Shown here: one piece after another, positions 1 through 64,000 of the stretch | How positions within the stretch are numbered: the stretch's first letter is position 1 | Layout of the letters: each line of letters opens with the position of its first letter | Assembly: GCF_003340345.1 (NCBI RefSeq) | Contig: NZ_PPTQ01000010.1 | Span: 62,001-126,000 of the forward strand | DNA: 64,000 nt | Origin: Paraeggerthella hongkongensis | GTDB lineage: Bacteria > Actinomycetota > Coriobacteriia > Coriobacteriales > Eggerthellaceae | Reading direction: 5' to 3' | Program-made: the position numbers and the translations under genes | Notes under the pieces: model-generated | Told to the model about the DNA's origin: nothing | The model's input: the letters and a program-made list of their open reading frames with translations, nothing else | Database searches by the model: none

Positions 1-1
1 C

Positions 2-388
2 AAAGAGGGCGGTCGTCGCGTCGAGAGCGAGAAGAAGGTGTTCCCCGGATACGTTCTCGTCCGTATGGACTTGGACGATCGTAGCTGGGCCGCAGTTCGC
101 AACACGCCGGGCGTAACCGGATTCGTGGGCGCGGACGGCAACCCTGCTCCTCTTACGCGCGAAGAGTACAACAAGATCATGAAGCGCACGGACACGAAGA
201 AGAAGCCTGCGGTTTCTTCGAGCCTGGAAGTGGGCCAATCGGTCAAGGTTGTGTCGGGTCCCCTCGCCGAGTTCGATGGCGTGGTTTCCGAGGTGTCGCC
301 TGATGCGGGCAAGGTGAAGGTTATGGTCTCCATCTTCGGCCGCGAAACTCCTGTCGAGCTTTCGTTCGATCAGGTGGCGAAGATCTAA
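2..388 (+). CDS. nusG: Transcription termination/antitermination protein NusG, 3' part
   Basis: The gene enters from the left edge; the open frame starts at base 2 and gives 128 residues. NusG binds RNA polymerase and modulates pausing, Rho termination and coupling to ribosomes. Visible are the end of the NGN domain ([10 protein letters not shown], then [10 protein letters not shown], a hallmark of the family) and a C-terminal KOW domain (about the last 55 residues, starting [13 protein letters not shown]). The missing N-terminus lies outside the window. It precedes rplK, the common bacterial order nusG-rplK-rplA. Confidence 0.95.
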
Positions 389-397
389 AGGTGCGAA

Positions 398-457
398 CAA
401 AAGCGGCTTCGCGTGCCCGCGTGGACCGGGGCTTCTCACTCGAAACCAGCCGCTTTG
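398..457 (+). promoter_or_regulatory. Stem-loop between nusG and rplK
   Basis: AAAGCGGCT (400-408) pairs with AGCCGCTTT (448-456) across a 39-nt loop, followed by a short TTG. There is no long T-run, so it may be a weak attenuator or an RNA-processing site rather than a strong terminator. Function is inferred from position only. Confidence 0.4.
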
Positions 458-514
458 TTGATAGAAACAACGTTTAACTTTATGTGTGACAGTCAGCTGA
501 AAGGATAGTTCACC

Positions 515-1012
515 ATGGCTGAAAAGAAGCAAACCGGCTTTATCAAGCTTCAGATCCCCGCGGGTGCCGCGAACCCGGCTCCTCCGGTTGGCCCGGCGCT
601 CGGCGCTCAGGGCGTCAACATCATGCAGTTCTGCCAGGCGTTCAACGCTCAGACGCAGGACCAGTCCGGCACCATCATCCCGGTTGAGATCACGGTGTAC
701 GAGGACAAGTCCTTCACCTTCGTGTGCAAGACTCCTCCGGCGGCCGTGCTCATCAAGGAGAAGCTGGGCATCAACAGCGGTTCCGGCATCCCGCAGCTGC
801 AGTCCGTCGGCACGTTGACCGAGGACCAGCTCCGCGAGATCGCCGAGATCAAGCTCCCGGACCTCAACGCCAACACGGTTGAGGCTGCCATGGAGATCAT
901 CGCCGGCACGGCGCGCAGCATGGGCGTGCGCATCGAAGGTCGCGAGATGAAGAAGAAGTACGTGCCTTCCAAGAAGGTTGCTGCTATGCTCCAGGGCAAG
1001 ACGATCGACTAA
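515..1012 (+). CDS. rplK: 50S ribosomal protein L11
   Basis: Product of 165 residues, slightly longer than the usual ~142 owing to a C-terminal extension ([17 protein letters not shown]...). L11 binds the GTPase-associated region of 23S rRNA and is needed for the RelA stringent response. The family signature is clear: [19 protein letters not shown] near the N-terminus with the conserved proline-rich loop, then [12 protein letters not shown], and the RNA-binding domain with [12 protein letters not shown]. The start ATG follows GAAAGGA at a good distance. It is co-directional with nusG and rplA. Confidence 0.96.
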
Positions 1013-1036
1013 CGACGTCTTCTGCAATGCGTGATC

Positions 1037-1101
1037 GCAGCTGCGCATAATGTGCGCAGCTGCTTTGACGATACAGGAAAGTGGAAGGACGCTTTGCGTC
1101 C
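1037..1101 (+). promoter_or_regulatory. Two stem-loops in the rplK-rplA spacer
   Basis: An 11-bp perfect stem, GCAGCTGCGCA (1037-1047) with TGCGCAGCTGC (1053-1063), is followed by a smaller GGACGC/GCGTCC hairpin at about 1087-1101. Neither has a terminator T-run. In other bacteria L1 represses the L11-L1 operon by binding mRNA; whether these hairpins are such a site is only a possibility. Confidence 0.4.
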
Positions 1102-1126
1102 GCTACACACCACGAAAGGAAACATC

Positions 1127-1837
1127 ATGAAAATGTCCAAGAACTACCGTGCGGCTCTCGAGAAGATCGGCGAGTCCACCTACGCTCCGCTCGAAGCGTT
1201 CAGCCTTGTGAAGGAGGTTTCGACGGCTAAGTTCGACCAGACCGTTGAGGCTCACTTCCGTTTGGGCATCGACACCCGTCAGGCTGACCAGCAGCTGCGT
1301 GGTACCGTGAGCCTGCCGAACGGCTCGGGCAAGACGGTTCGCGTTGCCGTGTTCGCTGAGGGCGAGGCTGCCCGCGCCGCCGAGGAAGCCGGCGCCGACA
1401 TCGTGGGCACCGACGAGCTGGTTCAGCAGATCCAGGCTGGCGAGTTCAACTTCGACGCCGCTGTTGCGACGCCCGACCAGATGGGCAAAGTTGGTCGTCT
1501 GGGCAAGATCCTGGGCCCCCGCGGCTTGATGCCGAACCCCAAGCTGGGCACGGTGACCAACGACGTCGTCAAGGCCATCAACGAGCTCAAGGGCGGCCGC
1601 GTGGAGTATCGTGCAGACCGCTACGGTATCGCTCACGTTGTCATCGGCAAGGCCAGCTTCACGGCTGAGCAGCTTGCTGAGAACTACGGCGCCGTGTACG
1701 ACGAGATCCTGCGTATGAAGCCGGCTGCGGCCAAGGGCAAGTACGTGAAGTCGATCTCCGTCTCCGCCACCATGACGCCGGGCGTTTCCGTTGACTCGGG
1801 CGTGACCCGCAACTACACGGAAGCCGCTGCCGAATAA
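1127..1837 (+). CDS. rplA: 50S ribosomal protein L1
   Basis: Product of 236 residues, the normal family length. L1 forms the mobile stalk near the E site and represses its own operon in many bacteria. The diagnostic segments are visible: [31 protein letters not shown], the [15 protein letters not shown] motif at mid-protein, and [22 protein letters not shown] chose ATG 1127 because GAAAGGA lies 6-7 nt upstream and the protein then begins [11 protein letters not shown]; an in-frame GTG at 1031 would add a non-conserved stretch overlapping the hairpin. rplJ/rplL do not follow here. Confidence 0.96.
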
Positions 1838-1856
1838 GCTGCACTGTTAGACGTTG

Positions 1857-1888
1857 AAGAAAAGGGGCCTGCGGGTCCCTTTTCTTTT
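1857..1888 (+). terminator. Rho-independent terminator after rplA
   Basis: A 10-bp perfect stem, AAGAAAAGGG (1857-1866) with CCCTTTTCTT (1877-1886), ends in a T-run. It closes the nusG-rplK-rplA transcript. Confidence 0.9.
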
Positions 1889-1951
1889 ACCCTCTTTTAA
1901 GATCTCAATGTGATATCATGTTGGTATCGACAATCTGAGAAAGGAACCGTC

Positions 1952-2926
1952 ATGTCCGTTGAAAAGACCGTTCACGTGCGAAGCGGCTGGCCGATGTTGG
2001 TGTTGACGCTGGTTTTGGTCGTCGCGTTTGCTGCGATAATCGCTACGGGGGCTACCATGCTTCCTCCCGACGATGCTCCGGTGACCACCACAGCGCAGGC
2101 GCTTGGCGTCGGGCTGCTTGTTTCAGGCATCGTGGGAGTATGCATCGTTCCGTTGATTCTGCTCATGGGCTTCTTCACCATTCAGCCGAACCAGGCGCGC
2201 GTTCTCATCCTGTTCGGCGACTACAAGGGCACGGTGCGAGACGAAGGCTTCCATTGGGCGAACCCGTTCTACTCGCGTAGTGCTGGCAGCACGGCTGATC
2301 CCGCTACGGGCAAAGCCGTGCCCATGAATACGAAGATCTCGCTGCGCGCTCGCACGTACAACGGCGACCACTTGAAGGTGAACGACAAATGCGGCAACCC
2401 CATCGAGATCGCAGACGTCGTTGTTTGGCGCGTTGAGAACACGGCGAAGGCTTTGTTCGACGTGGACGACTACAATTCCTACGTGCACACGCAAAGCGAA
2501 ACGGCTTTGCGGCACGTGGCTACCGCGTACGCTTACGATCAGATGCCCGGCGAGCCTGAGGATGGGATCACGCTCCGCAGCAACATCGAGGAGGTTTCCG
2601 CCGCCCTTAAAGAAGAGCTTTCGGTGCGCTTGGAAAAGGCCGGCGTGGTGATTGACGACGCGCGCCTTACGCACCTTGCGTATGCGCCGGAGATCGCTCA
2701 GGCGATGCTGCGTCGCCAGCAGGCTGACGCGGTGATCGCTGCGCGTGAGAAGATCGTGCAGGGTGCCGTGGGCATGGTCGATATGGCGCTTTCCGAGTTA
2801 TCCAGCAAGAACGTGGTAGACTTGGACGACGAGCGCAAGGCCGCTATGGTTTCGAACCTGATGGTGGTCCTTTGCGGAGACTCTGACGCGCAGCCCGTGC
2901 TGAACACGGGCACGCTCTACCAGTAA
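1952..2926 (+). CDS. SPFH/Band 7 domain membrane protein
   Basis: A 324-residue protein. Two hydrophobic segments lie at about residues 10-35 and 50-75 (VGLLVSGIVGVCIVPLILLMGFF). A Band 7/SPFH domain follows, recognisable by IQPNQARVLILFGDYKGTVRDEGFHWANPF and the helical heptad-like region with YAPEIAQAMLRRQQADAVIAAREKIVQGAV, typical of stomatin/flotillin relatives. Members scaffold membrane microdomains or proteases; the particular role here is not known. ATG 1952 is preferred because GAAAGGA precedes it; an earlier in-frame ATG at 1910 lacks such a site. The small ribbon-helix-helix gene directly downstream suggests a two-gene operon. Confidence 0.85.
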   Translation: MSVEKTVHVRSGWPMLVLTLVLVVAFAAIIATGATMLPPDDAPVTTTAQALGVGLLVSGIVGVCIVPLILLMGFFTIQPNQARVLILFGDYKGTVRDEGFHWANPFYSRSAGSTADPATGKAVPMNTKISLRARTYNGDHLKVNDKCGNPIEIADVVVWRVENTAKALFDVDDYNSYVHTQSETALRHVATAYAYDQMPGEPEDGITLRSNIEEVSAALKEELSVRLEKAGVVIDDARLTHLAYAPEIAQAMLRRQQADAVIAAREKIVQGAVGMVDMALSELSSKNVVDLDDERKAAMVSNLMVVLCGDSDAQPVLNTGTLYQ

Positions 2927-2931
2927 AAGGA

Positions 2932-2967
2932 ATCGGCGCACCCAGGCTTGCTCCCGGGTGCGCCGAT
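2932..2967 (+). repeat. 12-bp inverted repeat between the SPFH and RHH genes
   Basis: ATCGGCGCACCC (2932-2943) and GGGTGCGCCGAT (2956-2967) form a perfect stem with a 12-nt loop, ending 11 nt before the RHH start codon. Without a T-run it is more likely an RNA hairpin or an operator than a terminator. Confidence 0.5.
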
Positions 2968-2978
2968 GCGGTGACGAT

Positions 2979-3161
2979 ATGGCGAAACGCAAACAATACC
3001 CCTTGCGCGTGGACCCCGCTTTATGGGAGGCCATCGAGCGCTGGGCTGCTGACGATCTGCGCAGCGTGAACGCGCAGGTGGAGTTTATCTTGCGTCGTGC
3101 GTTGAGCGAAGCGGGCAGGTTGAAGCCTCCGCCCCCGCGCGACGAAACCGACCTTGGGTAA
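2979..3161 (+). CDS. Small ribbon-helix-helix (Arc-type) protein
   Basis: A 60-residue protein starting MAKRKQYPLRVDPALWEAIERWAADDLRSVNAQVEFILRRAL. The pattern of a short basic N-terminal strand (KQYPLRVD), then helix A and helix B (SVNAQVEFILRRAL), is that of MetJ/Arc ribbon-helix-helix DNA-binding proteins. Target DNA is unknown. It follows the SPFH gene by 52 nt and probably shares its transcript. An ATG at 2979 fits the conserved start; a longer in-frame start at 2958 would run through the upstream hairpin. A truncated relative lies at 4812-4967. Confidence 0.75.
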   Translation: MAKRKQYPLRVDPALWEAIERWAADDLRSVNAQVEFILRRALSEAGRLKPPPPRDETDLG

Positions 3162-3167
3162 AAGGGG

Positions 3168-3234
3168 GACGGGGCCGACGATTCGTGTTTGACATCGGAA
3201 CGAACACGAGCCGTCGGCCCCGTCTTCTCGTTTT
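3168..3234 (+). terminator. Long-stem terminator after the RHH gene
   Basis: GACGGGGCCGAC (3168-3179) pairs with GTCGGCCCCGTC ending at 3224, with an inner CGTGTT/AACACG pairing, followed by TTCTCGTTTT. This is a strong intrinsic terminator. Confidence 0.85.
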
Positions 3235-3405
3235 GCTCTGCATGCGCGTTTCGCAACGATCGGCTCCTCTTTCGGAGAAGCGTCTTCTCGTTGATCGATT
3301 CGCTATGATTTTCAAAAGGAAGCCGCTACACTGGGGCAAAGGAGCGCCCGACGTGCGGTGCGTTGCGCGCTCGGCGCCAAAACGCTTCGAGGTTAGGAGA
3401 TCTGC

Positions 3406-4758
3406 ATGGAGGCTTCCGTTTACCCGAATCAACCCGAAACGCTGCAGGAAACCGTGGCTTTGCTGGAGAGGGCGTACCTGTACGCGTATCCGCTCGTGCT
3501 CATGGACGTCATCAAAGACCGGACGACGAACGTGGTGGTCCCCGACGCGGAGCACGCTCCCATCAACCAGCTGTTCCATGCTCAAACGCTGGCGACGCCC
3601 GATATGGTGAGCTTGACGCGTCCGAACGTGGATACGGTGTACTCGCAGGCTTATCTGGACCTGGGGGCCGAGCCGATTTTGCTGTACAAGCCCGCCACGG
3701 ATCGTTACTGCTCGATTCAGACGTTCGATGGGTACTCCAACACGCCCGTAGTGCTTGGTACGGGCGGAGTAGGGGGCAGCGATGCTGCAACCTACGCGTT
3801 TGTTGGACCGTTCTGGTCGGGCGAGCTTCCGCAGGGCGTGACCAAGGTCTCCATGCCCACGAATTTCGTTTGGCTGCTGCTTCGCACGAAGTGCTTTGGC
3901 GTTGACGACCTGCCGGGCGTTCGCGAGGTCCAGCAGGGCATGAGAATGCACCCGCTTTCAGCCCACGCGCTGGACGAGGGCGCGGGGTACGCGTGTCCGA
4001 AGGGGTCGTACGATCTCGCGTGCGACTACGTTCCCTTGGAGTTCATGCAACGTCTTTCCGTCCAGGATTTCTTCACGCGCTTCAACGGGCTGGCTTCGGA
4101 CAATCCGGGAGCCCCTGAGGACGCCCCGGCGCTGGCGCAATTCGAAACCGTAGGCATCGGCGCAGGGTTGACGTTCGACATCGCTGCCTTGGGGGAAGGC
4201 GTTGCCGAGGCGGCTGCGTATCTGCCGACGCTTCTGGATCGCGATTTCTCATCGGCTCATGCCAGCACCACCGTTTCGAACGGCTGGATGTTCATGGACG
4301 ATCGCGTGGACACGTTCGGCACCGATTACGCGTATCGCGCTGTGGTGGCGTTCGGCGGATTCGCCAATCCCGTGACCATGGCGGTGTATCCGTCGATGGT
4401 CGTGGATGCTGCAGGGAACCCCTTGCGCGGCGACAAGTCGTACCGCCTGCATTTTGCCGCGGGCGAAACCCCGCCCCATGCAAGCGAGGGATGGTGGTCG
4501 CTTACAGCCTACACCGAAGCGGGCCGGTTGATACCCAACGAGCTGAATCGCTACAACATCGGCGAGGTGGACGATCTGCCCTTCAACGAGGACGGATCGC
4601 TCGATCTGTATCTTCAGGCTGAAAAACCCGCAGACGATCGCGTGCGCTTCTGGCTGCCTTTGTGCGAAGGCGTATTCTCGTTGACGATGCGCATCTACCT
4701 CCCGGACGAGCGCGTGCTTTCTTTCGACTGGAAGCTTCCGCCGCTTGAGGTCGTATAG
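3406..4758 (+). CDS. DUF1254/DUF1214 domain protein
   Basis: A 450-residue protein with the two-domain arrangement of the DUF1254-DUF1214 family. The N-terminal half has AYLYAYPLVLMDV and LTRPNVDTVYSQAYLDL, the typical DUF1254 signature. The C-terminal half has GDKSYRLHFAAGETPPHASEGWWSLTAY and a closing WLPLCEGVFSLTMRIYLPDE, as in DUF1214. No signal peptide is evident. The biochemical role of this family is not established. AGGAG lies 7 nt before the start. It stands alone between a terminator and decayed copies of itself and of the RHH gene. Confidence 0.85.
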   Translation: MEASVYPNQPETLQETVALLERAYLYAYPLVLMDVIKDRTTNVVVPDAEHAPINQLFHAQTLATPDMVSLTRPNVDTVYSQAYLDLGAEPILLYKPATDRYCSIQTFDGYSNTPVVLGTGGVGGSDAATYAFVGPFWSGELPQGVTKVSMPTNFVWLLLRTKCFGVDDLPGVREVQQGMRMHPLSAHALDEGAGYACPKGSYDLACDYVPLEFMQRLSVQDFFTRFNGLASDNPGAPEDAPALAQFETVGIGAGLTFDIAALGEGVAEAAAYLPTLLDRDFSSAHASTTVSNGWMFMDDRVDTFGTDYAYRAVVAFGGFANPVTMAVYPSMVVDAAGNPLRGDKSYRLHFAAGETPPHASEGWWSLTAYTEAGRLIPNELNRYNIGEVDDLPFNEDGSLDLYLQAEKPADDRVRFWLPLCEGVFSLTMRIYLPDERVLSFDWKLPPLEVV

Positions 4759-4811
4759 CCCGACCTTGTGCACGGCCGTCGTGCGAGCTGGGTCGTGCAA
4801 GCCGCGGCACT

Positions 4812-4967
4812 ATGGTGGATCTCGTTTTATGGGAGACTGTCGAGCGCTGGGCTGCTGACAACCTGCGCAGCGTGAACGCGCAGGTAGAATTCATCCTGCG
4901 CCGCGCGTTGAGTGATGCTGGTAGGTTGAATCCTGCACCCTCGCGCGAGGAAACCGACCCAGAATAG
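4812..4967 (+). pseudogene. Truncated duplicate of the RHH gene (2979-3161)
   Basis: The 51-codon frame MVDLVLWETVERWAADNL... matches residues ~11-60 of the RHH protein almost throughout (SVNAQVEFILRRALSDAGRL against SVNAQVEFILRRALSEAGRL). It lacks the N-terminal basic beta-strand that such proteins use to contact DNA. No convincing ribosome-binding site precedes it. I read it as a decaying duplicate. It could still make a dimerising peptide, so loss of function is inferred. Confidence 0.7.
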
Positions 4968-4970
4968 AAT

Positions 4971-5114
4971 GAGGACGGTCGCTCGACCTGCATCTACAGG
5001 TTGAAGGATCCATAAACGATCGCGCGCTCTTGGCTGTCTTTACGTCAAGGCGCGCGTTCTTTTGCAACGTGCATTTGCCTTTCGGCTGTGCGTGCGTTCG
5101 TATTTTCTCCGTGA
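4971..5114 (+). pseudogene. Decayed duplicate of the 3' end of the DUF1254/DUF1214 gene
   Basis: Starting GAGGACGG, this stretch aligns by eye with positions 4588 to about 4735 at the end of the intact gene (for example CGATCGCG, then TTGGCTG against CTGGCTG), with many substitutions and small indels and no open frame. It abuts the truncated RHH copy directly. Together they look like the remains of a tandem duplication with an internal deletion. Confidence 0.65.
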
Positions 5115-5173
5115 GCCATTCGCAGGGTTCTCTTGAAAAATGTTAGCTATTTAAGGCATGTTCGTCTATATTA

Positions 5174-5209
5174 TGTAACCATAAGGTTACATGTAATCAT
5201 ACGGTTACG
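5174..5209 (+). promoter_or_regulatory. Two abutting 18-bp dyads, likely repressor/activator sites
   Basis: TGTAACC-ATAA-GGTTACA (5174-5191) is a perfect dyad and TGTAATC-ATAC-GGTTACG (5192-5209) is a near-copy placed immediately after it. They lie about 50 nt before the start of the SipW/TasA locus, close to A+T-rich promoter-like sequence (TATATT 5167-5172, TATAAA 5211-5216). The binding protein is not identifiable from the site. Confidence 0.6.
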
Positions 5210-5261
5210 TTATAAAGCGCGCAGCCGTGCGCCGCGAAGGGGCGTACGGAGTGCAATTGAC

Positions 5262-6576
5262 ATGGCGAGAAGGACGATCGGTTTGACTGAGAAGCGTGTG
5301 TACAGCCTGACGGGGGGGGGGGGCTCTTAAGATAAGTGCGCGTGCTCTCTGCGCGGCGCTCCTCTTGCTTCTCCTGCTACTTCCATGCGCGTCGTCGGCG
5401 TATGCCGATGATCGGTCCAACGTCGAGCTTTCGCTTGTTCAAGGCATCTCTTCGGTCAATCGTCCTTTCTCTGTTTCCAACCTGCTGCCGGGCGATGACG
5501 AATCCATCGACGTTCAGCTTCTCGTTGCGCACGTCGATGCGCTTTCCGTGTGGTTCCAGGCCGATGTCGTCGAGGATCCCTCCGCTCTTTCCCGTGCGCT
5601 CGAGTTGCGCGTAGTAGACGTCGCGTCGAACGTGATGATCTGGCAAGGCACGCTCGATGACCTAAACGAACATCCGGTTTCCGTGCCCGTATCTGCAAGC
5701 GAGGGCGGCGAAACGACGCTCTCATGGCGAATTGAGGCAGGGCTGCCTGCTCAAGCTGGAAACGAGTACCAGCTGGCCCGCTGCACCGCCGACCTTCAGT
5801 GGTACGTACAGGGCGACGATCAGTCGAAATTGACCCCTTTGACCTCTACCGGCGATAGCCTGCCCCATGTGCTGCTTGCGCTTGCCCTCGCGGTGGGTAC
5901 GGGGGCTCTTGCGATCGTCGCGATCCGTCGCAGGCGCGCTGCGCTCGCCGTCGCCGACGTTTCCTCATCGGCTCCGATGGGCGCCCATGCGGCTGTTTCC
6001 CCAATCTCGTCCGATGACGAAGATGGAGACGACGACGCAGCGGCGGCTCGGCGTCGAGGATTGCTGACGTGCCTTGCCGTCGTTGCGGCATTGCTTCTTG
6101 TGGCTGCGGCAGCATGGGCCCTGATCTGGGCGCGTGCGAGTCTTCCCCAGAGCGTGTTCGAAACAGGATCGGTGGCCGTGCAGCTCAACGACGGGCACCC
6201 CGTATTTCCAGAGGGTTCCGTTTCCCTTGAACCTGGCAGCACGGTGGTGCGGGAATTTTCCGTGGGAAACACCGGTACTGCCGATGTTTTCTACCGAATC
6301 TATCTGGAGAACTTGCAGGGTGGTTTGGCGTCGGCTCTTGACGTGCGGGTTTTCCGGGGCGAGACGATGCTGTACCAAGGCAGTGCCTTGGGGTTGGAGC
6401 AGCGGGATGCGTGTGTGTCCGATAAGGTGCTCGCGCCGGGACAGACCGACGTTCTTCGTATCGAGGTGCGCATGGCCGATGGATCCGGCAACGGATACCA
6501 GGGGGAGGACGTTTCGTTTGACCTGTGCGCTCAGGTCGTGCAGACGAAGAACAACGAGGGGAGGGATCTCTCGTGA
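5262..6576 (+). CDS. Membrane-anchored TasA-like protein, frame-off by a poly-G tract
   Basis: From ATG 5262 (GGAG 10 nt upstream) the frame reads MARRTIGLTEKRVYSLTGGGGS and stops at 5330, just after a 12-G run. Removing one G joins it to the long frame ending at 6576, giving about 437 residues. The joined frame then has a full signal peptide (ALCAALLLLLLLPCASSAYA), a ~150-residue external domain, a membrane segment (VLLALALAVGTGALAIVAI), an acidic cytoplasmic loop, and a second membrane segment (LLTCLAVVAALLLVAAAAW). A TasA/camelysin-like domain follows (FETGSVAVQLNDG, then VGNTGTADVFYRIYL, YQGEDVSFDLCAQVVQTKNN). Without the frameshift the only in-frame start is TTG 5365, inside the signal peptide. 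Phase variation is the simplest reading; a sequencing error in the run is the alternative. Confidence 0.72.
5312..5323 (+). repeat. 12-G homopolymer tract (putative slippage switch)
   Basis: Twelve consecutive G within codons 17-21 of the 5262 frame. With 11 or 14 G the frame continues into the long ORF; with 12, as here, it ends at TAA 5328-5330. Tracts of this kind are the classical contingency-locus mechanism. Confidence 0.85.
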
Positions 6577-7052
6577 AGCCCTTCCGTGAAACGGCCTTCT
6601 GGAGCGCGCGCATCGCGCTGCTGGGAAGCGCTGCACTTCTTGCGCTGTCCATCCTTCTGATGACGGGAGCGACGTATGCGTGGATGAGCGATTCGGTGGT
6701 GAACCGGGGAAACGTTCTGCGGTGCGCCGATTCGGGACCCGCTTCGTGTGAGAGTGAACCGGTGACCGATCCTGGGGGCGAAGGAGACCCCGTTGTCACG
6801 CCCATCGGGGACTCCGCTGCCAACGGAAGCGTCACGTCGGATGGCGATAGTGAGGCAGCTGGCGATGGCAGCAGCGCTTCCGCGCCGAACGGGGGTCTCG
6901 CGCCCGGGCAAGATTCACCGGTTGCGCCGGGCGCGGTCGAGGGTGGTGGCCTAGAGCTGCGAAGCGGGTCTGCAAGCGAGATGATCTTTCCGGTCTCCTC
7001 TTCCGAACAGGGTTTCGATCTGGTTCCGAAGCGGATTGAACGAGAGGGGTGA
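6573..7052 (+). CDS. Short SipW-type exported protein without a TasA domain
   Basis: GTG 6573 overlaps the previous stop (GTGA) and is preceded by a purine-rich GAGGGGAGGG, so translation is probably coupled to the upstream gene. The 159-residue product has a hydrophobic segment (IALLGSAALLALSILLMTGATYAW) followed by MSDSVVNRGNVLRC, matching the SipW-dependent pattern F/M-x-D-x-V-x-N-x-G-N. The rest is a low-complexity Gly/Ser/Pro/Asp tail and a short conserved-looking end. The beta-sandwich of TasA relatives is absent. It may be a minor or adaptor component; that is a guess from position. Confidence 0.65.
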   Translation: MKPFRETAFWSARIALLGSAALLALSILLMTGATYAWMSDSVVNRGNVLRCADSGPASCESEPVTDPGGEGDPVVTPIGDSAANGSVTSDGDSEAAGDGSSASAPNGGLAPGQDSPVAPGAVEGGGLELRSGSASEMIFPVSSSEQGFDLVPKRIEREG

Positions 7053-7158
7053 TGGCCCATAGGGAAGAGGAAGTTGTCGAAGGGGCTTACTGCCCACGTG
7101 CCCTGCGCAAAGCCTTTCGGTCATGAACGCGGCGCGAAATATTGAAGGGGATGAAAGT

Positions 7159-7311
7159 ATGGAGAAGACCAACAACAAGAAGCTCATAGCCAGCGCAACG
7201 CTCATCGTGGCATCGATCGCGCTGCTGCTGGGCCTGACGTTCGCCTGGTTCACGGACACCGTGGCCAACAAGGGGAACAAGATACAAGCAGGTACACTTA
7301 AGGTGCAGCTG
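7159..7311 (+). repeat. Direct repeat, copy 1 (5' end of TasA-like gene)
   Basis: These 153 bp encode the signal region and match 8693-8845 with about nine mismatches by eye, three of them in the first ~125 bp. Downstream the two genes diverge strongly. Confidence 0.85.
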
Positions 7312-8640
7312 TACGATACGGTGACGACAGCCAGCGGAACTGTGCCCGAAAAAGAGATCACCAATGCCGGCGAAGCGATCTTTGGAATCGAGGAATTGAG
7401 GGAACCCGGCGCTCGAACAGCCGAGCATGTTCTTCGGGTTGCCAACAATGGAAGCGTCGCTTTGAAGTACGAGATATCCTTCCAGAAGATTGATGAGGGG
7501 CCGTCCGGGAGCGCGATAGAGAACGTCATCGACGTGTATCTGGGTGGTCAGAAGAGTGGGGTGCTCGCCGATTACCTGAGCGGGGCCAAGTCTATTGTGT
7601 CGCCTGACGGCGTTCTCGCCGCGGGGGCTTCCACGACGCTCCCCAGGGTTCAGCTCGCCATGCAGGAAACAGCGGGCAACCAGTATCAAGGCATGCAAAC
7701 GCAGTTCGACGTCATTTTGGTGGCTACGCAGGCTACGGGCGAGGCCGACGGCTTCGGGAACGTGGATTACGACAAAGATGCGACCTATCCTTGGGATGGC
7801 GTCACGGTGACGCCGGTCGCGCCGGATTCGAATGGTGCGTACAACCTCAGTTCGGGCGCTGAGCTGGCTTGGGTATCGCAAGAGGTTGCCAGCGGCACGT
7901 TCGGAAGCGCGCGGTCGGGTGCCGGCCCCGTAGTCGTGCTGCAGAACGATATTGATCTGGGCGGCAATGAGTGGATTCCCATAGGTGGCGACGTGGCTTT
8001 CACCGGAACATTCGACGGCAACGGCCACACCATCACCGGCTTGACCGCCTCCTCGAACGCTTTGGCCGATGACCCCACGAGGGGAGTCGCCCTTTTCGGC
8101 TACGCAGAGAATGCCACCATCAAGAACCTGAAGATAGACGGTTGCTCCCTTTCGGGACGCTATGCGGTTGCCGCCGTTGTGGGCGATGGGTGCGCGCCCC
8201 TCGTGTTCGAGAACGTGGAGGTTCTGGGTGGTACTATCCGGGCGGATCAGAACTCGGGCGAAAGAATCGCGCAGGTTGCGGGAGGCCTGCTCGGCCAAGG
8301 TTTCGGCCCCGATGGCGCTTCGTCTGGCGAATCCATCGTGTTCAGGAACTGCACGAACGGGGCGAGCGTTTTCGTGAACAAGCAGCATGCGGGTGGCTTG
8401 TGGGGTTCCATCACGCAGGCGTCCGGGGTTGATGTGAAGGCTGAGAATTGCTCCAACCGCGGTGCGATCACCGTGTCGGAAAACGGCGTGGGCTATGCCG
8501 GCGGTCTGGGCGCGTATGTCTCCGCGGCTTCCTGCACGGTGTCGGGATGCTCGAATTCGGGAATTGTCTCGGCTCCGAGTATCGCTTCCAATTTCGTTGC
8601 GTGGTGCAACGGCGAATCCCTCGATGGGAATGCGGCATAG
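7159..8640 (+). CDS. SipW-dependent TasA-like protein with GLUG-type repeats
   Basis: A 493-residue protein. Residues ~5-45 form a SipW-type signal (LIVASIALLLGLTFAWFTDTVANKGN, cleavage expected near the Trp-Phe-Thr-Asp). Residues ~45-215 are TasA/camelysin-like (IQAGTLKVQL, VANNGSVALKYEISF, AGNQYQGMQTQFDVILVATQAT). From ~240 the protein turns into GLUG-like beta-helix repeats (DIDLGGNEWIPIGG, FTGTFDGNGHTITGL, VAGGLLGQGF), as found in surface adhesins. No LPXTG anchor is present. ATG 7159 is used because of the purine-rich GAAGGGGATGAAAG upstream and the identical start of the next gene. Confidence 0.8.
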   Translation: MEKTNNKKLIASATLIVASIALLLGLTFAWFTDTVANKGNKIQAGTLKVQLYDTVTTASGTVPEKEITNAGEAIFGIEELREPGARTAEHVLRVANNGSVALKYEISFQKIDEGPSGSAIENVIDVYLGGQKSGVLADYLSGAKSIVSPDGVLAAGASTTLPRVQLAMQETAGNQYQGMQTQFDVILVATQATGEADGFGNVDYDKDATYPWDGVTVTPVAPDSNGAYNLSSGAELAWVSQEVASGTFGSARSGAGPVVVLQNDIDLGGNEWIPIGGDVAFTGTFDGNGHTITGLTASSNALADDPTRGVALFGYAENATIKNLKIDGCSLSGRYAVAAVVGDGCAPLVFENVEVLGGTIRADQNSGERIAQVAGGLLGQGFGPDGASSGESIVFRNCTNGASVFVNKQHAGGLWGSITQASGVDVKAENCSNRGAITVSENGVGYAGGLGAYVSAASCTVSGCSNSGIVSAPSIASNFVAWCNGESLDGNAA

Positions 8641-8692
8641 ACGCTCACACTGCCGCAAAGTGTGGTACTGAACAGTGGAGAGGAATCGGTTC

Positions 8693-8845
8693 ATGGAGAA
8701 GACCAACAACAAGAAGCTCATAGCCAGCGCGGCGCTCATCGTGGCGTCGATCGCGCTGCTGCTGGGCCTGACGTTCGCCTGGTTCACGGACACCGTGGCC
8801 AACAAGGGGAACAAGATACAGGCGGGCACGCTGAAGGTACAGCTG
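8693..8845 (+). repeat. Direct repeat, copy 2 (5' end of TasA-like gene)
   Basis: Second copy of the signal-region repeat, 1,534 bp from the first. Recombination between the copies would delete one gene body and fuse the other to the upstream start. Confidence 0.85.
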
Positions 8846-10090
8846 CTCAACGGGACGGATGACATCGGAGTCTCGTCGACTCCCGTGTTCGCCTACGATA
8901 CGTGGGAGCCGGGCTATTCAACTGCGAAGGCGAGCTTGTCCGTGAAGAACAACGGCTCGCTTGCTGTGAAGTACGAGCTGCGTCTTCAATCGGGAGAGAT
9001 GAGTCAGAGCAAAGGGATGGAAAACGCCATCGACGTGTACGTGGGCGACCAGATTTCGGGTACGCTCGCCGATTACCTGGGTGGCTCCAAGACCCTTGAT
9101 TCGGGCACCTTGACGGCAGGAGCCTCGTCCACCGCCAAGGAGGTTTACCTTAAGATGAAGGAGAGCGCCGGCAGCCAGTACCAGGGTGCCGTAGCGGATT
9201 TCGACATTTTGCTGGTGGCCACCCAGGCGACAAGCGAGATCGACGGCTTCGGGAACGATCAGTACGATAAGGATGCGAAGTATCCCACTGTGGTTGCTAC
9301 GCCCGCCGAGTTCGAGGCGGCTATAGCTGAGGGCGGTATCGTTCAGCTTGCAGAGGATGTTGTGCTTGACGGATCCAAGACGATTGCTGCAGATACCACG
9401 CTCGATCTACGAGGCAAGACGCTAACTGTCGGTAACGGCGCTGACTCGCTTAAGGCTGCAGTGGGAACCACGCTTACTATTGAGGGAAGCGGCACCATTG
9501 AAGGTGTTGTGTATGCAGACAATAAATTCAACAATGGAAGCACGATTGTGATCGATGCTAGCGACAACTTTGTCGTCAGTTCTTCTCACGATTGGGCGGT
9601 ATATGGAGGCTCTGGAAGCAATATCGTAATCAACGGCGGTACGTATACTGCTACGCAGAAAGGCGCCGGGGTTATTCATTGTCTGGGGTCTTCGCTTACA
9701 GTAAGAGATGCGATTATCACTGTTGGTTCGGCTACGGTGATGAACTCTTCTGGAGTGCGTTCAAGCGCGGCAAACACGTATCTGGAGAACGTGACGGTCA
9801 ATGCCAATTACAGTACTGCAGTTGATTTGACTTCTGAGTATGGGGCTACGGTGATCAAGGGCGGCTCGTTTACGACCGATAAAGAGTCGAGCGGTTTTTC
9901 TAGTCCCACGATTAGCTATCAAGGTACGTTGGACATCTCCGATGCCACTATCACGCGTGTGAATACGGGGATCGAATATGCGAGGTCTTGGCCTACGCCT
10001 ACTGAGGTTGAAGGTCTTGTGTATTCCGGCTTGACGTTTGTTAAAGCGAGTAATTGCATTGGCGACGATATTGATCTTAGGTCTAAGTAG
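8693..10090 (+). CDS. SipW-dependent TasA-like protein with parallel beta-helix passenger
   Basis: A 465-residue protein starting like its neighbour (MEKTNNKKLIASAALIVAS...FAWFTDTVANKGN). The TasA-like part (to ~residue 205) has VQLLNGTDD, VKNNGSLAVKYELRL and AGSQYQGAVADFDILLVATQAT. The remainder reads as a right-handed beta-helix (DLRGKTLTVGNGADS, GTIEGVVYADN, NIVINGGTYTATQKGAG). GGAGAGGA precedes the ATG. The passenger DNA, roughly 9400-10090, is visibly more A+T-rich than the neighbours, which suggests a separate origin. No cell-wall anchor motif is seen. Likely a second fibre or adhesin subunit processed by the peptidase downstream. Confidence 0.8.
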   Translation: MEKTNNKKLIASAALIVASIALLLGLTFAWFTDTVANKGNKIQAGTLKVQLLNGTDDIGVSSTPVFAYDTWEPGYSTAKASLSVKNNGSLAVKYELRLQSGEMSQSKGMENAIDVYVGDQISGTLADYLGGSKTLDSGTLTAGASSTAKEVYLKMKESAGSQYQGAVADFDILLVATQATSEIDGFGNDQYDKDAKYPTVVATPAEFEAAIAEGGIVQLAEDVVLDGSKTIAADTTLDLRGKTLTVGNGADSLKAAVGTTLTIEGSGTIEGVVYADNKFNNGSTIVIDASDNFVVSSSHDWAVYGGSGSNIVINGGTYTATQKGAGVIHCLGSSLTVRDAIITVGSATVMNSSGVRSSAANTYLENVTVNANYSTAVDLTSEYGATVIKGGSFTTDKESSGFSSPTISYQGTLDISDATITRVNTGIEYARSWPTPTEVEGLVYSGLTFVKASNCIGDDIDLRSK

Positions 10091-10275
10091 CGCTTGGGCA
10101 ATTCACGGTGTTTGTCATATGGTTGCGTGGTTTTTTAAGCAAGGACGCGTACGCGGTTTACTGCCGATATTCGCAACAAAGGTTTCGCTGTTGTGGAAAG
10201 CTAACAACACTGGCACCTGCACCGTGATGCGGGCGTAAGGCTCGACAGGGGGCAAGGAACCCGCGAGGCGGGCAG

Positions 10276-10305
10276 ATGGGCGGGGCGCTTTCGCGTTCCG
10301 CCCAT
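10276..10305 (+). promoter_or_regulatory. Hairpin just upstream of the signal peptidase gene
   Basis: ATGGGCGG (10276-10283) pairs with CCGCCCAT (10298-10305), with further GCG/CGC pairing inside. It ends about 10 nt before the AAGGAGG ribosome-binding site of the peptidase gene. The rest of the 10091-10322 gap shows no gene. The hairpin could tune peptidase expression relative to the substrates. Confidence 0.45.
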
Positions 10306-10322
10306 GCATTTCAAGGAGGAAC

Positions 10323-11213
10323 ATGTCATTTCGTAAGGTTTCGAGCGTCGTCGCCAGCGTGCTCACGACCGTCATCTTCGTGGCAGCAGTGTGCTTCACG
10401 GTTGTCGTGGTGGCCACCACGCTCGCATCGGGCAAGGGCGAGGCCACCTTCTTCGGCTGGAAGCCTTACATCGTCCTGTCCGACTCTATGCAATCGGAGT
10501 TTCAGGTGGGCGACATCGCGTTTTCGCGCGAAGTGGATCCTGCGACGCTTCAACCGGGCGACATCGTCACGTTCGCTTCCATCGACCCCGATAGCTACGG
10601 CGAAATCTTCACGCACAAGATTCGCGAAGTGACCGAGTACGAGGGCCAGCCCGCGTTCGTTACCTACGGAACAACCACTGGCGACGACGACGTCTATCCC
10701 GCGCCGTTCAGCCGCGTGGTGGGGCGCTATGCCTTCCATGTTCCCAAGGCAGGCTACGTGTTCGAGTTCTTCAAGTCGCCTATGGGATACGTTGTGCTGG
10801 TGCTGGTTCCCTTCAGCATCCTCATCGGGCTGCAGGTGCGCAACTTCCTGCGCCTGTTGAACGAGGAGCGCCACCAGCGCGCTCTTGTCCTGGCTGGCGA
10901 ACAGCGTCGGGTGGCCGAGATGCAGGCGGAGATCGACCGGCTGCGCGCGGGGGCGAGGACGCCCGTGCCGGTTACCGCGTCTCAGATGGCTGACGTGCCG
11001 CCGGTTGCTGTTCCGATTGACAACGCGCTCCCGGCTTTTGTACCCGATGCGAATAGGGACTTGCGACCTGCGTCCTCGTCCGCAGTTCCTCGTGCGGCGC
11101 ATGTTGCGCCGTTGCGCTCGCGTTCCGACCTGCGCCCCGACTCCTCAGTCGACCTTCGTACTGCCGACCGTCCTGCTCGGGATAAGTCCCGACGCGGAAA
11201 GCATGCGCGCTAG
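10323..11213 (+). CDS. ER-type (SipW-like) signal peptidase I
   Basis: A 296-residue membrane protease expected to cleave the SipW-type signals encoded just upstream. An N-terminal membrane segment (residues ~7-32) precedes the catalytic SDSM motif with Ser55. In box D the sequence is THKI with His98, so the base is His rather than Lys, the hallmark of archaeal/ER/SipW enzymes. A second membrane segment follows at ~155-180, then a charged coiled-coil-like helix and a basic, Pro/Arg-rich tail. AAGGAGGAAC precedes the ATG. Position at the end of the locus mirrors the sipW-tasA association known in Bacillus. Confidence 0.85.
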   Translation: MSFRKVSSVVASVLTTVIFVAAVCFTVVVVATTLASGKGEATFFGWKPYIVLSDSMQSEFQVGDIAFSREVDPATLQPGDIVTFASIDPDSYGEIFTHKIREVTEYEGQPAFVTYGTTTGDDDVYPAPFSRVVGRYAFHVPKAGYVFEFFKSPMGYVVLVLVPFSILIGLQVRNFLRLLNEERHQRALVLAGEQRRVAEMQAEIDRLRAGARTPVPVTASQMADVPPVAVPIDNALPAFVPDANRDLRPASSSAVPRAAHVAPLRSRSDLRPDSSVDLRTADRPARDKSRRGKHAR

Positions 11214-11278
11214 CTGCGCTCACGATTTGCCGCGGGTAAGCGGTGAAAACGGCTTGTCAGTACGGTCTCCGGAAGGGG

Positions 11279-11287
11279 TGCTATACT
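11279..11287 (+). promoter_or_regulatory. Extended -10 promoter for map
   Basis: TG-C-TATACT lies 50 nt before the map start codon. No good -35 is seen at 17 bp, consistent with an extended -10 promoter. Confidence 0.5.
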
Positions 11288-11336
11288 GGTCGGCGACAAG
11301 AGAACAGGCACGTTAGAGGCAAGGTGCGTTGAAAGT

Positions 11337-12107
11337 ATGATCATAAAGAAGTCGAAGGCCGAGATCGAGGCCATGAAGGAAGCCGGTCGCATTTCGGCTT
11401 TGGTGCTGCGCGAGGTGGGACTCCATGTTCGAGCGGGCGTGTCCACGCTTGAGCTGGACGAGCTGGCGGAAACCATCATCCGTGCAGAAGGCGGCATACC
11501 TGCGTTCAAGGGCTACGGCGGATTCCCCGGCTCGATTTGCGCATCGGTGAACGACCAGATCGTGCACGGCATCCCTTCCGCGAACGTGGTGCTCAAAGAC
11601 GGCGACATCCTGTCCGTCGATACGGGTGCGACGGTTGACGGCTGGGTGGGGGACAACGCCTGGACCTACCCCGTAGGGAAGATTTCGGCCGAAAAGCAGC
11701 GCCTGCTCGAGGTGACCGAGCGGTGCATGTGGGCGGGCCTTGACGCTGCACGGCCCGGCAATCGTCTGGGCGACATCGGGCATGCGGTGCAGTCCATCGC
11801 CGAAGCGGCGGGCTTCGGCGTGGTGCGCGAGTACGTGGGGCACGGCATCGGACGCGATATGCACGAGGATCCCAACGTGCCGAACTTCGGCCGGAAGCAT
11901 ACGGGCGTCAAGCTTGAGGTTGGCATGGTGCTGGCTATCGAGCCTATGGTGAACGTGGGAACGTACAAGACGCGCGTGATGCCCGATGGATGGCTGGTGT
12001 GCACGCGCGACGGCCTGCCTTCGGCTCACTTTGAAAAGACCGTGGCAATCACCGAAGACGGTCCGCTTATCCTGACCACGGAAGAGGGGCACGAGCGCCC
12101 GGTGTGA
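11337..12107 (+). CDS. map: Methionine aminopeptidase, type I
   Basis: A 256-residue cytoplasmic metallopeptidase that removes the initiator methionine. All five metal ligands of the family are visible: Asp in LSVDTGA and Asp 11 residues later in GDNAW, His in GHGIGRDMHE, Glu in LAIEPM, and Glu in HFEKTVAI. The substrate-binding His is in VHGIP. It stands as a single gene with its own promoter and terminator, unlike the adk-map-infA arrangement of many bacteria, so a second map may exist elsewhere. Confidence 0.94.
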   Translation: MIIKKSKAEIEAMKEAGRISALVLREVGLHVRAGVSTLELDELAETIIRAEGGIPAFKGYGGFPGSICASVNDQIVHGIPSANVVLKDGDILSVDTGATVDGWVGDNAWTYPVGKISAEKQRLLEVTERCMWAGLDAARPGNRLGDIGHAVQSIAEAAGFGVVREYVGHGIGRDMHEDPNVPNFGRKHTGVKLEVGMVLAIEPMVNVGTYKTRVMPDGWLVCTRDGLPSAHFEKTVAITEDGPLILTTEEGHERPV

Positions 12108-12127
12108 TCGCCTAAAGACTCTATGCA

Positions 12128-12162
12128 AAACGGAAGGCCCTCATGACGAGGGCCTTCCGTTT
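12128..12162. terminator. Bidirectional terminator between map and a convergent flavoprotein gene
   Basis: AAACGGAAGGCCCTC (12128-12142) and GAGGGCCTTCCGTTT (12148-12162) form a perfect 15-bp stem with A/T-rich edges, suitable for both strands. Confidence 0.9.
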
Positions 12163-12184
12163 GGAGGGGGGAGGGACGGTTGGC

Positions 12185-13780
12185 TTAGGCGCCGTAGTAC
12201 TTCATGGCTTCCTGAGCGGCTATGCGACCCGTCACGGTGCCCATACACATGGAGGCGCCGCTTACGGCATAGCGCATGTAGAACAGCTCGGCGTTGGCGA
12301 TGGTGCCGCCACCGTACAGGCCGGGGATGGGCTTGCGATCCTTGTCGAGCACTTCCGCCTTGGTGCTGATGGCAAGCTGGCCGAACGAGTCGTTGGTGTT
12401 CGGCGTGATCTGGACGGCGTAGAACGGCGCCTGCACGACGGGCTGAAGATCTTCGGGCTTCTTATGGAAGGCCGGGTCCTCGCCAGCTTCGCAGAGCTTG
12501 TTGTACTGCTCGATCGTCTTCGTCAGGGGATAGCCGGGCAGACCTGCTTGCTCGGCAAGCTCTTCGATGGTGTCGGCGGTGTTGACGACGCCTTTTTCGA
12601 CGCCCTTCTTCAGCAGCTCCATGCGCTTGTCGGTCTGCTGCGAGTCGCAGATGATGAAGAACTCTTTACGGCCGCTCTGAATGAACGGCGTGAAGTAGTC
12701 GAATTGGCTGGTCATGGATTCGTTCGCGCAACGGTAGCCAAGGTCGGTTACGAACACGCCCGTGTTGATCATGCGCAGCTGCGACAGCTCGTCGTTGAGC
12801 GGCAGGGGCTCTTTGCCCACCAGATGGATCTGCGAAAGGCCGCCCTTGAGCAGCGTGAGGGCTCCGGCGTCTTTGCCCAGCTCGATGCCGTCGCCCGTGT
12901 TGCTGGGACTCGAGAAGGTGTGCCAGCCCACCGTGCCGGGTGCGTACAGCTCTTTCGACCAGTCCTGACCGTCGAACCCGCCGGAAGCCAGCATGACCGC
13001 TTTGGCGGAAATCGTGTACTCGGTGTCGCCCTGGCGCGCGACCACGCCGGTTACCTTGCCGTTTTCGGTGAGGATCTTGATAGCGCGCGTTTCCATCATG
13101 ACTTCAGCGCCGTTTTCCTCGGCTTTGGCGATGAGCGTATCGATAATGCCCTTACCTCCGTTGGTGGATACCATGGAGCGGTCGGACACGCCGTCGCCGG
13201 GCTTCTTCTTAAAGTCGCAGCCGAAGCCGACCAGCCAGTCCATGGCCGCGCCGCCGTTTTCCGCCACCATGCGGCAGATGTCCATGTTCGCGTCTCCGTC
13301 GGACTGATCGAACAGGAACTGGGCGATTTCTTCAGGGGTGCCGTAGTTGGTAAGGCCCATGTCGTCTTGCTTCTTGGAGCCGCAGCAGTAGAAGTTGCCG
13401 GTGCAGATGGACGAGTCGCCGCCCGAAACGGAGTGCTTTTCGAGCACGATGACGCGCGCGCCTGCGAGAGCTGCTTCGGTGGCGGCGCTCATGCCGGCGA
13501 TGCCGCTGCCGATGACTACGATGTCGGTGTCCTTCGATTCCTGGGACTTGGCCGGCGTCTCTGCAACTGCCTGAACGGTATCCGCTTTGGCCGTGTTGCC
13601 GCTTCCGTTCGAAGCGCCGTTGGATTCCTGCGCGGCGGAGCCGGTGCTTGCCTGCGGTGCGCAGCCGGCAAGTCCGCTGCCGGCAACTACGGCAGCCGTT
13701 GCGCCCAAGCCGAGCAGAAACGAGCGACGCGTGAATCCTTGCGATGCAGCCTCGGCAGCTTCGATACCCTTGTTGTGCAT
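12185..13780 (-). CDS. Tat-exported FAD-dependent reductase (fumarate-reductase family)
   Basis: A 531-residue secreted flavoprotein. The N-terminus has a twin-arginine signal (FTRRSFLLGLG) that ends in a lipobox-like LAGC, so it may be membrane-tethered outside the cell. An FAD Rossmann motif (IVVIGSGIAGMSAATEAALAG) follows at about residue 86. The FAD_binding_2 fold continues with NTGDGIELGKDAGA, CANES, and GLYGGGTIANAEL...GASMCMGTVTGRIAA. Some substrate-site residues resemble fumarate reductases (Arg in TGRIA, His in IHLVG), but the usual HHTMGG segment is replaced by ITPNTNDSFG, so the acceptor is unlikely to be fumarate. GGGAGG precedes the ATG. A LuxR-type regulator lies upstream on the same strand, a pairing typical of Eggerthella-type reductases. 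Confidence 0.85.
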   Translation of the reverse strand: MHNKGIEAAEAASQGFTRRSFLLGLGATAAVVAGSGLAGCAPQASTGSAAQESNGASNGSGNTAKADTVQAVAETPAKSQESKDTDIVVIGSGIAGMSAATEAALAGARVIVLEKHSVSGGDSSICTGNFYCCGSKKQDDMGLTNYGTPEEIAQFLFDQSDGDANMDICRMVAENGGAAMDWLVGFGCDFKKKPGDGVSDRSMVSTNGGKGIIDTLIAKAEENGAEVMMETRAIKILTENGKVTGVVARQGDTEYTISAKAVMLASGGFDGQDWSKELYAPGTVGWHTFSSPSNTGDGIELGKDAGALTLLKGGLSQIHLVGKEPLPLNDELSQLRMINTGVFVTDLGYRCANESMTSQFDYFTPFIQSGRKEFFIICDSQQTDKRMELLKKGVEKGVVNTADTIEELAEQAGLPGYPLTKTIEQYNKLCEAGEDPAFHKKPEDLQPVVQAPFYAVQITPNTNDSFGQLAISTKAEVLDKDRKPIPGLYGGGTIANAELFYMRYAVSGASMCMGTVTGRIAAQEAMKYYGA

Positions 13781-13904
13781 GATGTCCTCCCAATCCTTGC
13801 GATTTCGCGAACCTCCCTGTTCGCTCTGGGCCCATCATACGAACGGAGGAATCTCGAACCAGCACCAAAAGGGGTGGGGAAGGTGAAATCGTCAAGCAAA
13901 GCCG

Positions 13905-13929
13905 CCCACCCTCCATAATGGAGGGTGGG
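13905..13929 (-). terminator. Stem-loop between the LuxR gene and the flavoprotein gene
   Basis: CCCACCCTCC (13905-13914) and GGAGGGTGGG (13920-13929) pair perfectly with a 5-nt loop. On the minus strand a T-rich but interrupted tail follows. It probably ends the LuxR transcript; strength is uncertain. Confidence 0.55.
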
Positions 13930-13984
13930 GCTGACGGCTACTTTTTGAATGCTTTGACCTGCGAAAATCGATGCGGCAAGACGC

Positions 13985-15469
13985 CTATAGCGCCGTGCGG
14001 TCGCGATAAAGCTCAACGCGATCAATGAGGTCTTGCTTGTCGATCGATCCTGTTTTTTGATAGACGTTGTGGATGTAGCCCTTGATGGTGTTGGGCGACA
14101 GGCCAAGCTCGGCTGCGATGTAGGTGCGTGTTCGTCCCTGGCAGAGCAAGGCGAGGACTTCGCTCTCGCGTGCGGTCATGGCGTGCTTGTCTGCGAAGGC
14201 CCGAAGAAGCGCGGCGGGGTCCTCGCGGTTTTCGGGCGCGGGCGAGTTTGCTTGGCTTGCATGTTCGGAGTTGTCCGCCTGCTTTTGGATTCTGCGTTCG
14301 AGCCGCGTGGACAAAACGGGGTTCATGGCCAGCACGAACAGGGAGGTGAGCGATATGAGGGCCAGCCCGGTTGCGGGGCTGCCCTGGGCCAAGACCCGCG
14401 CCCCTAGGGCCACGCCGGCAAGAATGAGCAAGCCGCCGATGCCCAGTGCGGTTCCCAGGTACACCCAAAGCGACACGTTGTCACGTTCGCTGAGCTGGCA
14501 TACGATGATGCGCACGTTCATGCAGGAAAGATAGAAGGCTACGAATACCAGCACGGTCGCGGCGATGTGCGCCGCAGGCGAGGTGACGAAGGGCAGCGCG
14601 ACAAGGGCGATGGCCACGATGGGGAACAGCATGCCGTACAGGTCCGACACCTGAACGGCGCGTTTGCGCAAAAACGAAGCGCCCAGCATGACCATCGAGG
14701 CCACGACGATTCCCAGCATGGCTTGCGCCTGGATGGGAATGATGTCGGTTTCGGCAGTGGCAGCAACCTGGCTGACGGCTCCGAACGCGAACGAGAACAC
14801 CGCCAGATACGAAACGGCTTTCACGAAATCGATGACGCCTGCTTCCGAGATGCTGATGCGCCTTCCCGCCGCTTCAAGCTCCTGCCGAGCGATCAAAGGC
14901 ACCGCCGACACGATGATTATGGTAAGCGCGAATGCAAGCTCCATGATTCCGCTTGCCCAGAAGATGATGGTCGCCGCGATTCCGCCTATCAGGTAAGCTA
15001 GGGGGATCGCGCGCGCCAGGGAAGGGCCGCCTTCTCTCGAAAGCGCGGATATTCGCCCTATCCATCCCAATTCCGCAGTTGCAAGACCGTATCCGATACT
15101 GCCCGACACCACGATGGCGTAGAGCCATCCGCCCTCGATTGCCCCAAGAAGCCGAGCAAGCATGAGCGCGTTGCCAAGGAACGCCGCACCGAATGCCGTG
15201 GCCATGCGCAAGCGATGCTCCGCCTTGCGGCGAAACACGTGAAGGGCCGCCGTGATCAGCATAGTGGCCGTGTACGCGATGAAGAAGAGCGCGCCAAACG
15301 AGTTCCCGGCTCCGTGCGAAAGACTCATTTCCTGCAGAAACGTGCTCGATATCATGAGCGGGAACGTGAGCCCGCACACAATGCCGTAGCCCGCGGAGAC
15401 CGTGATCAGGCTGCGAAAGCCGTGGTGCACGCTGCTGCTTCCCGTGCTCGAGGGGGCGTGGGCGTCCAT
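13985..15469 (-). CDS. LuxR-family regulator with MFS-like membrane domain
   Basis: A 494-residue protein. About 12 hydrophobic segments occupy residues ~20-400, an MFS-like fold without obvious transport motifs. The C-terminus (~430-494) is a LuxR/GerE DNA-binding domain: MTARESEVLALLCQGRTRTYIAAELGLSPNTIKGYIHNVYQK. It presumably senses a small molecule at the membrane and controls the neighbouring flavoprotein, but the ligand is unknown. Its ATG lies 1 nt after the stop codon of the upstream ATP-grasp gene, so the two are translationally coupled. A paralogue is at 22611-24092. Confidence 0.85.
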   Translation of the reverse strand: MDAHAPSSTGSSSVHHGFRSLITVSAGYGIVCGLTFPLMISSTFLQEMSLSHGAGNSFGALFFIAYTATMLITAALHVFRRKAEHRLRMATAFGAAFLGNALMLARLLGAIEGGWLYAIVVSGSIGYGLATAELGWIGRISALSREGGPSLARAIPLAYLIGGIAATIIFWASGIMELAFALTIIIVSAVPLIARQELEAAGRRISISEAGVIDFVKAVSYLAVFSFAFGAVSQVAATAETDIIPIQAQAMLGIVVASMVMLGASFLRKRAVQVSDLYGMLFPIVAIALVALPFVTSPAAHIAATVLVFVAFYLSCMNVRIIVCQLSERDNVSLWVYLGTALGIGGLLILAGVALGARVLAQGSPATGLALISLTSLFVLAMNPVLSTRLERRIQKQADNSEHASQANSPAPENREDPAALLRAFADKHAMTARESEVLALLCQGRTRTYIAAELGLSPNTIKGYIHNVYQKTGSIDKQDLIDRVELYRDRTAL

Positions 15470-15470
15470 G

Positions 15471-16760
15471 TTACTTCAGCTGCTTGCCGTCGGTATCCCA
15501 GTAGAAGCGCTTGAACTTCGGGATTTGGTTCAGGTGCATGATGCGTGCCCACATGTTGTGCATGAACGAGTCCGACCCGTAATGCAGCGGGTAGGGCTCG
15601 GCTGTGCGACGCAGCACGTCAAGGGCTTGTTGCAGGCGCGCGCGGTTCTCCATGCTGCGGTCGAGCACGTAGCGGGGCACGCAACTGTACACGAACGGGT
15701 CGTACGCTTCGCGGTAGTCGATGCGCTCTCCCAAGATGAATTCCCGCACGATGAGCGTGACGAAGTTCACGCCGCCCAAGCTCATGTAGTAGGTGTTGCG
15801 CCCGCAGCGCGTGTTCACCTCGAAGAACCGGAAGGATCCGTCGCGTTCGTCGTACTTGATGTCGAAGTTCGCGAATCCTCGGTACCCGATGCGGGCGAGC
15901 ATGCTCTTTGCGGCCTCGATGATGGCTTCTTCGCGTTCCCCCATGATGCACAGCGGGTTGCCGAGCGCGGTGGGGTCGTGGTCTTGAAGGCATACGACGC
16001 CGCCCGACACCACGCGCATGTCTCCCGACGCGTCCGAGAACGTGGTGAGCGTGCGGATGGCGTCGTCGCCGCCGGGGATGAAGTCTTGCAACACCAGTTC
16101 GTTGTTGTAATCGGACGTGCGGATGCTGCGCCACACCTGGGCAAGCTCTTCCGGCGTCTCGATCTCGTAGATCTTGCGCCATCCCTCGATGGTGGCGTCT
16201 TGGAACTGCGCCGAGTTCGAGGGTTTGGCGATAAGCGGGTAAGGGAAGTCGTGCACGGGCAGCTCGTCGGGACCGTTTTCGCCGCAGTCGAAGTACCAGG
16301 TGCGCGGGTAGGGGATGCCCAGTTCTTCGCACAGTTCGTAGAAGCGCCGCTTCTGCGTGATCTCGTCAAGCAGATCGAAATCGATGTAGGGGACCGTGTA
16401 GCCTGCGGCCTCCAGGCGCGCCTTCCCGGCGGACAGCATGCGCGCGTGGCAGTCGTCGCAACCTAGGACCAGCAGCACGCGGTCGGGATCTTCGGCGTGC
16501 GTCTGCGCGGCAACGCGCTCGAGCGCATCGTACAGGCCTTCCGGATCGTGGATGAGCGGCTCCAGGCGATAGTCGGTGAAGCGGCTGCTCGACAGCATCT
16601 TGATGTCCTGCGTTGCCAGCACGATGGTGCGTTCGACTTGGTAAGCGCGATGGAGTTCTCGCACGTAGCTGTACGCCAGGATGTCGCCGCCTACGACGAC
16701 GGGCTGCAAGCGATGTCGCACGTCGGCAGGGTTCGTGATGCGGGGGTTCTGCACGGTCAT
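15471..16760 (-). CDS. ATP-grasp carboxylate-amine ligase-like protein
   Basis: A 429-residue cytoplasmic enzyme with an ATP-grasp fold: an N-terminal Rossmann-like part (VVVGGDILAYSYVRELH), the ATP-clamp region (YPLIAKPSNSAQF, LVLQDFIPGGDDAIRT), and the metal-binding end (FFEVNTRCGRNTYYMSLGGVNFV, where the family has E-x-N-x-R). It resembles D-aspartate ligases and related carboxylate-amine ligases, so it could modify peptidoglycan or make a small peptide; the substrate cannot be read from the sequence. AAGGAG lies 8 nt before the ATG. The following LuxR gene begins 1 nt after its stop. Confidence 0.75.
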   Translation of the reverse strand: MTVQNPRITNPADVRHRLQPVVVGGDILAYSYVRELHRAYQVERTIVLATQDIKMLSSSRFTDYRLEPLIHDPEGLYDALERVAAQTHAEDPDRVLLVLGCDDCHARMLSAGKARLEAAGYTVPYIDFDLLDEITQKRRFYELCEELGIPYPRTWYFDCGENGPDELPVHDFPYPLIAKPSNSAQFQDATIEGWRKIYEIETPEELAQVWRSIRTSDYNNELVLQDFIPGGDDAIRTLTTFSDASGDMRVVSGGVVCLQDHDPTALGNPLCIMGEREEAIIEAAKSMLARIGYRGFANFDIKYDERDGSFRFFEVNTRCGRNTYYMSLGGVNFVTLIVREFILGERIDYREAYDPFVYSCVPRYVLDRSMENRARLQQALDVLRRTAEPYPLHYGSDSFMHNMWARIMHLNQIPKFKRFYWDTDGKQLK

Positions 16761-16896
16761 TCTTGAATCTCCTTGTGGGTCGAAATCTTGCCTATTATCC
16801 CACAGTGCGCGCGGCGGCGGCTGCGTTTCGCGAAAGTGCCCATATCGCGTTTTCGTGCTTTCGCCGCCGCGCGTTTCGACGGTGGGGCCGAGGTTC

Positions 16897-17038
16897 TGTC
16901 AAAACCAGCGAGTTTTGCGGCGATTTTTCGCCCTGTCGAGGCAATGTGGTTATGAGCGTTTTTTATCATGCCTGATCACAGGCTTGCAGGTTGGGTTTAT
17001 TCTGGGTTGAGGACCAGCAAAACTCTTCCGTTTTGACA
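16897..17038. repeat. 142-bp MITE-like element, copy A
   Basis: It starts TGTCAAAACCAGCGAGTT and ends with the near-inverse, giving ~22-bp imperfect terminal inverted repeats (16897-16918, 17017-17038). A second copy of the same length is at 58287-58428, sharing the left end and the GCGGCGATTTTTCGCCCTG block. No coding capacity. The rest of the 16761-17133 gap shows nothing else recognisable. Confidence 0.75.
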
Positions 17039-17133
17039 AACTTGCAACGTTCAAGCGGGACGCGCTCCGCCACAACGTGCGCGGTCCGCTTGCTGACGGG
17101 CTTGGCTCCGCGCGCCCGCGCCGCGCCGGTCCC

Positions 17134-17481
17134 TTATTGCATGTCGAAAGACATCAAGAAAAGAAGAAAGACCTGGATGGCGTTCATGCTTATCTGGGCG
17201 AAGAGGAGAAGGGTGCGCCCTCCGTGTGCGTCGGTGCCGTGTACAAGGCCCATCGCAGCTAGCTTGTCCATGAACGCGTACATGACGGCGAACAGTGCGC
17301 AGCAGCCCGTCATGAGGAAGCCCATTTCAAACGCTTCGTATTTGGAACCGATGCGGTCGACGCCGTTTGCGCCTATATGGAGCGGAACGGTATCGGGCAT
17401 AGCGAACAGGACGGCGAGCCCTGTCGTGACAAGGGGGAGGGCGGCAAGCGCGATCATTGCGATCAGTCCGGAGCGTTTCAT
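17134..17481 (-). CDS. Small DUF1648-type membrane protein
   Basis: A 115-residue protein with three to four hydrophobic segments (IAMIALAALPLVTTGLAVLFA near the N-terminus, FLMTGCCALFAVMYAFM mid-protein, IQVFLLFLMSF at the end). The loop after the first segment, MPDTVPLHIGANGVDRIGSK, is the DUF1648 signature also seen in SdpI-type immunity proteins. ATG 17481 is preferred because AAAGGA precedes it; an upstream ATG at 17499 has no such site. It is a single gene, divergent from asnB. Function unknown. Confidence 0.75.
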   Translation of the reverse strand: MKRSGLIAMIALAALPLVTTGLAVLFAMPDTVPLHIGANGVDRIGSKYEAFEMGFLMTGCCALFAVMYAFMDKLAAMGLVHGTDAHGGRTLLLFAQISMNAIQVFLLFLMSFDMQ

Positions 17482-17716
17482 CGCTGTCCTTTGCTGCATG
17501 CGAGCTTTGAAGCCGACTCTTGAGCGGGATGCTTGGACTCAGGGTCGGCCGGTCTTGTTCTTCCAGTTTACGACAAATCGCTTGTTCTTGCGCTCCCTGC
17601 GGGTTTCGTGAAATGCAAGCAGGAGGGGAACGGGTGGCGTATTATATCGAACGTTAACGACGTAAACCCGTGCCGCGCGGACAAGGCGGCGCGTACGCAG
17701 GAGGAGAGCCAGCTAC

Positions 17717-19678
17717 ATGTGCGGATTCGTGGGATTCACCGCGGTCGACTACGACCAGGAGACGAACAAGGCCGTGGTCAAGGACATGGCGGATCGCATC
17801 GCCCACCGCGGGCCCGACGACGAGGGATTCTTCGTCACCGATGACATTGCGATGGGTTTTCGCCGCCTGTCCATCATCGACCTTGAGGGCAGCCGCCAGC
17901 CCATGCAGAACGCCGACGGCACTGTGACCGTCACGTTCAACGGCGAGATCTACAACTTCCAGGAGCTGCGCGCAGAGCTTGAGGCGCTCGGCTACGTTTT
18001 CAAGACCAACGGAGACACCGAGACTATCGTGCACGGCTACGAGGCGTGGGGCACCGGTGTGTTCGAGAAGTTGCGCGGGATGTTCGCCATCGCCATCTGG
18101 GATGCGCCGAACAAGCGCCTGGTGTGTGCACGCGACATCTTCGGCATTAAGCCGTTCTACTACCAGCATGCGGGCGACCGCCTGATCTACGGAAGCGAGA
18201 TCAAGGCGTTCTTGGCGCACCCGGCGTTCAAAAAGGAACTCAACCGCGAGATGCTGCCGCAGTATCTGTGCTTCGAGTACATGAACGATTCCCAAACCAT
18301 GTTTAAGGACGTGCACAAGCTTCTGCCCGGTCACTTCATGGTGCTCGAGAACGGCCAGCTGCGCACGGAATGCTACTACAAGATCACGTACAAGATCGAT
18401 GACTCGAAGAGCCTGGAGGAATGGGCCGACGAGATCAACCGCGTGTTCGACGAGTCCGTGGCTGCGCACGAGATAGCCGACGTGGAGATCGGCAGCTTCC
18501 TGTCGGGCGGCATCGACAGCTCGCTGGCGGCGTACTGCATGGGGCAGCATGCGCCCGACATCAAGACGTTCTCGGTGGGCTACGACATCGGCTGCGAGGA
18601 CAAGATGGCCGAGATCGCCGCTCAGTCCGATTTCGAGATCAAGCTCAACGAGCTGGACGATGCGACGGCGTTCGCCGAGTGGGCGAACCTGCCGAACTTC
18701 CAAACCCAGGTGAGCGCCCAGGAATTCCTGGACATCGTGCCCACCGAGCAGTACCACATGGACGAGCCGTTGGGCGCGCCCAGCGCCATTCCGCTGTTCT
18801 TCGTGAGCAAGCTGGCGCGCGAGCAGGTGAAGGTGGTGCAGTCGGGAGAGGGAGCCGACGAGTTGTTCGGCGGTTACTGGATCTATCATGACCAGTACGA
18901 ATTCGAGAAGTACTTCAAGGTGCCGCGTCCTTTGCGCGCCGCCGCTGGCGCCGTGGCCGAGAAGCTGCCGACGTTCCACGGCCGCCGCTTTGCCATGCGC
19001 GGGTCGGGCGGGCCGGAGAAGAGCTACCAGCGCGCCAGCATGAACTACATGTGGGACGAAATCCCCAATGTGCTGCGCAACTACGAAGGCCCCTGCAAGC
19101 CGTGGGAGTGGTGCAAGCCGCACTTCGACGCCGTGGCGGACCAGGGCCTGGACATCATCACGCAGACGCAGTACGTGGACATGGTCAGCTATATGCCGTT
19201 CGACATCTGCCTGAAGGCCGACAAGATGTCCATGTCCCAGTCGCTTGAGCTGCGCGTTCCGTTCTTGGACAAGAAGGTGCTCGACGTGGCGCTGCAGCTG
19301 CCCACCGCCTGCCGCGTGACCGACGAGCACGCCAAGTACGCCCTGCGCGTGGCGGCGAGCAAGCTGGGCTTCCAGAAAAAGGTCGCGCACATGCCCAAGC
19401 AGCCGTTCATCACGCCGCTGACCGTGTGGCTGCAAACGGACGAGTACTACAATCGCATCAAAGAGGCGTTCACGGGGGAGGCCGCGCAGGAGTTCTTCAA
19501 CGTGGATTATCTGGTGCAGATGCTCGATGACCACAAGTCGGCGGACTTCACCACGGTCGAGGGCCGCGGCAAGCTCAAGATGATGCGCATCTGGAACATC
19601 TACTGCTTCTTGTGCTGGTACGAGGTGTTCTTCGGCAAGTCGAGCGAGAAGTTGGCTCCGAAGACGAACGTGGCGTAA
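17717..19678 (+). CDS. asnB: Asparagine synthase (glutamine-hydrolysing)
   Basis: A 653-residue cytoplasmic enzyme converting aspartate, ATP and glutamine to asparagine. The N-terminal class II amidotransferase domain begins with the catalytic Cys (MCGFVGF) and shows RIAHRGPDDEG, RRLSIIDL and FNGEIYNFQELR. The synthetase domain has the PP-loop SFLSGGIDSSL at about residue 258 and GEGADELFGGY. Length fits the AsnB subgroup of ~620-650 residues. AGGAGGAGAG precedes the ATG. A strong terminator follows, so it is likely monocistronic. Confidence 0.94.
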   Translation: MCGFVGFTAVDYDQETNKAVVKDMADRIAHRGPDDEGFFVTDDIAMGFRRLSIIDLEGSRQPMQNADGTVTVTFNGEIYNFQELRAELEALGYVFKTNGDTETIVHGYEAWGTGVFEKLRGMFAIAIWDAPNKRLVCARDIFGIKPFYYQHAGDRLIYGSEIKAFLAHPAFKKELNREMLPQYLCFEYMNDSQTMFKDVHKLLPGHFMVLENGQLRTECYYKITYKIDDSKSLEEWADEINRVFDESVAAHEIADVEIGSFLSGGIDSSLAAYCMGQHAPDIKTFSVGYDIGCEDKMAEIAAQSDFEIKLNELDDATAFAEWANLPNFQTQVSAQEFLDIVPTEQYHMDEPLGAPSAIPLFFVSKLAREQVKVVQSGEGADELFGGYWIYHDQYEFEKYFKVPRPLRAAAGAVAEKLPTFHGRRFAMRGSGGPEKSYQRASMNYMWDEIPNVLRNYEGPCKPWEWCKPHFDAVADQGLDIITQTQYVDMVSYMPFDICLKADKMSMSQSLELRVPFLDKKVLDVALQLPTACRVTDEHAKYALRVAASKLGFQKKVAHMPKQPFITPLTVWLQTDEYYNRIKEAFTGEAAQEFFNVDYLVQMLDDHKSADFTTVEGRGKLKMMRIWNIYCFLCWYEVFFGKSSEKLAPKTNVA

Positions 19679-19699
19679 CGCTTCAGGATTTCGCACGTG

Positions 19700-19736
19700 A
19701 AAGGCCGCGGCACCCGATGGGCGTCGCGGCCTTTTT
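19700..19736 (+). terminator. Terminator after asnB
   Basis: AAAGGCCGCG (19700-19709) pairs with CGCGGCCTTT (19725-19734) followed by further T, a typical intrinsic terminator. Confidence 0.9.
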
Positions 19737-19877
19737 GTATGTACGGGTTGCGGGCGGACGGCGAAACGGAGCGGGACCCGCGTGCGCCGGAATCTCGCCG
19801 AGCGGAGGTCGCTGCGGCGGCTGGATCGGCTCCGGCGAACGTGCTTTTGCCGCCAAGCTTGTATCGGGAGGGACCGT

Positions 19878-20083
19878 GCGCACGAAAAACCGCCCTCGCT
19901 GGCAGCTTTTGACGGTTAGGGGTTGTCGATTCGGGCACCGCTTTCGCCGTCCCTTGGCTCGGATTCCATTTTACCTGGTCACAGCGTTGAGCCGTTTCGC
20001 TGCGCTTACGCAGACGCCCGGTACGCCGGGTCAAACGACCTCAAACCGTCAAAAGCTGCCAGCGAGGGCGGTTTTTCGTGCGC
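19878..20083. repeat. 206-bp element with 40-bp perfect terminal inverted repeats
   Basis: Bases 19878-19917 are the exact reverse complement of 20044-20083 (beginning GCGCACGAAAAACCGCCCTC), separated by 126 nt. The centre has no ORF but holds, on the minus strand, TGTGACC-AGG-TAAAATG, a core shared with the 142-bp elements. It lies in the 685-bp gap between asnB and the lipoprotein gene; 20084-20300 contains no other recognisable feature. Confidence 0.8.
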
Positions 20084-20309
20084 GGACCTTCTTCGCGAAG
20101 GCGGCGCAGGACACGCATGCGCAAGGAAGGCGAAGAGGCGAGAAAGTGGGGCGCGATCGGCGAAGGATGCAAGCGCGCTCCTGTGACCAAATTGCAAAAC
20201 ATGCTATCTGAACAGGGTGAACGGCAGGGTAATCCTTTTCTGGTGAAGTCGTCAAAAAGGGCGGTTTCGTTAGTTTCGTGTGTCGCGGGCCCCTTCTGGT
20301 TCCTTCAAT

Positions 20310-20341
20310 ATGCGAAGCGCATCGCAAAAATGCGAAGCGAT
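20310..20341 (+). promoter_or_regulatory. Tandem ATGCGAAGCG dyads upstream of a lipoprotein gene
   Basis: ATGCGAAGCGCAT (20310-20322) is palindromic and ATGCGAAGCGAT (20330-20341) repeats it 20 bp on, i.e. two helical turns. They end 22 bp before the lipoprotein start. This placement suits a dimeric regulator, possibly the LuxR protein at 22611, but that link is a guess. Confidence 0.5.
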
Positions 20342-20363
20342 TTACATCTAGGGAAGGGGAACT

Positions 20364-20831
20364 ATGAAAGGGAATGCAACTGCTGCGAAGAGCGTGACAA
20401 GGGTAGGGCTTATCGCACTCGTTTCGCTTGCGCTGGCTGCAATGCTGGGGCTGTCTGCATGCGGCGGGGGAACGTCGTCTTCGGAGGTGGCGACCGAGGA
20501 TCGGACCAATGCCAAGCAGGTCATTATGGCTGCTGGCGATTTGTTCACGATGATGGACATGGGCTTGACCGATGCCGACAGCCCGGCCGTCATTTCCCAG
20601 GACGATCCGGCTTATGCGGAGTTTTTCGATGAGCTTCTGAAGTATAAGAAGGTTGCAGATCTTGATGTTCAGGACGTGCAGATCACGGTGTCCATTCAGG
20701 CTGTGCAGGCGAGCACTGCACGAGAAGACAGCACTCAGGTGAACTATCGCTATTCCGTTACCGATGCAAGCATGAAGGTGAACGGAGCGTCGATTTCTTA
20801 CAGTGCTGACAAGGGCTTTTCCAAGAACTAA
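20364..20831 (+). CDS. Putative lipoprotein
   Basis: A 155-residue protein with a bacterial lipoprotein signal: a basic start (MKGNATAAKSVTR), a hydrophobic stretch (VGLIALVSLALAAMLGL) and the lipobox LSAC followed by GGG. The mature part has no domain I recognise; it is mostly alpha/beta with a C-terminal NYRYSVTDASMKVNGASISYS strand pattern. GGGAAGGGGA precedes the ATG. It lies 31 nt ahead of a Tat-exported flavoprotein and probably shares its operon, so an extracytoplasmic partner role is plausible. Confidence 0.65.
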   Translation: MKGNATAAKSVTRVGLIALVSLALAAMLGLSACGGGTSSSEVATEDRTNAKQVIMAAGDLFTMMDMGLTDADSPAVISQDDPAYAEFFDELLKYKKVADLDVQDVQITVSIQAVQASTAREDSTQVNYRYSVTDASMKVNGASISYSADKGFSKN

Positions 20832-20862
20832 GTGATCTGACTTTACGTAAAGGAGCATCATC

Positions 20863-22491
20863 ATGGAGACTATATCTCGTAGGAACTTTCTTACTTTGGG
20901 CGCTATGGGCGCAGCGGGCGCCGCTGTTTGCGGTCTGGTTGGCTGCGCTCCCCAATCCGCTGAAAAAAGCGGCTCTGGCGTGGCCGCAGGCAATGGGGAG
21001 ACCATTAACTGCTCGGGTATCGTCGTGAATCCCGAAGAGGTTACCGAGGTTATATCCACCGGCATCGTCATCGTGGGCGGCGGTTTTGCGGGGCTTGCAT
21101 GTGCTGTGCAGGCCGCCGAAAACGGCGACGATTTCATTTTGCTGGAAGGCCAGGCCACGCTGGGCGGCAACGGTCAAGGCGTGGAGGGCACGTTCGCCGT
21201 CGATTCCCGTTTCCAGAAAGAGCAGAACGTTTCGTGCGATCGCTCTATCATCATGCAAGAAGAACTGGGCAAGGCCCAGTGGTGCCCGGATGGATTGCTG
21301 TACAAGGACCTTATCGATGCTTCCGCGGACAATATCGAGTGGCTGGTGGATACGTGCGGATGCAAGCTGAGCGGTCTGATAGACAACTATCCTTGCGGAG
21401 CGGTGGCGGGCAAAGTCAACTCGTTTCATTGGTGGGAAGATGGCGCCGCGTACGTGGGCTATGTTCTGCCCATGCAGGCTCGCTTGCGCGAGAAGGGCGC
21501 GGACATTCGCTTGAACAATCGCGCGCTCGAGTTCAGCTACGACGAATCGGGCAAGGTCAACGGCGTGTACGCTATCGACGCATTCGGCGATTTGGTTCAG
21601 TATCAGGCGCAGGTCGTGGTGCTGGCTACGGGCGGCTTCGCCAACGATGATCGTCGCCTGACCAAATGGGGCTTCAATCTGGAGACGCTTGAACGCATTG
21701 GCACGCCCGGCCATTTCGGAGACGGCGTGAACATGGCTTTGGCTGCGGGAGCTGCCGAGTTCTCCGGTGTTTGCTATTTGAAGTACAACCGAATTTCTCA
21801 TCAGGTTGAAGTGTTCGGTCCTCAGTGGTCGGCGTTCGCTTTCGGCGGCCCCATGCTTTGGGTCAACGAGGACTGCGATCGCTTCGTGGACGAGTCGTGC
21901 GCGCTTGTGGTCGAGAACGTTATCACGCAGTCTGCGCCGATTCACAATCAGAACGGTCATTGCTTCAGCGTATTCGATCAGGCTATTTACGACAAGCAGA
22001 TCGCTCAATACAACCCCGAGGCTATTTCCGACTGGGGCGTTGATATCACCGAGCAAATGGAAAAGATCATTGCCGAAGGCGACGACGTATGGCGAGCGGA
22101 TACGCTGGCTGCCGTAGCTGAAAAAGCCGGCCTCGACGCTGCGGCGCTGCAGGCTGCAGTAGACGACTACAATGCAAAATGCGCTGCCGGCGTGGATGAT
22201 TTGTACGGCAAGAAGGCCGAATACTTGACGCCTATTGCTCAAGGTCCCTTCTATATTTGCGAGATTCACGAATGCATGGAAGGACCTTTGGGCGGCGTTC
22301 GAACCGACCGCAAGTTCCGCCCCGTTTTGGAAAAGGGCGGCGTCATGGAGAACGTGTTCGTTATCGGCCTTGACGGTATCATGCTGTATCGAGACGTCTA
22401 TCCCATGGATGTCCCCGGATCTGCGAGCGCCGAGTGCTTGAACGGTGGTCGCTCTGCTGCCAATCAAGCTCACGATCTGCTTCGCGCGTAA
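20863..22491 (+). CDS. Tat-exported FAD-dependent reductase (fumarate-reductase family)
   Basis: A 542-residue secreted flavoprotein. Its N-terminus has a Tat signal (SRRNFLTLGAMG) and a lipobox-like LVGC. The FAD motif IVIVGGGFAGLACAVQAAENG lies at about residue 67, followed by LLEGQATLGGNGQGVEG. Later segments fit FAD_binding_2: VVVLATGGFAND, TPGHFGDGVNMALAAGA, and the C-terminal VFVIGLDGIMLYRDVYPMDVPGSASAECLNGGRSAANQA. The substrate-site histidines and arginines of fumarate reductase are not clearly kept, so the electron acceptor is undetermined. AAAGGAG precedes the ATG. A lipoprotein gene is upstream and an MFS-LuxR regulator is convergent downstream. Confidence 0.85.
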   Translation: METISRRNFLTLGAMGAAGAAVCGLVGCAPQSAEKSGSGVAAGNGETINCSGIVVNPEEVTEVISTGIVIVGGGFAGLACAVQAAENGDDFILLEGQATLGGNGQGVEGTFAVDSRFQKEQNVSCDRSIIMQEELGKAQWCPDGLLYKDLIDASADNIEWLVDTCGCKLSGLIDNYPCGAVAGKVNSFHWWEDGAAYVGYVLPMQARLREKGADIRLNNRALEFSYDESGKVNGVYAIDAFGDLVQYQAQVVVLATGGFANDDRRLTKWGFNLETLERIGTPGHFGDGVNMALAAGAAEFSGVCYLKYNRISHQVEVFGPQWSAFAFGGPMLWVNEDCDRFVDESCALVVENVITQSAPIHNQNGHCFSVFDQAIYDKQIAQYNPEAISDWGVDITEQMEKIIAEGDDVWRADTLAAVAEKAGLDAAALQAAVDDYNAKCAAGVDDLYGKKAEYLTPIAQGPFYICEIHECMEGPLGGVRTDRKFRPVLEKGGVMENVFVIGLDGIMLYRDVYPMDVPGSASAECLNGGRSAANQAHDLLRA

Positions 22492-22546
22492 AGCGAGCCG
22501 ACTTGCTGCTTGAGCGATCGGCAGCAAGGTTTCGAGTCCCTCCCTT

Positions 22547-22586
22547 GCAAAAGCCAGGCCGAGCGTACGTTCGGCCTGGCTTTTGC
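22547..22586. terminator. Bidirectional terminator between flavoprotein and LuxR genes
   Basis: GCAAAAGCCAGGCCGA (22547-22562) pairs with TCGGCCTGGCTTTTGC ending at 22586, leaving a short loop. The A/T edges serve both convergent genes. Confidence 0.9.
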
Positions 22587-22610
22587 TTTCGGGAAAGCTG
22601 GTGTGCGAGG

Positions 22611-24092
22611 CTAGCGCTTGAAAGCCTCGATAGCGTCTAGCAGCTCTTGACGGTTATGCAGGTTGCACTTGGTGTAGATGTGTCGCAGGTGGGTCTTCAC
22701 CGTGTTCTCGGACAGAACCAGCATTTCTGCGATATAGGGTGCGCTGCGGCCTTCGGCGAAAAGGGCGAAGACGTCCCTTTCGCGTGCGGTGAGCTCGTAG
22801 GCGTCCGCAAAGCGATCGAGGTGGTCTTCCTGCTTGTCGCAGGCGTCTAGGGAGCTGTCCGCCGTGCTCGCTTCTACATCATCGCGCTGGCGGCGCCACA
22901 GTACGGTGCACAGGCGCGCTAGTCCCATAACCGCAATCAGCAGCAGATAGCTTAATGCCATCATCATGATGCTGTTCGTTGCGTTCGCTGATCCTCCCAA
23001 TGCAATGCCAATGAGCTGTCCAGCCAGAATGCCGGCTTGCTCGGCCCCCATGGCGACGGCGAGGATGCGCAGGGGGGACGTTGCCGTCGTTTTCGCATAG
23101 AAAGCAACCAGCGTCCATACCAAAATGTCGAATCCGGCGTAGCCGATGGGGATGAATATGCGGGTCAGGCCCTGCACGTCGTTGGTGTAAAGCCCTACGG
23201 TCATAACCAGCAGGCCAAACACCATGAAGGAAAGGCACGCATTGAAAAGCGATTCCATGCGTCGCGCGGGCGCCGTTAGGCTGGCTATAAAGAACAGCAA
23301 CGACACGATGCCTCGTAATCCGACGATGTCGATGATCGTTTGACGCTCGGTGGCGGCGGGAGAGAATATCTCGAAGCTGCACATGAGTCCGAAAGCGATG
23401 CAGAATACAAGGATGAACGCAGGAAATCGAACGTCGACTCCCAGCACGTGCGCTTTCGCGGTCATGGTTTGTTCGGGTGTTTGCTCCGCTTGATCAATGC
23501 GGTAAGGGTCCGTGTGCTGGAGTTTCGCATCGATTGCGTACAGCGCGAAAGATACGAGGGGCAAAACGATTATGAAGGTGCCTTCTGCGATGGGGACCAA
23601 GCCTTCGGTAAGGATGTTGATAGCCAGTCCCAACGCCCAAGCGCCTGCAATGTGGGTCATGGCTTTGGCGGGTCCTTGGGCGATGCAGATGCGGCCCCAT
23701 GAAATGTTGAGCACAGCCATTGACGAGCCCGTGACGAAAGCCCCTGCCATAGCAAGCGCAGTCATATTGGCGCTTGCGGCAAGAAGGATGGATGCCGTAG
23801 AAATTGCGCCTGCTACTGCTGCGACCAAGGTGGTCTTGACGCTCCATATCGATGAGGTCTGCCGTTTGGCGGCGACGGCCAGTGCAAGAAACACGATGGC
23901 GCTTGCCGTTAGCATGACTATGAACGATTCCTGGGCTAACTCAGGCGCTTGCGCAAGATCAAGCCCCTTTCGGTCGGCCAGCACGAAGTACAGGGAGTCC
24001 CCGAACATCGCCCGATCCATCCAAGTCCAGAAAAAACTTGCGCCAACAATTGCGAGCCAAGAAGAAGAGCCGCTCAGAGCTTTGAAATTCAT
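22611..24092 (-). CDS. LuxR-family regulator with MFS-like membrane domain
   Basis: A 493-residue paralogue of the 13985-15469 protein. About 12 hydrophobic segments span residues ~10-410. The C-terminal LuxR domain reads LTARERDVFALFAEGRSAPYIAEMLVLSENTVKTHLRHIYTK. It is convergent with the flavoprotein gene at 20863-22491 and presumably regulates it, as inferred for other reductase-linked regulators of this kind. The ligand sensed by the membrane part is unknown. Confidence 0.85.
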   Translation of the reverse strand: MNFKALSGSSSWLAIVGASFFWTWMDRAMFGDSLYFVLADRKGLDLAQAPELAQESFIVMLTASAIVFLALAVAAKRQTSSIWSVKTTLVAAVAGAISTASILLAASANMTALAMAGAFVTGSSMAVLNISWGRICIAQGPAKAMTHIAGAWALGLAINILTEGLVPIAEGTFIIVLPLVSFALYAIDAKLQHTDPYRIDQAEQTPEQTMTAKAHVLGVDVRFPAFILVFCIAFGLMCSFEIFSPAATERQTIIDIVGLRGIVSLLFFIASLTAPARRMESLFNACLSFMVFGLLVMTVGLYTNDVQGLTRIFIPIGYAGFDILVWTLVAFYAKTTATSPLRILAVAMGAEQAGILAGQLIGIALGGSANATNSIMMMALSYLLLIAVMGLARLCTVLWRRQRDDVEASTADSSLDACDKQEDHLDRFADAYELTARERDVFALFAEGRSAPYIAEMLVLSENTVKTHLRHIYTKCNLHNRQELLDAIEAFKR

Positions 24093-24180
24093 AACACCGT
24101 TTCCCCAGAGGCGAAGTATCGAACCGCAACATCATATCATGATGCGCGACAGGCGTTTTCCAAAGCTCTAACCTCTTGCG

Positions 24181-26205
24181 CTATCCGCGGGACAGCTTGC
24201 CTTTCACCTTGCCGATGAGCGAGCCGACGAACGCGGCTTCGGGTACGCGCAGCTTGATGGACAGGCCGAACGTCACCAGCAGCGCCACGATTCCTCCGAC
24301 GAGCACGTACGTCAAGGCCAGAGGGATCGATCCGGCGATGGGGGCGACGAACGCTTGCAGCGCATACAGTACGCCGCCGCCGGCCAGTGCTCCCAAGCCG
24401 CCGAACACCAGGCCGGAGAAGCATGCCTTCACCACCGACCGCAGGCCGAACGCCCCCAGGCGGCTGCGCAGGTAAGCGAACAGGCACAGGTCCGCCACCA
24501 CGTAGAACAGCACCTCCGCAACGGCGATGATCTCGATGGGGAACCGGTCGATGTTGGCGGCGCCGTAGACGGTGAGTGCGATCTGAGCGGCGCCGGCCAT
24601 GAAGTTGAACGCTGCGAACACGCCCATCTTGCGCAGGCTGCTGAAGATCTTCTGCAGGTACGTGTTGACGCCGTACACGGGCAAGGCAAGCGCCAGCACC
24701 GCCATGTACGAGGCGATGGATGCGACGTTCTCGGAGGTGAACGCGCCTGCATTGTACAGCGTGACCAGCGGCAACGAGAACACCATGAGGTACATGGCAA
24801 ACGGGATCATGAAGAACAGGATCTGGTTCGTGCCCCCTATGATGCCGCGCTTCACGCCTTCCATGTTGTTCTCGGCTTGCATGTCGGCCAGCTCGGTGAA
24901 CATGGCGGTGGTGATGGGCACGGCCAAAAATGCGTAGGGCAGCGTGAACCACTGGCGCGCGTACAGCAGGATGGACGGCCCGTTCGAGGCGAAGCTGTAG
25001 GCCGCCGCGTTCTGGACCGACACCACCGCGAACGAGCACAGCATGACGAACACGGCCGGCACGCCGATCCCCAGCGTCTCGCGCAAGGCGGGATCGCGCA
25101 GGTTGATGCGCGGCCTGATGCGGATGCCGTTGCGCTTGAGGGCGGGCAGCTGGATAGCCAGCGCAACGAACACGCCCAGGGGGTTGCCGATAGCTATGAT
25201 GTAAAGCGCAAGCTCGGGGTCTTGCGGGGCGACCGCTGCGTACAGCAGAAACGAAGCGATGACCACCACGCTTTGCGCCGCCGGGGCGATCGACGACCAA
25301 AGGTAGTCCCTGTTGGCGTTGAGCAGGCCCGATACGATAGCCGTCGCACCGGAGAACACGATCTGGATGGCGAAGAACTGGAAGAAGAACACGGAGAGCG
25401 CCATCTCGGATTGCTCCGAGAAGAAGCTTTGCGTATAAATGGCGACTCCCGGAAACGCGATGCAAAGCGCCGACACCACGCCCAGCAGCAGCACGACGAT
25501 GGTGAGCAGGTTCGAAGCGTACTCGTTGCCGGCCTCGTGCCCCAGGCGTTTTTTCACCGACAGGTACACGGGCAGGAAGGCGGTCACGATCATGCCGCCT
25601 ATCACCAGCTCGTACAGCTGAGCGGGAAGGTTGTTCGCCACTTGATAGGAACTCGACAGAAGCGTAGAGCCCAGCGCGAACGCCATGACCCAGGTGCGGA
25701 CGAAGCCGAGCACGCGCGAGATCAGGGTGCATGCGCTGATGAGCGCGGCCGACGACCCGACCGCAACGGTTGTTTCCTCGGGCTCTGGCGAGGGGACGAT
25801 GGTCCTGTCCATTCCGCCATGCTTGCTGATGATGGGCAGCTCCGAGGTGGAACCTGGAAAGGCCGCGCGCTCTTCGCGCGTGCTCCGCGCGGCTGCTTTC
25901 GCGGCATCGCGCGGGTCGGGGGTCTGCGGTTCGAAGGGGTCGCGCGGAGGCGTGGTCCGGTCGGGTCCGGCATGGCGCCCGCCGATGAATATCTCGGACG
26001 TCTCTCCTGGAGCCGCCGAACGCAGACGCGCCTTCGCGCTGGCGGGGTCGTGGCGCGGCTCCGGCTTCGGCACGACCGTCTGGGCGACCGCGGCCGCGAT
26101 GGCGGTGCGATCGAGGCCTGCGTGGCGACCGCCCACGAATATCTCCGAGGTGGAACCGGGGTCGGCGGGGCGCATATGTTGAGCTCGTGCGAGCTTGTCG
26201 GACAT
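24181..26205 (-). CDS. murJ: Lipid II flippase MurJ with a repeated N-terminal extension
   Basis: A 674-residue protein. From about residue 155 it is a MurJ/MviN membrane protein with some 14 membrane segments (SRVLGFVRTWVMAFALG, NNLPAQLYELVIGGMIVTAFLPVYLSVKK, GVPAVFVMLCSF). MurJ moves lipid II across the membrane for peptidoglycan synthesis. The first ~150 residues are an extra cytoplasmic region with three copies of a P-G-x-T-S-E-[IL] ... [RK]H-x-G-x-D-R-T module at roughly residues 14-34, 66-86 and 120-141. ATG 26205 is preferred; a longer start at 26277 would overlap the divergent NAD kinase gene. Confidence 0.88.
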   Translation of the reverse strand: MSDKLARAQHMRPADPGSTSEIFVGGRHAGLDRTAIAAAVAQTVVPKPEPRHDPASAKARLRSAAPGETSEIFIGGRHAGPDRTTPPRDPFEPQTPDPRDAAKAAARSTREERAAFPGSTSELPIISKHGGMDRTIVPSPEPEETTVAVGSSAALISACTLISRVLGFVRTWVMAFALGSTLLSSSYQVANNLPAQLYELVIGGMIVTAFLPVYLSVKKRLGHEAGNEYASNLLTIVVLLLGVVSALCIAFPGVAIYTQSFFSEQSEMALSVFFFQFFAIQIVFSGATAIVSGLLNANRDYLWSSIAPAAQSVVVIASFLLYAAVAPQDPELALYIIAIGNPLGVFVALAIQLPALKRNGIRIRPRINLRDPALRETLGIGVPAVFVMLCSFAVVSVQNAAAYSFASNGPSILLYARQWFTLPYAFLAVPITTAMFTELADMQAENNMEGVKRGIIGGTNQILFFMIPFAMYLMVFSLPLVTLYNAGAFTSENVASIASYMAVLALALPVYGVNTYLQKIFSSLRKMGVFAAFNFMAGAAQIALTVYGAANIDRFPIEIIAVAEVLFYVVADLCLFAYLRSRLGAFGLRSVVKACFSGLVFGGLGALAGGGVLYALQAFVAPIAGSIPLALTYVLVGGIVALLVTFGLSIKLRVPEAAFVGSLIGKVKGKLSRG

Positions 26206-26231
26206 GGAGGGACGCTTCCTTATGCATCGGA

Positions 26232-26237
26232 TATAAT
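26232..26237 (+). promoter_or_regulatory. -10 element for the NAD kinase gene
   Basis: A consensus TATAAT sits 34 nt before the start codon in the divergent murJ/NAD-kinase region. No clear -35 is visible. Confidence 0.5.
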
Positions 26238-26271
26238 GGCCCATCATAGCAAACCCGGAAAGAAGACCTTC

Positions 26272-27186
26272 ATGCACATCCTCATCGTACGCAATAATTC
26301 CAACTCGAAAGCCGTGGACGCCTCGCTGCTATTGGCAACGTACCTGGCCACGCAGGGGGTTGAGTACACGCTGGTCGATTCCACCGAGCTTTCGTGCGCA
26401 TGCGACCACGACAGCTTGAACGCCGCGTTGGCGGCGGGCGTGGAGATGGCGGTAGTGCTTGGCGGCGACGGCACGATCCTGCGCACGGCGCGCCAGATCG
26501 GTACGACTGGGGTGCCTATCCTGGGCATCAATTTCGGTCGCTTGGGCTTTTTGGCGAATTCGAGCGATGCCGGCGTGGTTGCCATCGTGGCCGCGGCTTT
26601 GGCGGGCGACGTGGTGGCCGAGCAGCGCGCGAACCTGCGCATCGACGTTGTATGCGAGGGCGAGCCCGATCCGTGGAGCGACGATGACGACGGGGAAGGA
26701 CCCTCGTGCGATGCGGCATCGCCGTGCGAGGCGGGCGCTCGTAGCTTCTTCGCGCTCAACGAACTTGCGGTGACGCGCGGCGCGAACGGTCGCGTCATCG
26801 ATTTCACGTTGGGGGTTTCCGGTTCGCACGTTGCCGAAATGCGCGGCGACGGCCTGGTGGTTGCCACGGCGACGGGCTCGACGGCCTACGCGCTGTCGGC
26901 GGGCGGTCCTTTGGTGGCGCCCGGGTTCACGGGGCTGGTGGTGGTGCCGCTCGCGCCGCATACGCTGCATACGCGCGCCATCGTGACCGCATCGAACGAC
27001 GTGGTGGAAATGGGCTTGCCGCGCGACGCGGCCCGACGCGACGCCACCCTGTTTGCCGATGGGGAGCTGTTGTCGTTCGACCGTCCGGTGCGTCGCATCT
27101 ACGTCAGCCGAGGTGAAGCTCCCACCGTTTTGCTGCGTCATCAGCACGAGGGCTTCTACGAGCACGCCGCGAAGGTGTTTTTCTAG
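26272..27186 (+). CDS. nadK: NAD kinase
   Basis: A 304-residue cytoplasmic kinase making NADP from NAD. The family signatures are all present: GGDGT (VVLGGDGTILRTAR, residues ~60-75), NFGRLGFLA, FALNELAVTRG, and the glycine-rich TGSTAYALSAGGPLV. A short acidic insertion (DPWSDDDDGEGPS) sits between the strands at about residue 135. ATG 26272 with GGAAAGAAG upstream gives a standard length; the open frame runs far upstream only because it shadows murJ. Confidence 0.93.
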   Translation: MHILIVRNNSNSKAVDASLLLATYLATQGVEYTLVDSTELSCACDHDSLNAALAAGVEMAVVLGGDGTILRTARQIGTTGVPILGINFGRLGFLANSSDAGVVAIVAAALAGDVVAEQRANLRIDVVCEGEPDPWSDDDDGEGPSCDAASPCEAGARSFFALNELAVTRGANGRVIDFTLGVSGSHVAEMRGDGLVVATATGSTAYALSAGGPLVAPGFTGLVVVPLAPHTLHTRAIVTASNDVVEMGLPRDAARRDATLFADGELLSFDRPVRRIYVSRGEAPTVLLRHQHEGFYEHAAKVFF

Positions 27187-27285
27187 CGGGTCGGAGGTTG
27201 GAACCGCTGTAGTTTGCGTCGCCGTTCGAAGTGCGTGGCTTGACGGCAAAGGACGCCTTGCGAACCGGCCGGGTGGTTCGCGCCG

Positions 27286-28332
27286 CTAGCTCGGCAAGCT
27301 TTCAACCGTGAATAGCTGTGCTGTGCTCGATTTTGTTTGAGCGAGACGGCGTTCGGCGCGCGCGATTTCGTCGCTTCGGGGGATACCGTAGCGTTCAAGG
27401 AGCCTTGCGAAACGATCGGCGTCCATCACGTCTTTGTAGGAAAAGCGCACGATAGGCATGCCGTGGAGGGTAAGCTGCGACTCCCGGTGCTGCTCGTCGG
27501 CAAGGACGCGCATCGGCGTTCGGCCGTTGCGGAATGCGTCGCATTCGTACTTTTGCATGCCGTCGAATTCTCCAATGACATTGCTGCCGTCCATTCGCGT
27601 CCAAAGGAAATCGACGCGGAACGAACGTTGCGGGTCGAGCGGCCGCGGAAAAGCAACCTGGAGACAGGGGAGCGCGAACCCCTGCTCAATCATAGTGGCG
27701 CGCGCAATGGATTCTCCGCCGCTTTCGCTCAGGGGATCGGCGTAGTACATGGTTCTTATGGCTTGATTGATGCCTGGGTACGTTGTGCCTAGGCGCTTGA
27801 AGCGAGCAGCGAACCAGCTTGGCGCATTTCCAGTGCAGCGTAGTGCGCCGTCGGCGATAGCCAAGGCTTGCTTGAAGCTGGTCGTTCGCATGCAATCAAA
27901 GACGGTCCGAGTGAGGGAGGTAACGCGAAGACCCCGGACGAGAGCGGGCTCATCATCTTCAATCACATGCCAGCGGATGCTGGATGGCGACGCGTTGCGT
28001 TTCGCACGAGATGTTTCGACATGGATTGCGTCCATTTGGCTGAACGCGACGGGCAGGCCAAACGCAATCGCTGCCGATTCGTGGCAAAAGATCCAGTCGG
28101 GGTGCAGCTTCTGCAACGTGCGAAGGATGTGCATCGCTTGCTGGGGTTTCGCAAGAGCCTGCCAATACGAAGCTCGTGCATACATGCCGCGAACTGGGCG
28201 AATGGCTTCCCCTTGATTGATTTGCCGGCGTAAGAGTTCTCGGATGCGCGGGCTCGAGGGCACAAGGCACAGTTGATTGCGCTCGGCACACATGAAGAGG
28301 CGAGCCAGTTCGACATCGCGGACTTCGGTCAT
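27286..28332 (-). CDS. AbiEi-like protein with a C-terminal DUF559-type nuclease fold
   Basis: A 348-residue protein. The N-terminal ~100 residues resemble the winged-helix domain of AbiEi-family (type IV) antitoxin-like proteins: RELLRRQINQGEAIRPVRGMYARASYWQAL. The C-terminus (from ~230) looks like a DUF559/Vsr-type PD-(D/E)xK fold: FRVDFLWTRMDGSNVIGEFDG, followed by LADEQHRESQLTLHGMPIVRFSYKDV. Such fusions are common in actinobacteria and of unknown role. No toxin gene adjoins it, so it is an orphan here. Function is inferred from fold resemblance only. Confidence 0.6.
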   Translation of the reverse strand: MTEVRDVELARLFMCAERNQLCLVPSSPRIRELLRRQINQGEAIRPVRGMYARASYWQALAKPQQAMHILRTLQKLHPDWIFCHESAAIAFGLPVAFSQMDAIHVETSRAKRNASPSSIRWHVIEDDEPALVRGLRVTSLTRTVFDCMRTTSFKQALAIADGALRCTGNAPSWFAARFKRLGTTYPGINQAIRTMYYADPLSESGGESIARATMIEQGFALPCLQVAFPRPLDPQRSFRVDFLWTRMDGSNVIGEFDGMQKYECDAFRNGRTPMRVLADEQHRESQLTLHGMPIVRFSYKDVMDADRFARLLERYGIPRSDEIARAERRLAQTKSSTAQLFTVESLPS

Positions 28333-28421
28333 GAGCGCCCTCCTTGCACCGAGTGTTGTTTGCCCATTGTCTCACGATCCGTGCAATAAAATATAAGGAA
28401 GTCCATAATACTTATAAGGTA

Positions 28422-28479
28422 CATTGTCGATCCAAAAACACGTTTTCGGGGCCGAAAACGTGTTTTTGGATCGACAATG
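28422..28479. repeat. 28-bp perfect inverted repeat, 2-nt loop
   Basis: Bases 28422-28449 (CATTGTCGATCCAAAAACAC then GTTTTCGG) are exactly mirrored at 28452-28479 around GG. Both sides carry A/T runs. It may serve as a bidirectional terminator, but its length and perfection suggest a palindromic repeat element. Confidence 0.75.
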
Positions 28480-28486
28480 AGAACGC

Positions 28487-28535
28487 GAGCGCCTTGCACC
28501 TGCAGATGGTAAGGGGTGGTGGTTGCAAGGCGCTC
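28487..28535. repeat. 12-bp inverted repeat
   Basis: GAGCGCCTTGCA (28487-28498) and TGCAAGGCGCTC (28524-28535) flank 25 nt, directly between the 28-bp hairpin and the 32-bp palindrome. Confidence 0.6.
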
Positions 28536-28537
28536 AC

Positions 28538-28569
28538 ATATCGAAGGGGCCCGCGGGCCCCTTCGATAT
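28538..28569 (-). terminator. 32-bp perfect palindrome after the DUF1846 gene
   Basis: ATATCGAAGGGGCCCG (28538-28553) is followed at once by its exact complement (28554-28569), 3 nt beyond the stop codon of the minus-strand DUF1846 gene. No T-run follows, so it may act as a terminator or a 3'-end stabiliser. Confidence 0.55.
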
Positions 28570-28572
28570 TGC

Positions 28573-30051
28573 TTACTTGTGGTAATACCGGTGCTGCTCG
28601 TACTTCGGCTCGCAGCACACGTTGATGCCGAGCGTGCGGTACAGCTTCTCGTCGGTGGCCGAGATGATCACGCTGAAGTACGCATCGCAGCCGCGCAGGT
28701 CGTCGATGTGGTCGATCAGCGTGGCCGCAAGCGGATCGGTCGCGGAGCTGATGGACAGGGCGAGCAGCGTTTCGTCGGAGTGCAGGCGCGGGTTGCGGCT
28801 GTGCAGCTGCTCGGTCTTCAGGCGGCAGATGGGCTCGATGACCGCATCGCTGATCACGTTGATGTCCTCGACGCCGGCCACGCCCTTGAGCGCGTTCATG
28901 AGCAGCGACGATGCAGCTCCCAGCAGCGGCGACGTCTTGCCCGTCACCACGGTGCCGTCGGGCAGTACCATCGCGCCCACCGGACCGCCGGTGGTCTCCT
29001 CCTTCAGAAGCGCGGCCGATCGCGCCGGCGAGAAGCTTGCGTTCACGCCGGCTTGGTTCATCAGAAGCTCCAGCTTCTCCACGTGCTCTTGTCCCACGCC
29101 GGTGCGGCGCGTTTCCACCGCTGCCTGGAAGTAGCGGCGCACGATCTCCATTTTGGCGGCCTCGCGCACGGCGTCGTCGTCCACGATGGCGTTGCCGGCC
29201 ATGTTGACGCCCATGTCGGTGGGGGACTGGTAGGGGCTCGTTCCGGAAATGCGCTCCATCATGGCCTTGAGCACGGGGAATATCTCCACGTCGCGATTGT
29301 AGTTCACCGTGGTCACGCCGTACGCTTCCAGGTGGAACGGGTCGATGGTGTTGGCGTCGTCCAGATCGACCGTGGCCGCCTCGTACGCGATGTTCACGGG
29401 GTGCTTGAGCGGCAGGTTCCAGATGGGGAACGTCTCGTACTTCGCGTAGCCGGCCGCCACGCCGCGCTTGTGCTCGTGGTACAGCTGCGACAGGCACGTG
29501 GCCATCTTGCCCGAACCGGGGCCGGGGGCGGTCACCACGACAAGCGGGCGCTTCGTTTCGATGTACTCGTTCTTGCCGTAGCCCTCGTCGCTGACGATGC
29601 GGTCGATGTCGTAAGGGTAGCCGGCAATGGGGTAGTGCAGGGAGCTTTTGATTCCCAAGCTGTCCAGGCGCTTGCGAAACGCCTCGGCCGAGGGCTGGTT
29701 CGTGTAATGGGTGATCACCACGCCGGTGGTGGTGAAGCCCATCCCGCGGAAGATGTCCATGAGGCGCAGCACGTCTTCATCGTACGTGATTCCCAGGTCG
29801 CCGCGCACCTTGTTCTTCTCGATGTCGTTCGCGTTGATGGCTATGATGATCTCGACGTCGTCCACCAGCTGCTTGAGCATGCGGATCTTCGAGTCGGGCT
29901 CGAACCCGGGCAGCACGCGGGCTGCATGGTAGTCGTCGAAGAGTTTCCCGCCGAATTCCAGGTAGAGCTTTCCGCCGAACTGGTCGATGCGGTTGCGGAT
30001 ATGCTCGGCCTGCAGCGCGATGTACTTGTCGTTGTCGAATCCGATGCGCAT
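28573..30051 (-). CDS. DUF1846 domain-containing protein
   Basis: A 492-residue protein of the DUF1846 family, recognised by the start MRIGFDNDKYIALQAEHIRNRI, then LYLEFGGKLFDDYHAARVLPGF, the P-loop-like VVTAPGPGSGKMATCLSQLYHE at about residue 180, and PTDMGVNMAGNAIVDD. Family structures show a nucleotide-binding fold, but the cellular role is not settled. ATG 30051 matches the conserved family start; an upstream in-frame ATG at 30117 overlaps the promoter. It is divergent from xerD. Confidence 0.85.
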   Translation of the reverse strand: MRIGFDNDKYIALQAEHIRNRIDQFGGKLYLEFGGKLFDDYHAARVLPGFEPDSKIRMLKQLVDDVEIIIAINANDIEKNKVRGDLGITYDEDVLRLMDIFRGMGFTTTGVVITHYTNQPSAEAFRKRLDSLGIKSSLHYPIAGYPYDIDRIVSDEGYGKNEYIETKRPLVVVTAPGPGSGKMATCLSQLYHEHKRGVAAGYAKYETFPIWNLPLKHPVNIAYEAATVDLDDANTIDPFHLEAYGVTTVNYNRDVEIFPVLKAMMERISGTSPYQSPTDMGVNMAGNAIVDDDAVREAAKMEIVRRYFQAAVETRRTGVGQEHVEKLELLMNQAGVNASFSPARSAALLKEETTGGPVGAMVLPDGTVVTGKTSPLLGAASSLLMNALKGVAGVEDINVISDAVIEPICRLKTEQLHSRNPRLHSDETLLALSISSATDPLAATLIDHIDDLRGCDAYFSVIISATDEKLYRTLGINVCCEPKYEQHRYYHK

Positions 30052-30124
30052 GGGAATGCGGCGCCCCTTTCTTGCCGTCGATGATGTTCGCGCACGACCG
30101 CAGAGGGCCGTACACAATCCGATT

Positions 30125-30130
30125 CAGTAT
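30125..30130 (-). promoter_or_regulatory. -10 element for the DUF1846 gene
   Basis: On the minus strand this reads TATACT (GGGTATACTGAATC), about 75 nt before the ATG. Confidence 0.4.
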
Positions 30131-30261
30131 ACCCTACTTGGTAGGTGTTTCGTTTTTGTTAATTGCAGGTAACGAAGGGGATCTTCCTTCGGTTCGCCAT
30201 ACCTGCAGGTCCGAAGGCGTTCGGTGCCCGTCCTATCCGCACCTGGTTTTTCATAGCGTCA

Positions 30262-30270
30262 TGCTATGCT
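30262..30270 (+). promoter_or_regulatory. Extended -10 promoter for xerD
   Basis: TG-C-TATGCT lies about 97 nt before the xerD start, the same extended -10 form seen before map and the thiamin pyrophosphokinase gene. The 30052-30366 gap shows no gene. Confidence 0.45.
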
Positions 30271-30366
30271 GTTCGATCAGTGCGACGGTGCCGCAGCGCG
30301 TTTGGCGCGAATCGGCCGATCGTTGCTTTTCATGCCCGCTTGCCGGGTCGACGACGGGGTTGGTGG

Positions 30367-31260
30367 ATGGACGAACTGGTTCGAGAATATCTGGCTCATC
30401 TGCGCATCGAGCGGGGAAGCTCGCCCCTTACCGTGTCTGCGTATGCTTCTGACCTGCGGGATTTCGCGGCGTTTTTGAACGCGTGCGGCGTGAAGGACGT
30501 CGGCGACGTGCAGCGCGAGACCATCGTGGCCTACGAGGCCGACCTGTTCGGCCGCAAATACGCCGCCGCCACGGTGGATCGCCACGTGTCGGTGCTCAAG
30601 GGCTTCTACCGGTTCCTCGTGCGGGAGGGGCACGTGCGTCGCAACCCCACCGACACGTTGCAGCTTCCCAAGGCTCCCGATCGACTTCCCGACGTGTTGA
30701 GCGCAGTGCAAGTGGAATCCATGCTAGCCGATCCTCCCAAGCGCGCGCCCATCCCGCTGCGCAACCGGGCCATCTTGGAGGTTCTGTACGGCTGCGGCTT
30801 GCGCGTAAGCGAGTGCGTGGGGCTTGACCTGGGCGACGCGGTGCTTGAGGAAGGGTACCTGCGCATTCTGGGCAAGGGCGGCAAGGAGCGCGTGTCGCCC
30901 ATATCGGGCGCGGCGCTGCGGTCGTTGGCCGACTACCTCGACAACGGGCGTCCCGGTTTGACGAAGCCGGCAGCGAAGCCCACGTCGGCGGTCTTTCTGA
31001 ACGCGCGCGGCGGGCGGCTCACGCGCCAAAGCGTGCACGCCATCGTGGCCGAGGCGGGGCGATCCATCGGCGTGGCGAACCTCCATCCTCACACGCTGCG
31101 CCATTCGTTCGCCACGCACATGCTCGAAGGCGGCGCCGACCTTCGCGTCATCCAGGAAATCCTCGGCCATTCGGACATCTCCACCACGCAGATCTACACG
31201 CACATCAACCGCGCCCACATGCGCGAGGAATATCTACGCGCGCACCCGCGCGCGAAGTAA
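30367..31260 (+). CDS. xerD: Tyrosine recombinase XerD-like
   Basis: A 297-residue site-specific recombinase that with a partner resolves chromosome dimers at dif. The N-terminal SAM-like core-binding domain starts MDELVREYLAHLRIERGSS. The catalytic residues are visible: Arg in GCGLRVSECVGL, Lys in GKGGKER, HxxR in HPHTLRHSFATH, His in LGH, and the nucleophile Tyr in TTQIYTH. ATG 30367 gives the standard length. Xer family membership is certain; XerC versus XerD is not decided by sequence alone. Confidence 0.88.
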   Translation: MDELVREYLAHLRIERGSSPLTVSAYASDLRDFAAFLNACGVKDVGDVQRETIVAYEADLFGRKYAAATVDRHVSVLKGFYRFLVREGHVRRNPTDTLQLPKAPDRLPDVLSAVQVESMLADPPKRAPIPLRNRAILEVLYGCGLRVSECVGLDLGDAVLEEGYLRILGKGGKERVSPISGAALRSLADYLDNGRPGLTKPAAKPTSAVFLNARGGRLTRQSVHAIVAEAGRSIGVANLHPHTLRHSFATHMLEGGADLRVIQEILGHSDISTTQIYTHINRAHMREEYLRAHPRAK

Positions 31261-31385
31261 TGTACCGGCATCGTTCGGACGGGCGTCAGCACTGTTTGGA
31301 TGCGCGCCGGCATCGCCTGGACGCGCATCGGCGGCGTCCTGCGGGGCTCGAGGCTTCGGCGCGCCGTCTTTCGCCGGCGAGGGGG

Positions 31386-31451
31386 GCGGTGGGACGGCAT
31401 CCCATCGCGATCGCGGTCTGCGGGGGACGCGGTGGGGCGGCGTCCCACCGC
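31386..31451. repeat. Two tandem GC-rich hairpins
   Basis: GCGGTGGGA/TCCCATCGC (31386-31394, 31400-31408) and GCGGTGGG/CCCACCGC (31429-31436, 31444-31451) are similar hairpins 35 bp apart. They lie in the 553-bp gap between xerD and mraZ and may be REP-like units or terminators without T-runs. The remainder of the gap to 31740 shows nothing else. Confidence 0.5.
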
Positions 31452-31739
31452 AGGGGCGCCTTTCGCCGCTCGATTCCGCCCGTCTCCTCGCGCGTGTTGC
31501 CGAACGGTTTGCCCAACGAATCGGTCGGCGATCCGTCGTGCCACAGATTCCGCATAACTCGCTCCATATAGATGCCAAGGCCCTCTAAAGCGGTAGTGCG
31601 ATCAATATCTTGTGTTCGTTTTCGTCCGTCGGTTCAATATCTAGCCGTGTCTCAATCTTGCATTTTTGGGGGTCGGGGGACAACTTGGGGAACGGGATGG
31701 TTTCAAAAGGGTCTAAATGGGTCAAAAGGCCGGATTTTG

Positions 31740-31768
31740 TTGCGAAGTGGGGCAAAGTGGGATAGAAT
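31740..31768 (+). promoter_or_regulatory. Promoter with two MraZ boxes for the dcw cluster
   Basis: A -35 TTGCGA (31740-31745) and -10 TAGAAT (31763-31768) are 17 bp apart. Within the spacer are TGGGG (31748) and TGGGA (31758), i.e. TGGG[AG] boxes with a 10-bp period, the known MraZ binding pattern. Autorepression by MraZ is expected. Confidence 0.7.
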
Positions 31769-31813
31769 TCCAAGCATCGAAAGGGCCGTGCGAGTCGCGG
31801 CGGGAAGGAAGGC

Positions 31814-32263
31814 ATGGCCGAGGACACCGAAAAGGTGGTTGATCTCAACAGCGCGTACCGCCACAAGGTGGACGCCAAAGGCCGCATGTCTCTTCCCGCA
31901 TCGTTTCGCAAGGTGCTTTCGACGGATTTGGTGGTAACCCGCAACCCGAAGGACGAATGCCTCTACGTGTTCGAGCCCGATGCGTTTAACGCATGGGTGG
32001 CCGGCGTGTTCGAGGACAAGTTCGAGAAGTTCGACCGCACGAACGATCTCCACGTGCGCCTGCGCCGCAAGCTCAAGTCTCGTGCAGCCGACGTGTCCGT
32101 CGACGCGTCCGGTCGCATCATGCTCTCGAGCGAACAACGTGCGGCTGTTGGCATTGACAAGGACGTCGTCGTGCTGGGCAACACGGGCTACTTCGAAATC
32201 TGGGACGCAAAGCGCTACGACCAAAACGACGAGGATACCGACCTCGGTCTTCTGTTCGACTGA
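31814..32263 (+). CDS. mraZ: Transcriptional regulator MraZ
   Basis: A 149-residue protein with two SpoVT/AbrB-like half-domains: YRHKVDAKGRMSLPASFRKVL near the N-terminus and DVSVDASGRIMLSSEQRAAVGI in the second half. MraZ is the first gene of most dcw clusters and represses its own promoter. GGAAGGAAGGC precedes the ATG. It is followed by rsmH, the conserved order. Confidence 0.95.
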   Translation: MAEDTEKVVDLNSAYRHKVDAKGRMSLPASFRKVLSTDLVVTRNPKDECLYVFEPDAFNAWVAGVFEDKFEKFDRTNDLHVRLRRKLKSRAADVSVDASGRIMLSSEQRAAVGIDKDVVVLGNTGYFEIWDAKRYDQNDEDTDLGLLFD

Positions 32264-32281
32264 TTGTAAGGCGTGAGCGAA

Positions 32282-33238
32282 ATGATAAACGAATATCGGC
32301 ACACCCCTGTTCTGCTCGCCGAGTGCCTCGAATACTCGAACCTCAAACCACAGCATACATTCGTGGATGCAACACTCGGCGGTGCAGGGCATTCCCTCGA
32401 AGCGGCCAAGCTCATCGGGAGCGCGGGTACGCTCATCGGCATCGATCAAGACGAAGTGGCGCTTGCCGCCGCTCGTCAAAAACTCGGGACGTTGCCTGAT
32501 GATGTACGCCCGCGCCTCGAATTGGTGCGCGGCAACTTCGGTGATATGGACGACGCGCTTCTCAGTGTGGAAGTGCCCGGGGTCGACGCGTTCTTGTTCG
32601 ACCTTGGCGTATCGTCGGTCCAGATCGACACACCGTCTCGAGGCTTCTCCTTCAAGGAGAACGGCCCTCTTGATATGCGGATGGATCCGGGGAAACAAAC
32701 CCTAACCGCAGCAGAGATCATCAACACCTACAACGCAGCAGATCTCACTCGGATCATCCGTACGTACTCTGACGAGAAGTGGGCCAGTCGCATAGCCGAC
32801 TTCGTGGTCCGCGAACGTCAGAACGGGCCCATCGAGACAAGCGCGCAGTTGGTCGACCTGATCAAGGCTGCCATCCCGGCATCGGCGCGCCGAGCGGGAG
32901 GGCATCCGGCGAAGCGCACGTTCCAGGCGCTTCGCATCGAGGTGAACGGCGAGCTCGACGTGCTCAAGCGCGGACTGGACGCGGCCATACGCTGGCTGAA
33001 TCCCGGGGGCAGGCTGGTGGTCATCAGCTACCACTCGCTTGAGGATCGCATCGTGAAGGACGCGTTCCAATCCTTCGCCCGTCGATGCACCTGCCCGCCC
33101 GACCTTCCGGTCTGCGTGTGCGGGAAAGAGCCGATACTCGACATAGTAACGCGTAAGCCGGTCCTACCGACCGCTGAAGAAATAGAGCGCAATCCGCGCG
33201 CTCGCAGCGCAAAGCTGCGCATCGCGCAGAAGCGCTGA
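32282..33238 (+). CDS. rsmH: 16S rRNA (cytosine1402-N4)-methyltransferase RsmH
   Basis: A 318-residue SAM-dependent enzyme that methylates C1402 in the ribosomal P site. Seen are the family start YRHTPVLLAECLE, the SAM motif FVDATLGGAGHS, GIDQDEVAL, FLFDLGVSSVQID and the C-terminal ISYHSLEDRIVKDAF. ATG 32282 has AAGG 9 nt upstream; a GTG at 32273 is the alternative start. It lies 18 nt after mraZ. Confidence 0.95.
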   Translation: MINEYRHTPVLLAECLEYSNLKPQHTFVDATLGGAGHSLEAAKLIGSAGTLIGIDQDEVALAAARQKLGTLPDDVRPRLELVRGNFGDMDDALLSVEVPGVDAFLFDLGVSSVQIDTPSRGFSFKENGPLDMRMDPGKQTLTAAEIINTYNAADLTRIIRTYSDEKWASRIADFVVRERQNGPIETSAQLVDLIKAAIPASARRAGGHPAKRTFQALRIEVNGELDVLKRGLDAAIRWLNPGGRLVVISYHSLEDRIVKDAFQSFARRCTCPPDLPVCVCGKEPILDIVTRKPVLPTAEEIERNPRARSAKLRIAQKR

Positions 33239-33303
33239 ACAACGAAAACCGCAGAACGTACACCACCCGAACAGGCAGCTAAAACGAAGAAAGGGGGTTG
33301 GGC

Positions 33304-33768
33304 ATGAGCGCAGCACCGGCGTATTCCTATTATCCTGAGCGCGTACCTGAGCGTGAGCGCAAGGCTCGCATCAGCGTGGTTCCGGGTCGCGGCACGCGCA
33401 CGCAGCCCGCTTCCCTTCCTTCCAACGTCGTGTTCTTGGCGAAGGCCGTTGCCGTCGTTTTGGTGGTGGCCGCGCTGGTTGCGTTCGTGCGCATCGGGCT
33501 TATGTCCGCTACGGTTTCCACCACCATGAGCTCCACGCAGCTTTCCAGCCAGATCAGCGATGCCCGTTCCTCGGGCGCTGCGCTCGAGGTGTCCCAAAGC
33601 GCGCTGTCAAACCCCACGAAGGTCAAGCAGCAGGCGGGCAAGCTGGGCATGGCCGCTCCTGAGGCAACCGGCGTGATCGAGCTGGGCAAAGACGTCGTTG
33701 CTACCGACGAGTCCGGCTCCCTGTCGCTTTCGAAGAGCATTGCCATAGCCGCCGGCGCTGGAGCGTAA
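33304..33768 (+). CDS. ftsL: FtsL-like cell division protein
   Basis: A 154-residue bitopic protein with an N-terminal cytoplasmic stretch, one membrane segment (NVVFLAKAVAVVLVVAALVAFVRI, ~40-63) and a helical extracytoplasmic part that is a likely short coiled coil. Sequence conservation is low, as usual for FtsL. The call rests on topology and on the position between rsmH and the class B penicillin-binding protein. AAGGGGG precedes ATG 33304. Confidence 0.75.
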   Translation: MSAAPAYSYYPERVPERERKARISVVPGRGTRTQPASLPSNVVFLAKAVAVVLVVAALVAFVRIGLMSATVSTTMSSTQLSSQISDARSSGAALEVSQSALSNPTKVKQQAGKLGMAAPEATGVIELGKDVVATDESGSLSLSKSIAIAAGAGA

Positions 33769-33772
33769 AACC

Positions 33773-35677
33773 GTGGCCGATAGATCTCACATGCCGCGAG
33801 GCGAGCGTTCCGCTCGCGGTCGCGGAAGCTCCCGCTCGTCTGCGCGTCCTCCGAAGTCTCATGGTTCGCGCGGCTCCCGCGGTTCTCGCGGCGCGCGCCC
33901 TTCGCATACGGGCGGGCGCGGTTCGTTCGCCGACGTCGGAGCCGATTCCAATCGCGTGTTCCTTCCCATCCTGGTATTCGCGGTCATCGCGGCGCTCTTC
34001 TTGCTGCGCCTGGTGTTCTTGCAGGTGGTCGATGCGCCGCGCATGGCGGCCGAAGCGGAGAACGCGCGCATGAGCTACGACTGGATCGAGCCGCGCCGCG
34101 GAACTATCTACGATCGCAACGGTGTGGTGCTTGCCACGTCCGTCGAGTCCACCACCATCTACGTGGATCCCACCGAAGTGGACAATGCTGATGCTACGGC
34201 TCAGACGCTCGTCGACGTGCTGGGCGGGCAGAAGTCCGACTATCTGCCGGCCATCACGGCTTCGGGGACGCGCTACTCCGTCATCAAGGAGAAGGCCGAC
34301 GTCGAAGTGGGTGAGCAGGTGCGCGCGCGCGTGAGCGAGGTCACGAAGAAGGACGCCGCGTACGAAGGCAAGGACCTGGGAATTCGCTATAAAACGCTGT
34401 GGAAGCGCGAGTACCCCAACGGCCAGGTGGGCGGCCAGGTGGTAGGCGCGTGCAAGCTCGACACGGAAATCGAGAACAACCGCGAGTACTACGAGGGCGT
34501 TTCGGGCTTGGAGCTGTACTACAACGACATCCTGTCCGGCGAAGCCGGGTACACGCGCGAGGAGCGCAGCCCCGACGGCACGCCGATTCCGGGCGGCACG
34601 CGGGACTCGAAGGCCGCCGTGGACGGCCAGGACATCATCATATCGATCGACATCGAACTGCAGCAGTACGTCGAAGAGCGCCTTACGGCCGACGAGAAGG
34701 GCATCACGGCGAACGGCGGCAGCGCGATCGTGATGGACGGCGGCACGGGCGAGATCTACGCCGCCGCGTCGCTTCCGCTGCTCAACCCTGCGGATCGTAC
34801 GGAGATGAAGCCGGACGCTCCGAAGCTCAAGTGCGTGACCGACCTGTTCGAGCCGGGCTCCATCTTCAAATCGGTGTCGGCCATGGCCATTTTGGAGTCG
34901 GGCACCATGACGCCCGACAGCGAGCTGTTCTGCCCGGCCTACATCGAAGCTGACGGGTTCGTCATCTCGGACGCGCACGAGCGCGGCGATGCGACGTTCA
35001 CGTTGCGCCAGATCATGGACCAGTCGTCGAACGTCGGCATATCGCTGGCCACCGAGAAGATGGGCTTCCAGAACCTGTACAACAAGATCAACGAGTACAA
35101 CCTGCACACCAAGACGGGCGTGGACTATCCGGGCGAGGGGGAGATCGGCACTGACTACCTGGGCAATCTGCTGCCGTTCGACCAGTGGAGCAAGGTCACC
35201 GGCTACAACGTCAGCTTCGGTCAGGGCATGTCGCTCACGCCGCTGCAGATCACTCGATGGTACGGCGCGCTTGTGAACGACGGCGTGGAGTGCACGCCTC
35301 ATTTCCTGCTCTCGAAGCCTCAAAGCGGCGAGACGCCCGAATACGCCACCGAGCAGGTTATCGAGAACAAAGCGGCCATCGCGGATTTGACCAGCATGCT
35401 CAAGTCCGTGGTGTCGGAGGGCACCGGCAAGAAGGCCGCTATCGAAGGGTTCAACGTGGCGGGAAAAACCTCGACGGCCGAGATTTACGACGAGGTGAAC
35501 GGCGGGTATCGAAAAGGCGTGTACAACCTGGCCTTCACCGGTTTTTTGGCCGACTCGTCAAGCCAATTGGTTTGTTTTGTGGGTGCAAACGAGGTTCCCA
35601 CCGACGGTGTGGTCACGCCAATTTTTAAGGATATAATGGCAACAGCCATCGACCGTTTCAACATATATCCGGAGTGA
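33773..35677 (+). CDS. ftsI: Class B penicillin-binding protein (FtsI/PBP3-like)
   Basis: A 634-residue septal transpeptidase. An Arg/Ser-rich cytoplasmic tail precedes one membrane segment (FLPILVFAVIAALFLLRLVFLQVV). The dimerisation domain begins RRGTIYDRNGVVLA. The transpeptidase motifs are SxxK in EPGSIFKSVSAMAI, SxN in DQSSNVGIS, and KTS in NVAGKTSTAEIYDE. No PASTA domain follows. The start is GTG 33773, 4 nt after ftsL. Confidence 0.92.
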   Translation: MADRSHMPRGERSARGRGSSRSSARPPKSHGSRGSRGSRGARPSHTGGRGSFADVGADSNRVFLPILVFAVIAALFLLRLVFLQVVDAPRMAAEAENARMSYDWIEPRRGTIYDRNGVVLATSVESTTIYVDPTEVDNADATAQTLVDVLGGQKSDYLPAITASGTRYSVIKEKADVEVGEQVRARVSEVTKKDAAYEGKDLGIRYKTLWKREYPNGQVGGQVVGACKLDTEIENNREYYEGVSGLELYYNDILSGEAGYTREERSPDGTPIPGGTRDSKAAVDGQDIIISIDIELQQYVEERLTADEKGITANGGSAIVMDGGTGEIYAAASLPLLNPADRTEMKPDAPKLKCVTDLFEPGSIFKSVSAMAILESGTMTPDSELFCPAYIEADGFVISDAHERGDATFTLRQIMDQSSNVGISLATEKMGFQNLYNKINEYNLHTKTGVDYPGEGEIGTDYLGNLLPFDQWSKVTGYNVSFGQGMSLTPLQITRWYGALVNDGVECTPHFLLSKPQSGETPEYATEQVIENKAAIADLTSMLKSVVSEGTGKKAAIEGFNVAGKTSTAEIYDEVNGGYRKGVYNLAFTGFLADSSSQLVCFVGANEVPTDGVVTPIFKDIMATAIDRFNIYPE

Positions 35678-35684
35678 GGAAGCT

Positions 35685-37184
35685 ATGGGCAAGACCTGTA
35701 CCGAACTGTTCGCGGGCATAGACTGCACCATTATCGGCAACGCTGATGACGTGGCGGAGGGCATCGCCTATCGCAGCGACCGGGTTCAGCCGGACGACGC
35801 GTTTTTCTGCATCGTCGGCTTCACGACGGACGGCCATTCCTTTGCGCAAGACGCCATCGATCGCGGTGCGAAGGTGCTGGTCGTCGAGCGGAAAGTGTAC
35901 TTGGCCGACGCGACCGACGTCACGGAGGTCGTGGTGAAGGACACGCGCAAGGCCATGGCTGTTGCGGCGGCGAACTTCTACGACCATCCTTCCAAGGACC
36001 TGTCGCTGGTGGGCATCACCGGCACGAACGGCAAGACCACCACCACCTACCTGGTGGAGCATATCGCGAAGGTGGCCGGCAAGCGCACGGGCGTCATCGG
36101 AACCGTGGGCGTTCGCATGGGCGGCGTGAGCGAGAAGTCCGCGCACACCACGCCCGAATCGCCCGATTTGCAGCAGCTGTTCGCGCGCATGCGCGACGAG
36201 CGCTGCGACACGGTGGCCATGGAGGTCAGCTCGCACGCGCTCGATCTGGAGCGCACATGGGGCACGACCTTCGCTGTCACGGCGTTTTCGAACCTGACGC
36301 AGGATCACCTGGACTACCATCATACGTTCGAGGCGTACTTCGAAGCGAAGGCGCGCTTGTTCTCGAAGGACTATCCCGCACGCCGCGTCATCTGCATCGA
36401 CGACAAGTGGGGCAAGGAACTCCTGCGCCGCTGCTCGGTGGCCGAGGACAACGTGGTGACCACCGGCTTCGACCCGTCCGCTCAGATTCATCCGGTGGAC
36501 GTGCAGTACGCGCCCACGCACACCACCGTCACGCTCGACGTGCGCGGCAGCCGCTTGACGTTCGACTACCCTCTGGTGGGCAAGTTCAACGTGGAAAACG
36601 TCATGTGCGCGTTCGGCATTGGGCTTCAGCTGGGATTCTCAGCTGACGTGATCGTGGAGGCCCTTGAAGAGGCCCCGCAGATTCCCGGCCGCCTGGAGCG
36701 CGTGGATGCGGAGCATACCGGCAACGTATCGGTGTTCGTGGATTACGCCCACACGCCCGATGCGCTGGAAAAGGCGCTCGGATCCATCATGGCGCTCACG
36801 CCGGGCCGCACCATCTGCGTGTTCGGCTGCGGCGGCGATCGCGATGCCAGCAAGCGGCCCATCATGGGACGCGCGGCGCTTGCGGCCGATTACGCCGTGG
36901 TGACTTCGGACAACCCGCGCACGGAGGATCCCAACGCCATCATCGAGGACATCGTAAGCGGCATGGGCGCGGGCTTGGATCGCTTCGACGTGGAACCCGA
37001 TCGCCGCGCGGCCATCGCTCGCGCGCTGCAAATCGCGAAGCCCGGCGATTCGGTGCTCGTGGCCGGCAAGGGGCACGAGGACTACCAGTTGGTGGGCAAC
37101 CAGGTGCTTTCGTTCGACGATCGCGTGGTAGCCGCCGAAGAGCTGGAGCGCGCGTTCGGCCCTGGCTCTGGATCGCAGGAGTAG
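35685..37184 (+). CDS. murE: UDP-MurNAc-tripeptide synthetase MurE
   Basis: A 499-residue cytoplasmic ligase adding the third amino acid to UDP-MurNAc-L-Ala-D-Glu. The ATP loop GITGTNGKTTTTYLVEHI is at about residue 110, with HTTPESPDLQ, NLTQDHLDYH and the C-terminal CGGDRDASKRPIMG. The segment TSDNPRTEDP carries the DNPR motif associated with meso-diaminopimelate specificity, so mDAP at position 3 is likely. It lies 7 nt after the PBP gene. Confidence 0.93.
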   Translation: MGKTCTELFAGIDCTIIGNADDVAEGIAYRSDRVQPDDAFFCIVGFTTDGHSFAQDAIDRGAKVLVVERKVYLADATDVTEVVVKDTRKAMAVAAANFYDHPSKDLSLVGITGTNGKTTTTYLVEHIAKVAGKRTGVIGTVGVRMGGVSEKSAHTTPESPDLQQLFARMRDERCDTVAMEVSSHALDLERTWGTTFAVTAFSNLTQDHLDYHHTFEAYFEAKARLFSKDYPARRVICIDDKWGKELLRRCSVAEDNVVTTGFDPSAQIHPVDVQYAPTHTTVTLDVRGSRLTFDYPLVGKFNVENVMCAFGIGLQLGFSADVIVEALEEAPQIPGRLERVDAEHTGNVSVFVDYAHTPDALEKALGSIMALTPGRTICVFGCGGDRDASKRPIMGRAALAADYAVVTSDNPRTEDPNAIIEDIVSGMGAGLDRFDVEPDRRAAIARALQIAKPGDSVLVAGKGHEDYQLVGNQVLSFDDRVVAAEELERAFGPGSGSQE

Positions 37185-37187
37185 CGC

Positions 37188-38672
37188 ATGCGCTTGAACC
37201 TCAAACAGATAGCCGCCTGCACGAGCGGCTCCTTTTCGGTAGAGCCGCTTGATGCGTGCGTTATCGCAACGGGCCTGACGTGGGATTCCCGTGACGTAAA
37301 ACCGGGCGACGCGTACCTGGCTTTGCCGGGCGAGCGCGTGGACGGCCATGATTTCGTGGCCGCAGCCTTGCGCGCGGGGGCCGTGTGCGCGCTTGTCATG
37401 CAGCCGATCGATCCGTCCGTGCAGATGCTCGCGCGCGAGCTGGGCGCTGCCGTGATCGAGGTGTCGGACACCGCGCATGCCGTGACCGACCTGGCGCGCG
37501 AGTGGCGCGGCCACCTGAAGGGCCGCATTATCGCGCTGACCGGCTCTACGGGCAAGACCACGACCAAGAACCTGGTGCGCGACGTGCTTGCCGCTTCCCA
37601 CACGGTGGTGGCGACCGCCGGCAATCAGAACAACGAGCTGGGAGTTCCCAAGACCCTGCTGAACGCCCAGCCGGAAACCCAGGCCGTGGTCGTGGAAATG
37701 GGCATGCGCGGCTTGGGCCAGCTTGCCGACCTGTGCGATTTCGTGCGCCCCGATTGGGGCATCGTGGTGAACGTGGGCGAAAGCCACATCGAGCTGCTGG
37801 GAAGCCGCCAGAACATCGCGCGCGCCAAAGCCGAGCTGCTGTGCGCCCTGCCCGAGGGCACGGGCCGCGCGTTCGTGAACGCCGACGATGACTTCGCCTC
37901 GTACGTGCGCGATCACGCATGCCTTGACAAGCGCCGGGTGGACACGGTGCTGTTCGACGGATCGTTGCAGGCGGCCGACCGTCGCGCGGCTTTCTCCGAG
38001 CAGGATCGCGCGAACGCGTCCGTGTGGGCCGAGCAGATCGAGCTTGACGACCAAGGTCGCCCTTGTTTCATGCTGCACGCGTGCGGTTTCGCCGAGGACG
38101 GCGCGCACGAGGCGGTCGCGTGCTCGCTCAACCTGCGCGGGCTGCACAACGTGTCCAACGCCTGCGTCGCCGCGGCGGTGGGGCGTTCGTTCGGCATGAG
38201 CCTGCACGATGTTGCGGGCGCGCTTGCCAAGGCCGAGCCCGAGGCGGGACGGCAGGAAGTGCTCGAGGCGCGCGGCGGTTTCACCGTGGTGAACGACGCG
38301 TACAACGCGAATCCGGATTCCATGCGAGCGTCGTTGTCGACGTTCTGCTCGCTGAACGTTTCCGGAAAGCGCATCGCCGTGCTGGGAGACATGGGAGAGC
38401 TGGGCGACTACGCGTTGGCATGCCATGCCGGCATCGGGCGCCTGGCTGCGGATCTGCCCCTTGATCGACTGGTGTGCGTGGGCGAATTGGCGCAGGTCAT
38501 AGCCGATGCTGCAGAAGAGTTCGGCATGGAGCCCGGGCGCATCGTGCGCGCGGCGGCGTTGTCTGAGGTTTTGGATTGTTTGGACGATTGCGTAGAGCCC
38601 GGCGATGCCGTGCTGGTGAAGGCATCTCACTTCATGGGTCTCGAACGCGTAGTCAAAGGACTGGTTAATTAA
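37188..38672 (+). CDS. murF: UDP-MurNAc-tripeptide:D-Ala-D-Ala ligase MurF
   Basis: A 494-residue cytoplasmic ligase completing the UDP-MurNAc-pentapeptide. It shows LTWDSRDVKPGDAYLALPGERVDGHDF, the ATP loop ALTGSTGKTTTKNLVRDVL near residue 115, EMGMRG and FTVVNDAYNANPDSMRASL, all typical of MurF. It begins 3 nt after murE and ends 1 nt before mraY, so translation is probably coupled. No ddl gene is in this cluster. Confidence 0.94.
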   Translation: MRLNLKQIAACTSGSFSVEPLDACVIATGLTWDSRDVKPGDAYLALPGERVDGHDFVAAALRAGAVCALVMQPIDPSVQMLARELGAAVIEVSDTAHAVTDLAREWRGHLKGRIIALTGSTGKTTTKNLVRDVLAASHTVVATAGNQNNELGVPKTLLNAQPETQAVVVEMGMRGLGQLADLCDFVRPDWGIVVNVGESHIELLGSRQNIARAKAELLCALPEGTGRAFVNADDDFASYVRDHACLDKRRVDTVLFDGSLQAADRRAAFSEQDRANASVWAEQIELDDQGRPCFMLHACGFAEDGAHEAVACSLNLRGLHNVSNACVAAAVGRSFGMSLHDVAGALAKAEPEAGRQEVLEARGGFTVVNDAYNANPDSMRASLSTFCSLNVSGKRIAVLGDMGELGDYALACHAGIGRLAADLPLDRLVCVGELAQVIADAAEEFGMEPGRIVRAAALSEVLDCLDDCVEPGDAVLVKASHFMGLERVVKGLVN

Positions 38673-38673
38673 T

Positions 38674-39720
38674 ATGTTCACTATTTTCGCTCAATACCCG
38701 ACGTTTCTCGTGTTCTTGGCCATCGTGCTGGCCATTGCGTTCACCATCGTGCTGATGCCGGCATGGATCAAGCTTTTGAAGTCGAGCCATATCGGGCAGC
38801 AGGTGCGTGCGGACGGGCCTGAAAGCCATCTGGTCAAGCAGGGCACGCCTACCATGGGCGGCGTCATCATGCTAGTGGCCGTTGTGGCGGTTGCTCTGCT
38901 GGTGGGCAAGCCCACGGCCGAAACGTTCGCGCTTGTGAGCGCTACCGTTCTGACCGGCGCGTTGGGGCTTATCGACGACGCGTCGAAGGTGGTCAAGGAG
39001 CGTTCCCTGGGCTTGACCCCGAAGGCCAAGCTGGTGGGCCAGTTCCTTATCGCTACGGTGTTCTGCCTGGTTGCGGTGAACTGGCTGCACGTTGCCCCCA
39101 CGGTTGAGATCCCGTTCGTCTACACGTTCGACCTGGGCGTTCTGACCACGGTCGTGCCCGTTGGGGACGGTATCGCCATCCCTTGGCTGTACCTGGCGTT
39201 CGTGGACATCCTGCTGGTGGGCCTGTGCAACGCGGTGAACCTCACCGACGGGTTGGACGGCCTGGCGGCGGGAACGGTCATGATCGTCATGATCGTCATG
39301 GCGGCCATCGCGTACCGCTCCGACATGCTCGAGCCCGCCATCTTCGGTGCGGCGCTTGCGGGCGCGTGCATCGGCTTTCTGTGGTTCAACTCCTTCCCGG
39401 CCGACATCTTCATGGGCGACACGGGTTCGCTCGCTCTGGGCATGTCGCTTGGGTGCCTTGCGGTTCTCACCAAGTCCGAGTTCATCGTGCTCATCATCGG
39501 CGGCCTGTTCGTGGCCGAGGCGCTGTCGGTCATGATCCAGGTGCTGTACTACAAGAAAACGAAGAAGCGCATCTTCTTGATGGCTCCGTTGCACCACCAT
39601 TTCGAGAAGAAGGGCTGGAGCGAAACGAAGGTGGTCGTGCGATTCTGGATCATCTCCGGCGTTCTGGCTGCAACGGGCTTCTCCCTGTACTTCGCCGAAA
39701 CGCTCATGGCGGTGGCGTAG
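38674..39720 (+). CDS. mraY: Phospho-MurNAc-pentapeptide translocase MraY
   Basis: A 348-residue, ten-segment membrane enzyme that makes lipid I. The diagnostic parts are present: KQGTPTMGGVIML, GLIDDASKVVKERSLGLTPKAK (catalytic Asp pair), NAVNLTDGLDGLAAG, the FMGDTGSLALG motif and MAPLHHHFEKKGWSETKVVVRFW. It lies between murF and murD with almost no spacing. Confidence 0.96.
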   Translation: MFTIFAQYPTFLVFLAIVLAIAFTIVLMPAWIKLLKSSHIGQQVRADGPESHLVKQGTPTMGGVIMLVAVVAVALLVGKPTAETFALVSATVLTGALGLIDDASKVVKERSLGLTPKAKLVGQFLIATVFCLVAVNWLHVAPTVEIPFVYTFDLGVLTTVVPVGDGIAIPWLYLAFVDILLVGLCNAVNLTDGLDGLAAGTVMIVMIVMAAIAYRSDMLEPAIFGAALAGACIGFLWFNSFPADIFMGDTGSLALGMSLGCLAVLTKSEFIVLIIGGLFVAEALSVMIQVLYYKKTKKRIFLMAPLHHHFEKKGWSETKVVVRFWIISGVLAATGFSLYFAETLMAVA

Positions 39721-39723
39721 TCT

Positions 39724-41217
39724 ATGGAGGATCGCGTGTACAGATCGCATTGCAAGCGCGCGCCGGAGAACTTGGGGCGCGTGCTCGTTTTGGGGCTTGG
39801 CAAAAGCGGGCGCGCGGTAGCCGATTATCTGGTTGCCGCGGGCGAGCGCGTCGAAAGCCTGACCGTGGCGGCGGGCGCGCGCACGGCGAGCGCCGAGGAC
39901 GCTGCGGCTTCGCTTGCTTCGGCGGGCGCCGCAGTGCTGTTCGACCTCGATCGCATCGAGGGCGCGTTCGATCTTTGCATCGCCAGCCCCGGCATTCCCG
40001 AGGGGTCTTTGCTGTACCGCAGCGCCGCGCAGTGCAGCGCCGAGATCATCGGCGAGGTGGAGTTCGCTTGGCGCGAGAGCGCAGCCGACAGCCGTTGGGT
40101 GGCCATTACGGGCACGAACGGCAAGACCACGGTCACGGCTCTTGTCGCGCACCTGCTTCGCGCCGCCGGCATGAACGCGAAGGCCGTCGGCAACATAGGC
40201 GATACATGCTTGGAGGCCGTGGCGGGTGGCGACACCGACGTGTACGTGGCCGAAGTCTCGTCGTACCAGCTTGCGTCCACCGTCCGGTTCGCGCCGCAGG
40301 TGGCCGTGCTGCTCAACATCACGCCCGACCACCTGCATTGGCACGGCTCCTTGGAGGCGTACCGCGATGCAAAGCTGAAGATCCTCTCGAACCTTGCCGC
40401 CGTTCCGGAATCGGTTGCCGTGCTGGATGCCGTGAACGACGTCGTCCGGGTCGAGGTGCGCCGCCTGCGCGCGCTGGAGCCTGCGCAGCGCGGGTTCTCG
40501 TACGTGCCGCTGGGCACGAGCGCGGGCGTGCGCGGCGACATGCGCGCCGCATGCGGAAGCGAGAATGCGGCGTTTCTGGGACCTGACGGGTGGCTGCACG
40601 TGGCCGAAGGCCAGCATGACCGCGCCCTGGTTCCCGCCGAATCCCTGCTCATCAAAGGCGAGCACAACGTTTCGAACGCGCTTGCCGCAGCGGCGGCGGC
40701 GCTCGCGTTGGGCGCGGACGAGGCGAGCGTGGCCGCGGGCTTGCGCACGTTCGCGCCGCTTGAGCATCGCGTCGAGCCGTGCGGAAGCGTGCGCGGCGCG
40801 GCGTGCTACAACGATTCCAAGGCTACGAACGTCGACGCCACGCTCAAGGCGTTGGCGGCGTTTCCCAAGGCGCGCCCGATCGTTCTTTTGGGCGGCGACG
40901 ACAAGGGCACCGACCTGGCTCCTCTGGTTGCCGCTGCGCACGAGCATGCGCGCGCGGCGGTGTGCTTCGGCGCGGCGGGCGCTCGGTTCGCCGACGCTTT
41001 CGCGGCCGCGTCGCCTGAAGCCCCTGCCGGTTTTGAGCTGTTGCGCGCAGGCGGCCTGGAGGCTGCGTTGGACGAAGCGCTTGCCGTCGCGCGCGCGGGC
41101 GACGTGGTGCTGCTGTCTCCGGCGTGCGCGTCGTTCGACGAGTTCGGCTCGTTCGAGGAGCGCGGCCGCGCATTCAAAAGCCTGGTAGCCGCTCGCGCAG
41201 CGGCGCTGGGCGCGTAG
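39724..41217 (+). CDS. murD: UDP-MurNAc-L-alanine:D-glutamate ligase MurD
   Basis: A 497-residue cytoplasmic ligase. A Rossmann-like start (VLVLGLGKSGRAVADYL), SPGIPEGS, the ATP loop AITGTNGKTTVTALVAHLL at about residue 125, NITPDHLHWHGS and CYNDSKATNVDATLKAL are all seen. Length is at the upper end of the family (usually ~450). It lies between mraY and ftsW in the standard dcw order. Confidence 0.94.
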   Translation: MEDRVYRSHCKRAPENLGRVLVLGLGKSGRAVADYLVAAGERVESLTVAAGARTASAEDAAASLASAGAAVLFDLDRIEGAFDLCIASPGIPEGSLLYRSAAQCSAEIIGEVEFAWRESAADSRWVAITGTNGKTTVTALVAHLLRAAGMNAKAVGNIGDTCLEAVAGGDTDVYVAEVSSYQLASTVRFAPQVAVLLNITPDHLHWHGSLEAYRDAKLKILSNLAAVPESVAVLDAVNDVVRVEVRRLRALEPAQRGFSYVPLGTSAGVRGDMRAACGSENAAFLGPDGWLHVAEGQHDRALVPAESLLIKGEHNVSNALAAAAAALALGADEASVAAGLRTFAPLEHRVEPCGSVRGAACYNDSKATNVDATLKALAAFPKARPIVLLGGDDKGTDLAPLVAAAHEHARAAVCFGAAGARFADAFAAASPEAPAGFELLRAGGLEAALDEALAVARAGDVVLLSPACASFDEFGSFEERGRAFKSLVAARAAALGA

Positions 41218-41227
41218 CGGGTCGGCT

Positions 41228-42508
41228 ATGGCGCGCACGCGAAGCGACAGGCGGGACGCTCCCGCTCACATCATGGGTCCGCAGATCATCCTGCTTCTGA
41301 CGGTTCTCGCCCTCATGCTCATCGGGTTCGTGATGATCTACTCCACGTCGGCGGTCATCACCTTGGCCAAAACGGGCGCGGACGGAGCCGGGAACTCGAT
41401 GGCCGAAACCATCAACCAGATCAAGTTCGCCGTCGTCGGCGTGGTCTTGGCGGTGGTGATATGGAAGTTCGTGCCCGTGTCGCTATGGCGCAGCAACGTG
41501 GTATGGGCGCTGTGGGCCTTGGCGTTCCTGCTGCTCGTGGCCACGGCGGTGGCGGGCGTGGGCGACGAGGAATGGGGCGCTCGCCGCTGGCTCAGCATCG
41601 GCGGCTTCAGCTTGCAGGCGTCCGAGTTCGCCAAGATCGCGCTGATCTTGGTGGCGGCGCGCCTGTTCGCCGACTTCCGTGAGGGGCAGTACACCACAAG
41701 CGCGTTTTTGTGCCTGGTCGGTTTGCTGGTGGTGGCCCCGGTGCTCATGATCTTGGGTCCGCAATCCGACCTGGGAACCGCTATGATCTGCGTGGTGGGC
41801 ATTCTGGCCGTCATGTGGCTGGGGGAGGTTCCGCTTCGGACCATGCTCATCGTGGTGGGCGTGGTGGTCGCGCTGGGCTTGATCGGCATCTTCGGATCGT
41901 CGTACCGCCGCGATCGCCTCATGGTGTTCCTGAATCCGTGGAACGACGGGCAGGGAGGCTTCGATACGGGGTACCAGCTGATCCACTCGCTTTACGCCCT
42001 GTCGGGCGGCGGCTTGTTCGGGCAGGGCTTGGGCAACTCCCATGAGAAGTACCTGTACCTCACGCAGGCCGACACCGACTTCATTTTCGCCATCATCGGC
42101 GAGGAGCTGGGCCTGGTGGGCGCGCTCGTGGTGGTGGCGCTGTTCTTGCTGCTGCTGTACGCGGGCATGCGCATAGCGGGATCGGCCTCCGACAACTTCG
42201 GCACCATGGTTGCCGGCGGTTGCACCATCATGATTGCGTTCCAGGCGTTTCTCAACATAGCCATGGTCATCGGGTGCTTTCCCGTGGTGGGAAAGCCGCT
42301 GCCCTTCGTGTCGTCGGGCGGATCGTCGCTGGTGGCCATGTTGATCATGGTCGGGATCATTTTGTCGGTGTCCCAAAGCGCGAACGGCCCCACGGTGTAC
42401 GATCGCCGACGTGCCGATCTGCGCGTGGTGCGCGCCGCCGAGCCCAGCTTGGACGGCAGGGGCGAGGGGCGCGGGTCAAGATCGTCGTCTCGACGTGGCA
42501 GGAGGTAG
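41228..42508 (+). CDS. ftsW: Septal peptidoglycan polymerase FtsW
   Basis: A 426-residue SEDS-family membrane protein with about ten segments; it polymerises lipid II together with FtsI. The family parts IYSTSA, RRWLSIGGFSLQASEFAKIALI, GPQSDLGTAMI, YQLIHSLYALSGGGLFGQGLGNS and GKPLPFVSSGGSSL are all present. A charged cytoplasmic tail ends RSSSRRGRR. It is followed by murG 4 nt later. Confidence 0.95.
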   Translation: MARTRSDRRDAPAHIMGPQIILLLTVLALMLIGFVMIYSTSAVITLAKTGADGAGNSMAETINQIKFAVVGVVLAVVIWKFVPVSLWRSNVVWALWALAFLLLVATAVAGVGDEEWGARRWLSIGGFSLQASEFAKIALILVAARLFADFREGQYTTSAFLCLVGLLVVAPVLMILGPQSDLGTAMICVVGILAVMWLGEVPLRTMLIVVGVVVALGLIGIFGSSYRRDRLMVFLNPWNDGQGGFDTGYQLIHSLYALSGGGLFGQGLGNSHEKYLYLTQADTDFIFAIIGEELGLVGALVVVALFLLLLYAGMRIAGSASDNFGTMVAGGCTIMIAFQAFLNIAMVIGCFPVVGKPLPFVSSGGSSLVAMLIMVGIILSVSQSANGPTVYDRRRADLRVVRAAEPSLDGRGEGRGSRSSSRRGRR

Positions 42509-42512
42509 CGTC

Positions 42513-43631
42513 ATGCTTATCGTTTTATCCGGCGGCGGAACGGCCGGCCACATCAACCCCGCGCTTGCGCTGGCCGAAGAGCTGGAGAAGCGCGGATGCA
42601 CCGTGCGCTTCGCCGGTACTCCGACAGGCGTCGAGTCGCGCCTGGTGCCCGCTGCGGGCATCGAGTTCAAAGCGTTCGAAGCGCAGGGTTTCGATCGAAG
42701 CCATCCGCTGACGCTGCCGAAAGCCGTCATGAAGATACAGAAGAGCACCGGTGAGGCCAAACGGTGGTTCGACGAGATCCAGCCTGACGCCGTGGTGGGC
42801 TTCGGCGGGTACGTGTGCATTCCGGTGGCGCGCGCCGCCGAGCAGCGCGACATCCCCGTGGTGGTGCACGAGCAGAATTCGGTTATGGGCATGGCGAACA
42901 AGTACCTTGCGAAGCGCGCTGCCGCCGTGTGCCTGACCTACGAGCGCGCGGCCGAGGCGCTTTCGGACAAGAGCCGGGTCAAGGTGACGGGCAACCCTGT
43001 GCGCTCAAGCGTGTTCGGGGCGACCCGCGCCGAGGGGCGCGCTGCCTTCGGCGTGCCCGACGATGCGCGCATGCTGCTGGTTACCGGCGGCAGCCTGGGC
43101 GCGCGCCATCTGAACCAAGCGGTGACGGCGCTCAAAGACGCGCTGCTTTCCTACGAGGATCTGCACGTGGTGCACGTCACCGGCCCGAAGGAGCTTGACG
43201 CGGTGACGGACGCGCTTTCCCTCAGCGAAGTCGAGGCTCGCCGCTGGCACCTGTACGGCTACACTGACCAGATGGGCTTGGCCATGGCGGCGGCCGACGC
43301 CATCGTCTCGCGTGCGGGCGCCACGTCGCTCGCCGAGATATCGGCGCGCGCCCTGCCTGCTTTGCTGGTTCCGTTCCCGTACGCCACCGAAGACCACCAG
43401 ACCATGAACGCGCGCGCGTGCGTTGACGCCGGCGCTGCGTTCATGGTGGCCGACGCCGACGTGGAAGGCCCCGAATTCGAGCGCTTGCTGCGCACGCTCG
43501 TCGAAGATGCCGACGTGCGCGAGCGCATGGCCTGCGCGGCGCGGGCGCAGAAGACGAAAGACGCCGCCGCCCTTTTGGCGGACGCGGTCATGCAGGCTGC
43601 GTCGAGTCGAGGCTCAAAAGACGCTCGGTAG
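42513..43631 (+). CDS. murG: Undecaprenyl-diphospho-MurNAc-pentapeptide GlcNAc transferase MurG
   Basis: A 372-residue peripheral-membrane glycosyltransferase making lipid II. It shows SGGGTAGHINPALALAEEL, GFGGYVCIPVARAA, HEQNSVMGMANK, VTGGSLGARHLNQAV, SRAGATSLAEI and PFPYATEDHQTMNA. ATG 42513 with GGAGG upstream is clearly the start; an in-frame start at 42411 would lie inside ftsW. Confidence 0.95.
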   Translation: MLIVLSGGGTAGHINPALALAEELEKRGCTVRFAGTPTGVESRLVPAAGIEFKAFEAQGFDRSHPLTLPKAVMKIQKSTGEAKRWFDEIQPDAVVGFGGYVCIPVARAAEQRDIPVVVHEQNSVMGMANKYLAKRAAAVCLTYERAAEALSDKSRVKVTGNPVRSSVFGATRAEGRAAFGVPDDARMLLVTGGSLGARHLNQAVTALKDALLSYEDLHVVHVTGPKELDAVTDALSLSEVEARRWHLYGYTDQMGLAMAAADAIVSRAGATSLAEISARALPALLVPFPYATEDHQTMNARACVDAGAAFMVADADVEGPEFERLLRTLVEDADVRERMACAARAQKTKDAAALLADAVMQAASSRGSKDAR

Positions 43632-43679
43632 GGTACAATGGCGGTTCGCGAAAGACGAGAGGCAATCGAAGGACGAAAG

Positions 43680-45122
43680 ATGGAAACAACGCGCATCGAA
43701 CAGGTTCACTTCATCGGCGTGGGCGGGGTCGGCATGAGCGGCATCGCGCGCGTCGCGTTTGACCAGGGGATGCAGGTGAGCGGCTCGGACATCAAGGAAA
43801 GCCGCTACACCAAGCAGCTCAAAGACGCCGGCATCACGGTGCACGTCGGCCATGATGCGTCCAATATTCCCGCGGGGGATCCCGTGGTCGTCGTATCGAC
43901 CGCCATCTTGGACAACAACCCCGAGCTGATCGCCGCCAAAGAGCGCGGACTGACCATCTGGCATCGTGCCCAGATGCTCGCCCACCTGGGCGTGGGCCTG
44001 GAGACGCTTGCCGTGGCCGGCACGCACGGCAAGACCACGACCTCGTCCATGCTCGCCAGCGTGCTGGACGGAATGGGCGAGGACCCCACGTTCCTCATCG
44101 GCGGCATCGTGCGCGCGTACGGCACCAACGCCCATTCGGGTGCGGGTCGTCATTACGTGGTCGAGGCCGACGAGTCCGACAAGTCCTTCAGGCACCTGTC
44201 CCCGAAGGCCGTCCTCGTGACCAACATCGAGGCCGATCACCTGGACCACTATCGCGATCTTGACGAGATCTACGAGAAGTTCGCCGCCTTCATCGCATCG
44301 GTGCCCGCCGACGAAGGCGTGGTCGTCGCATGCGGCGAAGACGAGGCTTTGGTGCAGCTGGCGCAGCAAGCCGACCGCAAGCTGGTCGTGTACGGCTTCG
44401 CCGAGGGGTGCGACGCGCGCATCACGTCCTACGAGCCTCATGGCGTGGGCAGCGACTTCGTGCTTTCCCTGCCCGACGGCCAGCAGGTTCGCGCGCATGT
44501 CAAGCAGAATCCCGGTCGGCACAACGTGCTGAACGCCGCCGGCGTGGTGGCGCTTTTGTGGGCGCTCGGCTACGATGCGCAGGCTGCGGCCGACGCGCTG
44601 AGCGGGTTTGCGGGCGTCAAGCGACGCTTCGACCTGATAGGGGAGGTGGCCGGCGTGACCGTCGTGGACGACTACGCGCACCATCCCACCGAGATCGCTG
44701 CCACGATCGAAGCTGCCTCGCGCTTGGGATTCTCGCACGTGCACGTGCTGTTCCAGCCGCATCGCTACTCGCGTGCGCCGCTGTTCACCGAGGTGCTTAA
44801 AGACGAGTTCGCGGCCGCGTTCGACGCTGCCGACGCCGTGACGTTCATGGACGTGTATCCGGCGGGCGAGGCTCCCGTCCCCGGCGTGTCCGGCAAGACG
44901 TTCTTGAACGTCGTGCTCGACCACGTCGGTCATCCGGAGGCGGCGTACGTTCCCCGCCGCATCGAGGTGGTTCCCTACCTGCTGTCCAAGCTGGGCGCGG
45001 GCGACCTGCTCATCACCATGGGCGCGGGCGACGTGACGGCTATCGGGCCGCAGCTGGTCGATGCGCTTGAGCGGGGCGTTGATCCGTCTGCAGCGGCTTC
45101 CGGCCAGGCCTCGCGGGCGTGA
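43680..45122 (+). CDS. murC: UDP-MurNAc:L-alanine ligase MurC
   Basis: A 480-residue cytoplasmic ligase, the first amino-acid addition to UDP-MurNAc. It begins VHFIGVGGVGMSGIARV, with the ATP loop AVAGTHGKTTTSSMLASVL, EADESDKSFRHL, NIEADHLDHY and DDYAHHPTEIAATI. ATG 43680 follows AAGGA; the upstream in-frame ATG at 43638 lacks one. TACAAT at 43634-43639 may be part of an internal promoter. Confidence 0.95.
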   Translation: METTRIEQVHFIGVGGVGMSGIARVAFDQGMQVSGSDIKESRYTKQLKDAGITVHVGHDASNIPAGDPVVVVSTAILDNNPELIAAKERGLTIWHRAQMLAHLGVGLETLAVAGTHGKTTTSSMLASVLDGMGEDPTFLIGGIVRAYGTNAHSGAGRHYVVEADESDKSFRHLSPKAVLVTNIEADHLDHYRDLDEIYEKFAAFIASVPADEGVVVACGEDEALVQLAQQADRKLVVYGFAEGCDARITSYEPHGVGSDFVLSLPDGQQVRAHVKQNPGRHNVLNAAGVVALLWALGYDAQAAADALSGFAGVKRRFDLIGEVAGVTVVDDYAHHPTEIAATIEAASRLGFSHVHVLFQPHRYSRAPLFTEVLKDEFAAAFDAADAVTFMDVYPAGEAPVPGVSGKTFLNVVLDHVGHPEAAYVPRRIEVVPYLLSKLGAGDLLITMGAGDVTAIGPQLVDALERGVDPSAAASGQASRA

Positions 45123-45129
45123 TGCCTCG

Positions 45130-46056
45130 ATGACCGCTCGCCATACCTCTCCGCTCGAGGCGCTGCTCGTCGACGACGCGTTCGACGGCGACGTGTACCC
45201 GGCAGAGCCTATGGCTCGCCATACCATGTACCGCATCGGAGGGCCGGCTCGCTTTTACGTGCAGGTGGCGTCCGTAGGCGCGCTCAAGCATCTTGTCGAG
45301 GTGTGCGAGGCGTCCGGCGTCCCCTGGGTTGCCGTCGGGCGCGGAAGCAACCTGCTGGTTTCCGACGAGGGCTATCCGGGCGTGGTGGTGACGCTGGGCC
45401 GCGATTTCCGCACGTGTCGCTTCGACGAGGACGCGAAGCGTTTCTGCGTAGGGGCCGGGGTGCCGCTGTCGTCGGTGGTGCAGGAGGCGTTTCGCCGTTC
45501 GCTCGCCGGGTTGGAGTTCGCGGTGGGCACGCCGGGAACCGTGGGCGGCGCGTTGCGCATGAACGCGGGATCCCGCGACGAGTGGATTGGATCGCGCGTG
45601 GTTTCGGTGACCACGCTCGATGCTCGAAAAGGCCTGATGCGGCGCGCAGGGGACGAGATTTCCTGGGGGTATCGCTCCAGCTCGTTCGCTCCCGACGAGG
45701 TGATCGTGGAATGCGAACTTTCCGTAGAACCGGCCGACCCGTTCTACTTACGAGGTAAGATGGAGGCGTCGCATACGCGGCGCAAGAAGACGCAGCCTCT
45801 GTCGCTTCCTTCATGCGGCAGCGTGTTTCGCAACCCCGAAGGGGATTCCGCTGGCCGCCTTATCGAGGCGGTCGGTTTGAAGGGCTGCACGATCGGCGGA
45901 GCCCAGGTGTCCGAAGTTCATGCGAATTTCATCGTGAACAAGGGCACCGCGACTGCGCGCGACGTGATGGATCTGATCGAGCTGGCTAGATATAAGGTGT
46001 ACGAAACGTATGGCATCGAATTACAACCGGAAGTCCGCTTCCTCGGGTTCTCGTAA
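45130..46056 (+). CDS. murB: UDP-N-acetylenolpyruvoylglucosamine reductase MurB
   Basis: A 308-residue FAD enzyme that reduces UDP-GlcNAc-enolpyruvate to UDP-MurNAc. It shows HTMYRIGGPARFYVQVAS, VGRGSNLLVSDEGYPGVVV, GTPGTVGGALRMNAG, WGYRSSSF, SCGSVFRNPEG with the proton-donor Ser, and GAQVSEVHANFIVN. It begins 8 nt after the murC stop. Its last 47 nt overlap ftsQ in another frame. Confidence 0.94.
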   Translation: MTARHTSPLEALLVDDAFDGDVYPAEPMARHTMYRIGGPARFYVQVASVGALKHLVEVCEASGVPWVAVGRGSNLLVSDEGYPGVVVTLGRDFRTCRFDEDAKRFCVGAGVPLSSVVQEAFRRSLAGLEFAVGTPGTVGGALRMNAGSRDEWIGSRVVSVTTLDARKGLMRRAGDEISWGYRSSSFAPDEVIVECELSVEPADPFYLRGKMEASHTRRKKTQPLSLPSCGSVFRNPEGDSAGRLIEAVGLKGCTIGGAQVSEVHANFIVNKGTATARDVMDLIELARYKVYETYGIELQPEVRFLGFS

Positions 46057-47059
46057 GGCGTCTTCGCGCCCGCGGCGCTCGGCGGGCGCAAGCGCGCGGC
46101 CCGCTGCGCCTTCCCGCGGCGCGGCGAACCGTCCGGGCGGTCGTTCCTCGTCGTACGGCGGGGCTTATCGCGCTATGCCCGGCGGCCAGATGCCCAATCG
46201 CCGATCCGGTCAGAACCAGCCGCCGCTCACGTCCGTGCGCGTGGGCGACTTGGATCGTGCGCAGCGCTCTGCGCGCACGCAGCGCACGTATCGCCGCCAT
46301 CTGGTTCGCATCGGCATTGCGGCCGCGTTCGTGGGCGCGCTCGTCATAGGTGGAGTAGGCGTCTACTATTCCAGCCTGTTCACCATCGAAAGCGTATCGG
46401 TGAAGGGCGTCGAGCACCTGACCGCCGAGGACATGCAGAACATGGCTGGAGTTCCGGCGGGCACCACGCTTTTGCGCGTGGACGCCTCCAAGATCAGGGA
46501 CAACCTGCTGAAGAACTCCTGGGTGCAGGACGTGTCGGTGAATCGCATTTTCCCCGACACCTTGGAGCTGGCGGTGACCGAGCGCACCATCGAAGCCGTG
46601 GTGGAGGTGCCTACGCAAAACGCCGAGAAGACGCAGCCGTGGGCCATCGCGTCGGACGGCATGTGGCTCATGCCCATTCCCGACAGGGATTCGGAAGCCG
46701 GCAAGAAGACCAGCTCGAAGGTGTACGAGGACGCCGATTCCGTGCTGCGCATCACCGACGTGCCGTACGGAACCAAGCCGGAGGTGGGGGCGTACTGCAC
46801 CGATGCCAACGTGAACAACGCGCTCGACATCGTTTCGGGAATGACAACCGAGCTTGCCGGTCGCGTGACCGCCGTCAAGGCTACGGAACGGGAGTCGACC
46901 ACGCTCACCATCAAAGACGGTCCGGACATCGTCTTTGGAACCGCGGACAACATCCGTGAAAAGGAGAGAGTCTGTCTGGAAATCATGAAGCAGCATCCGG
47001 ACGGCGTTGCCTACATCAACGTGCGCACCGTTGATCGCCCAACCTGGCGCGCTTCGTAA
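46010..47059 (+). CDS. ftsQ: Cell division protein FtsQ
   Basis: A 349-residue bitopic protein: a long basic, Ser/Arg-rich cytoplasmic tail (residues 1-100), one membrane segment (IGIAAAFVGALVIGGVGVYY), a POTRA domain (FTIESVSVKGVEHLTAEDMQNMAGVPAGTTLLRVDAS) and an FtsQ beta domain (NSWVQDVSVNRIFPDTLELAVTERT). It overlaps murB by 47 nt, consistent with translational coupling. ftsA, often next, is absent. Confidence 0.9.
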   Translation: MASNYNRKSASSGSRKASSRPRRSAGASARPAAPSRGAANRPGGRSSSYGGAYRAMPGGQMPNRRSGQNQPPLTSVRVGDLDRAQRSARTQRTYRRHLVRIGIAAAFVGALVIGGVGVYYSSLFTIESVSVKGVEHLTAEDMQNMAGVPAGTTLLRVDASKIRDNLLKNSWVQDVSVNRIFPDTLELAVTERTIEAVVEVPTQNAEKTQPWAIASDGMWLMPIPDRDSEAGKKTSSKVYEDADSVLRITDVPYGTKPEVGAYCTDANVNNALDIVSGMTTELAGRVTAVKATERESTTLTIKDGPDIVFGTADNIREKERVCLEIMKQHPDGVAYINVRTVDRPTWRAS

Positions 47060-47104
47060 GTACGACGGGACGGCGAGACGTTACGCTCGCCGAACTATAT
47101 GTGG

Positions 47105-47171
47105 ACGTGCGGTTATCATTACCGCAGCGTAATTTGCAAATGGTTGATCATCGTGTACAATAACCGCACGT
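47105..47171 (+). promoter_or_regulatory. ftsZ promoter bracketed by a 12-bp inverted repeat
   Basis: -35 TTGCAA (47134-47139) and -10 TACAAT (47156-47161) are 16 bp apart. ACGTGCGGTTAT (47105-47116) and its exact complement ATAACCGCACGT (47160-47171) flank it, the right arm overlapping the -10. This looks like a paired operator. Confidence 0.6.
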
Positions 47172-47231
47172 GAACGGTTCCCACGGAACAGAATCGCAGC
47201 ATTTGAAAACGCAGCAGGTGTGGAGGAAACA

Positions 47232-48356
47232 ATGCCAAACAATTTGGGTGATCATTTGGCGGTCATCAAGGTCGTCGGCGTCGGCGGCGGCGGCACGAAT
47301 GCCGTGAACCGCATGGTCGAAGCGGGCGTGCGCGGCGTCGAATTCATCGCCGTCAACACCGATCGCCAGGCGCTGCTCATGTCGGATGCCGACAAGACGA
47401 TCCACATCGGCGAAGAGCTGACGCGCGGTTTGGGCGCCGGTGCGAACCCCGAGGTGGGGTGCCAGGCGGCCGAGGAAAGCCGTGCGGAGATCCGCGAAGC
47501 GCTCGCCGAGGCGGACATGGTGTTCGTTACGGCTGGCGAAGGCGGCGGCACGGGTACGGGCGCTGCGCCTATCATCGCTGAAATCGCACGCGAGGAAATC
47601 GGCGCGCTGACGGTAGGTATCGTCACCAAGCCGTTCTCGTTCGAGGGACGCACGCGTCGCAACCAGGCTGAGCAGGGCATCGACCTGCTGTCCCAGAAGG
47701 TCGACACCCTCATCGTGATCCCGAACGATCGCCTTCTCGAGATCGTCGACAAGAAGACCAGCATGCTCGATGCGTTCCGCATCGCTGACGATACGTTGCG
47801 CCAGGGCATCCAGGGCGTAACCGACCTGATCACCATTCCGGGCCTTATCAACCTGGACTTCGCGGACATCCGCACCGTCATGAAGGACGCGGGCACGGCC
47901 ATGATGGGCATCGGCCTGTCTTCGGGCGAGAACCGCGCTCTCGACGCCGCTCAGCAGGCTACGAACTCGAATCTGCTCGAGGCATCCATCGCCGGCGCGT
48001 CGCGCGTTTTGTTCTCTATCGCGGGTGGTCCCGACCTTACGCTGACCGAGGTTGACGAGGCTGCTCGTACGGTCGAGGCGTGCGCGGACGAGAACGCCAA
48101 CATCATCTACGGCCAGATCATCGACGAGACCATGCAGGACCAGGTGCGCATCACCGTTATCGCTACGGGTTTCAAGATGGGCTCTGCGCAGCAGTCCGCC
48201 ATGGACTTCTCGCGTAAGGACCTGTTCGCATCGACGTCCGCTCCGGAGCCTGCTCCCCAGTCGGTCCCGATGTCGTCGTACTCCTCGCGCACGAACGCAT
48301 CCGGTCGTTTCGCCGACGAGGACTACATTCCCGACTTCCTGAAGCGCCAGCATTAA
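47232..48356 (+). CDS. ftsZ: Cell division GTPase FtsZ
   Basis: A 374-residue tubulin homologue that forms the Z ring. It shows [39 protein letters not shown], the tubulin signature [15 protein letters not shown] and NVDFADI-like [11 protein letters not shown] variable linker leads to the conserved C-terminal peptide [13 protein letters not shown], the docking site for SepF and other partners. ATG 47232 is preceded by TGGAGGAA. It has its own promoter after ftsQ. Confidence 0.97.
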
Positions 48357-48369
48357 GAGCGGCCGCCGA

Positions 48370-49218
48370 ATGGTTGCGACCGAGCAGCTGCCCAGTCCGC
48401 TTTTGAACGCGCGCCGTTTCGGCGCGCGTTGTCTTCCTGCGCTTACCGACGACAGGCTGTATGAGAACATCGGCGTGCGCGTTGCTTTCACGGGCCGCGA
48501 GGGCGGCGTGAGCAAGGGCCCGTACGCATCGCTGAATCTAGGTTCCCACGTGGAGGACGATCTTTCTTCCGTGCAGGAGAACCGCAGCATCCTGCTTGAA
48601 GCCCTTGGCGCTTCGGATGCCCGGCTCGTCATGGCGAACCAGGTGCACGGCGATACGCTGGTATGCATCGAGGATGCATCCGCACCGCTTGTCGACGAGG
48701 CTTGCACGCAGGCCCAAAAGGGAGCCGATGCGCTGGTAGTCGGGGCTCGCGGCGTTGCGGCGCTGCTGTGCTTCGCCGATTGCGTGCCCGTCGTGATCGT
48801 GTCTCCTACGGGGCGTTTCGCCGTGGTGCATGCGGGGTGGCGCGGCGTGATGAACGGCGTGGCTGCGAAAGCTGCGGAAACGCTGGCGCAGCTTGATCGC
48901 CCTCGTTTGGGAGCAGGCGCTTCGAGCGAGTACAACGTGTACGTAGGCCCTCATATTCGCACATGCTGCTTTGAAACCGGCACGGACGTGCGCGATCGGT
49001 TCGCTGCTCGATTCGGAAGCGGCTGCATCGCGGACAACGGTCATGTCAGCCTGGTGAAGGCCCTTTCCGTCGGCTTGGAAGAGGTGGGCGTTTCCCCGCA
49101 TCGCATCGTGGATGCGGGCGTATGCACCCAGTGCTCGCATGAGGAGTATTTCTCGTATCGCGCGTCAGGCGGCGTGTGCGGCCGGCACGGTGCGATCGCG
49201 TATAGGAAGGCAAGGTAG
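48370..49218 (+). CDS. pgeF: Laccase-domain purine nucleoside phosphorylase (YfiH/PgeF family)
   Basis: A 282-residue protein with the metal-binding signature of the Cu-oxidase_4 / LACC1 family: MANQVHGDTL, LCFADCVPVVI and VVHAGWRGVMNGV, plus SRxGGVS-like FTGREGGVSKGPYASLNLG. Members have purine nucleoside phosphorylase/deaminase activity or edit peptidoglycan precursors. It lies 13 nt after ftsZ in the usual Gram-positive order before yggS and sepF. Confidence 0.88.
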   Translation: MVATEQLPSPLLNARRFGARCLPALTDDRLYENIGVRVAFTGREGGVSKGPYASLNLGSHVEDDLSSVQENRSILLEALGASDARLVMANQVHGDTLVCIEDASAPLVDEACTQAQKGADALVVGARGVAALLCFADCVPVVIVSPTGRFAVVHAGWRGVMNGVAAKAAETLAQLDRPRLGAGASSEYNVYVGPHIRTCCFETGTDVRDRFAARFGSGCIADNGHVSLVKALSVGLEEVGVSPHRIVDAGVCTQCSHEEYFSYRASGGVCGRHGAIAYRKAR

Positions 49219-49220
49219 GC

Positions 49221-49922
49221 ATGGGCTTCAAAGAACGCTACGAACGTACGCTGGCCGATCTTGCGGCAAGCTGCCGGGACGCCGGGCGCGACCCTCGCGA
49301 GGTTCGCTTGGTGGCTGTCTCCAAAACGGTGGGCGTGGCCGAAGTGGCTGCCGCGCTCAAGGCCGGGGCCTGCGATTTCGGCGAGAATCGGCCGGACATG
49401 CTTATGGAGAAGGCCGAAGCTTTCCCGAACGCTACCTGGCATTTCATAGGGAACATCCAGTCGCGCAGGATCGGCGACATCGTGGCGCATGCATCGCTTG
49501 TCCATTCGCTGCATCAAGAGCGGCATCTGGCTAAGTTCGACGCTGCCGCAGCCGAGGCGGGGAAGGTGCAGGACGTGCTCTTGGAGGTCAACGTGTCGGG
49601 CGAGGCCAGCAAAAGCGGCCTTGCGCCCAACGAGGTTGTCCCCATGCTCGCGCGGTGCGCGGATTTCCCGCATGTGCGCGTGCGGGGGCTCATGACGATG
49701 GCTCCGCAGGGAGATCTTGACGCGGCGCGCGCGTGCTTCGAGGATCTTGCGCGTTTGCGCGACGAGGTGCGCGGTACTCTCGATGCGCAGCGAGCAGCGG
49801 TTTTCGATGAACTTTCTATGGGTATGAGCGAGGATTGGCACGAGGCCGTTCTTGCAGGCGCTACCATAGTGCGCATCGGTCGAGCCCTGTTCGACGAGGA
49901 ATTCGAAGCAACGCACGCGTGA
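49221..49922 (+). CDS. YggS-family pyridoxal phosphate homeostasis protein
   Basis: A 233-residue single-domain PLP-binding protein. The PLP lysine is in VRLVAVSKTVG, with FGENRPDML, WHFIGNIQSRRI, VNVSGEASKSGL, VRGLMTMAP and LSMGMSEDWHEAVLAGATIVRIGRALF. It controls PLP supply and amino-acid balance rather than catalysis. Start 49221 lies 2 nt after pgeF. Confidence 0.93.
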   Translation: MGFKERYERTLADLAASCRDAGRDPREVRLVAVSKTVGVAEVAAALKAGACDFGENRPDMLMEKAEAFPNATWHFIGNIQSRRIGDIVAHASLVHSLHQERHLAKFDAAAAEAGKVQDVLLEVNVSGEASKSGLAPNEVVPMLARCADFPHVRVRGLMTMAPQGDLDAARACFEDLARLRDEVRGTLDAQRAAVFDELSMGMSEDWHEAVLAGATIVRIGRALFDEEFEATHA

Positions 49923-49995
49923 GAGCGCGACGCGAACCGAAACAGTTTGCAGCGGCGGCGCGACCGTCGGAAATGAAACGAAGCAGGTGAACGGT

Positions 49996-50943
49996 ATGGA
50001 GTTGCCAAAGATGAAGAAGTCCGGGGGCGGCGGGATGCTCGACGGGATCAAATCGAAGCTCGGCTTTGCCGATGCGAACCAAGAGTACGACGACGGTTAT
50101 TACGACCGCGGCTACGATGATCGGAGCTTCCAAGACGACTTCGACGGCGATTACGCCGGGGACTACGGCGAGTACGGCCCCGATTATCGCGAGGATGCAA
50201 GCCTGGGCGGTGACGCGCCGGCATCCAAGTACGATCCGTACGCGCCGGTTACCACGCGTCCGGCGCGCTCGTCGAGTCGCGCGTCGGCGCGCAGCGCAGG
50301 GTTCACCCCGCCGAAGCTCGTCTCCATCGACGACGTGCGTGCGCACACCCAGGTTCCCGAAAGTCTCAACCGGGATCCGCTGCCGCAGCGCCGCGTGAGC
50401 TCGATTTCGTCGGCGGCTTCGTACCGCAGCGATCGCACGATGGTCGACGCGGCAACTTCCGCTCCGGCCAACACGCCGAACGCGCGCGCCGCAGCCGCTC
50501 AGAACCGCGAGCGCTCCGAAAGCTTGAACTCGCTGTTCACGTCTACGGCTCCCGATCCGGTCTTGGACGCCGCGCCCGCAGCCGCGGGCGCAAGGTCGAA
50601 CGCCACCGTGGCGACGGCTGTCGCCAATCCCGGCGCTGGCGTAACCGCTCCCGCGCCTGTTGTCGCGGCTGCTCCTGCGCGCGCCATCACGTTGCTCAAG
50701 CCTGCCAGCTACGGTGAGGCGGAGCGCGTCGCGAAGGCCCTCAAGGAAGGCGACGCGGTGGTCATCGCTTTGCGTAACACGCCCGATCATCTGTCGAAGC
50801 GCATTCTCGATTTCGCGTTCGGCGTGTCGTGCGCGCTTGACGCAAGCGTCGACTGCATTGCCGACAAGGTGTTCGTCATCACGCGCGGTGCCGCTCTCAG
50901 CGAAGCCGAGAAGGCCGCGTTGCGCAATCAGGGCGTGCTGTAA
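49996..50943 (+). CDS. sepF: Cell division protein SepF
   Basis: A 315-residue membrane-binding FtsZ anchor. The N-terminus (MELPKMKKSGGGGMLDGIKSKLGF) could act as a membrane-binding helix. A long acidic, then Ala/Ser-rich, disordered linker follows. The conserved SepF domain is at the end: ITLLKPASYGEAERVAKALKEGDAVVIALRNTP and RILDFAFGVSCALDASVDCIADKVFVIT. The protein is much longer than the ~150-residue Bacillus SepF because of the linker. In the absence of ftsA nearby it is the likely Z-ring tether. Confidence 0.92.
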   Translation: MELPKMKKSGGGGMLDGIKSKLGFADANQEYDDGYYDRGYDDRSFQDDFDGDYAGDYGEYGPDYREDASLGGDAPASKYDPYAPVTTRPARSSSRASARSAGFTPPKLVSIDDVRAHTQVPESLNRDPLPQRRVSSISSAASYRSDRTMVDAATSAPANTPNARAAAAQNRERSESLNSLFTSTAPDPVLDAAPAAAGARSNATVATAVANPGAGVTAPAPVVAAAPARAITLLKPASYGEAERVAKALKEGDAVVIALRNTPDHLSKRILDFAFGVSCALDASVDCIADKVFVITRGAALSEAEKAALRNQGVL

Positions 50944-51794
50944 TGGCGCGCGCGAGCGTTTCCCGCATCGCCGTCATCGGCGGCGGAAAGATGGGCGAGG
51001 CCATCATGGGCGGCTGGATAGCCGGTTCCTCTGCGCCCGCCGATGCGTTCGACGCATCCGTTTTCGTGGTTGCCGATCCCGGCCAAGAGCGCCGCGACTA
51101 TTTGTCCGAGCGCTATCGCGTTGCCTGCGTGGCGGATGCGAGCGCGGTGGAGGGTGACGTCGATCTTGTGCTTTTAGCCGTTAAGCCGCAGGTTATGATG
51201 GATGTGCTGGAGGGAATTGCCAGCCAGCCTTCGTTTGCGGGCGGGGTCGAGGGCCCTTTGTTCGTGTCCATTGCCGCAGGGCTTTCGACCGAGCGCTTGG
51301 AAGCCGCCCTGCCGGCGGGCGCGCGACTGGTGCGCGTCATGCCGAACACGCCGCTTTTGGTGGGTGCCGGCGCGACCACGGTTGCCGCGGGCTCGCAGGC
51401 GTCTTCGGCCGATGTGGAGCTGGTGCACGGTCTGTTCGCCTGCTTGGGCGAAGCGTACGTCGTCGACGAGGAAGCCATGGACGCCGCAGGTGCCGTGAGC
51501 GGCTCCGGTCCGGCGTACGTGGCCGCTATGATAGAAGCGCTGCGCGACGCTGGCGCGAGGCAGGGGCTCGATCCTCAGCTTGCCGAAGCGCTTGCGCTGC
51601 AAACCGTGTACGGAACGGCTTCGCTCATGAAGGAGACGGGGCAGGACCCCGCCACCACGCGCGTTGCCGTGTGCAGTCCCGGAGGCACCACGTTGGCGGC
51701 GCTCGCCGCTATGGACGAGGCCGGGTTCTCGCACGTGTTCGATGCCGGCGTTGACGCCGCCGTCCGCCGATCGAAGGAGCTTTCTGCATGTTGA
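50943..51794 (+). CDS. proC: Pyrroline-5-carboxylate reductase
   Basis: A 283-residue NAD(P)H enzyme for the last step of proline synthesis. It has an N-terminal Rossmann motif (IAVIGGGKMGEAIMGG), VLLAVKPQVM, VRVMPNTPLLVGAGATTVAAG, and the C-terminal signature AVSGSGPAYVAAMIEALRDAG with VCSPGGTTLAAL. Its ATG overlaps the last base of the sepF stop codon, and its end overlaps yggT by 7 nt. Confidence 0.95.
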   Translation: MARASVSRIAVIGGGKMGEAIMGGWIAGSSAPADAFDASVFVVADPGQERRDYLSERYRVACVADASAVEGDVDLVLLAVKPQVMMDVLEGIASQPSFAGGVEGPLFVSIAAGLSTERLEAALPAGARLVRVMPNTPLLVGAGATTVAAGSQASSADVELVHGLFACLGEAYVVDEEAMDAAGAVSGSGPAYVAAMIEALRDAGARQGLDPQLAEALALQTVYGTASLMKETGQDPATTRVAVCSPGGTTLAALAAMDEAGFSHVFDAGVDAAVRRSKELSAC

Positions 51795-52048
51795 GTTTGA
51801 AGTACCTGATCATTTCCATCGCCGACGTTTACAGCATGGTGTTGTTCGTGTACGTGATGATGTCCTGGCTTCCTACCGATCGCGGTATCCTGGCCGACAT
51901 CAACAACGTGCTCGCAAAGCTGTGCGATCCGTACCTCAACCTGTTCAGGAAGCTGATTCCCCCGCTTGGAGGTATAGTGGACGTTACTCCCATCATTGCC
52001 CTGCTTGTATTACAATTAGGAGTACGTTTACTGATTGGCTTGTTCTAA
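51788..52048 (+). CDS. YggT-family membrane protein
   Basis: An 86-residue protein with two membrane segments (LIISIADVYSMVLFVYVMMSWL and VDVTPIIALLVLQLGVRLLIGLF) around NNVLAKLCDPYLNLFRKLIPPLGG, the YggT pattern. Its role is unclear, but it is regularly found between sepF and divIVA in Gram-positive division clusters. It overlaps the end of proC. Confidence 0.9.
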   Translation: MLSLKYLIISIADVYSMVLFVYVMMSWLPTDRGILADINNVLAKLCDPYLNLFRKLIPPLGGIVDVTPIIALLVLQLGVRLLIGLF

Positions 52049-52101
52049 CGCGTACAATCGTGCCTGCTTGCAGTGTGCGTACTGGATGAAGGGAATAACA
52101 G

Positions 52102-52914
52102 ATGGCTATCACCTCGGCTGAGATCCACAACCAGAGCTTCTCGATCGACCGCAAGGGATACGACGTCGATGAAGTGGACGTGTTCCTCGAGCACGTTGCC
52201 GACGAGATCGATGGCATGAACGCCCAGATCATTCAGCTTGAAAACCAGCTGGATGACCGCAAGTTCGACGGGTTCGACACGCCGGCTCGCACGGTTGAGA
52301 TGCCGGTCGTCGACGACAGCCTGCTTGCCGAAAAGGACGAGCGCATCGCCGACCTGGAGCGCCAGCTTGAGGCGAAGAAGGCTGATGACAACGCCATCGC
52401 TCAGGCGCTCATCATCGCGCAGCGCTCTGCCGACGAGATTATCGCCAACGCGAACGCCCAGTCTGCGGCCACCATCAAGGATGCCGAAGAAGAGGCGCAG
52501 CGCATCATCGACAAAGCCGAGAACGAGAAGCAGAAGGTTCTCGACGCCATCAAGAAGCTCGAGGACGATCGCGAGGATTCTCGCGAGGAGTACCAGGAGC
52601 TGCTTACGGACTTCATCAGCGACGCAACGCGCAAGCTGGCCGAAATCGGCGGCTCGCTGCCTACCGGCGGCATCGCGCTGCCCGCAAGCGCTCATGCGCG
52701 CGTGTCCGCACCTGCCGAAGCGGCGTCTACGGGTCGCGTGACGTCTCCGGCGCAGGCTCCCATCAACCGCGACGGTGCGGGCGCCTACACCGCTCCTCAG
52801 CCGACGACGGGCGCGGTGGTTGCTCCGGCAACTCCCAGGCCGTCGGGCGCAGAGAAGGACCTTTCGGGCTTCGGCGACGCCGACGACGCTTTCGAGTTCG
52901 AAGATCTGGACTAG
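52102..52914 (+). CDS. divIVA: DivIVA-family polar/septal protein
   Basis: A 270-residue coiled-coil protein. The N-terminal membrane-curvature domain reads ITSAEIHNQSFSIDRKGYDVDEVDVFLEHVADEID, the DivIVA signature. A long coiled coil follows (residues ~30-190, e.g. LIIAQRSADEIIANANAQSAATIKDAEEEAQRI), then a low-complexity Ala/Pro tail. In actinobacteria DivIVA directs polar or septal growth. A terminator follows, ending the long cluster. Confidence 0.92.
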   Translation: MAITSAEIHNQSFSIDRKGYDVDEVDVFLEHVADEIDGMNAQIIQLENQLDDRKFDGFDTPARTVEMPVVDDSLLAEKDERIADLERQLEAKKADDNAIAQALIIAQRSADEIIANANAQSAATIKDAEEEAQRIIDKAENEKQKVLDAIKKLEDDREDSREEYQELLTDFISDATRKLAEIGGSLPTGGIALPASAHARVSAPAEAASTGRVTSPAQAPINRDGAGAYTAPQPTTGAVVAPATPRPSGAEKDLSGFGDADDAFEFEDLD

Positions 52915-52955
52915 TTCTTGCCGGCCTCGAGCCGGTGAACCTGCTTGACGTTGCG

Positions 52956-53051
52956 AAGCCCCCGCGCTCCGTTTCGTTGCCGCAGACCCCCGTTCGTGCG
53001 TACGTGCATGGGCAGGGATTGCGCGACGGATTCGGATGCGCGGGGGCTTTT
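52956..53051 (+). terminator. Terminator after divIVA
   Basis: AAGCCCCCGCGC (52956-52967) pairs with GCGCGGGGGCTT (53038-53049) followed by TT, with a 70-nt loop. The remaining gap to 53134 shows nothing else. Confidence 0.65.
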
Positions 53052-53134
53052 GCCGTTCCTTGGTGCCGTTTACGTTGGTTTTCAGTCTATTCCCAGGGAT
53101 TTTCCCGGTATTTGTTGCCATCTTTTGAAAACCG

Positions 53135-53165
53135 TTGACGATGACGCTACGTCATCGCTTATGCT
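53135..53165 (+). promoter_or_regulatory. MerR-type promoter (19-bp spacer with central dyad)
   Basis: -35 TTGACG (53135-53140) and -10 TATGCT (53160-53165) are separated by 19 bp. GATGACG-CTA-CGTCATC, centred between the two elements, forms a 7-bp dyad. An over-long spacer with a central dyad is the signature of MerR-activated promoters, and the next gene is a MerR regulator. Confidence 0.8.
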
Positions 53166-53243
53166 CGGACACGTGAACGCGCGGGGGCGTGTTTGCCAGG
53201 ACGAGTACGTGGCAGCCTAGCGAGCTGCCGCAAAGGAGCATCC

Positions 53244-54008
53244 ATGACCGATCCGAACTACCTGACTGTAGGAGAGCTGGCGCGGCGCGTCGGGGTGACG
53301 GTGCGCACTATCCAGTACTACGATCAGCAAGGCTTGCTGTCGCCTTCTGCGAAGGGGCCTCAAAACCAGCGCCTGTACACCGACGCCAACGTGAAAGACC
53401 TGTATCGTATTCTGACCTTGAAGTACCTGGGCTTGTCGCTCACTCAGATCAAATCCGACGCAGCTCTTTACCAGCAGGCCGCCGCGGTGCAGGATCTTGC
53501 GGATGCGCAGATGGATGCTATCGAAGAGCAGTTCCTTTCCCTGTTCAAGCGCATGACCACGCTTCGTGCGCTGCATGATGAAGCGCAGAGCGCGCAAGAC
53601 GTCGACTGGGCGCGCATGGCCGAGGCGGTCGAGCGCTGTCAGGACGAAAGCCGCTTTTTCTGGAGGCTCACCTGCATCCGCGACGACGCGCCGCCGCAGG
53701 AAGCCGAGGAGCGGATCGCTCGCGGCGAGTCCGTGTCGAAGTGGCACGAATTGATTGCCGACACCATTCGCCAGATGCCCGCGCGCGAGTCCTTGACCAG
53801 CCCGCGGAACCAGGATCTTGCGCGGCGGTACCTGGAGCTCGAGGATTCGCAGGACGCCGCCCATGCGGAAGCGAACTTCATCCTTATGGAGAACATGGCC
53901 CCGCATGCTCATGGAGACGGCTCGTTCGACGAGTTGCGCCAGGCCGTGTTCGACCACCTTGAGGCTGTGGTGGCCGCGTATCAAAACTATTCCGGGCCGG
54001 TCGAGTAG
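53244..54008 (+). CDS. MerR-family transcriptional regulator
   Basis: A 254-residue protein. The N-terminal MerR winged helix reads LTVGELARRVGVTVRTIQYYDQQGLLSPS, followed by RLYTDANVKDLYRILTLKYLGLSLTQI and the dimerisation helix. The C-terminal ~150 residues are an effector domain I cannot assign; it has few cysteines and a His-containing end (MENMAPHAHGDG). ATG 53244 follows AAAGGAG. Its promoter matches the one before the tetrapyrrole operon, and a NirJ/Ahb-like gene lies directly downstream, so haem or a tetrapyrrole is a reasonable ligand guess. Confidence 0.88.
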   Translation: MTDPNYLTVGELARRVGVTVRTIQYYDQQGLLSPSAKGPQNQRLYTDANVKDLYRILTLKYLGLSLTQIKSDAALYQQAAAVQDLADAQMDAIEEQFLSLFKRMTTLRALHDEAQSAQDVDWARMAEAVERCQDESRFFWRLTCIRDDAPPQEAEERIARGESVSKWHELIADTIRQMPARESLTSPRNQDLARRYLELEDSQDAAHAEANFILMENMAPHAHGDGSFDELRQAVFDHLEAVVAAYQNYSGPVE

Positions 54009-54018
54009 CCGTGCCGAG

Positions 54019-54083
54019 CGCGACGTTCAGGAGCGGAGACGTCTCTCCTCCATCTCCGACCCGTTCCTGAACGTCGCGGATTT
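54019..54083 (+). promoter_or_regulatory. 14-bp stem-loop between the MerR and radical SAM genes
   Basis: CGCGACGTTCAGGA (54019-54032) pairs perfectly with TCCTGAACGTCGCG (54065-54078), followed by GATTTTA. An inner GAGACGTCTC palindrome adds structure. It may be a partial terminator or attenuator reducing read-through into the radical SAM gene. Confidence 0.6.
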
Positions 54084-54158
54084 TACCCGTGTTCCAAGCT
54101 GAAGGACGGCGTGCGCCGCCCCTGGCTTTGCATACCCTGGACTTGAAAGGAACCGCCC

Positions 54159-55172
54159 ATGATCGTGTCGTGGATGACGACGAACAAGTGCAATCTCAAG
54201 TGCGTGCACTGTTACCAGGATGCCGAGGAGGCAACCGATCGGGAGCTTTCGACCGAGGAAGCCTTCGCCATGATCGAGCAGATCGCACGCGCCGGATTCA
54301 AGATCATGATCTTCTCGGGCGGCGAGCCGCTCATGCGCCCGGATATCTATCAGCTGGTGTCGCATGCGGCTTCGCTTGGCTTGCGGCCCGTGTTCGGCTC
54401 GAACGGCACGCTTATCACGCCCGAAGTGGCCCAGCGCCTCAAAGACGCGGGCGCTTGCGCCATGGGGATCAGCGTGGACAGTTTGGACGCTGCCAAACAT
54501 GACAAGTTTCGCGGGCTGGAGCATGCCTACGATCTGACGATGGGCGGCATCGAGGCATGCAAGAGCGTAGGGTTGCCGTTTCAGCTGCACACGACCGTGG
54601 TCGACTGGAACCGTGACGAGGTGTGCGACATCACCGATTTCGCCGTGCAGGCAGGCGCCATCGCCCATTACGTGTTCTTCCTCATCCCCGTCGGGCGCGG
54701 GAAGTTCATTCAGGAGACCAGCTTGCACGTGCTTGAGAACGAGCGCCTGCTCAAAGACATCATGACGAAAGCCGCCGAAGTTCCCATCGACGTGAAGCCT
54801 ACGTGCGCGCCGCAGTTCACGCGCGTGGCGAAGCAGCTTGGAGTGGACACGCGCTTCGAGCGCGGATGCCTGGCGGGGCTGACCTACTGCGTGATCGGCA
54901 GCGAGGGCATCGTGCGACCCTGCGCGTACATGACCGAGGAAGCCGGCGATGTGCGGCAGACGCCCTTCGACGAGATCTGGAGGACGAGCCCCGTGTTCGA
55001 GCAGCTGCGGACCCAGGCATATTCCGGCGCATGCGGCACCTGCGACTACGCGCAGGGCTGCGGCGGATGCCGGGCGCGTGCGGCGTACTATCACGACGGG
55101 GACATTCTGGCGCAAGACGACTATTGCGCGCACGGGCTTCAGCTGGATGATCCAATGTGCCAGCCGGCGTAG
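54159..55172 (+). CDS. Radical SAM protein of the NirJ/Ahb (haem) type
   Basis: A 337-residue iron-sulfur enzyme. The radical SAM motif CNLKCVHC is at residues ~12-19 in the NirJ2/AhbD-like start MIVSWMTTNKCNLKCVHCYQ, followed by IMIFSGGEPLMRPDI. The C-terminal part has a second cysteine cluster (RPCAYM, GACGTCDYAQGCGGC, DDYC), as in SPASM-type proteins. NirJ and AhbC/AhbD act on siroheme-derived porphyrins in haem d1 or siroheme-dependent haem synthesis. The exact step is not fixed by sequence; another SPASM maturase is the alternative. GAAAGGA precedes the ATG. It follows the MerR gene and precedes an iron/haem-type importer. Confidence 0.78.
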   Translation: MIVSWMTTNKCNLKCVHCYQDAEEATDRELSTEEAFAMIEQIARAGFKIMIFSGGEPLMRPDIYQLVSHAASLGLRPVFGSNGTLITPEVAQRLKDAGACAMGISVDSLDAAKHDKFRGLEHAYDLTMGGIEACKSVGLPFQLHTTVVDWNRDEVCDITDFAVQAGAIAHYVFFLIPVGRGKFIQETSLHVLENERLLKDIMTKAAEVPIDVKPTCAPQFTRVAKQLGVDTRFERGCLAGLTYCVIGSEGIVRPCAYMTEEAGDVRQTPFDEIWRTSPVFEQLRTQAYSGACGTCDYAQGCGGCRARAAYYHDGDILAQDDYCAHGLQLDDPMCQPA

Positions 55173-55197
55173 AGCTTGTTGGTTTTGTATAAGTATT

Positions 55198-55208
55198 TGA
55201 CCAGGTCA
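55198..55208 (+). promoter_or_regulatory. TGACC-A-GGTCA dyad before the ABC importer operon
   Basis: A perfect 5-bp dyad lies 20 nt before the start of the binding-protein gene, next to TATAAG (55188-55193). It may be an operator; the regulator is unknown. Confidence 0.4.
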
Positions 55209-55228
55209 TTCGATGAAAGGACTGTTCT

Positions 55229-56230
55229 ATGATCCAAGGCACATTTTCTCAGCGCGCGATGGCGTGCGCAGCTGCGGCGGTTTTGGCTGCATCGATGCTG
55301 CTTGCCGGATGCGCAAGCTCGGCTCCCGCCGAATCCGGCGAAACCGCTCCGGAACCTGCGGTAACCGCTGCGGGCAGCGTTACGTTCGTGGACGATACCG
55401 GCACCGAGGTGACCGTTGACAACCCGCAGCGCGTGGTGGCCTGCATGGGCAGTTTCGCAAGTGTTTGGGAGCTGGCGGGCGGTACCCTGGTGGGCGCTTC
55501 CGACGACGCGTTCACGCTTTCGAACTATGATTTGACGTCGGAGAACGTGCAGAAGGTCGGAGACTTCTCCAATCCCAACCTCGAGTCCATCATTGCGCTT
55601 GAACCTGATTTCGTCATCATGACGAGCGGCACCGGCGGGCGCGGTGGCAATTCGAGCCAAGCCGAGATCAAGGCGGCTATCGAGGCGTCGGGGATCCCGG
55701 TTGCATGCTTCCAGGTGACCACGTTCGACGACTACCTGCGCATGCTGCGCACCTGCTGCGACATAACGGGCCGCGACGATCTGTATCAGAAGAACGGCCA
55801 GGAAACCGCTGACAGGGTGGAGGCCGTCAAAGCGAAGGTGCCTGCGGACAAGTCTTCTACGGCCCTGGTCCTCACCACGTATTCGGGCGGGACGCGCGTG
55901 CAGTCGTCTTCGACCATGACCGGCGCCATGCTGGCCGATCTGGGCGTCAAGAACCTGGCCGACGAGAACCGCAGCCTGCTCAAGGATTTCAGCTTGGAAT
56001 CGGTTATCGAGATGAACCCCGATTTCATCTTCGTGGTTCCCATGGGAAACGATAACGCTGCGGCTATGAAGGCGCTCGAGGACCAGACGGCGGCGAATCC
56101 CGCATGGGCAACGCTGTCCGCCGTCGAGAACGGCCGCTATATCACGCTTGATCCCCATCTGTTCCAGTACAAGCCCAACGAGCGATGGGATCAGAGCTAC
56201 CAGGTGCTGTTCGACGCGCTGTATGCGTAA
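55229..56230 (+). CDS. ABC importer substrate-binding lipoprotein (iron/haem/cobalamin type)
   Basis: A 333-residue lipoprotein with lipobox LAGC at residues ~25-28. The mature part has the TroA/BtuF-type fold: FVDDTGTEVTVDNPQRVVACMGSFASVWELAGG near the N-terminus, NLESIIALEPDFVIM, then MNPDFIFVVPMG and the C-terminal RYITLDPHLF. It delivers a chelated metal or tetrapyrrole to the permease encoded next. The neighbouring NirJ/Ahb-like gene favours iron or haem; cobalamin or a siderophore remain possible. Confidence 0.85.
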   Translation: MIQGTFSQRAMACAAAAVLAASMLLAGCASSAPAESGETAPEPAVTAAGSVTFVDDTGTEVTVDNPQRVVACMGSFASVWELAGGTLVGASDDAFTLSNYDLTSENVQKVGDFSNPNLESIIALEPDFVIMTSGTGGRGGNSSQAEIKAAIEASGIPVACFQVTTFDDYLRMLRTCCDITGRDDLYQKNGQETADRVEAVKAKVPADKSSTALVLTTYSGGTRVQSSSTMTGAMLADLGVKNLADENRSLLKDFSLESVIEMNPDFIFVVPMGNDNAAAMKALEDQTAANPAWATLSAVENGRYITLDPHLFQYKPNERWDQSYQVLFDALYA

Positions 56231-56244
56231 AGCGAGGTTTTGAC

Positions 56245-57252
56245 GTGCGTTCTGCAGATCGGGGAGTACCGGCCTTGATTGTTTTGCTCGTGTCCGTTGC
56301 CGCCCTCGTGGCGGCAACGGTCGCTGCGTTTCTGGTAGGGTCGTCTTCGGTGAGCTTGCCCGAGCTTGTCGCCTGGGCGACGGGCGCAGATGTGAGCGCG
56401 GCCGCCAAAAGCATCTTGGTCAATGTGCGTTTGCCGCGCGTGCTCGCCGCGCTTTTGGCGGGTTCGGCGCTTGCCGTTTCCGGTGCCGTCATCCAGGCGG
56501 TGCTCGACAATCCGCTGGCAAGCCCCAACGTCATCGGCATCAACTCCGGCGCCGGCTTGTTCGTGCTGATTGCTGCGAGCGTGGCTCCGAGCATCCTGTG
56601 GCTCCCGCCGTTGGCAGCGTTTCTGGGAGCGCTTGTCACGGCGCTCATCATCTTCGGCATTTCGCTTGGCGCGAACGTGTCGCGCCTGACCGTGGTGTTG
56701 GCCGGCATCGCCATCACCACCGTGTTCGGCGCGGGCATGAACACGGTGCTCATCGTGAACCCCGATGCGTACGTGGGGTCGTCGGCGTTTTTGGTGGGCG
56801 GGTTGTCGGGAGTGCTCGTGAGCGATCTTTGGTGGCCTGCAGCGTATGTGGTGGCCGGGCTTGCTGCGGCGCTGTTCGCGGCGGGCAAGCTCAATATCAT
56901 GGCGCTCGGCGACGACACGGCTCATGCTTTGGGGATGAATGTAGGGGCCTGTCGCTTGACGATGCTCGGCTTGGCCGCCGTGCTGGCGGGCGCGGCGGTC
57001 AGCTTCGCCGGCCTGCTGGGTTTCGTGGGGTTGATCATTCCTCATCTGGTGCGGTTCTTCGTCGGTCATGACAATCGCTGGGTCTTGCCGGTTTCGGCGG
57101 TGTCGGGCGCGGCATTCGTTGTGGCGTGCGACTTGCTGGCGCGGGTGATGTTCGCTCCTTACGAGGTGCCGGTGGGCATCCTCATGGCGTTTCTGGGCGG
57201 GCCCTTCTTCATCTACCTCATTTTGAAGAACAGGAGGGGTTCCCTTGATTGA
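56245..57252 (+). CDS. ABC importer permease, FecCD family
   Basis: A 335-residue membrane protein with about ten segments. FecCD signatures are visible: VRLPRVLAALLAGSALAVSGAVIQAVLDNPLASPNVIGINSGAGLF, LGDDTAHALGMNVG and FVGLIIPHLVRFFVGHDNRWVLPVSAVSGA. GTG 56245 is the likely start, 14 nt after the binding-protein gene; an in-frame start at 56185 would lie inside that gene. It overlaps the ATPase gene by 8 nt. Confidence 0.9.
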   Translation: MRSADRGVPALIVLLVSVAALVAATVAAFLVGSSSVSLPELVAWATGADVSAAAKSILVNVRLPRVLAALLAGSALAVSGAVIQAVLDNPLASPNVIGINSGAGLFVLIAASVAPSILWLPPLAAFLGALVTALIIFGISLGANVSRLTVVLAGIAITTVFGAGMNTVLIVNPDAYVGSSAFLVGGLSGVLVSDLWWPAAYVVAGLAAALFAAGKLNIMALGDDTAHALGMNVGACRLTMLGLAAVLAGAAVSFAGLLGFVGLIIPHLVRFFVGHDNRWVLPVSAVSGAAFVVACDLLARVMFAPYEVPVGILMAFLGGPFFIYLILKNRRGSLD

Positions 57253-58183
57253 TGCGATCGATTCATCGGGTGCGTTTGGGCGGCGGGGGTCTGCTGCTCA
57301 AGCAGTCCTGCTCGCGCGAACAGCCCGCTGGGCTGTTCGGCTCGTGCGGAACTCGCCTCAGACCCCCGCCGCCCAAACGAAGGGGGCGGAATCGAAGGTC
57401 GCGGGGCCGTTTGGGGCGGCGGTGGATATTCGAGGGGTTTCGTTCTCTTATGGCAAGGAGCCGTTCATCGAGGGGTTGAGCGCTGCGTTTCCTCACGGTG
57501 CGGTGACCAGCGTGGTGGGGCCGAACGGGTGCGGCAAGTCGACTATGGTGAAGCTGATGGACGGCATAGTGCGGCCGAGTGCGGGCGAGGTGCTGATCGA
57601 CGGCGTTCCCACCTTGGGATGCAAGCCCAAAGAGCGGGCAAGGCGCGTTGCCGTGCTTGCTCAGGCCGGGCGTCCCCCGGCTATGACCGTGGAGCAGCTG
57701 GCGGCATGCGGACGCTATCCGTACCAGGCGCATCAAGGCAGGCTTTCGCGCGAGGATCGCGACCATGTTGAGCATGCGCTTGAACTTGCCGGGGTCGCGC
57801 GCTTTCGCCATCATGACCTGCGGCGCTTGTCCGGCGGAGAGCGTCAGCGCGCGTTCATCGCCATGACGTTGGCGCAGGATACCGACACCGTCGTGCTCGA
57901 CGAGCCCACCACGTACCTGGACATTCGCGCATGCCATGAGCTCATGGAGTTGGTACGACGCTTGAATCGGGAGCAGGGAAAGACCGTGGTCATGGTCATC
58001 CATGATCTTGACCTTGCGTTGCGCTATTCCGATCGGCTGCTGGTCATGGAGCGCGGGCGCGCGACGGCGGCCGGCACGGTGGACGAGGTTCTGGAAACGG
58101 GGGCTATCGAGCATGCCTTCGGAGTGCGGATACGGGAGCATGTCTCGCCCGAAGGGAGCGCGTATTCGCTGTTCCCCGCGTGA
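57245..58183 (+). CDS. ABC importer ATPase with an unusual N-terminal insertion
   Basis: A 312-residue ATPase. Walker A GPNGCGKST is at about residue 95, with Q-loop LAQAGRPP, signature LSGGERQRA, Walker B TVVLDEPTT and the switch His in VIHD. The first ~58 residues are not part of the fold; they are encoded largely by a 107-bp palindromic element (57273-57379) that keeps the frame open. TTG 57245 with AGGAGGGG upstream is the likely start; GTG 57422, just before the conserved VDIRGVSFSYG, is the alternative but has no clear ribosome-binding site. Confidence 0.85.
   Translation: MIDAIDSSGAFGRRGSAAQAVLLARTARWAVRLVRNSPQTPAAQTKGAESKVAGPFGAAVDIRGVSFSYGKEPFIEGLSAAFPHGAVTSVVGPNGCGKSTMVKLMDGIVRPSAGEVLIDGVPTLGCKPKERARRVAVLAQAGRPPAMTVEQLAACGRYPYQAHQGRLSREDRDHVEHALELAGVARFRHHDLRRLSGGERQRAFIAMTLAQDTDTVVLDEPTTYLDIRACHELMELVRRLNREQGKTVVMVIHDLDLALRYSDRLLVMERGRATAAGTVDEVLETGAIEHAFGVRIREHVSPEGSAYSLFPA
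57273..57379. repeat. 107-bp palindromic element inside the ATPase coding sequence
   Basis: Bases 57273-57293 (starting CGTTTGGGCGGCGGGGGTCT) are mirrored exactly at 57359-57379. An inner hairpin, CGAACAGCCC/GGGCTGTTCG, lies at 57317-57339. The element is translated in frame and adds ~36 residues. Confidence 0.75.
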
Positions 58184-58286
58184 TGCGACGTTCGTGCAGT
58201 TCCGCTGTCGCGCTTCCCCCGCGTCGGCGACGTTCGTGCCGCCTGCTGCCGCGCTTTTCCGTACCGGAGCCTTTCGTGCCGCCCGC

Positions 58287-58428
58287 TGTCAAAACGGACG
58301 AGTTTTGCGGCGATTTTTCGCCCTGGCGGCATCGCTCTGCTTGATGCGTTTTTCATTGTACCAGGTCACAAGCTTGTCGCCTTGTATTATCCTTGCTTGA
58401 ACATCAGCAAAACTCATCCGTTTTGACA
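58287..58428. repeat. 142-bp MITE-like element, copy B
   Basis: Same length and arrangement as 16897-17038. Terminal inverted repeats are ~22 bp, starting TGTCAAAACGGACGAG, with one mismatch; flanking CCGC and GCGG extend the pairing. Its minus strand contains TGTGACC-TGG-TACAATG. Confidence 0.78.
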
Positions 58429-58527
58429 GCGGAGTCGAATCTGCGGTCAGGCTCGGGGCTCAGGGGTGAGGGATGCGGGGCGCGGGGTAGTGGGCGGCGG
58501 GGTAGGTGCCGCGAGGTGGAAAGAAGT

Positions 58528-58887
58528 GCGAGCGGGTCGGTAAGCCGGGTTCTGTCGTTGGACGACCATTTATCTCGAACGCCTGTCGCCAGGCGCCTCA
58601 AGCACGCAACCCGAACGTACGACGGGCAGCCGTATCGCGTTCCTATTTGCGCTTGCTCCAGATGGGGTTTTCCAAGCCGCGCCGTTGCCGACGCGCTGGT
58701 GCGCTCTTACCGCACCGTTTCAGCTTTTCTCCCGTTGCCGCGCGCCGAAGCGCGTGTTCGCGGGGGAGTTTTCTTTTCTGTGGCACTGTCCGTCGGGTCG
58801 CCCCGCCCAGCCGTTAGCTGGCATCTTGCCCTGTGGAGCCCGGACTTTCCTCACATCCGAAGATGCGCGATCGTCTGGCCCGCTCGC
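58528..58887 (-). ncRNA. rnpB: RNase P RNA, bacterial type A
   Basis: Read on the minus strand, the RNA has the universal GAGGAAAGTCCGGGCTCC block near its 5' end, CAGAAAAG-type mid sequence and the 3' AGAACCCGGCTTA. The ends GCGAGCGGG and CCCGCTCGC pair as helix P1 and set the limits. It is the catalytic RNA that trims tRNA 5' ends. It lies antisense between the ABC importer and thiamin pyrophosphokinase; the ORFs overlapping it are not real genes. Confidence 0.93.
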
Positions 58888-59053
58888 GAATGGTATTCTA
58901 GCAAATCGAAAGCGGCGCGCTTGCGTGAAACTCGAAGCCCCTCGAAAAACCGATGTTTCAAGGCGATGAAGGCCGCATTGCGTCTCCTCGGTTGGGCGAG
59001 GGTTTTGCGAGCGAAGCCAAGGACTCGTTGTGGAGCTCTGCGTTTGCGCGCTA

Positions 59054-59062
59054 TGCTATGCT
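59054..59062 (+). promoter_or_regulatory. Extended -10 promoter for the thiamin pyrophosphokinase gene
   Basis: TG-C-TATGCT lies 39 nt before the start codon. No strong -35 is seen. Confidence 0.45.
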
Positions 59063-59101
59063 GACAGGTCGAACGACAACGATGCGAAAAGGACGGACGA
59101 T

Positions 59102-59746
59102 ATGGCGGCTTGCGCTTTGGTGGGGGCGATCGATTTCAACGCAGATGATTTTCTCGCACGGCGCGAATCGGGCGAGATCGAGTATGTGATCGCCGTCGAC
59201 GGAGGCTTCGCGCATCTAGAGGGCATCGGCGTGGCTCCCGATATGGCCGTGGGCGACTTCGATTCGCTTGGATACGTGCCGAAGTGCAAGCGCGTATCCC
59301 GTTATCCCGTGCAAAAGGATCAGAGCGACATGGAGCTGGCCATCGAGAAAGCCCTGGCATGGCGCTACGACGAGTTGCTGGTGTACGGCGGATTGGGCGG
59401 GCGGCTCGACCATACCGTTGCGAACCTGCAGTTGTTCGCGCGCTTCTCAGAGCAGGGCGCCTATATCACGGCCATAGCCGATTCGTACGCGGTGCGCCTG
59501 CTGACCGGTCCGGACGTGTTCGAGTTGCCGCTCCTTGAATTCGGGACGGTGTCGGTGTTCGCCGCCAATGATCGGGCTGAGGGCGTCATCGAGCGCGGCA
59601 TGGCCTACTCCCTTGACGACGAGCCGCTTTCGAACCGCACGTCGCGCGGCCTTTCCAACGAGTTGACGGGCGAACCGGCAACTGTGGCCGTCGAATCGGG
59701 CACGCTGTACGTGTTCTACCCGCTATCGGAGGCTGTTCGCAACTAG
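59102..59746 (+). CDS. Thiamin pyrophosphokinase
   Basis: A 214-residue cytoplasmic enzyme converting thiamin to thiamin diphosphate. The family motifs are present: VIAVDGGFAHL, APDMAVGDFDSLG, KDQSDMELAIEKAL and GGLGGRLDHTVANLQL. The C-terminal domain ends LSNRTSRGLSNEL and GTLYVFYP. ATG 59102 is chosen for the AAGGACGG upstream; an in-frame ATG at 59030 would lie upstream of the promoter. A single gene with no obvious operon partner. Confidence 0.9.
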   Translation: MAACALVGAIDFNADDFLARRESGEIEYVIAVDGGFAHLEGIGVAPDMAVGDFDSLGYVPKCKRVSRYPVQKDQSDMELAIEKALAWRYDELLVYGGLGGRLDHTVANLQLFARFSEQGAYITAIADSYAVRLLTGPDVFELPLLEFGTVSVFAANDRAEGVIERGMAYSLDDEPLSNRTSRGLSNELTGEPATVAVESGTLYVFYPLSEAVRN

Positions 59747-59993
59747 CGCCGTTCGCGCGGGGCGTCGGAGTAGTTGTTCGGGCGTCCTTTTGAAAGCGGC
59801 ATTGCTTCGTCGCTGTTGTTTTCGCGTGGAACGTTCTAGGGAAGACTTCCGATCGTTTCGAACGTGCGCTCCTCTTCTTCGCGCGTTATCTACAATGCTT
59901 GCGGACGTTTGTTCGATCCGCTTCTTTCGTTGTGCGGGAATGCGGTCGCAAAACGTGCGTCCCGCATGTAGCAAATCTCTTTCAAAAAGATGG

Positions 59994-60024
59994 TTGACGG
60001 CGACGTTGCGTCATGTCTTATGCT
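59994..60024 (+). promoter_or_regulatory. MerR-type promoter of the tetrapyrrole operon
   Basis: -35 TTGACG (59994-59999), a 19-bp spacer with GACG-TTG-CGTC (60002-60012), and -10 TATGCT (60019-60024). Both hexamers, the spacer length and the dyad core are the same as at 53135-53165. About 210 nt of leader follow before the first gene. 59747-59990 shows no other feature. Confidence 0.8.
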
Positions 60025-60063
60025 GCGCTTGCGGTCGATCGAGAATCGACTGAAGACGATGGC

Positions 60064-60088
60064 CCTTGTGCTTTAAGAAAGCGCAAGG
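60064..60088 (+). promoter_or_regulatory. Leader hairpin of the tetrapyrrole operon
   Basis: CCTTGTGCTTT (60064-60074) pairs with AAAGCGCAAGG (60078-60088) around AAG with one G-U pair. It lies early in the untranslated leader. No known riboswitch is recognised. Confidence 0.45.
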
Positions 60089-60227
60089 CGAAAGACGAGA
60101 ATCCGAGACAAGTTCAAACGAGGTTCGAAACGAACCGAAGAGTCGACGTGCGCGGCTTGGGCATTCGTGTGTCTTCATGTGCGAAAAGCAGGGCGGTTGT
60201 GCTGATCGCTGGGAAAGGAGACCAGTT

Positions 60228-60314
60228 ATGAGGAGGTCGTATGGACAACTCAGTTGCGGTGTGTGCTCCGGAAAAGCCGCGTACGTGTACGCCGTATTAT
60301 CCAGTGTTTCTTGA
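60228..60314 (+). CDS. Possible 28-residue upstream ORF overlapping the next gene start
   Basis: ATG 60228 has AAAGGAG about 9 nt upstream, better than average for this window. The frame reads MRRSYGQLSCGVCSGKAAYV... and ends at 60314, overlapping the siroheme-domain gene (60241) in a different frame. Its AGGAGG codons double as the ribosome-binding site of that gene. It may be a leader peptide or simply a chance ORF. Confidence 0.3.
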   Translation: MRRSYGQLSCGVCSGKAAYVYAVLSSVS

Positions 60315-60957
60315 CGTACGGGGACGTTTTACCGTTGTGGTAGGCGGTGGAAGTGTTGCCGAGCGGAAAGTGGACGGGCTTTTGAAGGCGGGTGCACGCG
60401 TACGCGTTGTGTCTCCTGACGTTACGGCGGGCCTGGAAGTTCGGGTGAACGAGGGTTCGGTGACGCTTGAGCGACGTCTTTATGGCGAAGGTGATCTGAA
60501 AGGGGCGTTCCTCGTGTACGCCGCAACCGACGACGCGGCAATCAACGAAGCTGTTTATGCCGAAGCCGAGGCGCGCGGTGTTCTGGCCAACGTCGCGGAC
60601 GATCCGCAGCACTGCAATTTTATCGTGCCGTCCGTTGCTCGACGCGGATCACTGCAGTTTGCCGTATCTACTGGCGGCGCTGCGCCGGTGCTGGCGAAGC
60701 GTTTGCGATGCGAGTTGGAAGAGCGTTATTCGGATGATTGGGCGGTATACACGGATTTACTGTCTGAAGTGCGAATGCTCGTTCGCGATCGTATCTCGGG
60801 GGGCGAAACCGAGCGCGCTGCCGTGCTCGAGGCGGCATGTGATCTGGGGTTGCTCGGTCGTCTTCGCGCCGGCGAGGTTCTTGATGCGGAATCGGTTTAC
60901 ATCGAAGCTCTCGATGCCGCCGACGAGTCGGGCTTTAAGGCTGGCGAATCGCGATGA
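60241..60957 (+). CDS. Precorrin-2 dehydrogenase / sirohydrochlorin ferrochelatase domain protein
   Basis: A 238-residue protein equivalent to the N-terminal half of CysG (Met8/SirC type). It starts with PVFLDVRGRFTVVVGGGSVAERKVDGLLKAGARVRVVSP, the NAD-binding signature, then AATDDAAINEAVYAEAEARGVLANVADDPQHCNFIVPS and FAVSTGGAAPVLAKRLR. It oxidises precorrin-2 to sirohydrochlorin and may insert iron to make siroheme. AGGAGG lies 4 nt before the ATG. Its stop overlaps the hemA start. Confidence 0.9.
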   Translation: MDNSVAVCAPEKPRTCTPYYPVFLDVRGRFTVVVGGGSVAERKVDGLLKAGARVRVVSPDVTAGLEVRVNEGSVTLERRLYGEGDLKGAFLVYAATDDAAINEAVYAEAEARGVLANVADDPQHCNFIVPSVARRGSLQFAVSTGGAAPVLAKRLRCELEERYSDDWAVYTDLLSEVRMLVRDRISGGETERAAVLEAACDLGLLGRLRAGEVLDAESVYIEALDAADESGFKAGESR

Positions 60958-62375
60958 TGCTTTTGTCTGCCGGCGTGAGCCATGCAAGCGCTTCCGTAGA
61001 GCTGCGGGAAAAGCTGGTTGTACCTTCCGAAAAACTGAACGTTGCCCTTGAGTGCCTTGTTTCGAATGACGTGGTGTCGGAGGCGGTCGTTCTGTCCACG
61101 TGCAACCGCACCGAGGTGTATGCGACGGTTGTCACCGTGACTGATGGAATACGAGCTATCTTTGATTTTCTACAGGGTCTTCCTGGCATGAAAGACGCCG
61201 ATACGGAAGCGCTTGCCCAGGCTCTTGTCGTGAAGCAGGGTCCGGGAGCGGTGGAGCATTTGTTTCGAGTTGCTTCGTCGCTTGATTCAATCGTGCTTGG
61301 CGAAGCTCAGATCATCGGCCAGGTAAGGCGCGCGTTTGCGGCCGCCGAAAGCGCTGGTGCGGTGGGCGAGGTGACGCGCCGGCTGTTTCGCAGCGCTCTC
61401 GAAGTTGGAAAGCGCGTGCGGGATCAGACGGCTATCGGTTGTCGTTCGGTGTCGATTTCCACGGCTGCGGTTCAACTTGCCGAACGAGAGCTGGGGACGT
61501 TGGACGGACGAAGAGCGCTTGTGGTGGGCGCCGGCGAAATGGGAATGCTTGCTCTCGGGTACCTCAAAGAGCGTGGAGTGGAAAACATTACGGTGGTTAA
61601 TCGCACGTTCAAGCGTGCGAGAGAAGCTGCAGCTCGTGTGGGTGGCAAATCGGTGAAAATCGACCAGTTGGAGAAGGAGCTTGCCCGAGCCGATCTGGTG
61701 GTTGCTTGCGCTGGCGGCGAAGAGTTGCTGGTGACTCGTGCCATGATGTCTCGTTCGTTGAAGAAGCGGATCGATGGATCGCACCGTCTTGTGACGGTGG
61801 ATGTGGGGATGCCTCGAGCGGTCGACCCCGAATGTGCGCGCATGGAAGGGATCGTTTGCTTTGATCTTGATGATATTGGCGCAGAAGCAGCCGGCAACGC
61901 TCGTATTCGCGCAGCGGAATCGGTGCGAGCGGAAGCTCTTGTAGCTGAACAGGTTGACGACTTCCTTTCTTGGATGCAAGAGCAAGTGGTGACTCCTACG
62001 GTGAAGCAGATGCATGGCAAGGCTCGTGACGTGTGCGAGCTGGAAGTTGCTCGCGCCGCTAAAGCGCTTGCCGCGCTTCGGGAGGGCGCGTTGTCTGACG
62101 GCGAGCGCGCGGTGCTTGATTCGCTTGCGAACGCTGTGGCGAAAAAACTGCTTCATGGACCCACGGCCCGCTTGCGCAAGCAAGCAAGCGATCCTGACGC
62201 TTACCGTTATACCGAAGCCGCACGCTATCTGTTCGGTCTTGACGCGTACCCGCAGGGATTCTCATGCCGCAGCGACGATGGCCGCATGTGTCGACTGTCC
62301 TCCGGCTCTGCTTGCGCTCGTCGCGGTTGCGGTGCATGCCCTCATGACCGAAAGGATGCTCCATGCCTTGTTTGA
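60954..62375 (+). CDS. hemA: Glutamyl-tRNA reductase with a cysteine-rich C-terminal tail
   Basis: A 473-residue NADPH enzyme, the first committed step of C5-pathway tetrapyrrole synthesis. The catalytic Cys50 is in VVLSTCNRTEVYA, with SSLDSIVLGEAQIIGQVR and the Rossmann motif ALVVGAGEMGMLALGYL. The dimerisation helices follow. The last ~35 residues are an extra tail with six cysteines, including CGACPHD, which holds both a CxxC and a Cys-Pro haem-regulatory-type motif. The end overlaps hemC by 13 nt. Confidence 0.93.
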   Translation: MMLLSAGVSHASASVELREKLVVPSEKLNVALECLVSNDVVSEAVVLSTCNRTEVYATVVTVTDGIRAIFDFLQGLPGMKDADTEALAQALVVKQGPGAVEHLFRVASSLDSIVLGEAQIIGQVRRAFAAAESAGAVGEVTRRLFRSALEVGKRVRDQTAIGCRSVSISTAAVQLAERELGTLDGRRALVVGAGEMGMLALGYLKERGVENITVVNRTFKRAREAAARVGGKSVKIDQLEKELARADLVVACAGGEELLVTRAMMSRSLKKRIDGSHRLVTVDVGMPRAVDPECARMEGIVCFDLDDIGAEAAGNARIRAAESVRAEALVAEQVDDFLSWMQEQVVTPTVKQMHGKARDVCELEVARAAKALAALREGALSDGERAVLDSLANAVAKKLLHGPTARLRKQASDPDAYRYTEAARYLFGLDAYPQGFSCRSDDGRMCRLSSGSACARRGCGACPHDRKDAPCLV

Positions 62376-63346
62376 AAATAGGCTCTCGTGGCAGCGAACT
62401 TGCTTTGTGGCAGGCTCATCACGTTGCCGACCGTTTGCGCCTTGTCCGTCCGGATATCCAGGTCGAGATCGAGGTCGTGAAGACCAAAGGAGATCGGGTT
62501 CTCGATGTGGCTTTGTCAAAAATAGGTGACAAAGGGCTGTTTACGAAAGAGCTCGAGCAAGCCTTGCTCGATGGTCGTGTAGACGTATGCGTTCACTCCA
62601 TGAAAGACGTTCCCACGGTGCTGCCGGAAGGTCTTGTGCTTGCGGGGTGCTTGGAACGAGCGGATGCCCGCGATGCCCTCGTTGCCGTGCCGGGCGCGAC
62701 GTTCGCTTCCTTGCCTTCCGGCGCGCGTGTGGGAACGGGTGCTCTTCGTCGTCTTGCTCAGCTGAGAGCGGTGCGCGACGATCTCGAGTACATGGAGGTT
62801 CGAGGGAACCTGGATACCCGGATAGCTAAAGTGCGCGATGGATCGCTTGACGCTATCGTTTTGGCCGCCGCTGGGATAAAGCGTATGGGTTGGGAGCGCG
62901 AAATCGTCGAAGCATTCCCTGTCGACGTTGTGGTTCCCGCCGTAGGGCAGGGGGCGATTGGGCTCGAGATACGCGCTGATGACGAAGCCGTAGCTCGCGT
63001 TTGCGCTCTTGTGTGCGATGCGGTCACCAACGTATGCGTGACGGCTGAACGCTGCGTCATGCGCGCTCTCGATGGAGGGTGCCAGGTACCCCTGGGAGCC
63101 TATGCCCGCTTCGAAGGCCCTGAACTGGTTCTCGACGCGTTTGCGGGGAGATTGGACGGCACTCTCGCATTGAGGAGTCGGCTGCGCACGAAGCTTTCGC
63201 AGCCTGGCTGCCTTGTCGAAACCGAGCAGGCTGTGCGTGAGGCTCGTGCGCTCGCCCTTGCAGCCGTGGAGGATCTTGAGTCTCTTGGAGCGCGCGCTGT
63301 TCTTGACGAGGCGCGTGTTGCAGGCGATGAAAGGCGGCTTGCATGA
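62363..63346 (+). CDS. hemC: Hydroxymethylbilane synthase
   Basis: A 327-residue cytoplasmic enzyme that polymerises four porphobilinogens. It shows RGSELALWQAHHVADRL, KTKGDRVLDVALSKIGDKGLFTKELE, VHSMKDVPTVLP, VRGNLDTRIAKVRDG and the dipyrromethane-cofactor Cys in ALDGGCQVPLGAYA. GAAAGGA upstream lies within hemA. Its stop overlaps the ATG of the next gene. Confidence 0.95.
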   Translation: MPCLKIGSRGSELALWQAHHVADRLRLVRPDIQVEIEVVKTKGDRVLDVALSKIGDKGLFTKELEQALLDGRVDVCVHSMKDVPTVLPEGLVLAGCLERADARDALVAVPGATFASLPSGARVGTGALRRLAQLRAVRDDLEYMEVRGNLDTRIAKVRDGSLDAIVLAAAGIKRMGWEREIVEAFPVDVVVPAVGQGAIGLEIRADDEAVARVCALVCDAVTNVCVTAERCVMRALDGGCQVPLGAYARFEGPELVLDAFAGRLDGTLALRSRLRTKLSQPGCLVETEQAVREARALALAAVEDLESLGARAVLDEARVAGDERRLA

Positions 63347-64000
63347 CAACGCCAAAGCCGATCGGTCGCGTAGAGGTCTTTCTCGTGGGTGCAGGGCCGG
63401 GAGATCCTGGCTTAATGACGGTGGCGGGCGCCGCCGCGCTCAAACGCGCCGATGTCGTGGTGTACGACTATTTGGCAAATCCCCTGCTTCTGGCGCATGC
63501 GCCCGGCTCTTCCGAGTGCGTATACGTGGGGAAGAAGGGTTTTTCGAATCACGTAACCCAAAACGAGATCAACAGCTTGCTCGTTGACAAGGCTCGCCGG
63601 CTTGAAGCGCGCGGCGGCGGGGTGCTCGTCCGCCTCAAGGGCGGCGATCCGTTCGTGTTTGGTCGAGGCGGCGAAGAGGCCGCCGCGCTCCGCGATGCCG
63701 GCGTGGCTTGCTCGATCATTCCGGGCGTAACGAGCGGGATTGCTGCGCCGGCGTATGCAGGCGTGCCGGTTACGCATCGTGGCATGGCATCGTCGGTCGC
63801 GTTCATCGCGGGAAGCGAGGATCCGACAAAAGACGAGTCCTCCCTCGACTGGGAGGGCATCGCGCACGGCGCGGACACGTTGTGCTTTTACATGGGCGTC
63901 CGAAACTTGCCCCTCATCTCCCGCAAGCTCATGGAGGCTGGCCGGGATCCGGAAACGCCCGTTATGCTCGTACGTTGGGCGACGACGCCTGATCAAGAGG
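63343..64000 (+). CDS. cobA: Uroporphyrinogen-III C-methyltransferase, 5' part
   Basis: At least 219 residues, cut by the window end. The SAM-dependent methyltransferase signatures are VFLVGAGPGDPGLMTVAGAAAL, VVYDYLANPLLL, VRLKGGDPFVFGRGGEEA and IPGVTSGIAAPAYAGVPVTHRG. It makes precorrin-2, the branch to siroheme, B12 and siroheme-derived haem. A HemD domain may be fused beyond the edge, as in many Firmicutes and actinobacteria. ATG 63343 overlaps the hemC stop. Confidence 0.93.
   Translation, partial: MTTPKPIGRVEVFLVGAGPGDPGLMTVAGAAALKRADVVVYDYLANPLLLAHAPGSSECVYVGKKGFSNHVTQNEINSLLVDKARRLEARGGGVLVRLKGGDPFVFGRGGEEAAALRDAGVACSIIPGVTSGIAAPAYAGVPVTHRGMASSVAFIAGSEDPTKDESSLDWEGIAHGADTLCFYMGVRNLPLISRKLMEAGRDPETPVMLVRWATTPDQE

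Follow-up and report, generated by a model that had tools for sequence, protein, structure and literature searches.

The matrix operons of Bacillus (tapA-sipW-tasA) and of B. cereus (sipW-calY) bring together a dedicated SipW-type signal peptidase and TasA/CalY-like proteins, along with an extra first gene, and we know of no poly-G switch in them. The operon described here is alike in uniting a SipW-type peptidase and TasA/CalY-like proteins behind an additional first gene (gene A), although the latter encodes a protein with two transmembrane segments and two beta domains, and is set beside TapA of Bacillus by operon position. Poly-G tracts in promoter spacers underlie the phase variation of porA and opc in Neisseria.

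Switching by poly-G tracts has been described for the sortase-dependent pilus operons bbr_0113 and bbr_1889 of Bifidobacterium breve UCC2003. According to the accessible part of the report (PMC9187656), tract lengths varied in the population, pili were made by in-frame strains and polarity was discussed; the same part also mentions promoter-spacer G-tracts. As portrayed there, the B. breve operons share with our locus a short upstream frame, an intragenic G-tract and an out-of-frame exported first gene that heads the operon. They differ in encoding a sortase and LPXTG pilins, whereas our locus encodes a SipW-type signal peptidase and TasA/CalY-like proteins, and in that the Sec signal of bbr_0113 lies in the upstream frame, while the signal peptide here follows the tract. 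Furthermore, length variation and phenotype were demonstrated in B. breve, whereas the switch considered here is proposed from sequence.

Within the Eggerthellaceae, reversible surface variation is on record for the capsule of Eggerthella lenta, which, in the portion of PMC13174815 drawn on here, varies by megabase inversion (that is, by recombination and not by tract slippage, although slippage is named there as a general mechanism); E. lenta prophages carry diversity-generating elements (PMC8778435, likewise drawn on in part). Slipped-strand poly-G switching has been recognised in bifidobacterial pili and in pathogens, and this locus adds a probable member. The literature searched, which left most subscription papers outside, yielded no description of a poly-G repertoire in Eggerthellaceae, and its full texts yielded no paper on SipW in Eggerthella.

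The twelve-G tract and the operon behind it

The window (i.e. the whole stretch of 64,000 nucleotides of Paraeggerthella hongkongensis DNA that was analysed) carries the following features, given with the evidence for each:

4791–11270, no strand assigned: accessory block carrying the operon (55 unrelated nt at this site in the sister genome G001)
5166–5217, no strand assigned: AT-rich operator-like palindrome pair, putative control region (repeat search)
5262–5330, forward strand: short frame from an ATG that runs into the tract, with 22 codons plus stop at 12 G (translation; GGAG at 5248–5251; coding statistics)
5312–5323, forward strand: 12-G tract, proposed switch (sequence and run counts)
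5324–6576, forward strand: gene A, with signal peptide, beta domain, transmembrane segment, linker, transmembrane segment and second (TasA/CalY-like) beta domain (open reading frame, alignment, model and fold match)
6573–7052, forward strand: gene B, short protein with a GTGA overlap with gene A and a weak match to a SipW-dependent-type signal peptide (TIGR04088, 13.6 bits, under the cut-off of 19)
7123–8640, forward strand: gene C, predicted TasA/CalY-type exported protein (PF12389, 23.7 bits, cut-off 22.5; TIGR04088, 15.5 bits, under 19)
8675–10090, forward strand: gene D, predicted TasA/CalY-type exported protein with a SipW-dependent-type signal peptide (PF12389, 25.7 bits; TIGR04088, 19.7 bits, cut-off 19)
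10323–11213, forward strand: SipW-type signal peptidase (TIGR02228, 89.9 bits, cut-off 51.85; NF046067 SipW, 91 bits, under the cut-off of 190)

An earlier note on this DNA had claimed that the 12-G run puts the long frame out of register and that the frame from ATG 5262 halts just past the run, and both statements are borne out by the sequence. The short frame (GGAG 10 nt 5' of its ATG) translates as MARRTIGLTEKRVYSLTGGGGS and ends at TAA 5328–5330, while the long 1.2-kb frame ends at TGA 6574–6576 and is closed 5' by TGA 5308–5310. As the note also held, at 12 G the long frame is left with a TTG alone: its signal peptide is well-shaped and has no in-frame ATG or GTG 5' of it, the earliest ATG, GTG or TTG being TTG 5365, within the hydrophobic stretch. 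Since the signal peptide has its positively charged residues between the tract and this codon, initiation at TTG 5365 would lose them. The fusion of both frames by the loss of one G, put forward in the same place, follows from simple arithmetic, by which the registers match at 11 G and likewise at 14 G; the reported GTGA overlap with the next gene is equally present, GTG 6573–6575 overlapping TGA 6574–6576.

Through the 15 codons preceding the tract, the ATG 5262 frame is the sole open frame of the forward strand. By coding statistics, 6.6% of in-frame windows score as low as these codons and 24.7% of off-frame windows as high, and one reverse-strand frame outscores the ATG 5262 frame there; we count this low coding score against a frameshift switch.

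The five genes form a predicted SipW/TasA-type export operon headed by gene A, in which the peptidase scores above the cut-off of TIGR02228 (while falling under that of NF046067, the Bacillus SipW equivalog), genes C and D above that of PF12389 and only gene D above that of TIGR04088. Gene A reaches 16.6 bits against PF12389, under the cut-off of 22.5, and no sortase or LPXTG families were found in genes A–D and the peptidase by Pfam and NCBIfam scans. The structure model of gene A is of low confidence (mean pLDDT 66). In a Foldseek search with this model, the TasA fibre 8aur_A ranked third and was the sole match with an rmsd <5 among the 50 listed, the top two being Bacteroides surface glycan-binding chains (rmsd >29); a profile search of solved structures returned a single weak match (E 0.2). 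At three Firmicutes loci each half of gene A has its relative in a gene of its own; the two genes are neighbours and are followed by one that is SipW-like by eye. Gene A aligns with five homologues at 39–48% identity, and, because it is open over 403 codons apart from the tract and conserved in five genera, a plain pseudogene is disfavoured.

Long G-runs in the genome and in homologous operons

In the window, G/C runs number 273 at 4 nt, 61 at 5, 4 at 6, none at 7–11 and one at 12, and by extrapolation of the 4-to-5 ratio 0.002 runs of >=12 would be expected. Genome-wide, runs of exactly 7, 8 and 9 G number 18, 5 and 4 (exact counts made separately, the run histogram over fetched stretches being biased because most of these were picked for their tracts). 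Runs of 10, 11, 12 and 13 number 6, 3, 4 and 2, i.e. 15 in all with the window's included, against an expectation for runs of >=10 of 0.5 (from the 8/7 ratio) or 3.6 (from a more generous fit). In this genome, long G-runs stand apart as a class of their own, and the tract lies far above background length. By whole per-genome counts, runs of >=10 are present in 109 of 137 family genomes (this one included); some runs, located at contig ends, may be artefacts.

Context readings were made for 8 of the 15 long runs, the window's among them. Ahead of a LysR gene (C12:95584; L014 5085–5097), 13 G stand between TTGTC and TATATCAT, and the orthologous tract of the sister species has 10 G (L107 1500–1509) within surrounding DNA that is 95.7% identical. 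Ahead of a LuxR-type gene (C19), 12 G are placed between TTGTGC and TATCAT, 16 nt apart. An 11-C run (C50; L017 5073–5083) marks the point where a 511-codon frame without Pfam match gives way to the one that encodes a GerE (LuxR) DNA-binding domain, and is a possible second frameshift switch; a 10-nt run (C52; L018 5036–5045), located in frame in the first part of a sugar-transferase gene that follows a NusG-like gene, is a possible capsule switch. Another 12-G run (C12:12136; L013 5037–5048), about 310 nt 5' of a SpaA-domain surface gene, falls within a leader frame of 161 aa that ends in a stop overlapping the ATG of that gene, and a second SipW-like gene comes after it. Finally, a terminator-like hairpin (C45; L016 5066–5109) has a stem built from 10-G and 12-C runs; at least 2 of the 15 long runs thus belong to a terminator stem, so that not every long run can be taken for a switch.

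The first scan of genome contigs detected no relative of gene A, and a second, alignment-based one detected 7 loci. Matches to gene A occur in 8 of 138 family genomes, of which G083 (a weak partial match) was excluded, which leaves seven operons, that of this genome among them, spread over five genera. The closest named relatives of gene A belong to Adlercreutzia sp. ZJ141, an uncultured Gordonibacter, an Eggerthellaceae MAG and Eggerthella sinensis DSM 16107. Class-wide, 40 of 396 genomes match the gene A profile; those listed beyond the seven operons cover the profile in part, several with internal stops, and were not counted as homologues.

Three congeneric operons (G053 and G056 with 11 G; G055, Eggerthella sinensis, with 9 G) bear the tract 5' of gene A in the context TTGTYTGC[Gn]CTCTATSAT, with a putative hexamer spacing of 16 nt at 11 G and 14 nt at 9 G. 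The operon of G031 has 9 G, 26 nt 5' of the ATG of its TasA-like gene; its gene A has no ATG or GTG in frame with the signal peptide and is preceded, across 6 G, by a short frame that opens with ATG, a layout that resembles that of the window, though the run is short. No run of >=8 was found in the operon stretches retrieved from G137 and G041. The tract is accordingly found in a putative promoter in three of the six homologues and before a later gene in one, and is absent from two. G-runs occur in the operons of 3 of the 5 genera, for which the rough chance is 0.003, or 0.03 without the window's genus (taking the operon as 7.5 kb and scaling the densities from those of runs of >=10). The earlier note had suggested that homologous loci be compared for a tract at the same codon, and here the outcome is negative: none of the six carries >=8 G there, which, with the lack of a tract in G137 and G041, we count against the switch reading.

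A candidate translational switch and its alternatives

We consider it probable that the tract serves as a slipped-strand phase-variation switch of the operon, acting by translational frameshift; a translational on/off switch is the most likely reading in view of how the frames are arranged, of the excess of long runs and of the layout shared with the B. breve pilus operons. The earlier note had read the run as a contingency tract, and this gains support from the same excess, from the 13 versus 10 G at the orthologous tract elsewhere in the genome and from the G-runs in homologous operons of two other genera. Slipped-strand mispairing at replication would change the tract length, and translation, which we infer to begin at ATG 5262, would pass through it. 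With 11 or 14 G, reading would continue into the signal peptide and gene A would be made (ON), while 12 G (as sequenced) or 13 G would bring a stop within few codons (OFF). Gene B would fall with gene A through lost coupling at their overlap; genes C, D and sipW would probably fall in part by polarity, by analogy with B. breve. Gene A may act as a membrane-anchored partner of the TasA/CalY-like exported proteins and their signal peptidase, and, given an operon of this composition, a population would mix fibre-bearing and bare cells.

The tract could instead form the spacer of a promoter (CTGACG ... TAAGAT, 15 nt at 12 G), its length tuning transcription and not the frame. This alternative is a real one, because Eggerthellaceae seem to use poly-G promoter spacers. 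Among 78 distinct tracts of >=9 with 60-nt flanks (a non-random sample, with single-base shuffles as null), a -10-like hexamer lies within 10 nt downstream in 13 (6.1 in shuffles, a count reached in 7 of 2000), and is joined by a TTG at the -35 position in 6 (0.84 in shuffles, reached in 0 of 2000). With the orthologous sets (L040/L041/L042 and L014/L107) collapsed, the tracts number 10 for the -10 hexamer and 4 for both hexamers, the null remaining that of the uncollapsed 78. We propose such a role, of the Neisseria type, for the tracts of G055 and its two congeners, whose operons show the arrangement, and for those in the LysR and LuxR promoters of this genome, and do not favour it for the window's tract. 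The latter does have TAAGAT 4 nt downstream, but upstream only CTGACG, without TTG, which puts it outside the 6 tracts with both hexamers; moreover, the -35-like TTG alone is not enriched among the 78 (9 observed, 8.6 expected). A transcript from this promoter would start inside the signal-peptide sequence, leaving only TTG 5365 without the charged n-region, so that gene A would be deprived of a credible signal peptide; for the window we regard a spacer role as unlikely.

An absence of any switching, either since the tract was miscounted (truly 11 or 14 G, with the gene on) or since gene A is a fixed lineage-specific pseudogene, appears improbable. Homopolymers are difficult to count (a warning voiced for G-tracts in the accessible part of PMC9187656), and the count is based on a single draft assembly (2.86 Mb, 53 contigs), with one genome per species compared. 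Nevertheless, the excess of 10–13 runs and the 13/10 difference between orthologous tracts indicate tracts that are real and mutable, gene A is open over the rest of its length and conserved, and the tract is distant from the contig ends (C2:67312 of 140,733). We see a slimmer chance still that the 12 G are constant and that some gene A is produced by transcriptional slippage or ribosomal frameshifting on the run. A short frame, a slippery run and a long frame would serve such a mechanism, yet RNA folding around the tract is not unusual (z -0.92), and the promoter-position tracts, together with the 13/10 difference, point to slippage at the level of DNA.

Beyond the translational switch favoured for this locus, we give roughly even chances to a family-wide poly-G repertoire in Eggerthellaceae that has surface fibres, capsule genes and transcription regulators under its control, and in which different genera equipped the SipW/TasA operon with a switch independently (as a frameshift tract in one case, in a promoter spacer in another), so that selection would keep the switching and not the site. 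Eggerthellaceae include common gut bacteria; if the repertoire is true, each isolate or assembly would represent one of many expression states, genes taken as broken may merely be off, and fibres, capsule and regulators could vary inside one clone in the host.

The upstream region and the accessory block

Upstream of the operon, two operator-like palindromes (5175–5190 and 5193–5208) are situated 18 nt apart; their pattern has 3 matches in the window at <=2 mismatches (shuffle mean 0.72). The single other match of the palindromic operator in the genome, at <=1 mismatch, is at C23:35718. Between 4700 and 5500 no sigma-70-type promoter on the forward strand passes the scan, which we count against the frameshift switch; the scan of this region gave one promoter-like site (reverse strand) and one terminator-like site (1.2 expected). 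Inside the operon, shuffles predict 1.7 promoters and none was found, and terminators are not above shuffle level (6 found, 4.9 expected).

The flanks are collinear in the sister genome G001 (window 3391–4790 at 90.7% identity and 11271–19003 at 92.7%) with 55 nt between them (L127 4207–4261), which marks the operon as part of an accessory block of 6.48 kb. Two stretches are duplicated near its border (3009–3172 with 4815–4978, and 4597–4649 with 4979–5031, at 82% and 77% identity): the originals lie left of and within the neighbouring DUF1254/DUF1214 gene, and the copies adjoin each other at the block's left edge, possibly as a trace of its insertion.

Follow-up and report, generated by a model that had tools for sequence, protein, structure and literature searches.

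The 64-kb window (the whole stretch of DNA that we analysed) holds merR, a gene for a MerR-family regulator. Downstream of merR are an ahbD-type gene and the genes of a haem/siderophore-type ABC importer, and a haem operon begins about 6 kb from merR (Table 1). The merR, ahbD and importer genes are probably one operon with merR as its first gene.

Table 1. Positions of the features in the window that bear on the merR promoter and the haem genes.
Feature	Position	Strand	Remarks
MerR-type promoter of merR	53135..53165	+	TTGACG, 19-nt spacer, TATGCT
Dyad CGATGACG-CTA-CGTCATCG	53139-53157	none	predicted operator of MerR dimer; kept in orthologues
merR, MerR-family regulator	53244..54008	+	254 aa; AlbA/TipAS-like C-terminal domain
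Stable hairpin between merR and ahbD	54017..54078	+	z -3.6
ahbD-type gene, NirJ2-type radical SAM/SPASM protein	54159..55172	+	TIGR04055 521 bits, above cut-off
Substrate-binding protein, haem/siderophore-type ABC importer	55229..56230	+	PF01497; IsdE model match below cut-off
FecCD-type permease	56185..57252	+	PF01032
ABC transporter ATPase	57245..58183	+	PF00005
RNase P RNA (class A)	58525-58886	minus	284 bits; between importer and thiamine pyrophosphokinase gene
Second promoter, TTGACG-GCGACGTTGCGTCATGTCT-TATGCT	59994..60024	+	same pattern, before haem operon
met8/sirC, precorrin-2 dehydrogenase	60241..60957	+	first haem operon gene; TIGR01470 above cut-off
hemA, glutamyl-tRNA reductase	60954..62375	+	
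hemC, hydroxymethylbilane synthase	62363..63346	+	
cobA-hemD, start	63343..64000	+	continues past window

The merR promoter and the genes behind it

We examined the sequence upstream of merR. The -35 hexamer TTGACG (53135-53140) and the -10 hexamer TATGCT (53160-53165) enclose the spacer ATGACGCTACGTCATCGCT, which is exactly 19 nt long (53141-53159), as a preliminary description of this DNA had read it. That description also gave a centred dyad, GATGACG-CTA-CGTCATC. The dyad is present, but its exact arms are one base pair longer on each side, and it begins inside the -35 hexamer, with which it shares two bases. It does lie between the hexamers; its centre (53148), however, precedes that of the spacer (53150) by 2 bp, as in CueR and CadR promoters, and is 7 bp from the -35 box. 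The promoter thus resembles those of the MerR, CueR and CadR systems in its 19-bp spacer (19–20 bp in theirs), in the dyad between the hexamers and in the 7 bp to the dyad centre (PMC5045206; PMC9909328), the last being the distance known from CueR and CadR sites (PMC5045206). A dyad inside a 19–20 bp spacer between the -35 and -10 boxes is what marks a MerR-activated promoter, and this is the arrangement found here. The promoter ends 78 nt before the merR start codon (ATG at 53244), and transcription is predicted to begin at about 53169-53172. A promoter scan of the window with spacers of 16–18 nt did not report the merR site, as is to be expected of a spacer of 19 nt.

We asked whether a dyad had merely arisen by chance near a promoter-like sequence. 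Dyads of 8+8 alone are common enough to make the question fair, as a first-order Markov model of the 64-kb window predicted about two and five were seen. For a dyad of at least 6+6 within a 19-spaced promoter, however, the same model predicted 0.03 occurrences per 64 kb, and one was seen. The site is also kept across genera while its flanks differ, and a control search with the reversed pattern returned none. On the expected number and the control we rejected a chance origin, which the conservation also contradicts and which we regard as extremely improbable.

The site was found, in the same arrangement, upstream of every close merR orthologue examined. These orthologue sites come from Eggerthella, Gordonibacter, Rubneribacter and Raoultibacter, and the DNA around them differs. 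The closest named genome is that of P. hongkongensis, whose MerR protein is 99% identical, which assigns the window to a gut bacterium of the genus Paraeggerthella (family Eggerthellaceae). The dyad in P. hongkongensis is even longer (GGCGATGACGTAACGTCATCGCC). In Gordonibacter pamelaeae 7-10-1-b the merR orthologue contains one in-frame stop and the promoter is intact. Taken together, the promoter geometry, the dyad, the adjoining MerR gene and the conservation across genera support the earlier reading of 53135-53165 as a MerR-activated autoregulatory promoter, a typical one of a familiar kind.

The hairpin between merR and ahbD is a possible partial terminator or processing site, and may separate ahbD from the merR promoter. 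Its loop is CU-rich (TCTCTCCTCC), and similar hairpins with CU-rich loops occur in Gordonibacter and Eggerthella relatives. The ahbD-type protein scored above the cut-off of the NirJ2 model, and its 322 bits against the AhbD model (TIGR04545) fell below that model's cut-off of 500. AhbD enzymes convert Fe-coproporphyrin III into haem (PMC10452713).

A second copy of the site before the haem operon

We searched the 2.86-Mb genome for the full pattern, TTGACN-RYGACGNNNCGTCRYNNNN-TANNNT, and used the reversed pattern as a control. Exactly two copies were found, one before merR and one before the haem operon; the reversed pattern had no copies in the genome. At the second site (59994) the dyad is imperfect and retains a 4+4 exact core. 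The operon that follows has the order met8-hemA-hemC-cobA/hemD-ahbC-hemB-ahbAB-hemL, with ahbC, hemB, an ahbA-ahbB fusion and hemL lying beyond the window. These are genes of the sirohaem-dependent haem route. Models for AhbA, AhbB and AhbC all scored above cut-off in this genome, and the AhbD role would be taken by the NirJ2-type protein described above, whose gene is the only AhbD-like one in the genome and would supply the last gene missing from the haem operon. The finding of another such promoter in front of haem genes strengthens the hint of haem, iron or porphyrins in the preliminary description.

We also looked for RNA elements in the leaders. A comparison of positions 52900-60400 with Rfam revealed neither a known riboswitch nor a known leader RNA; it returned only the RNase P RNA and sub-threshold chance matches. 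The motif GACGAG follows the promoter in 18 of 27 merR and met8 leaders (1.7 expected), and in the leaders of merR and hem genes AGACGAG often comes immediately behind a GC-rich hairpin (60060-60105 in the window). GACGAG at first resembled a shared haem RNA element, but we do not regard it as specific to haem, as it also occurs before another gene at 43653 (43650-43660); AGACGAG is perhaps a general leader element.

Sites across the Eggerthellaceae

A scan of 137 Eggerthellaceae genomes, allowing at most one mismatch, returned 73 sites in 49 genomes, and the reversed pattern returned none in the same 137 genomes. All 37 exact sites were assigned to genes by position or reading frame. Most of them (23) precede merR-type genes, eight precede met8/hem operons and three precede ahbD, and the rest lie before ahbC, a DUF454 membrane protein gene and a flavodoxin gene (one each). 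In genera whose ahbD has a promoter of its own, as seen at seven loci, it too belongs to this type. The spacer is strictly 19 bp in merR, ahbD and hem sites alike. All six genomes that encode both AhbC and a NirJ2-type AhbD have an exact site before the hem operon, and many AhbC-positive Eggerthellaceae have no site at one mismatch. Outside the Eggerthellaceae, about 220 genomes of the class yielded one exact site, before a merR-ahbD-importer cluster. A contig of the Collinsella sp. AK_207A assembly carries a Raoultibacter-like cluster of this kind, either through transfer or because the contig was mis-binned. Same-type sites precede genes for DUF454 (YbaN-like) membrane proteins in three genomes, which links a family of unassigned role to haem metabolism.

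The positions that the pattern leaves free were informative as well. A Y-W-R core was present in 38 of 39 tallied sites, so the motif exceeds what the search pattern had put into it, and a G ends the -35 box in 27 of the 39. The core GACG-NNN-CGTC, on the other hand, also precedes other MerR-type genes of the Eggerthellaceae (at four loci) and, with two mismatches, an MFS-type gene in the genome of the window. Thus, the dyad alone does not fix specificity, which would rest on the whole consensus, and the earlier statement that this promoter predicts the regulator's DNA site exactly was too strong.

Because other MerR genes share the dyad core, another MerR protein could serve the second site. 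That is, the merR promoter might be plainly autoregulatory, with a paralogous MerR protein that recognises similar sites acting before the haem operon, in which case our regulator would not control haem synthesis directly; the genome has seven MerR-like matches, and the shared core was seen at other MerR-type promoters of the family. We nevertheless consider this unlikely. The genome has no more than two copies of the exact pattern, a single consensus describes merR, ahbD and hem sites that co-occur in the same genomes, and merR adjoins ahbD at a short distance from the hem operon.

The genes behind these promoters are not distributed evenly. A NirJ2-type AhbD together with a haem/siderophore-type importer is found in about 44 of the 137 genomes, and AhbC is present in only six of those; the remaining AhbC-positive genomes have a different AhbD that is about 40% identical. 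Because AhbD makes haem from Fe-coproporphyrin III and AhbC is mostly absent, one may reasonably guess that the AhbC-less genomes with a NirJ2-type AhbD and the importer serve to salvage coprohaem.

The regulator and a model of haem control

The N-terminal part of the regulator is a MerR winged helix-turn-helix, with PF13411 (4.9e-18) and PF00376 (2.9e-13) each scoring above cut-off. Its nearest folds are those of TipAL and MtaN (Z 12.8 for the TipAL N-terminal domain, VIA-align). It is followed, as in the MerR family, by a long helix (residues 79–116 in the predicted model) that is a putative dimerisation helix. The profile of the C-terminal half matched the drug-binding protein AlbA (E 5e-10), and the Pfam TipAS model was not significant (best 0.03 among members). 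AlbA and TipAS were among the best matches to the predicted C-terminal fold, though weak ones (Z 5–6); the full-length fold search was dominated by the N-terminal MerR domain, and the matches of the C-terminal model stayed at Z below 8, so we base no statement about fold on structure by itself. Globin folds also appeared for the C-terminal model (Z about 4), and we did not count them as evidence of haem binding. Invariant C-terminal residues include W122, W140, W167, H168 and R195; a His-rich loop in some orthologues is not conserved. With equivalog models of the metal sensors CueR, ZntR, CadR and MerR, the highest score was 56.9 bits (cut-off 151). The regulator differs from those systems in scores far below cut-off, and in predicted targets that are haem-synthesis genes where theirs are metal resistance genes.

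The TipAL/SkgA/AlbA group consists of proteins that combine a MerR-type helix-turn-helix with a TipAS-like ligand domain, or that have this domain by itself. The protein resembles this group in the fold of its helix-turn-helix (nearest to TipAL and MtaN) and perhaps, from the AlbA profile match, in its C-terminal half. It departs from that group in its non-significant match to TipAS and in a predicted regulon of tetrapyrrole metabolism rather than antibiotic response. The AlbA match, with the weaker one to TipAS, would suit a regulator that senses a drug or toxic compound as its TipA/AlbA relatives do and that reaches the haem genes as targets of a stress response. We doubt this explanation, as nearly all sites lie before tetrapyrrole genes or merR and none of the exact ones precedes a drug pump gene.

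Our data favour an autoregulated, one-component MerR activator that would control both merR-ahbD-importer and the hem operon through the two sites, and we think this the likely arrangement. In MerR systems a dimer sits on an over-long spacer and ligand-driven distortion of the DNA activates transcription (PMC9909328). By analogy with that family, a MerR dimer bound to the dyad would occupy the over-long 19-bp spacer and hold the promoter in a weak state. Binding of a ligand to the AlbA/TipAS-like C-terminal domain would then distort the DNA, allowing RNA polymerase to use both hexamers. The same regulator would act at 59994-60024 and so switch the entire haem operon; from the shared pattern we infer that it binds both predicted sites. 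Sirohaem-dependent haem synthesis, with AhbD as its last enzyme, and haem- or porphyrin-like uptake would in this way be coordinated together, and control of haem/porphyrin uptake by the merR regulator is probable. Because of the genes controlled, the signal could be a tetrapyrrole such as coprohaem or haem, our foremost candidate, to which we give roughly even weight.

Could the regulator instead be mainly a repressor, released or strengthened by haem and working without MerR-type activation? Given a dyad placed between the hexamers, whatever protein binds there could obstruct polymerase, and end-product repression would suit a biosynthetic operon. The strict 19-bp spacer of the merR, ahbD and hem sites is, however, a hallmark of activation by distortion (PMC9909328), and we judge a mainly repressing role to be improbable.

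In controlling haem synthesis, uptake or export, the proposed activator would resemble the haem-status regulators HrtR, Irr, HrrSA/ChrSA and HbrL. Those belong to other protein families, whereas this regulator is a MerR protein. The haem regulators of bacteria that a 2024 review names include no MerR protein (PMC11442138), nor does a MerR regulator figure in a review of how Gram-positive bacteria control haem synthesis (PMC10991733). In the open-licence literature we found neither a MerR protein that regulates haem or porphyrin genes nor a description of a dedicated regulator of the sirohaem-dependent haem route. The haem regulon of a MerR-type regulator thus appears to be new, while the kind of promoter is already known.

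A broader possibility, which we put forward tentatively and would not call probable, is that in gut Eggerthellaceae a MerR-type one-component sensor reads a tetrapyrrole (coprohaem or haem) through its AlbA/TipAS-like domain. It would couple salvage, with the NirJ2-type AhbD making haem from Fe-coproporphyrin brought in by the ABC importer, to the de novo sirohaem-dependent route, and the majority of these bacteria would retain salvage only. Eggerthellaceae that have the AhbD-type enzyme and the importer, and no AhbC, may live on the haem precursors of others. With the predicted regulon, an anonymous regulator becomes a candidate switch for haem status in gut anaerobes that can be put to the test.
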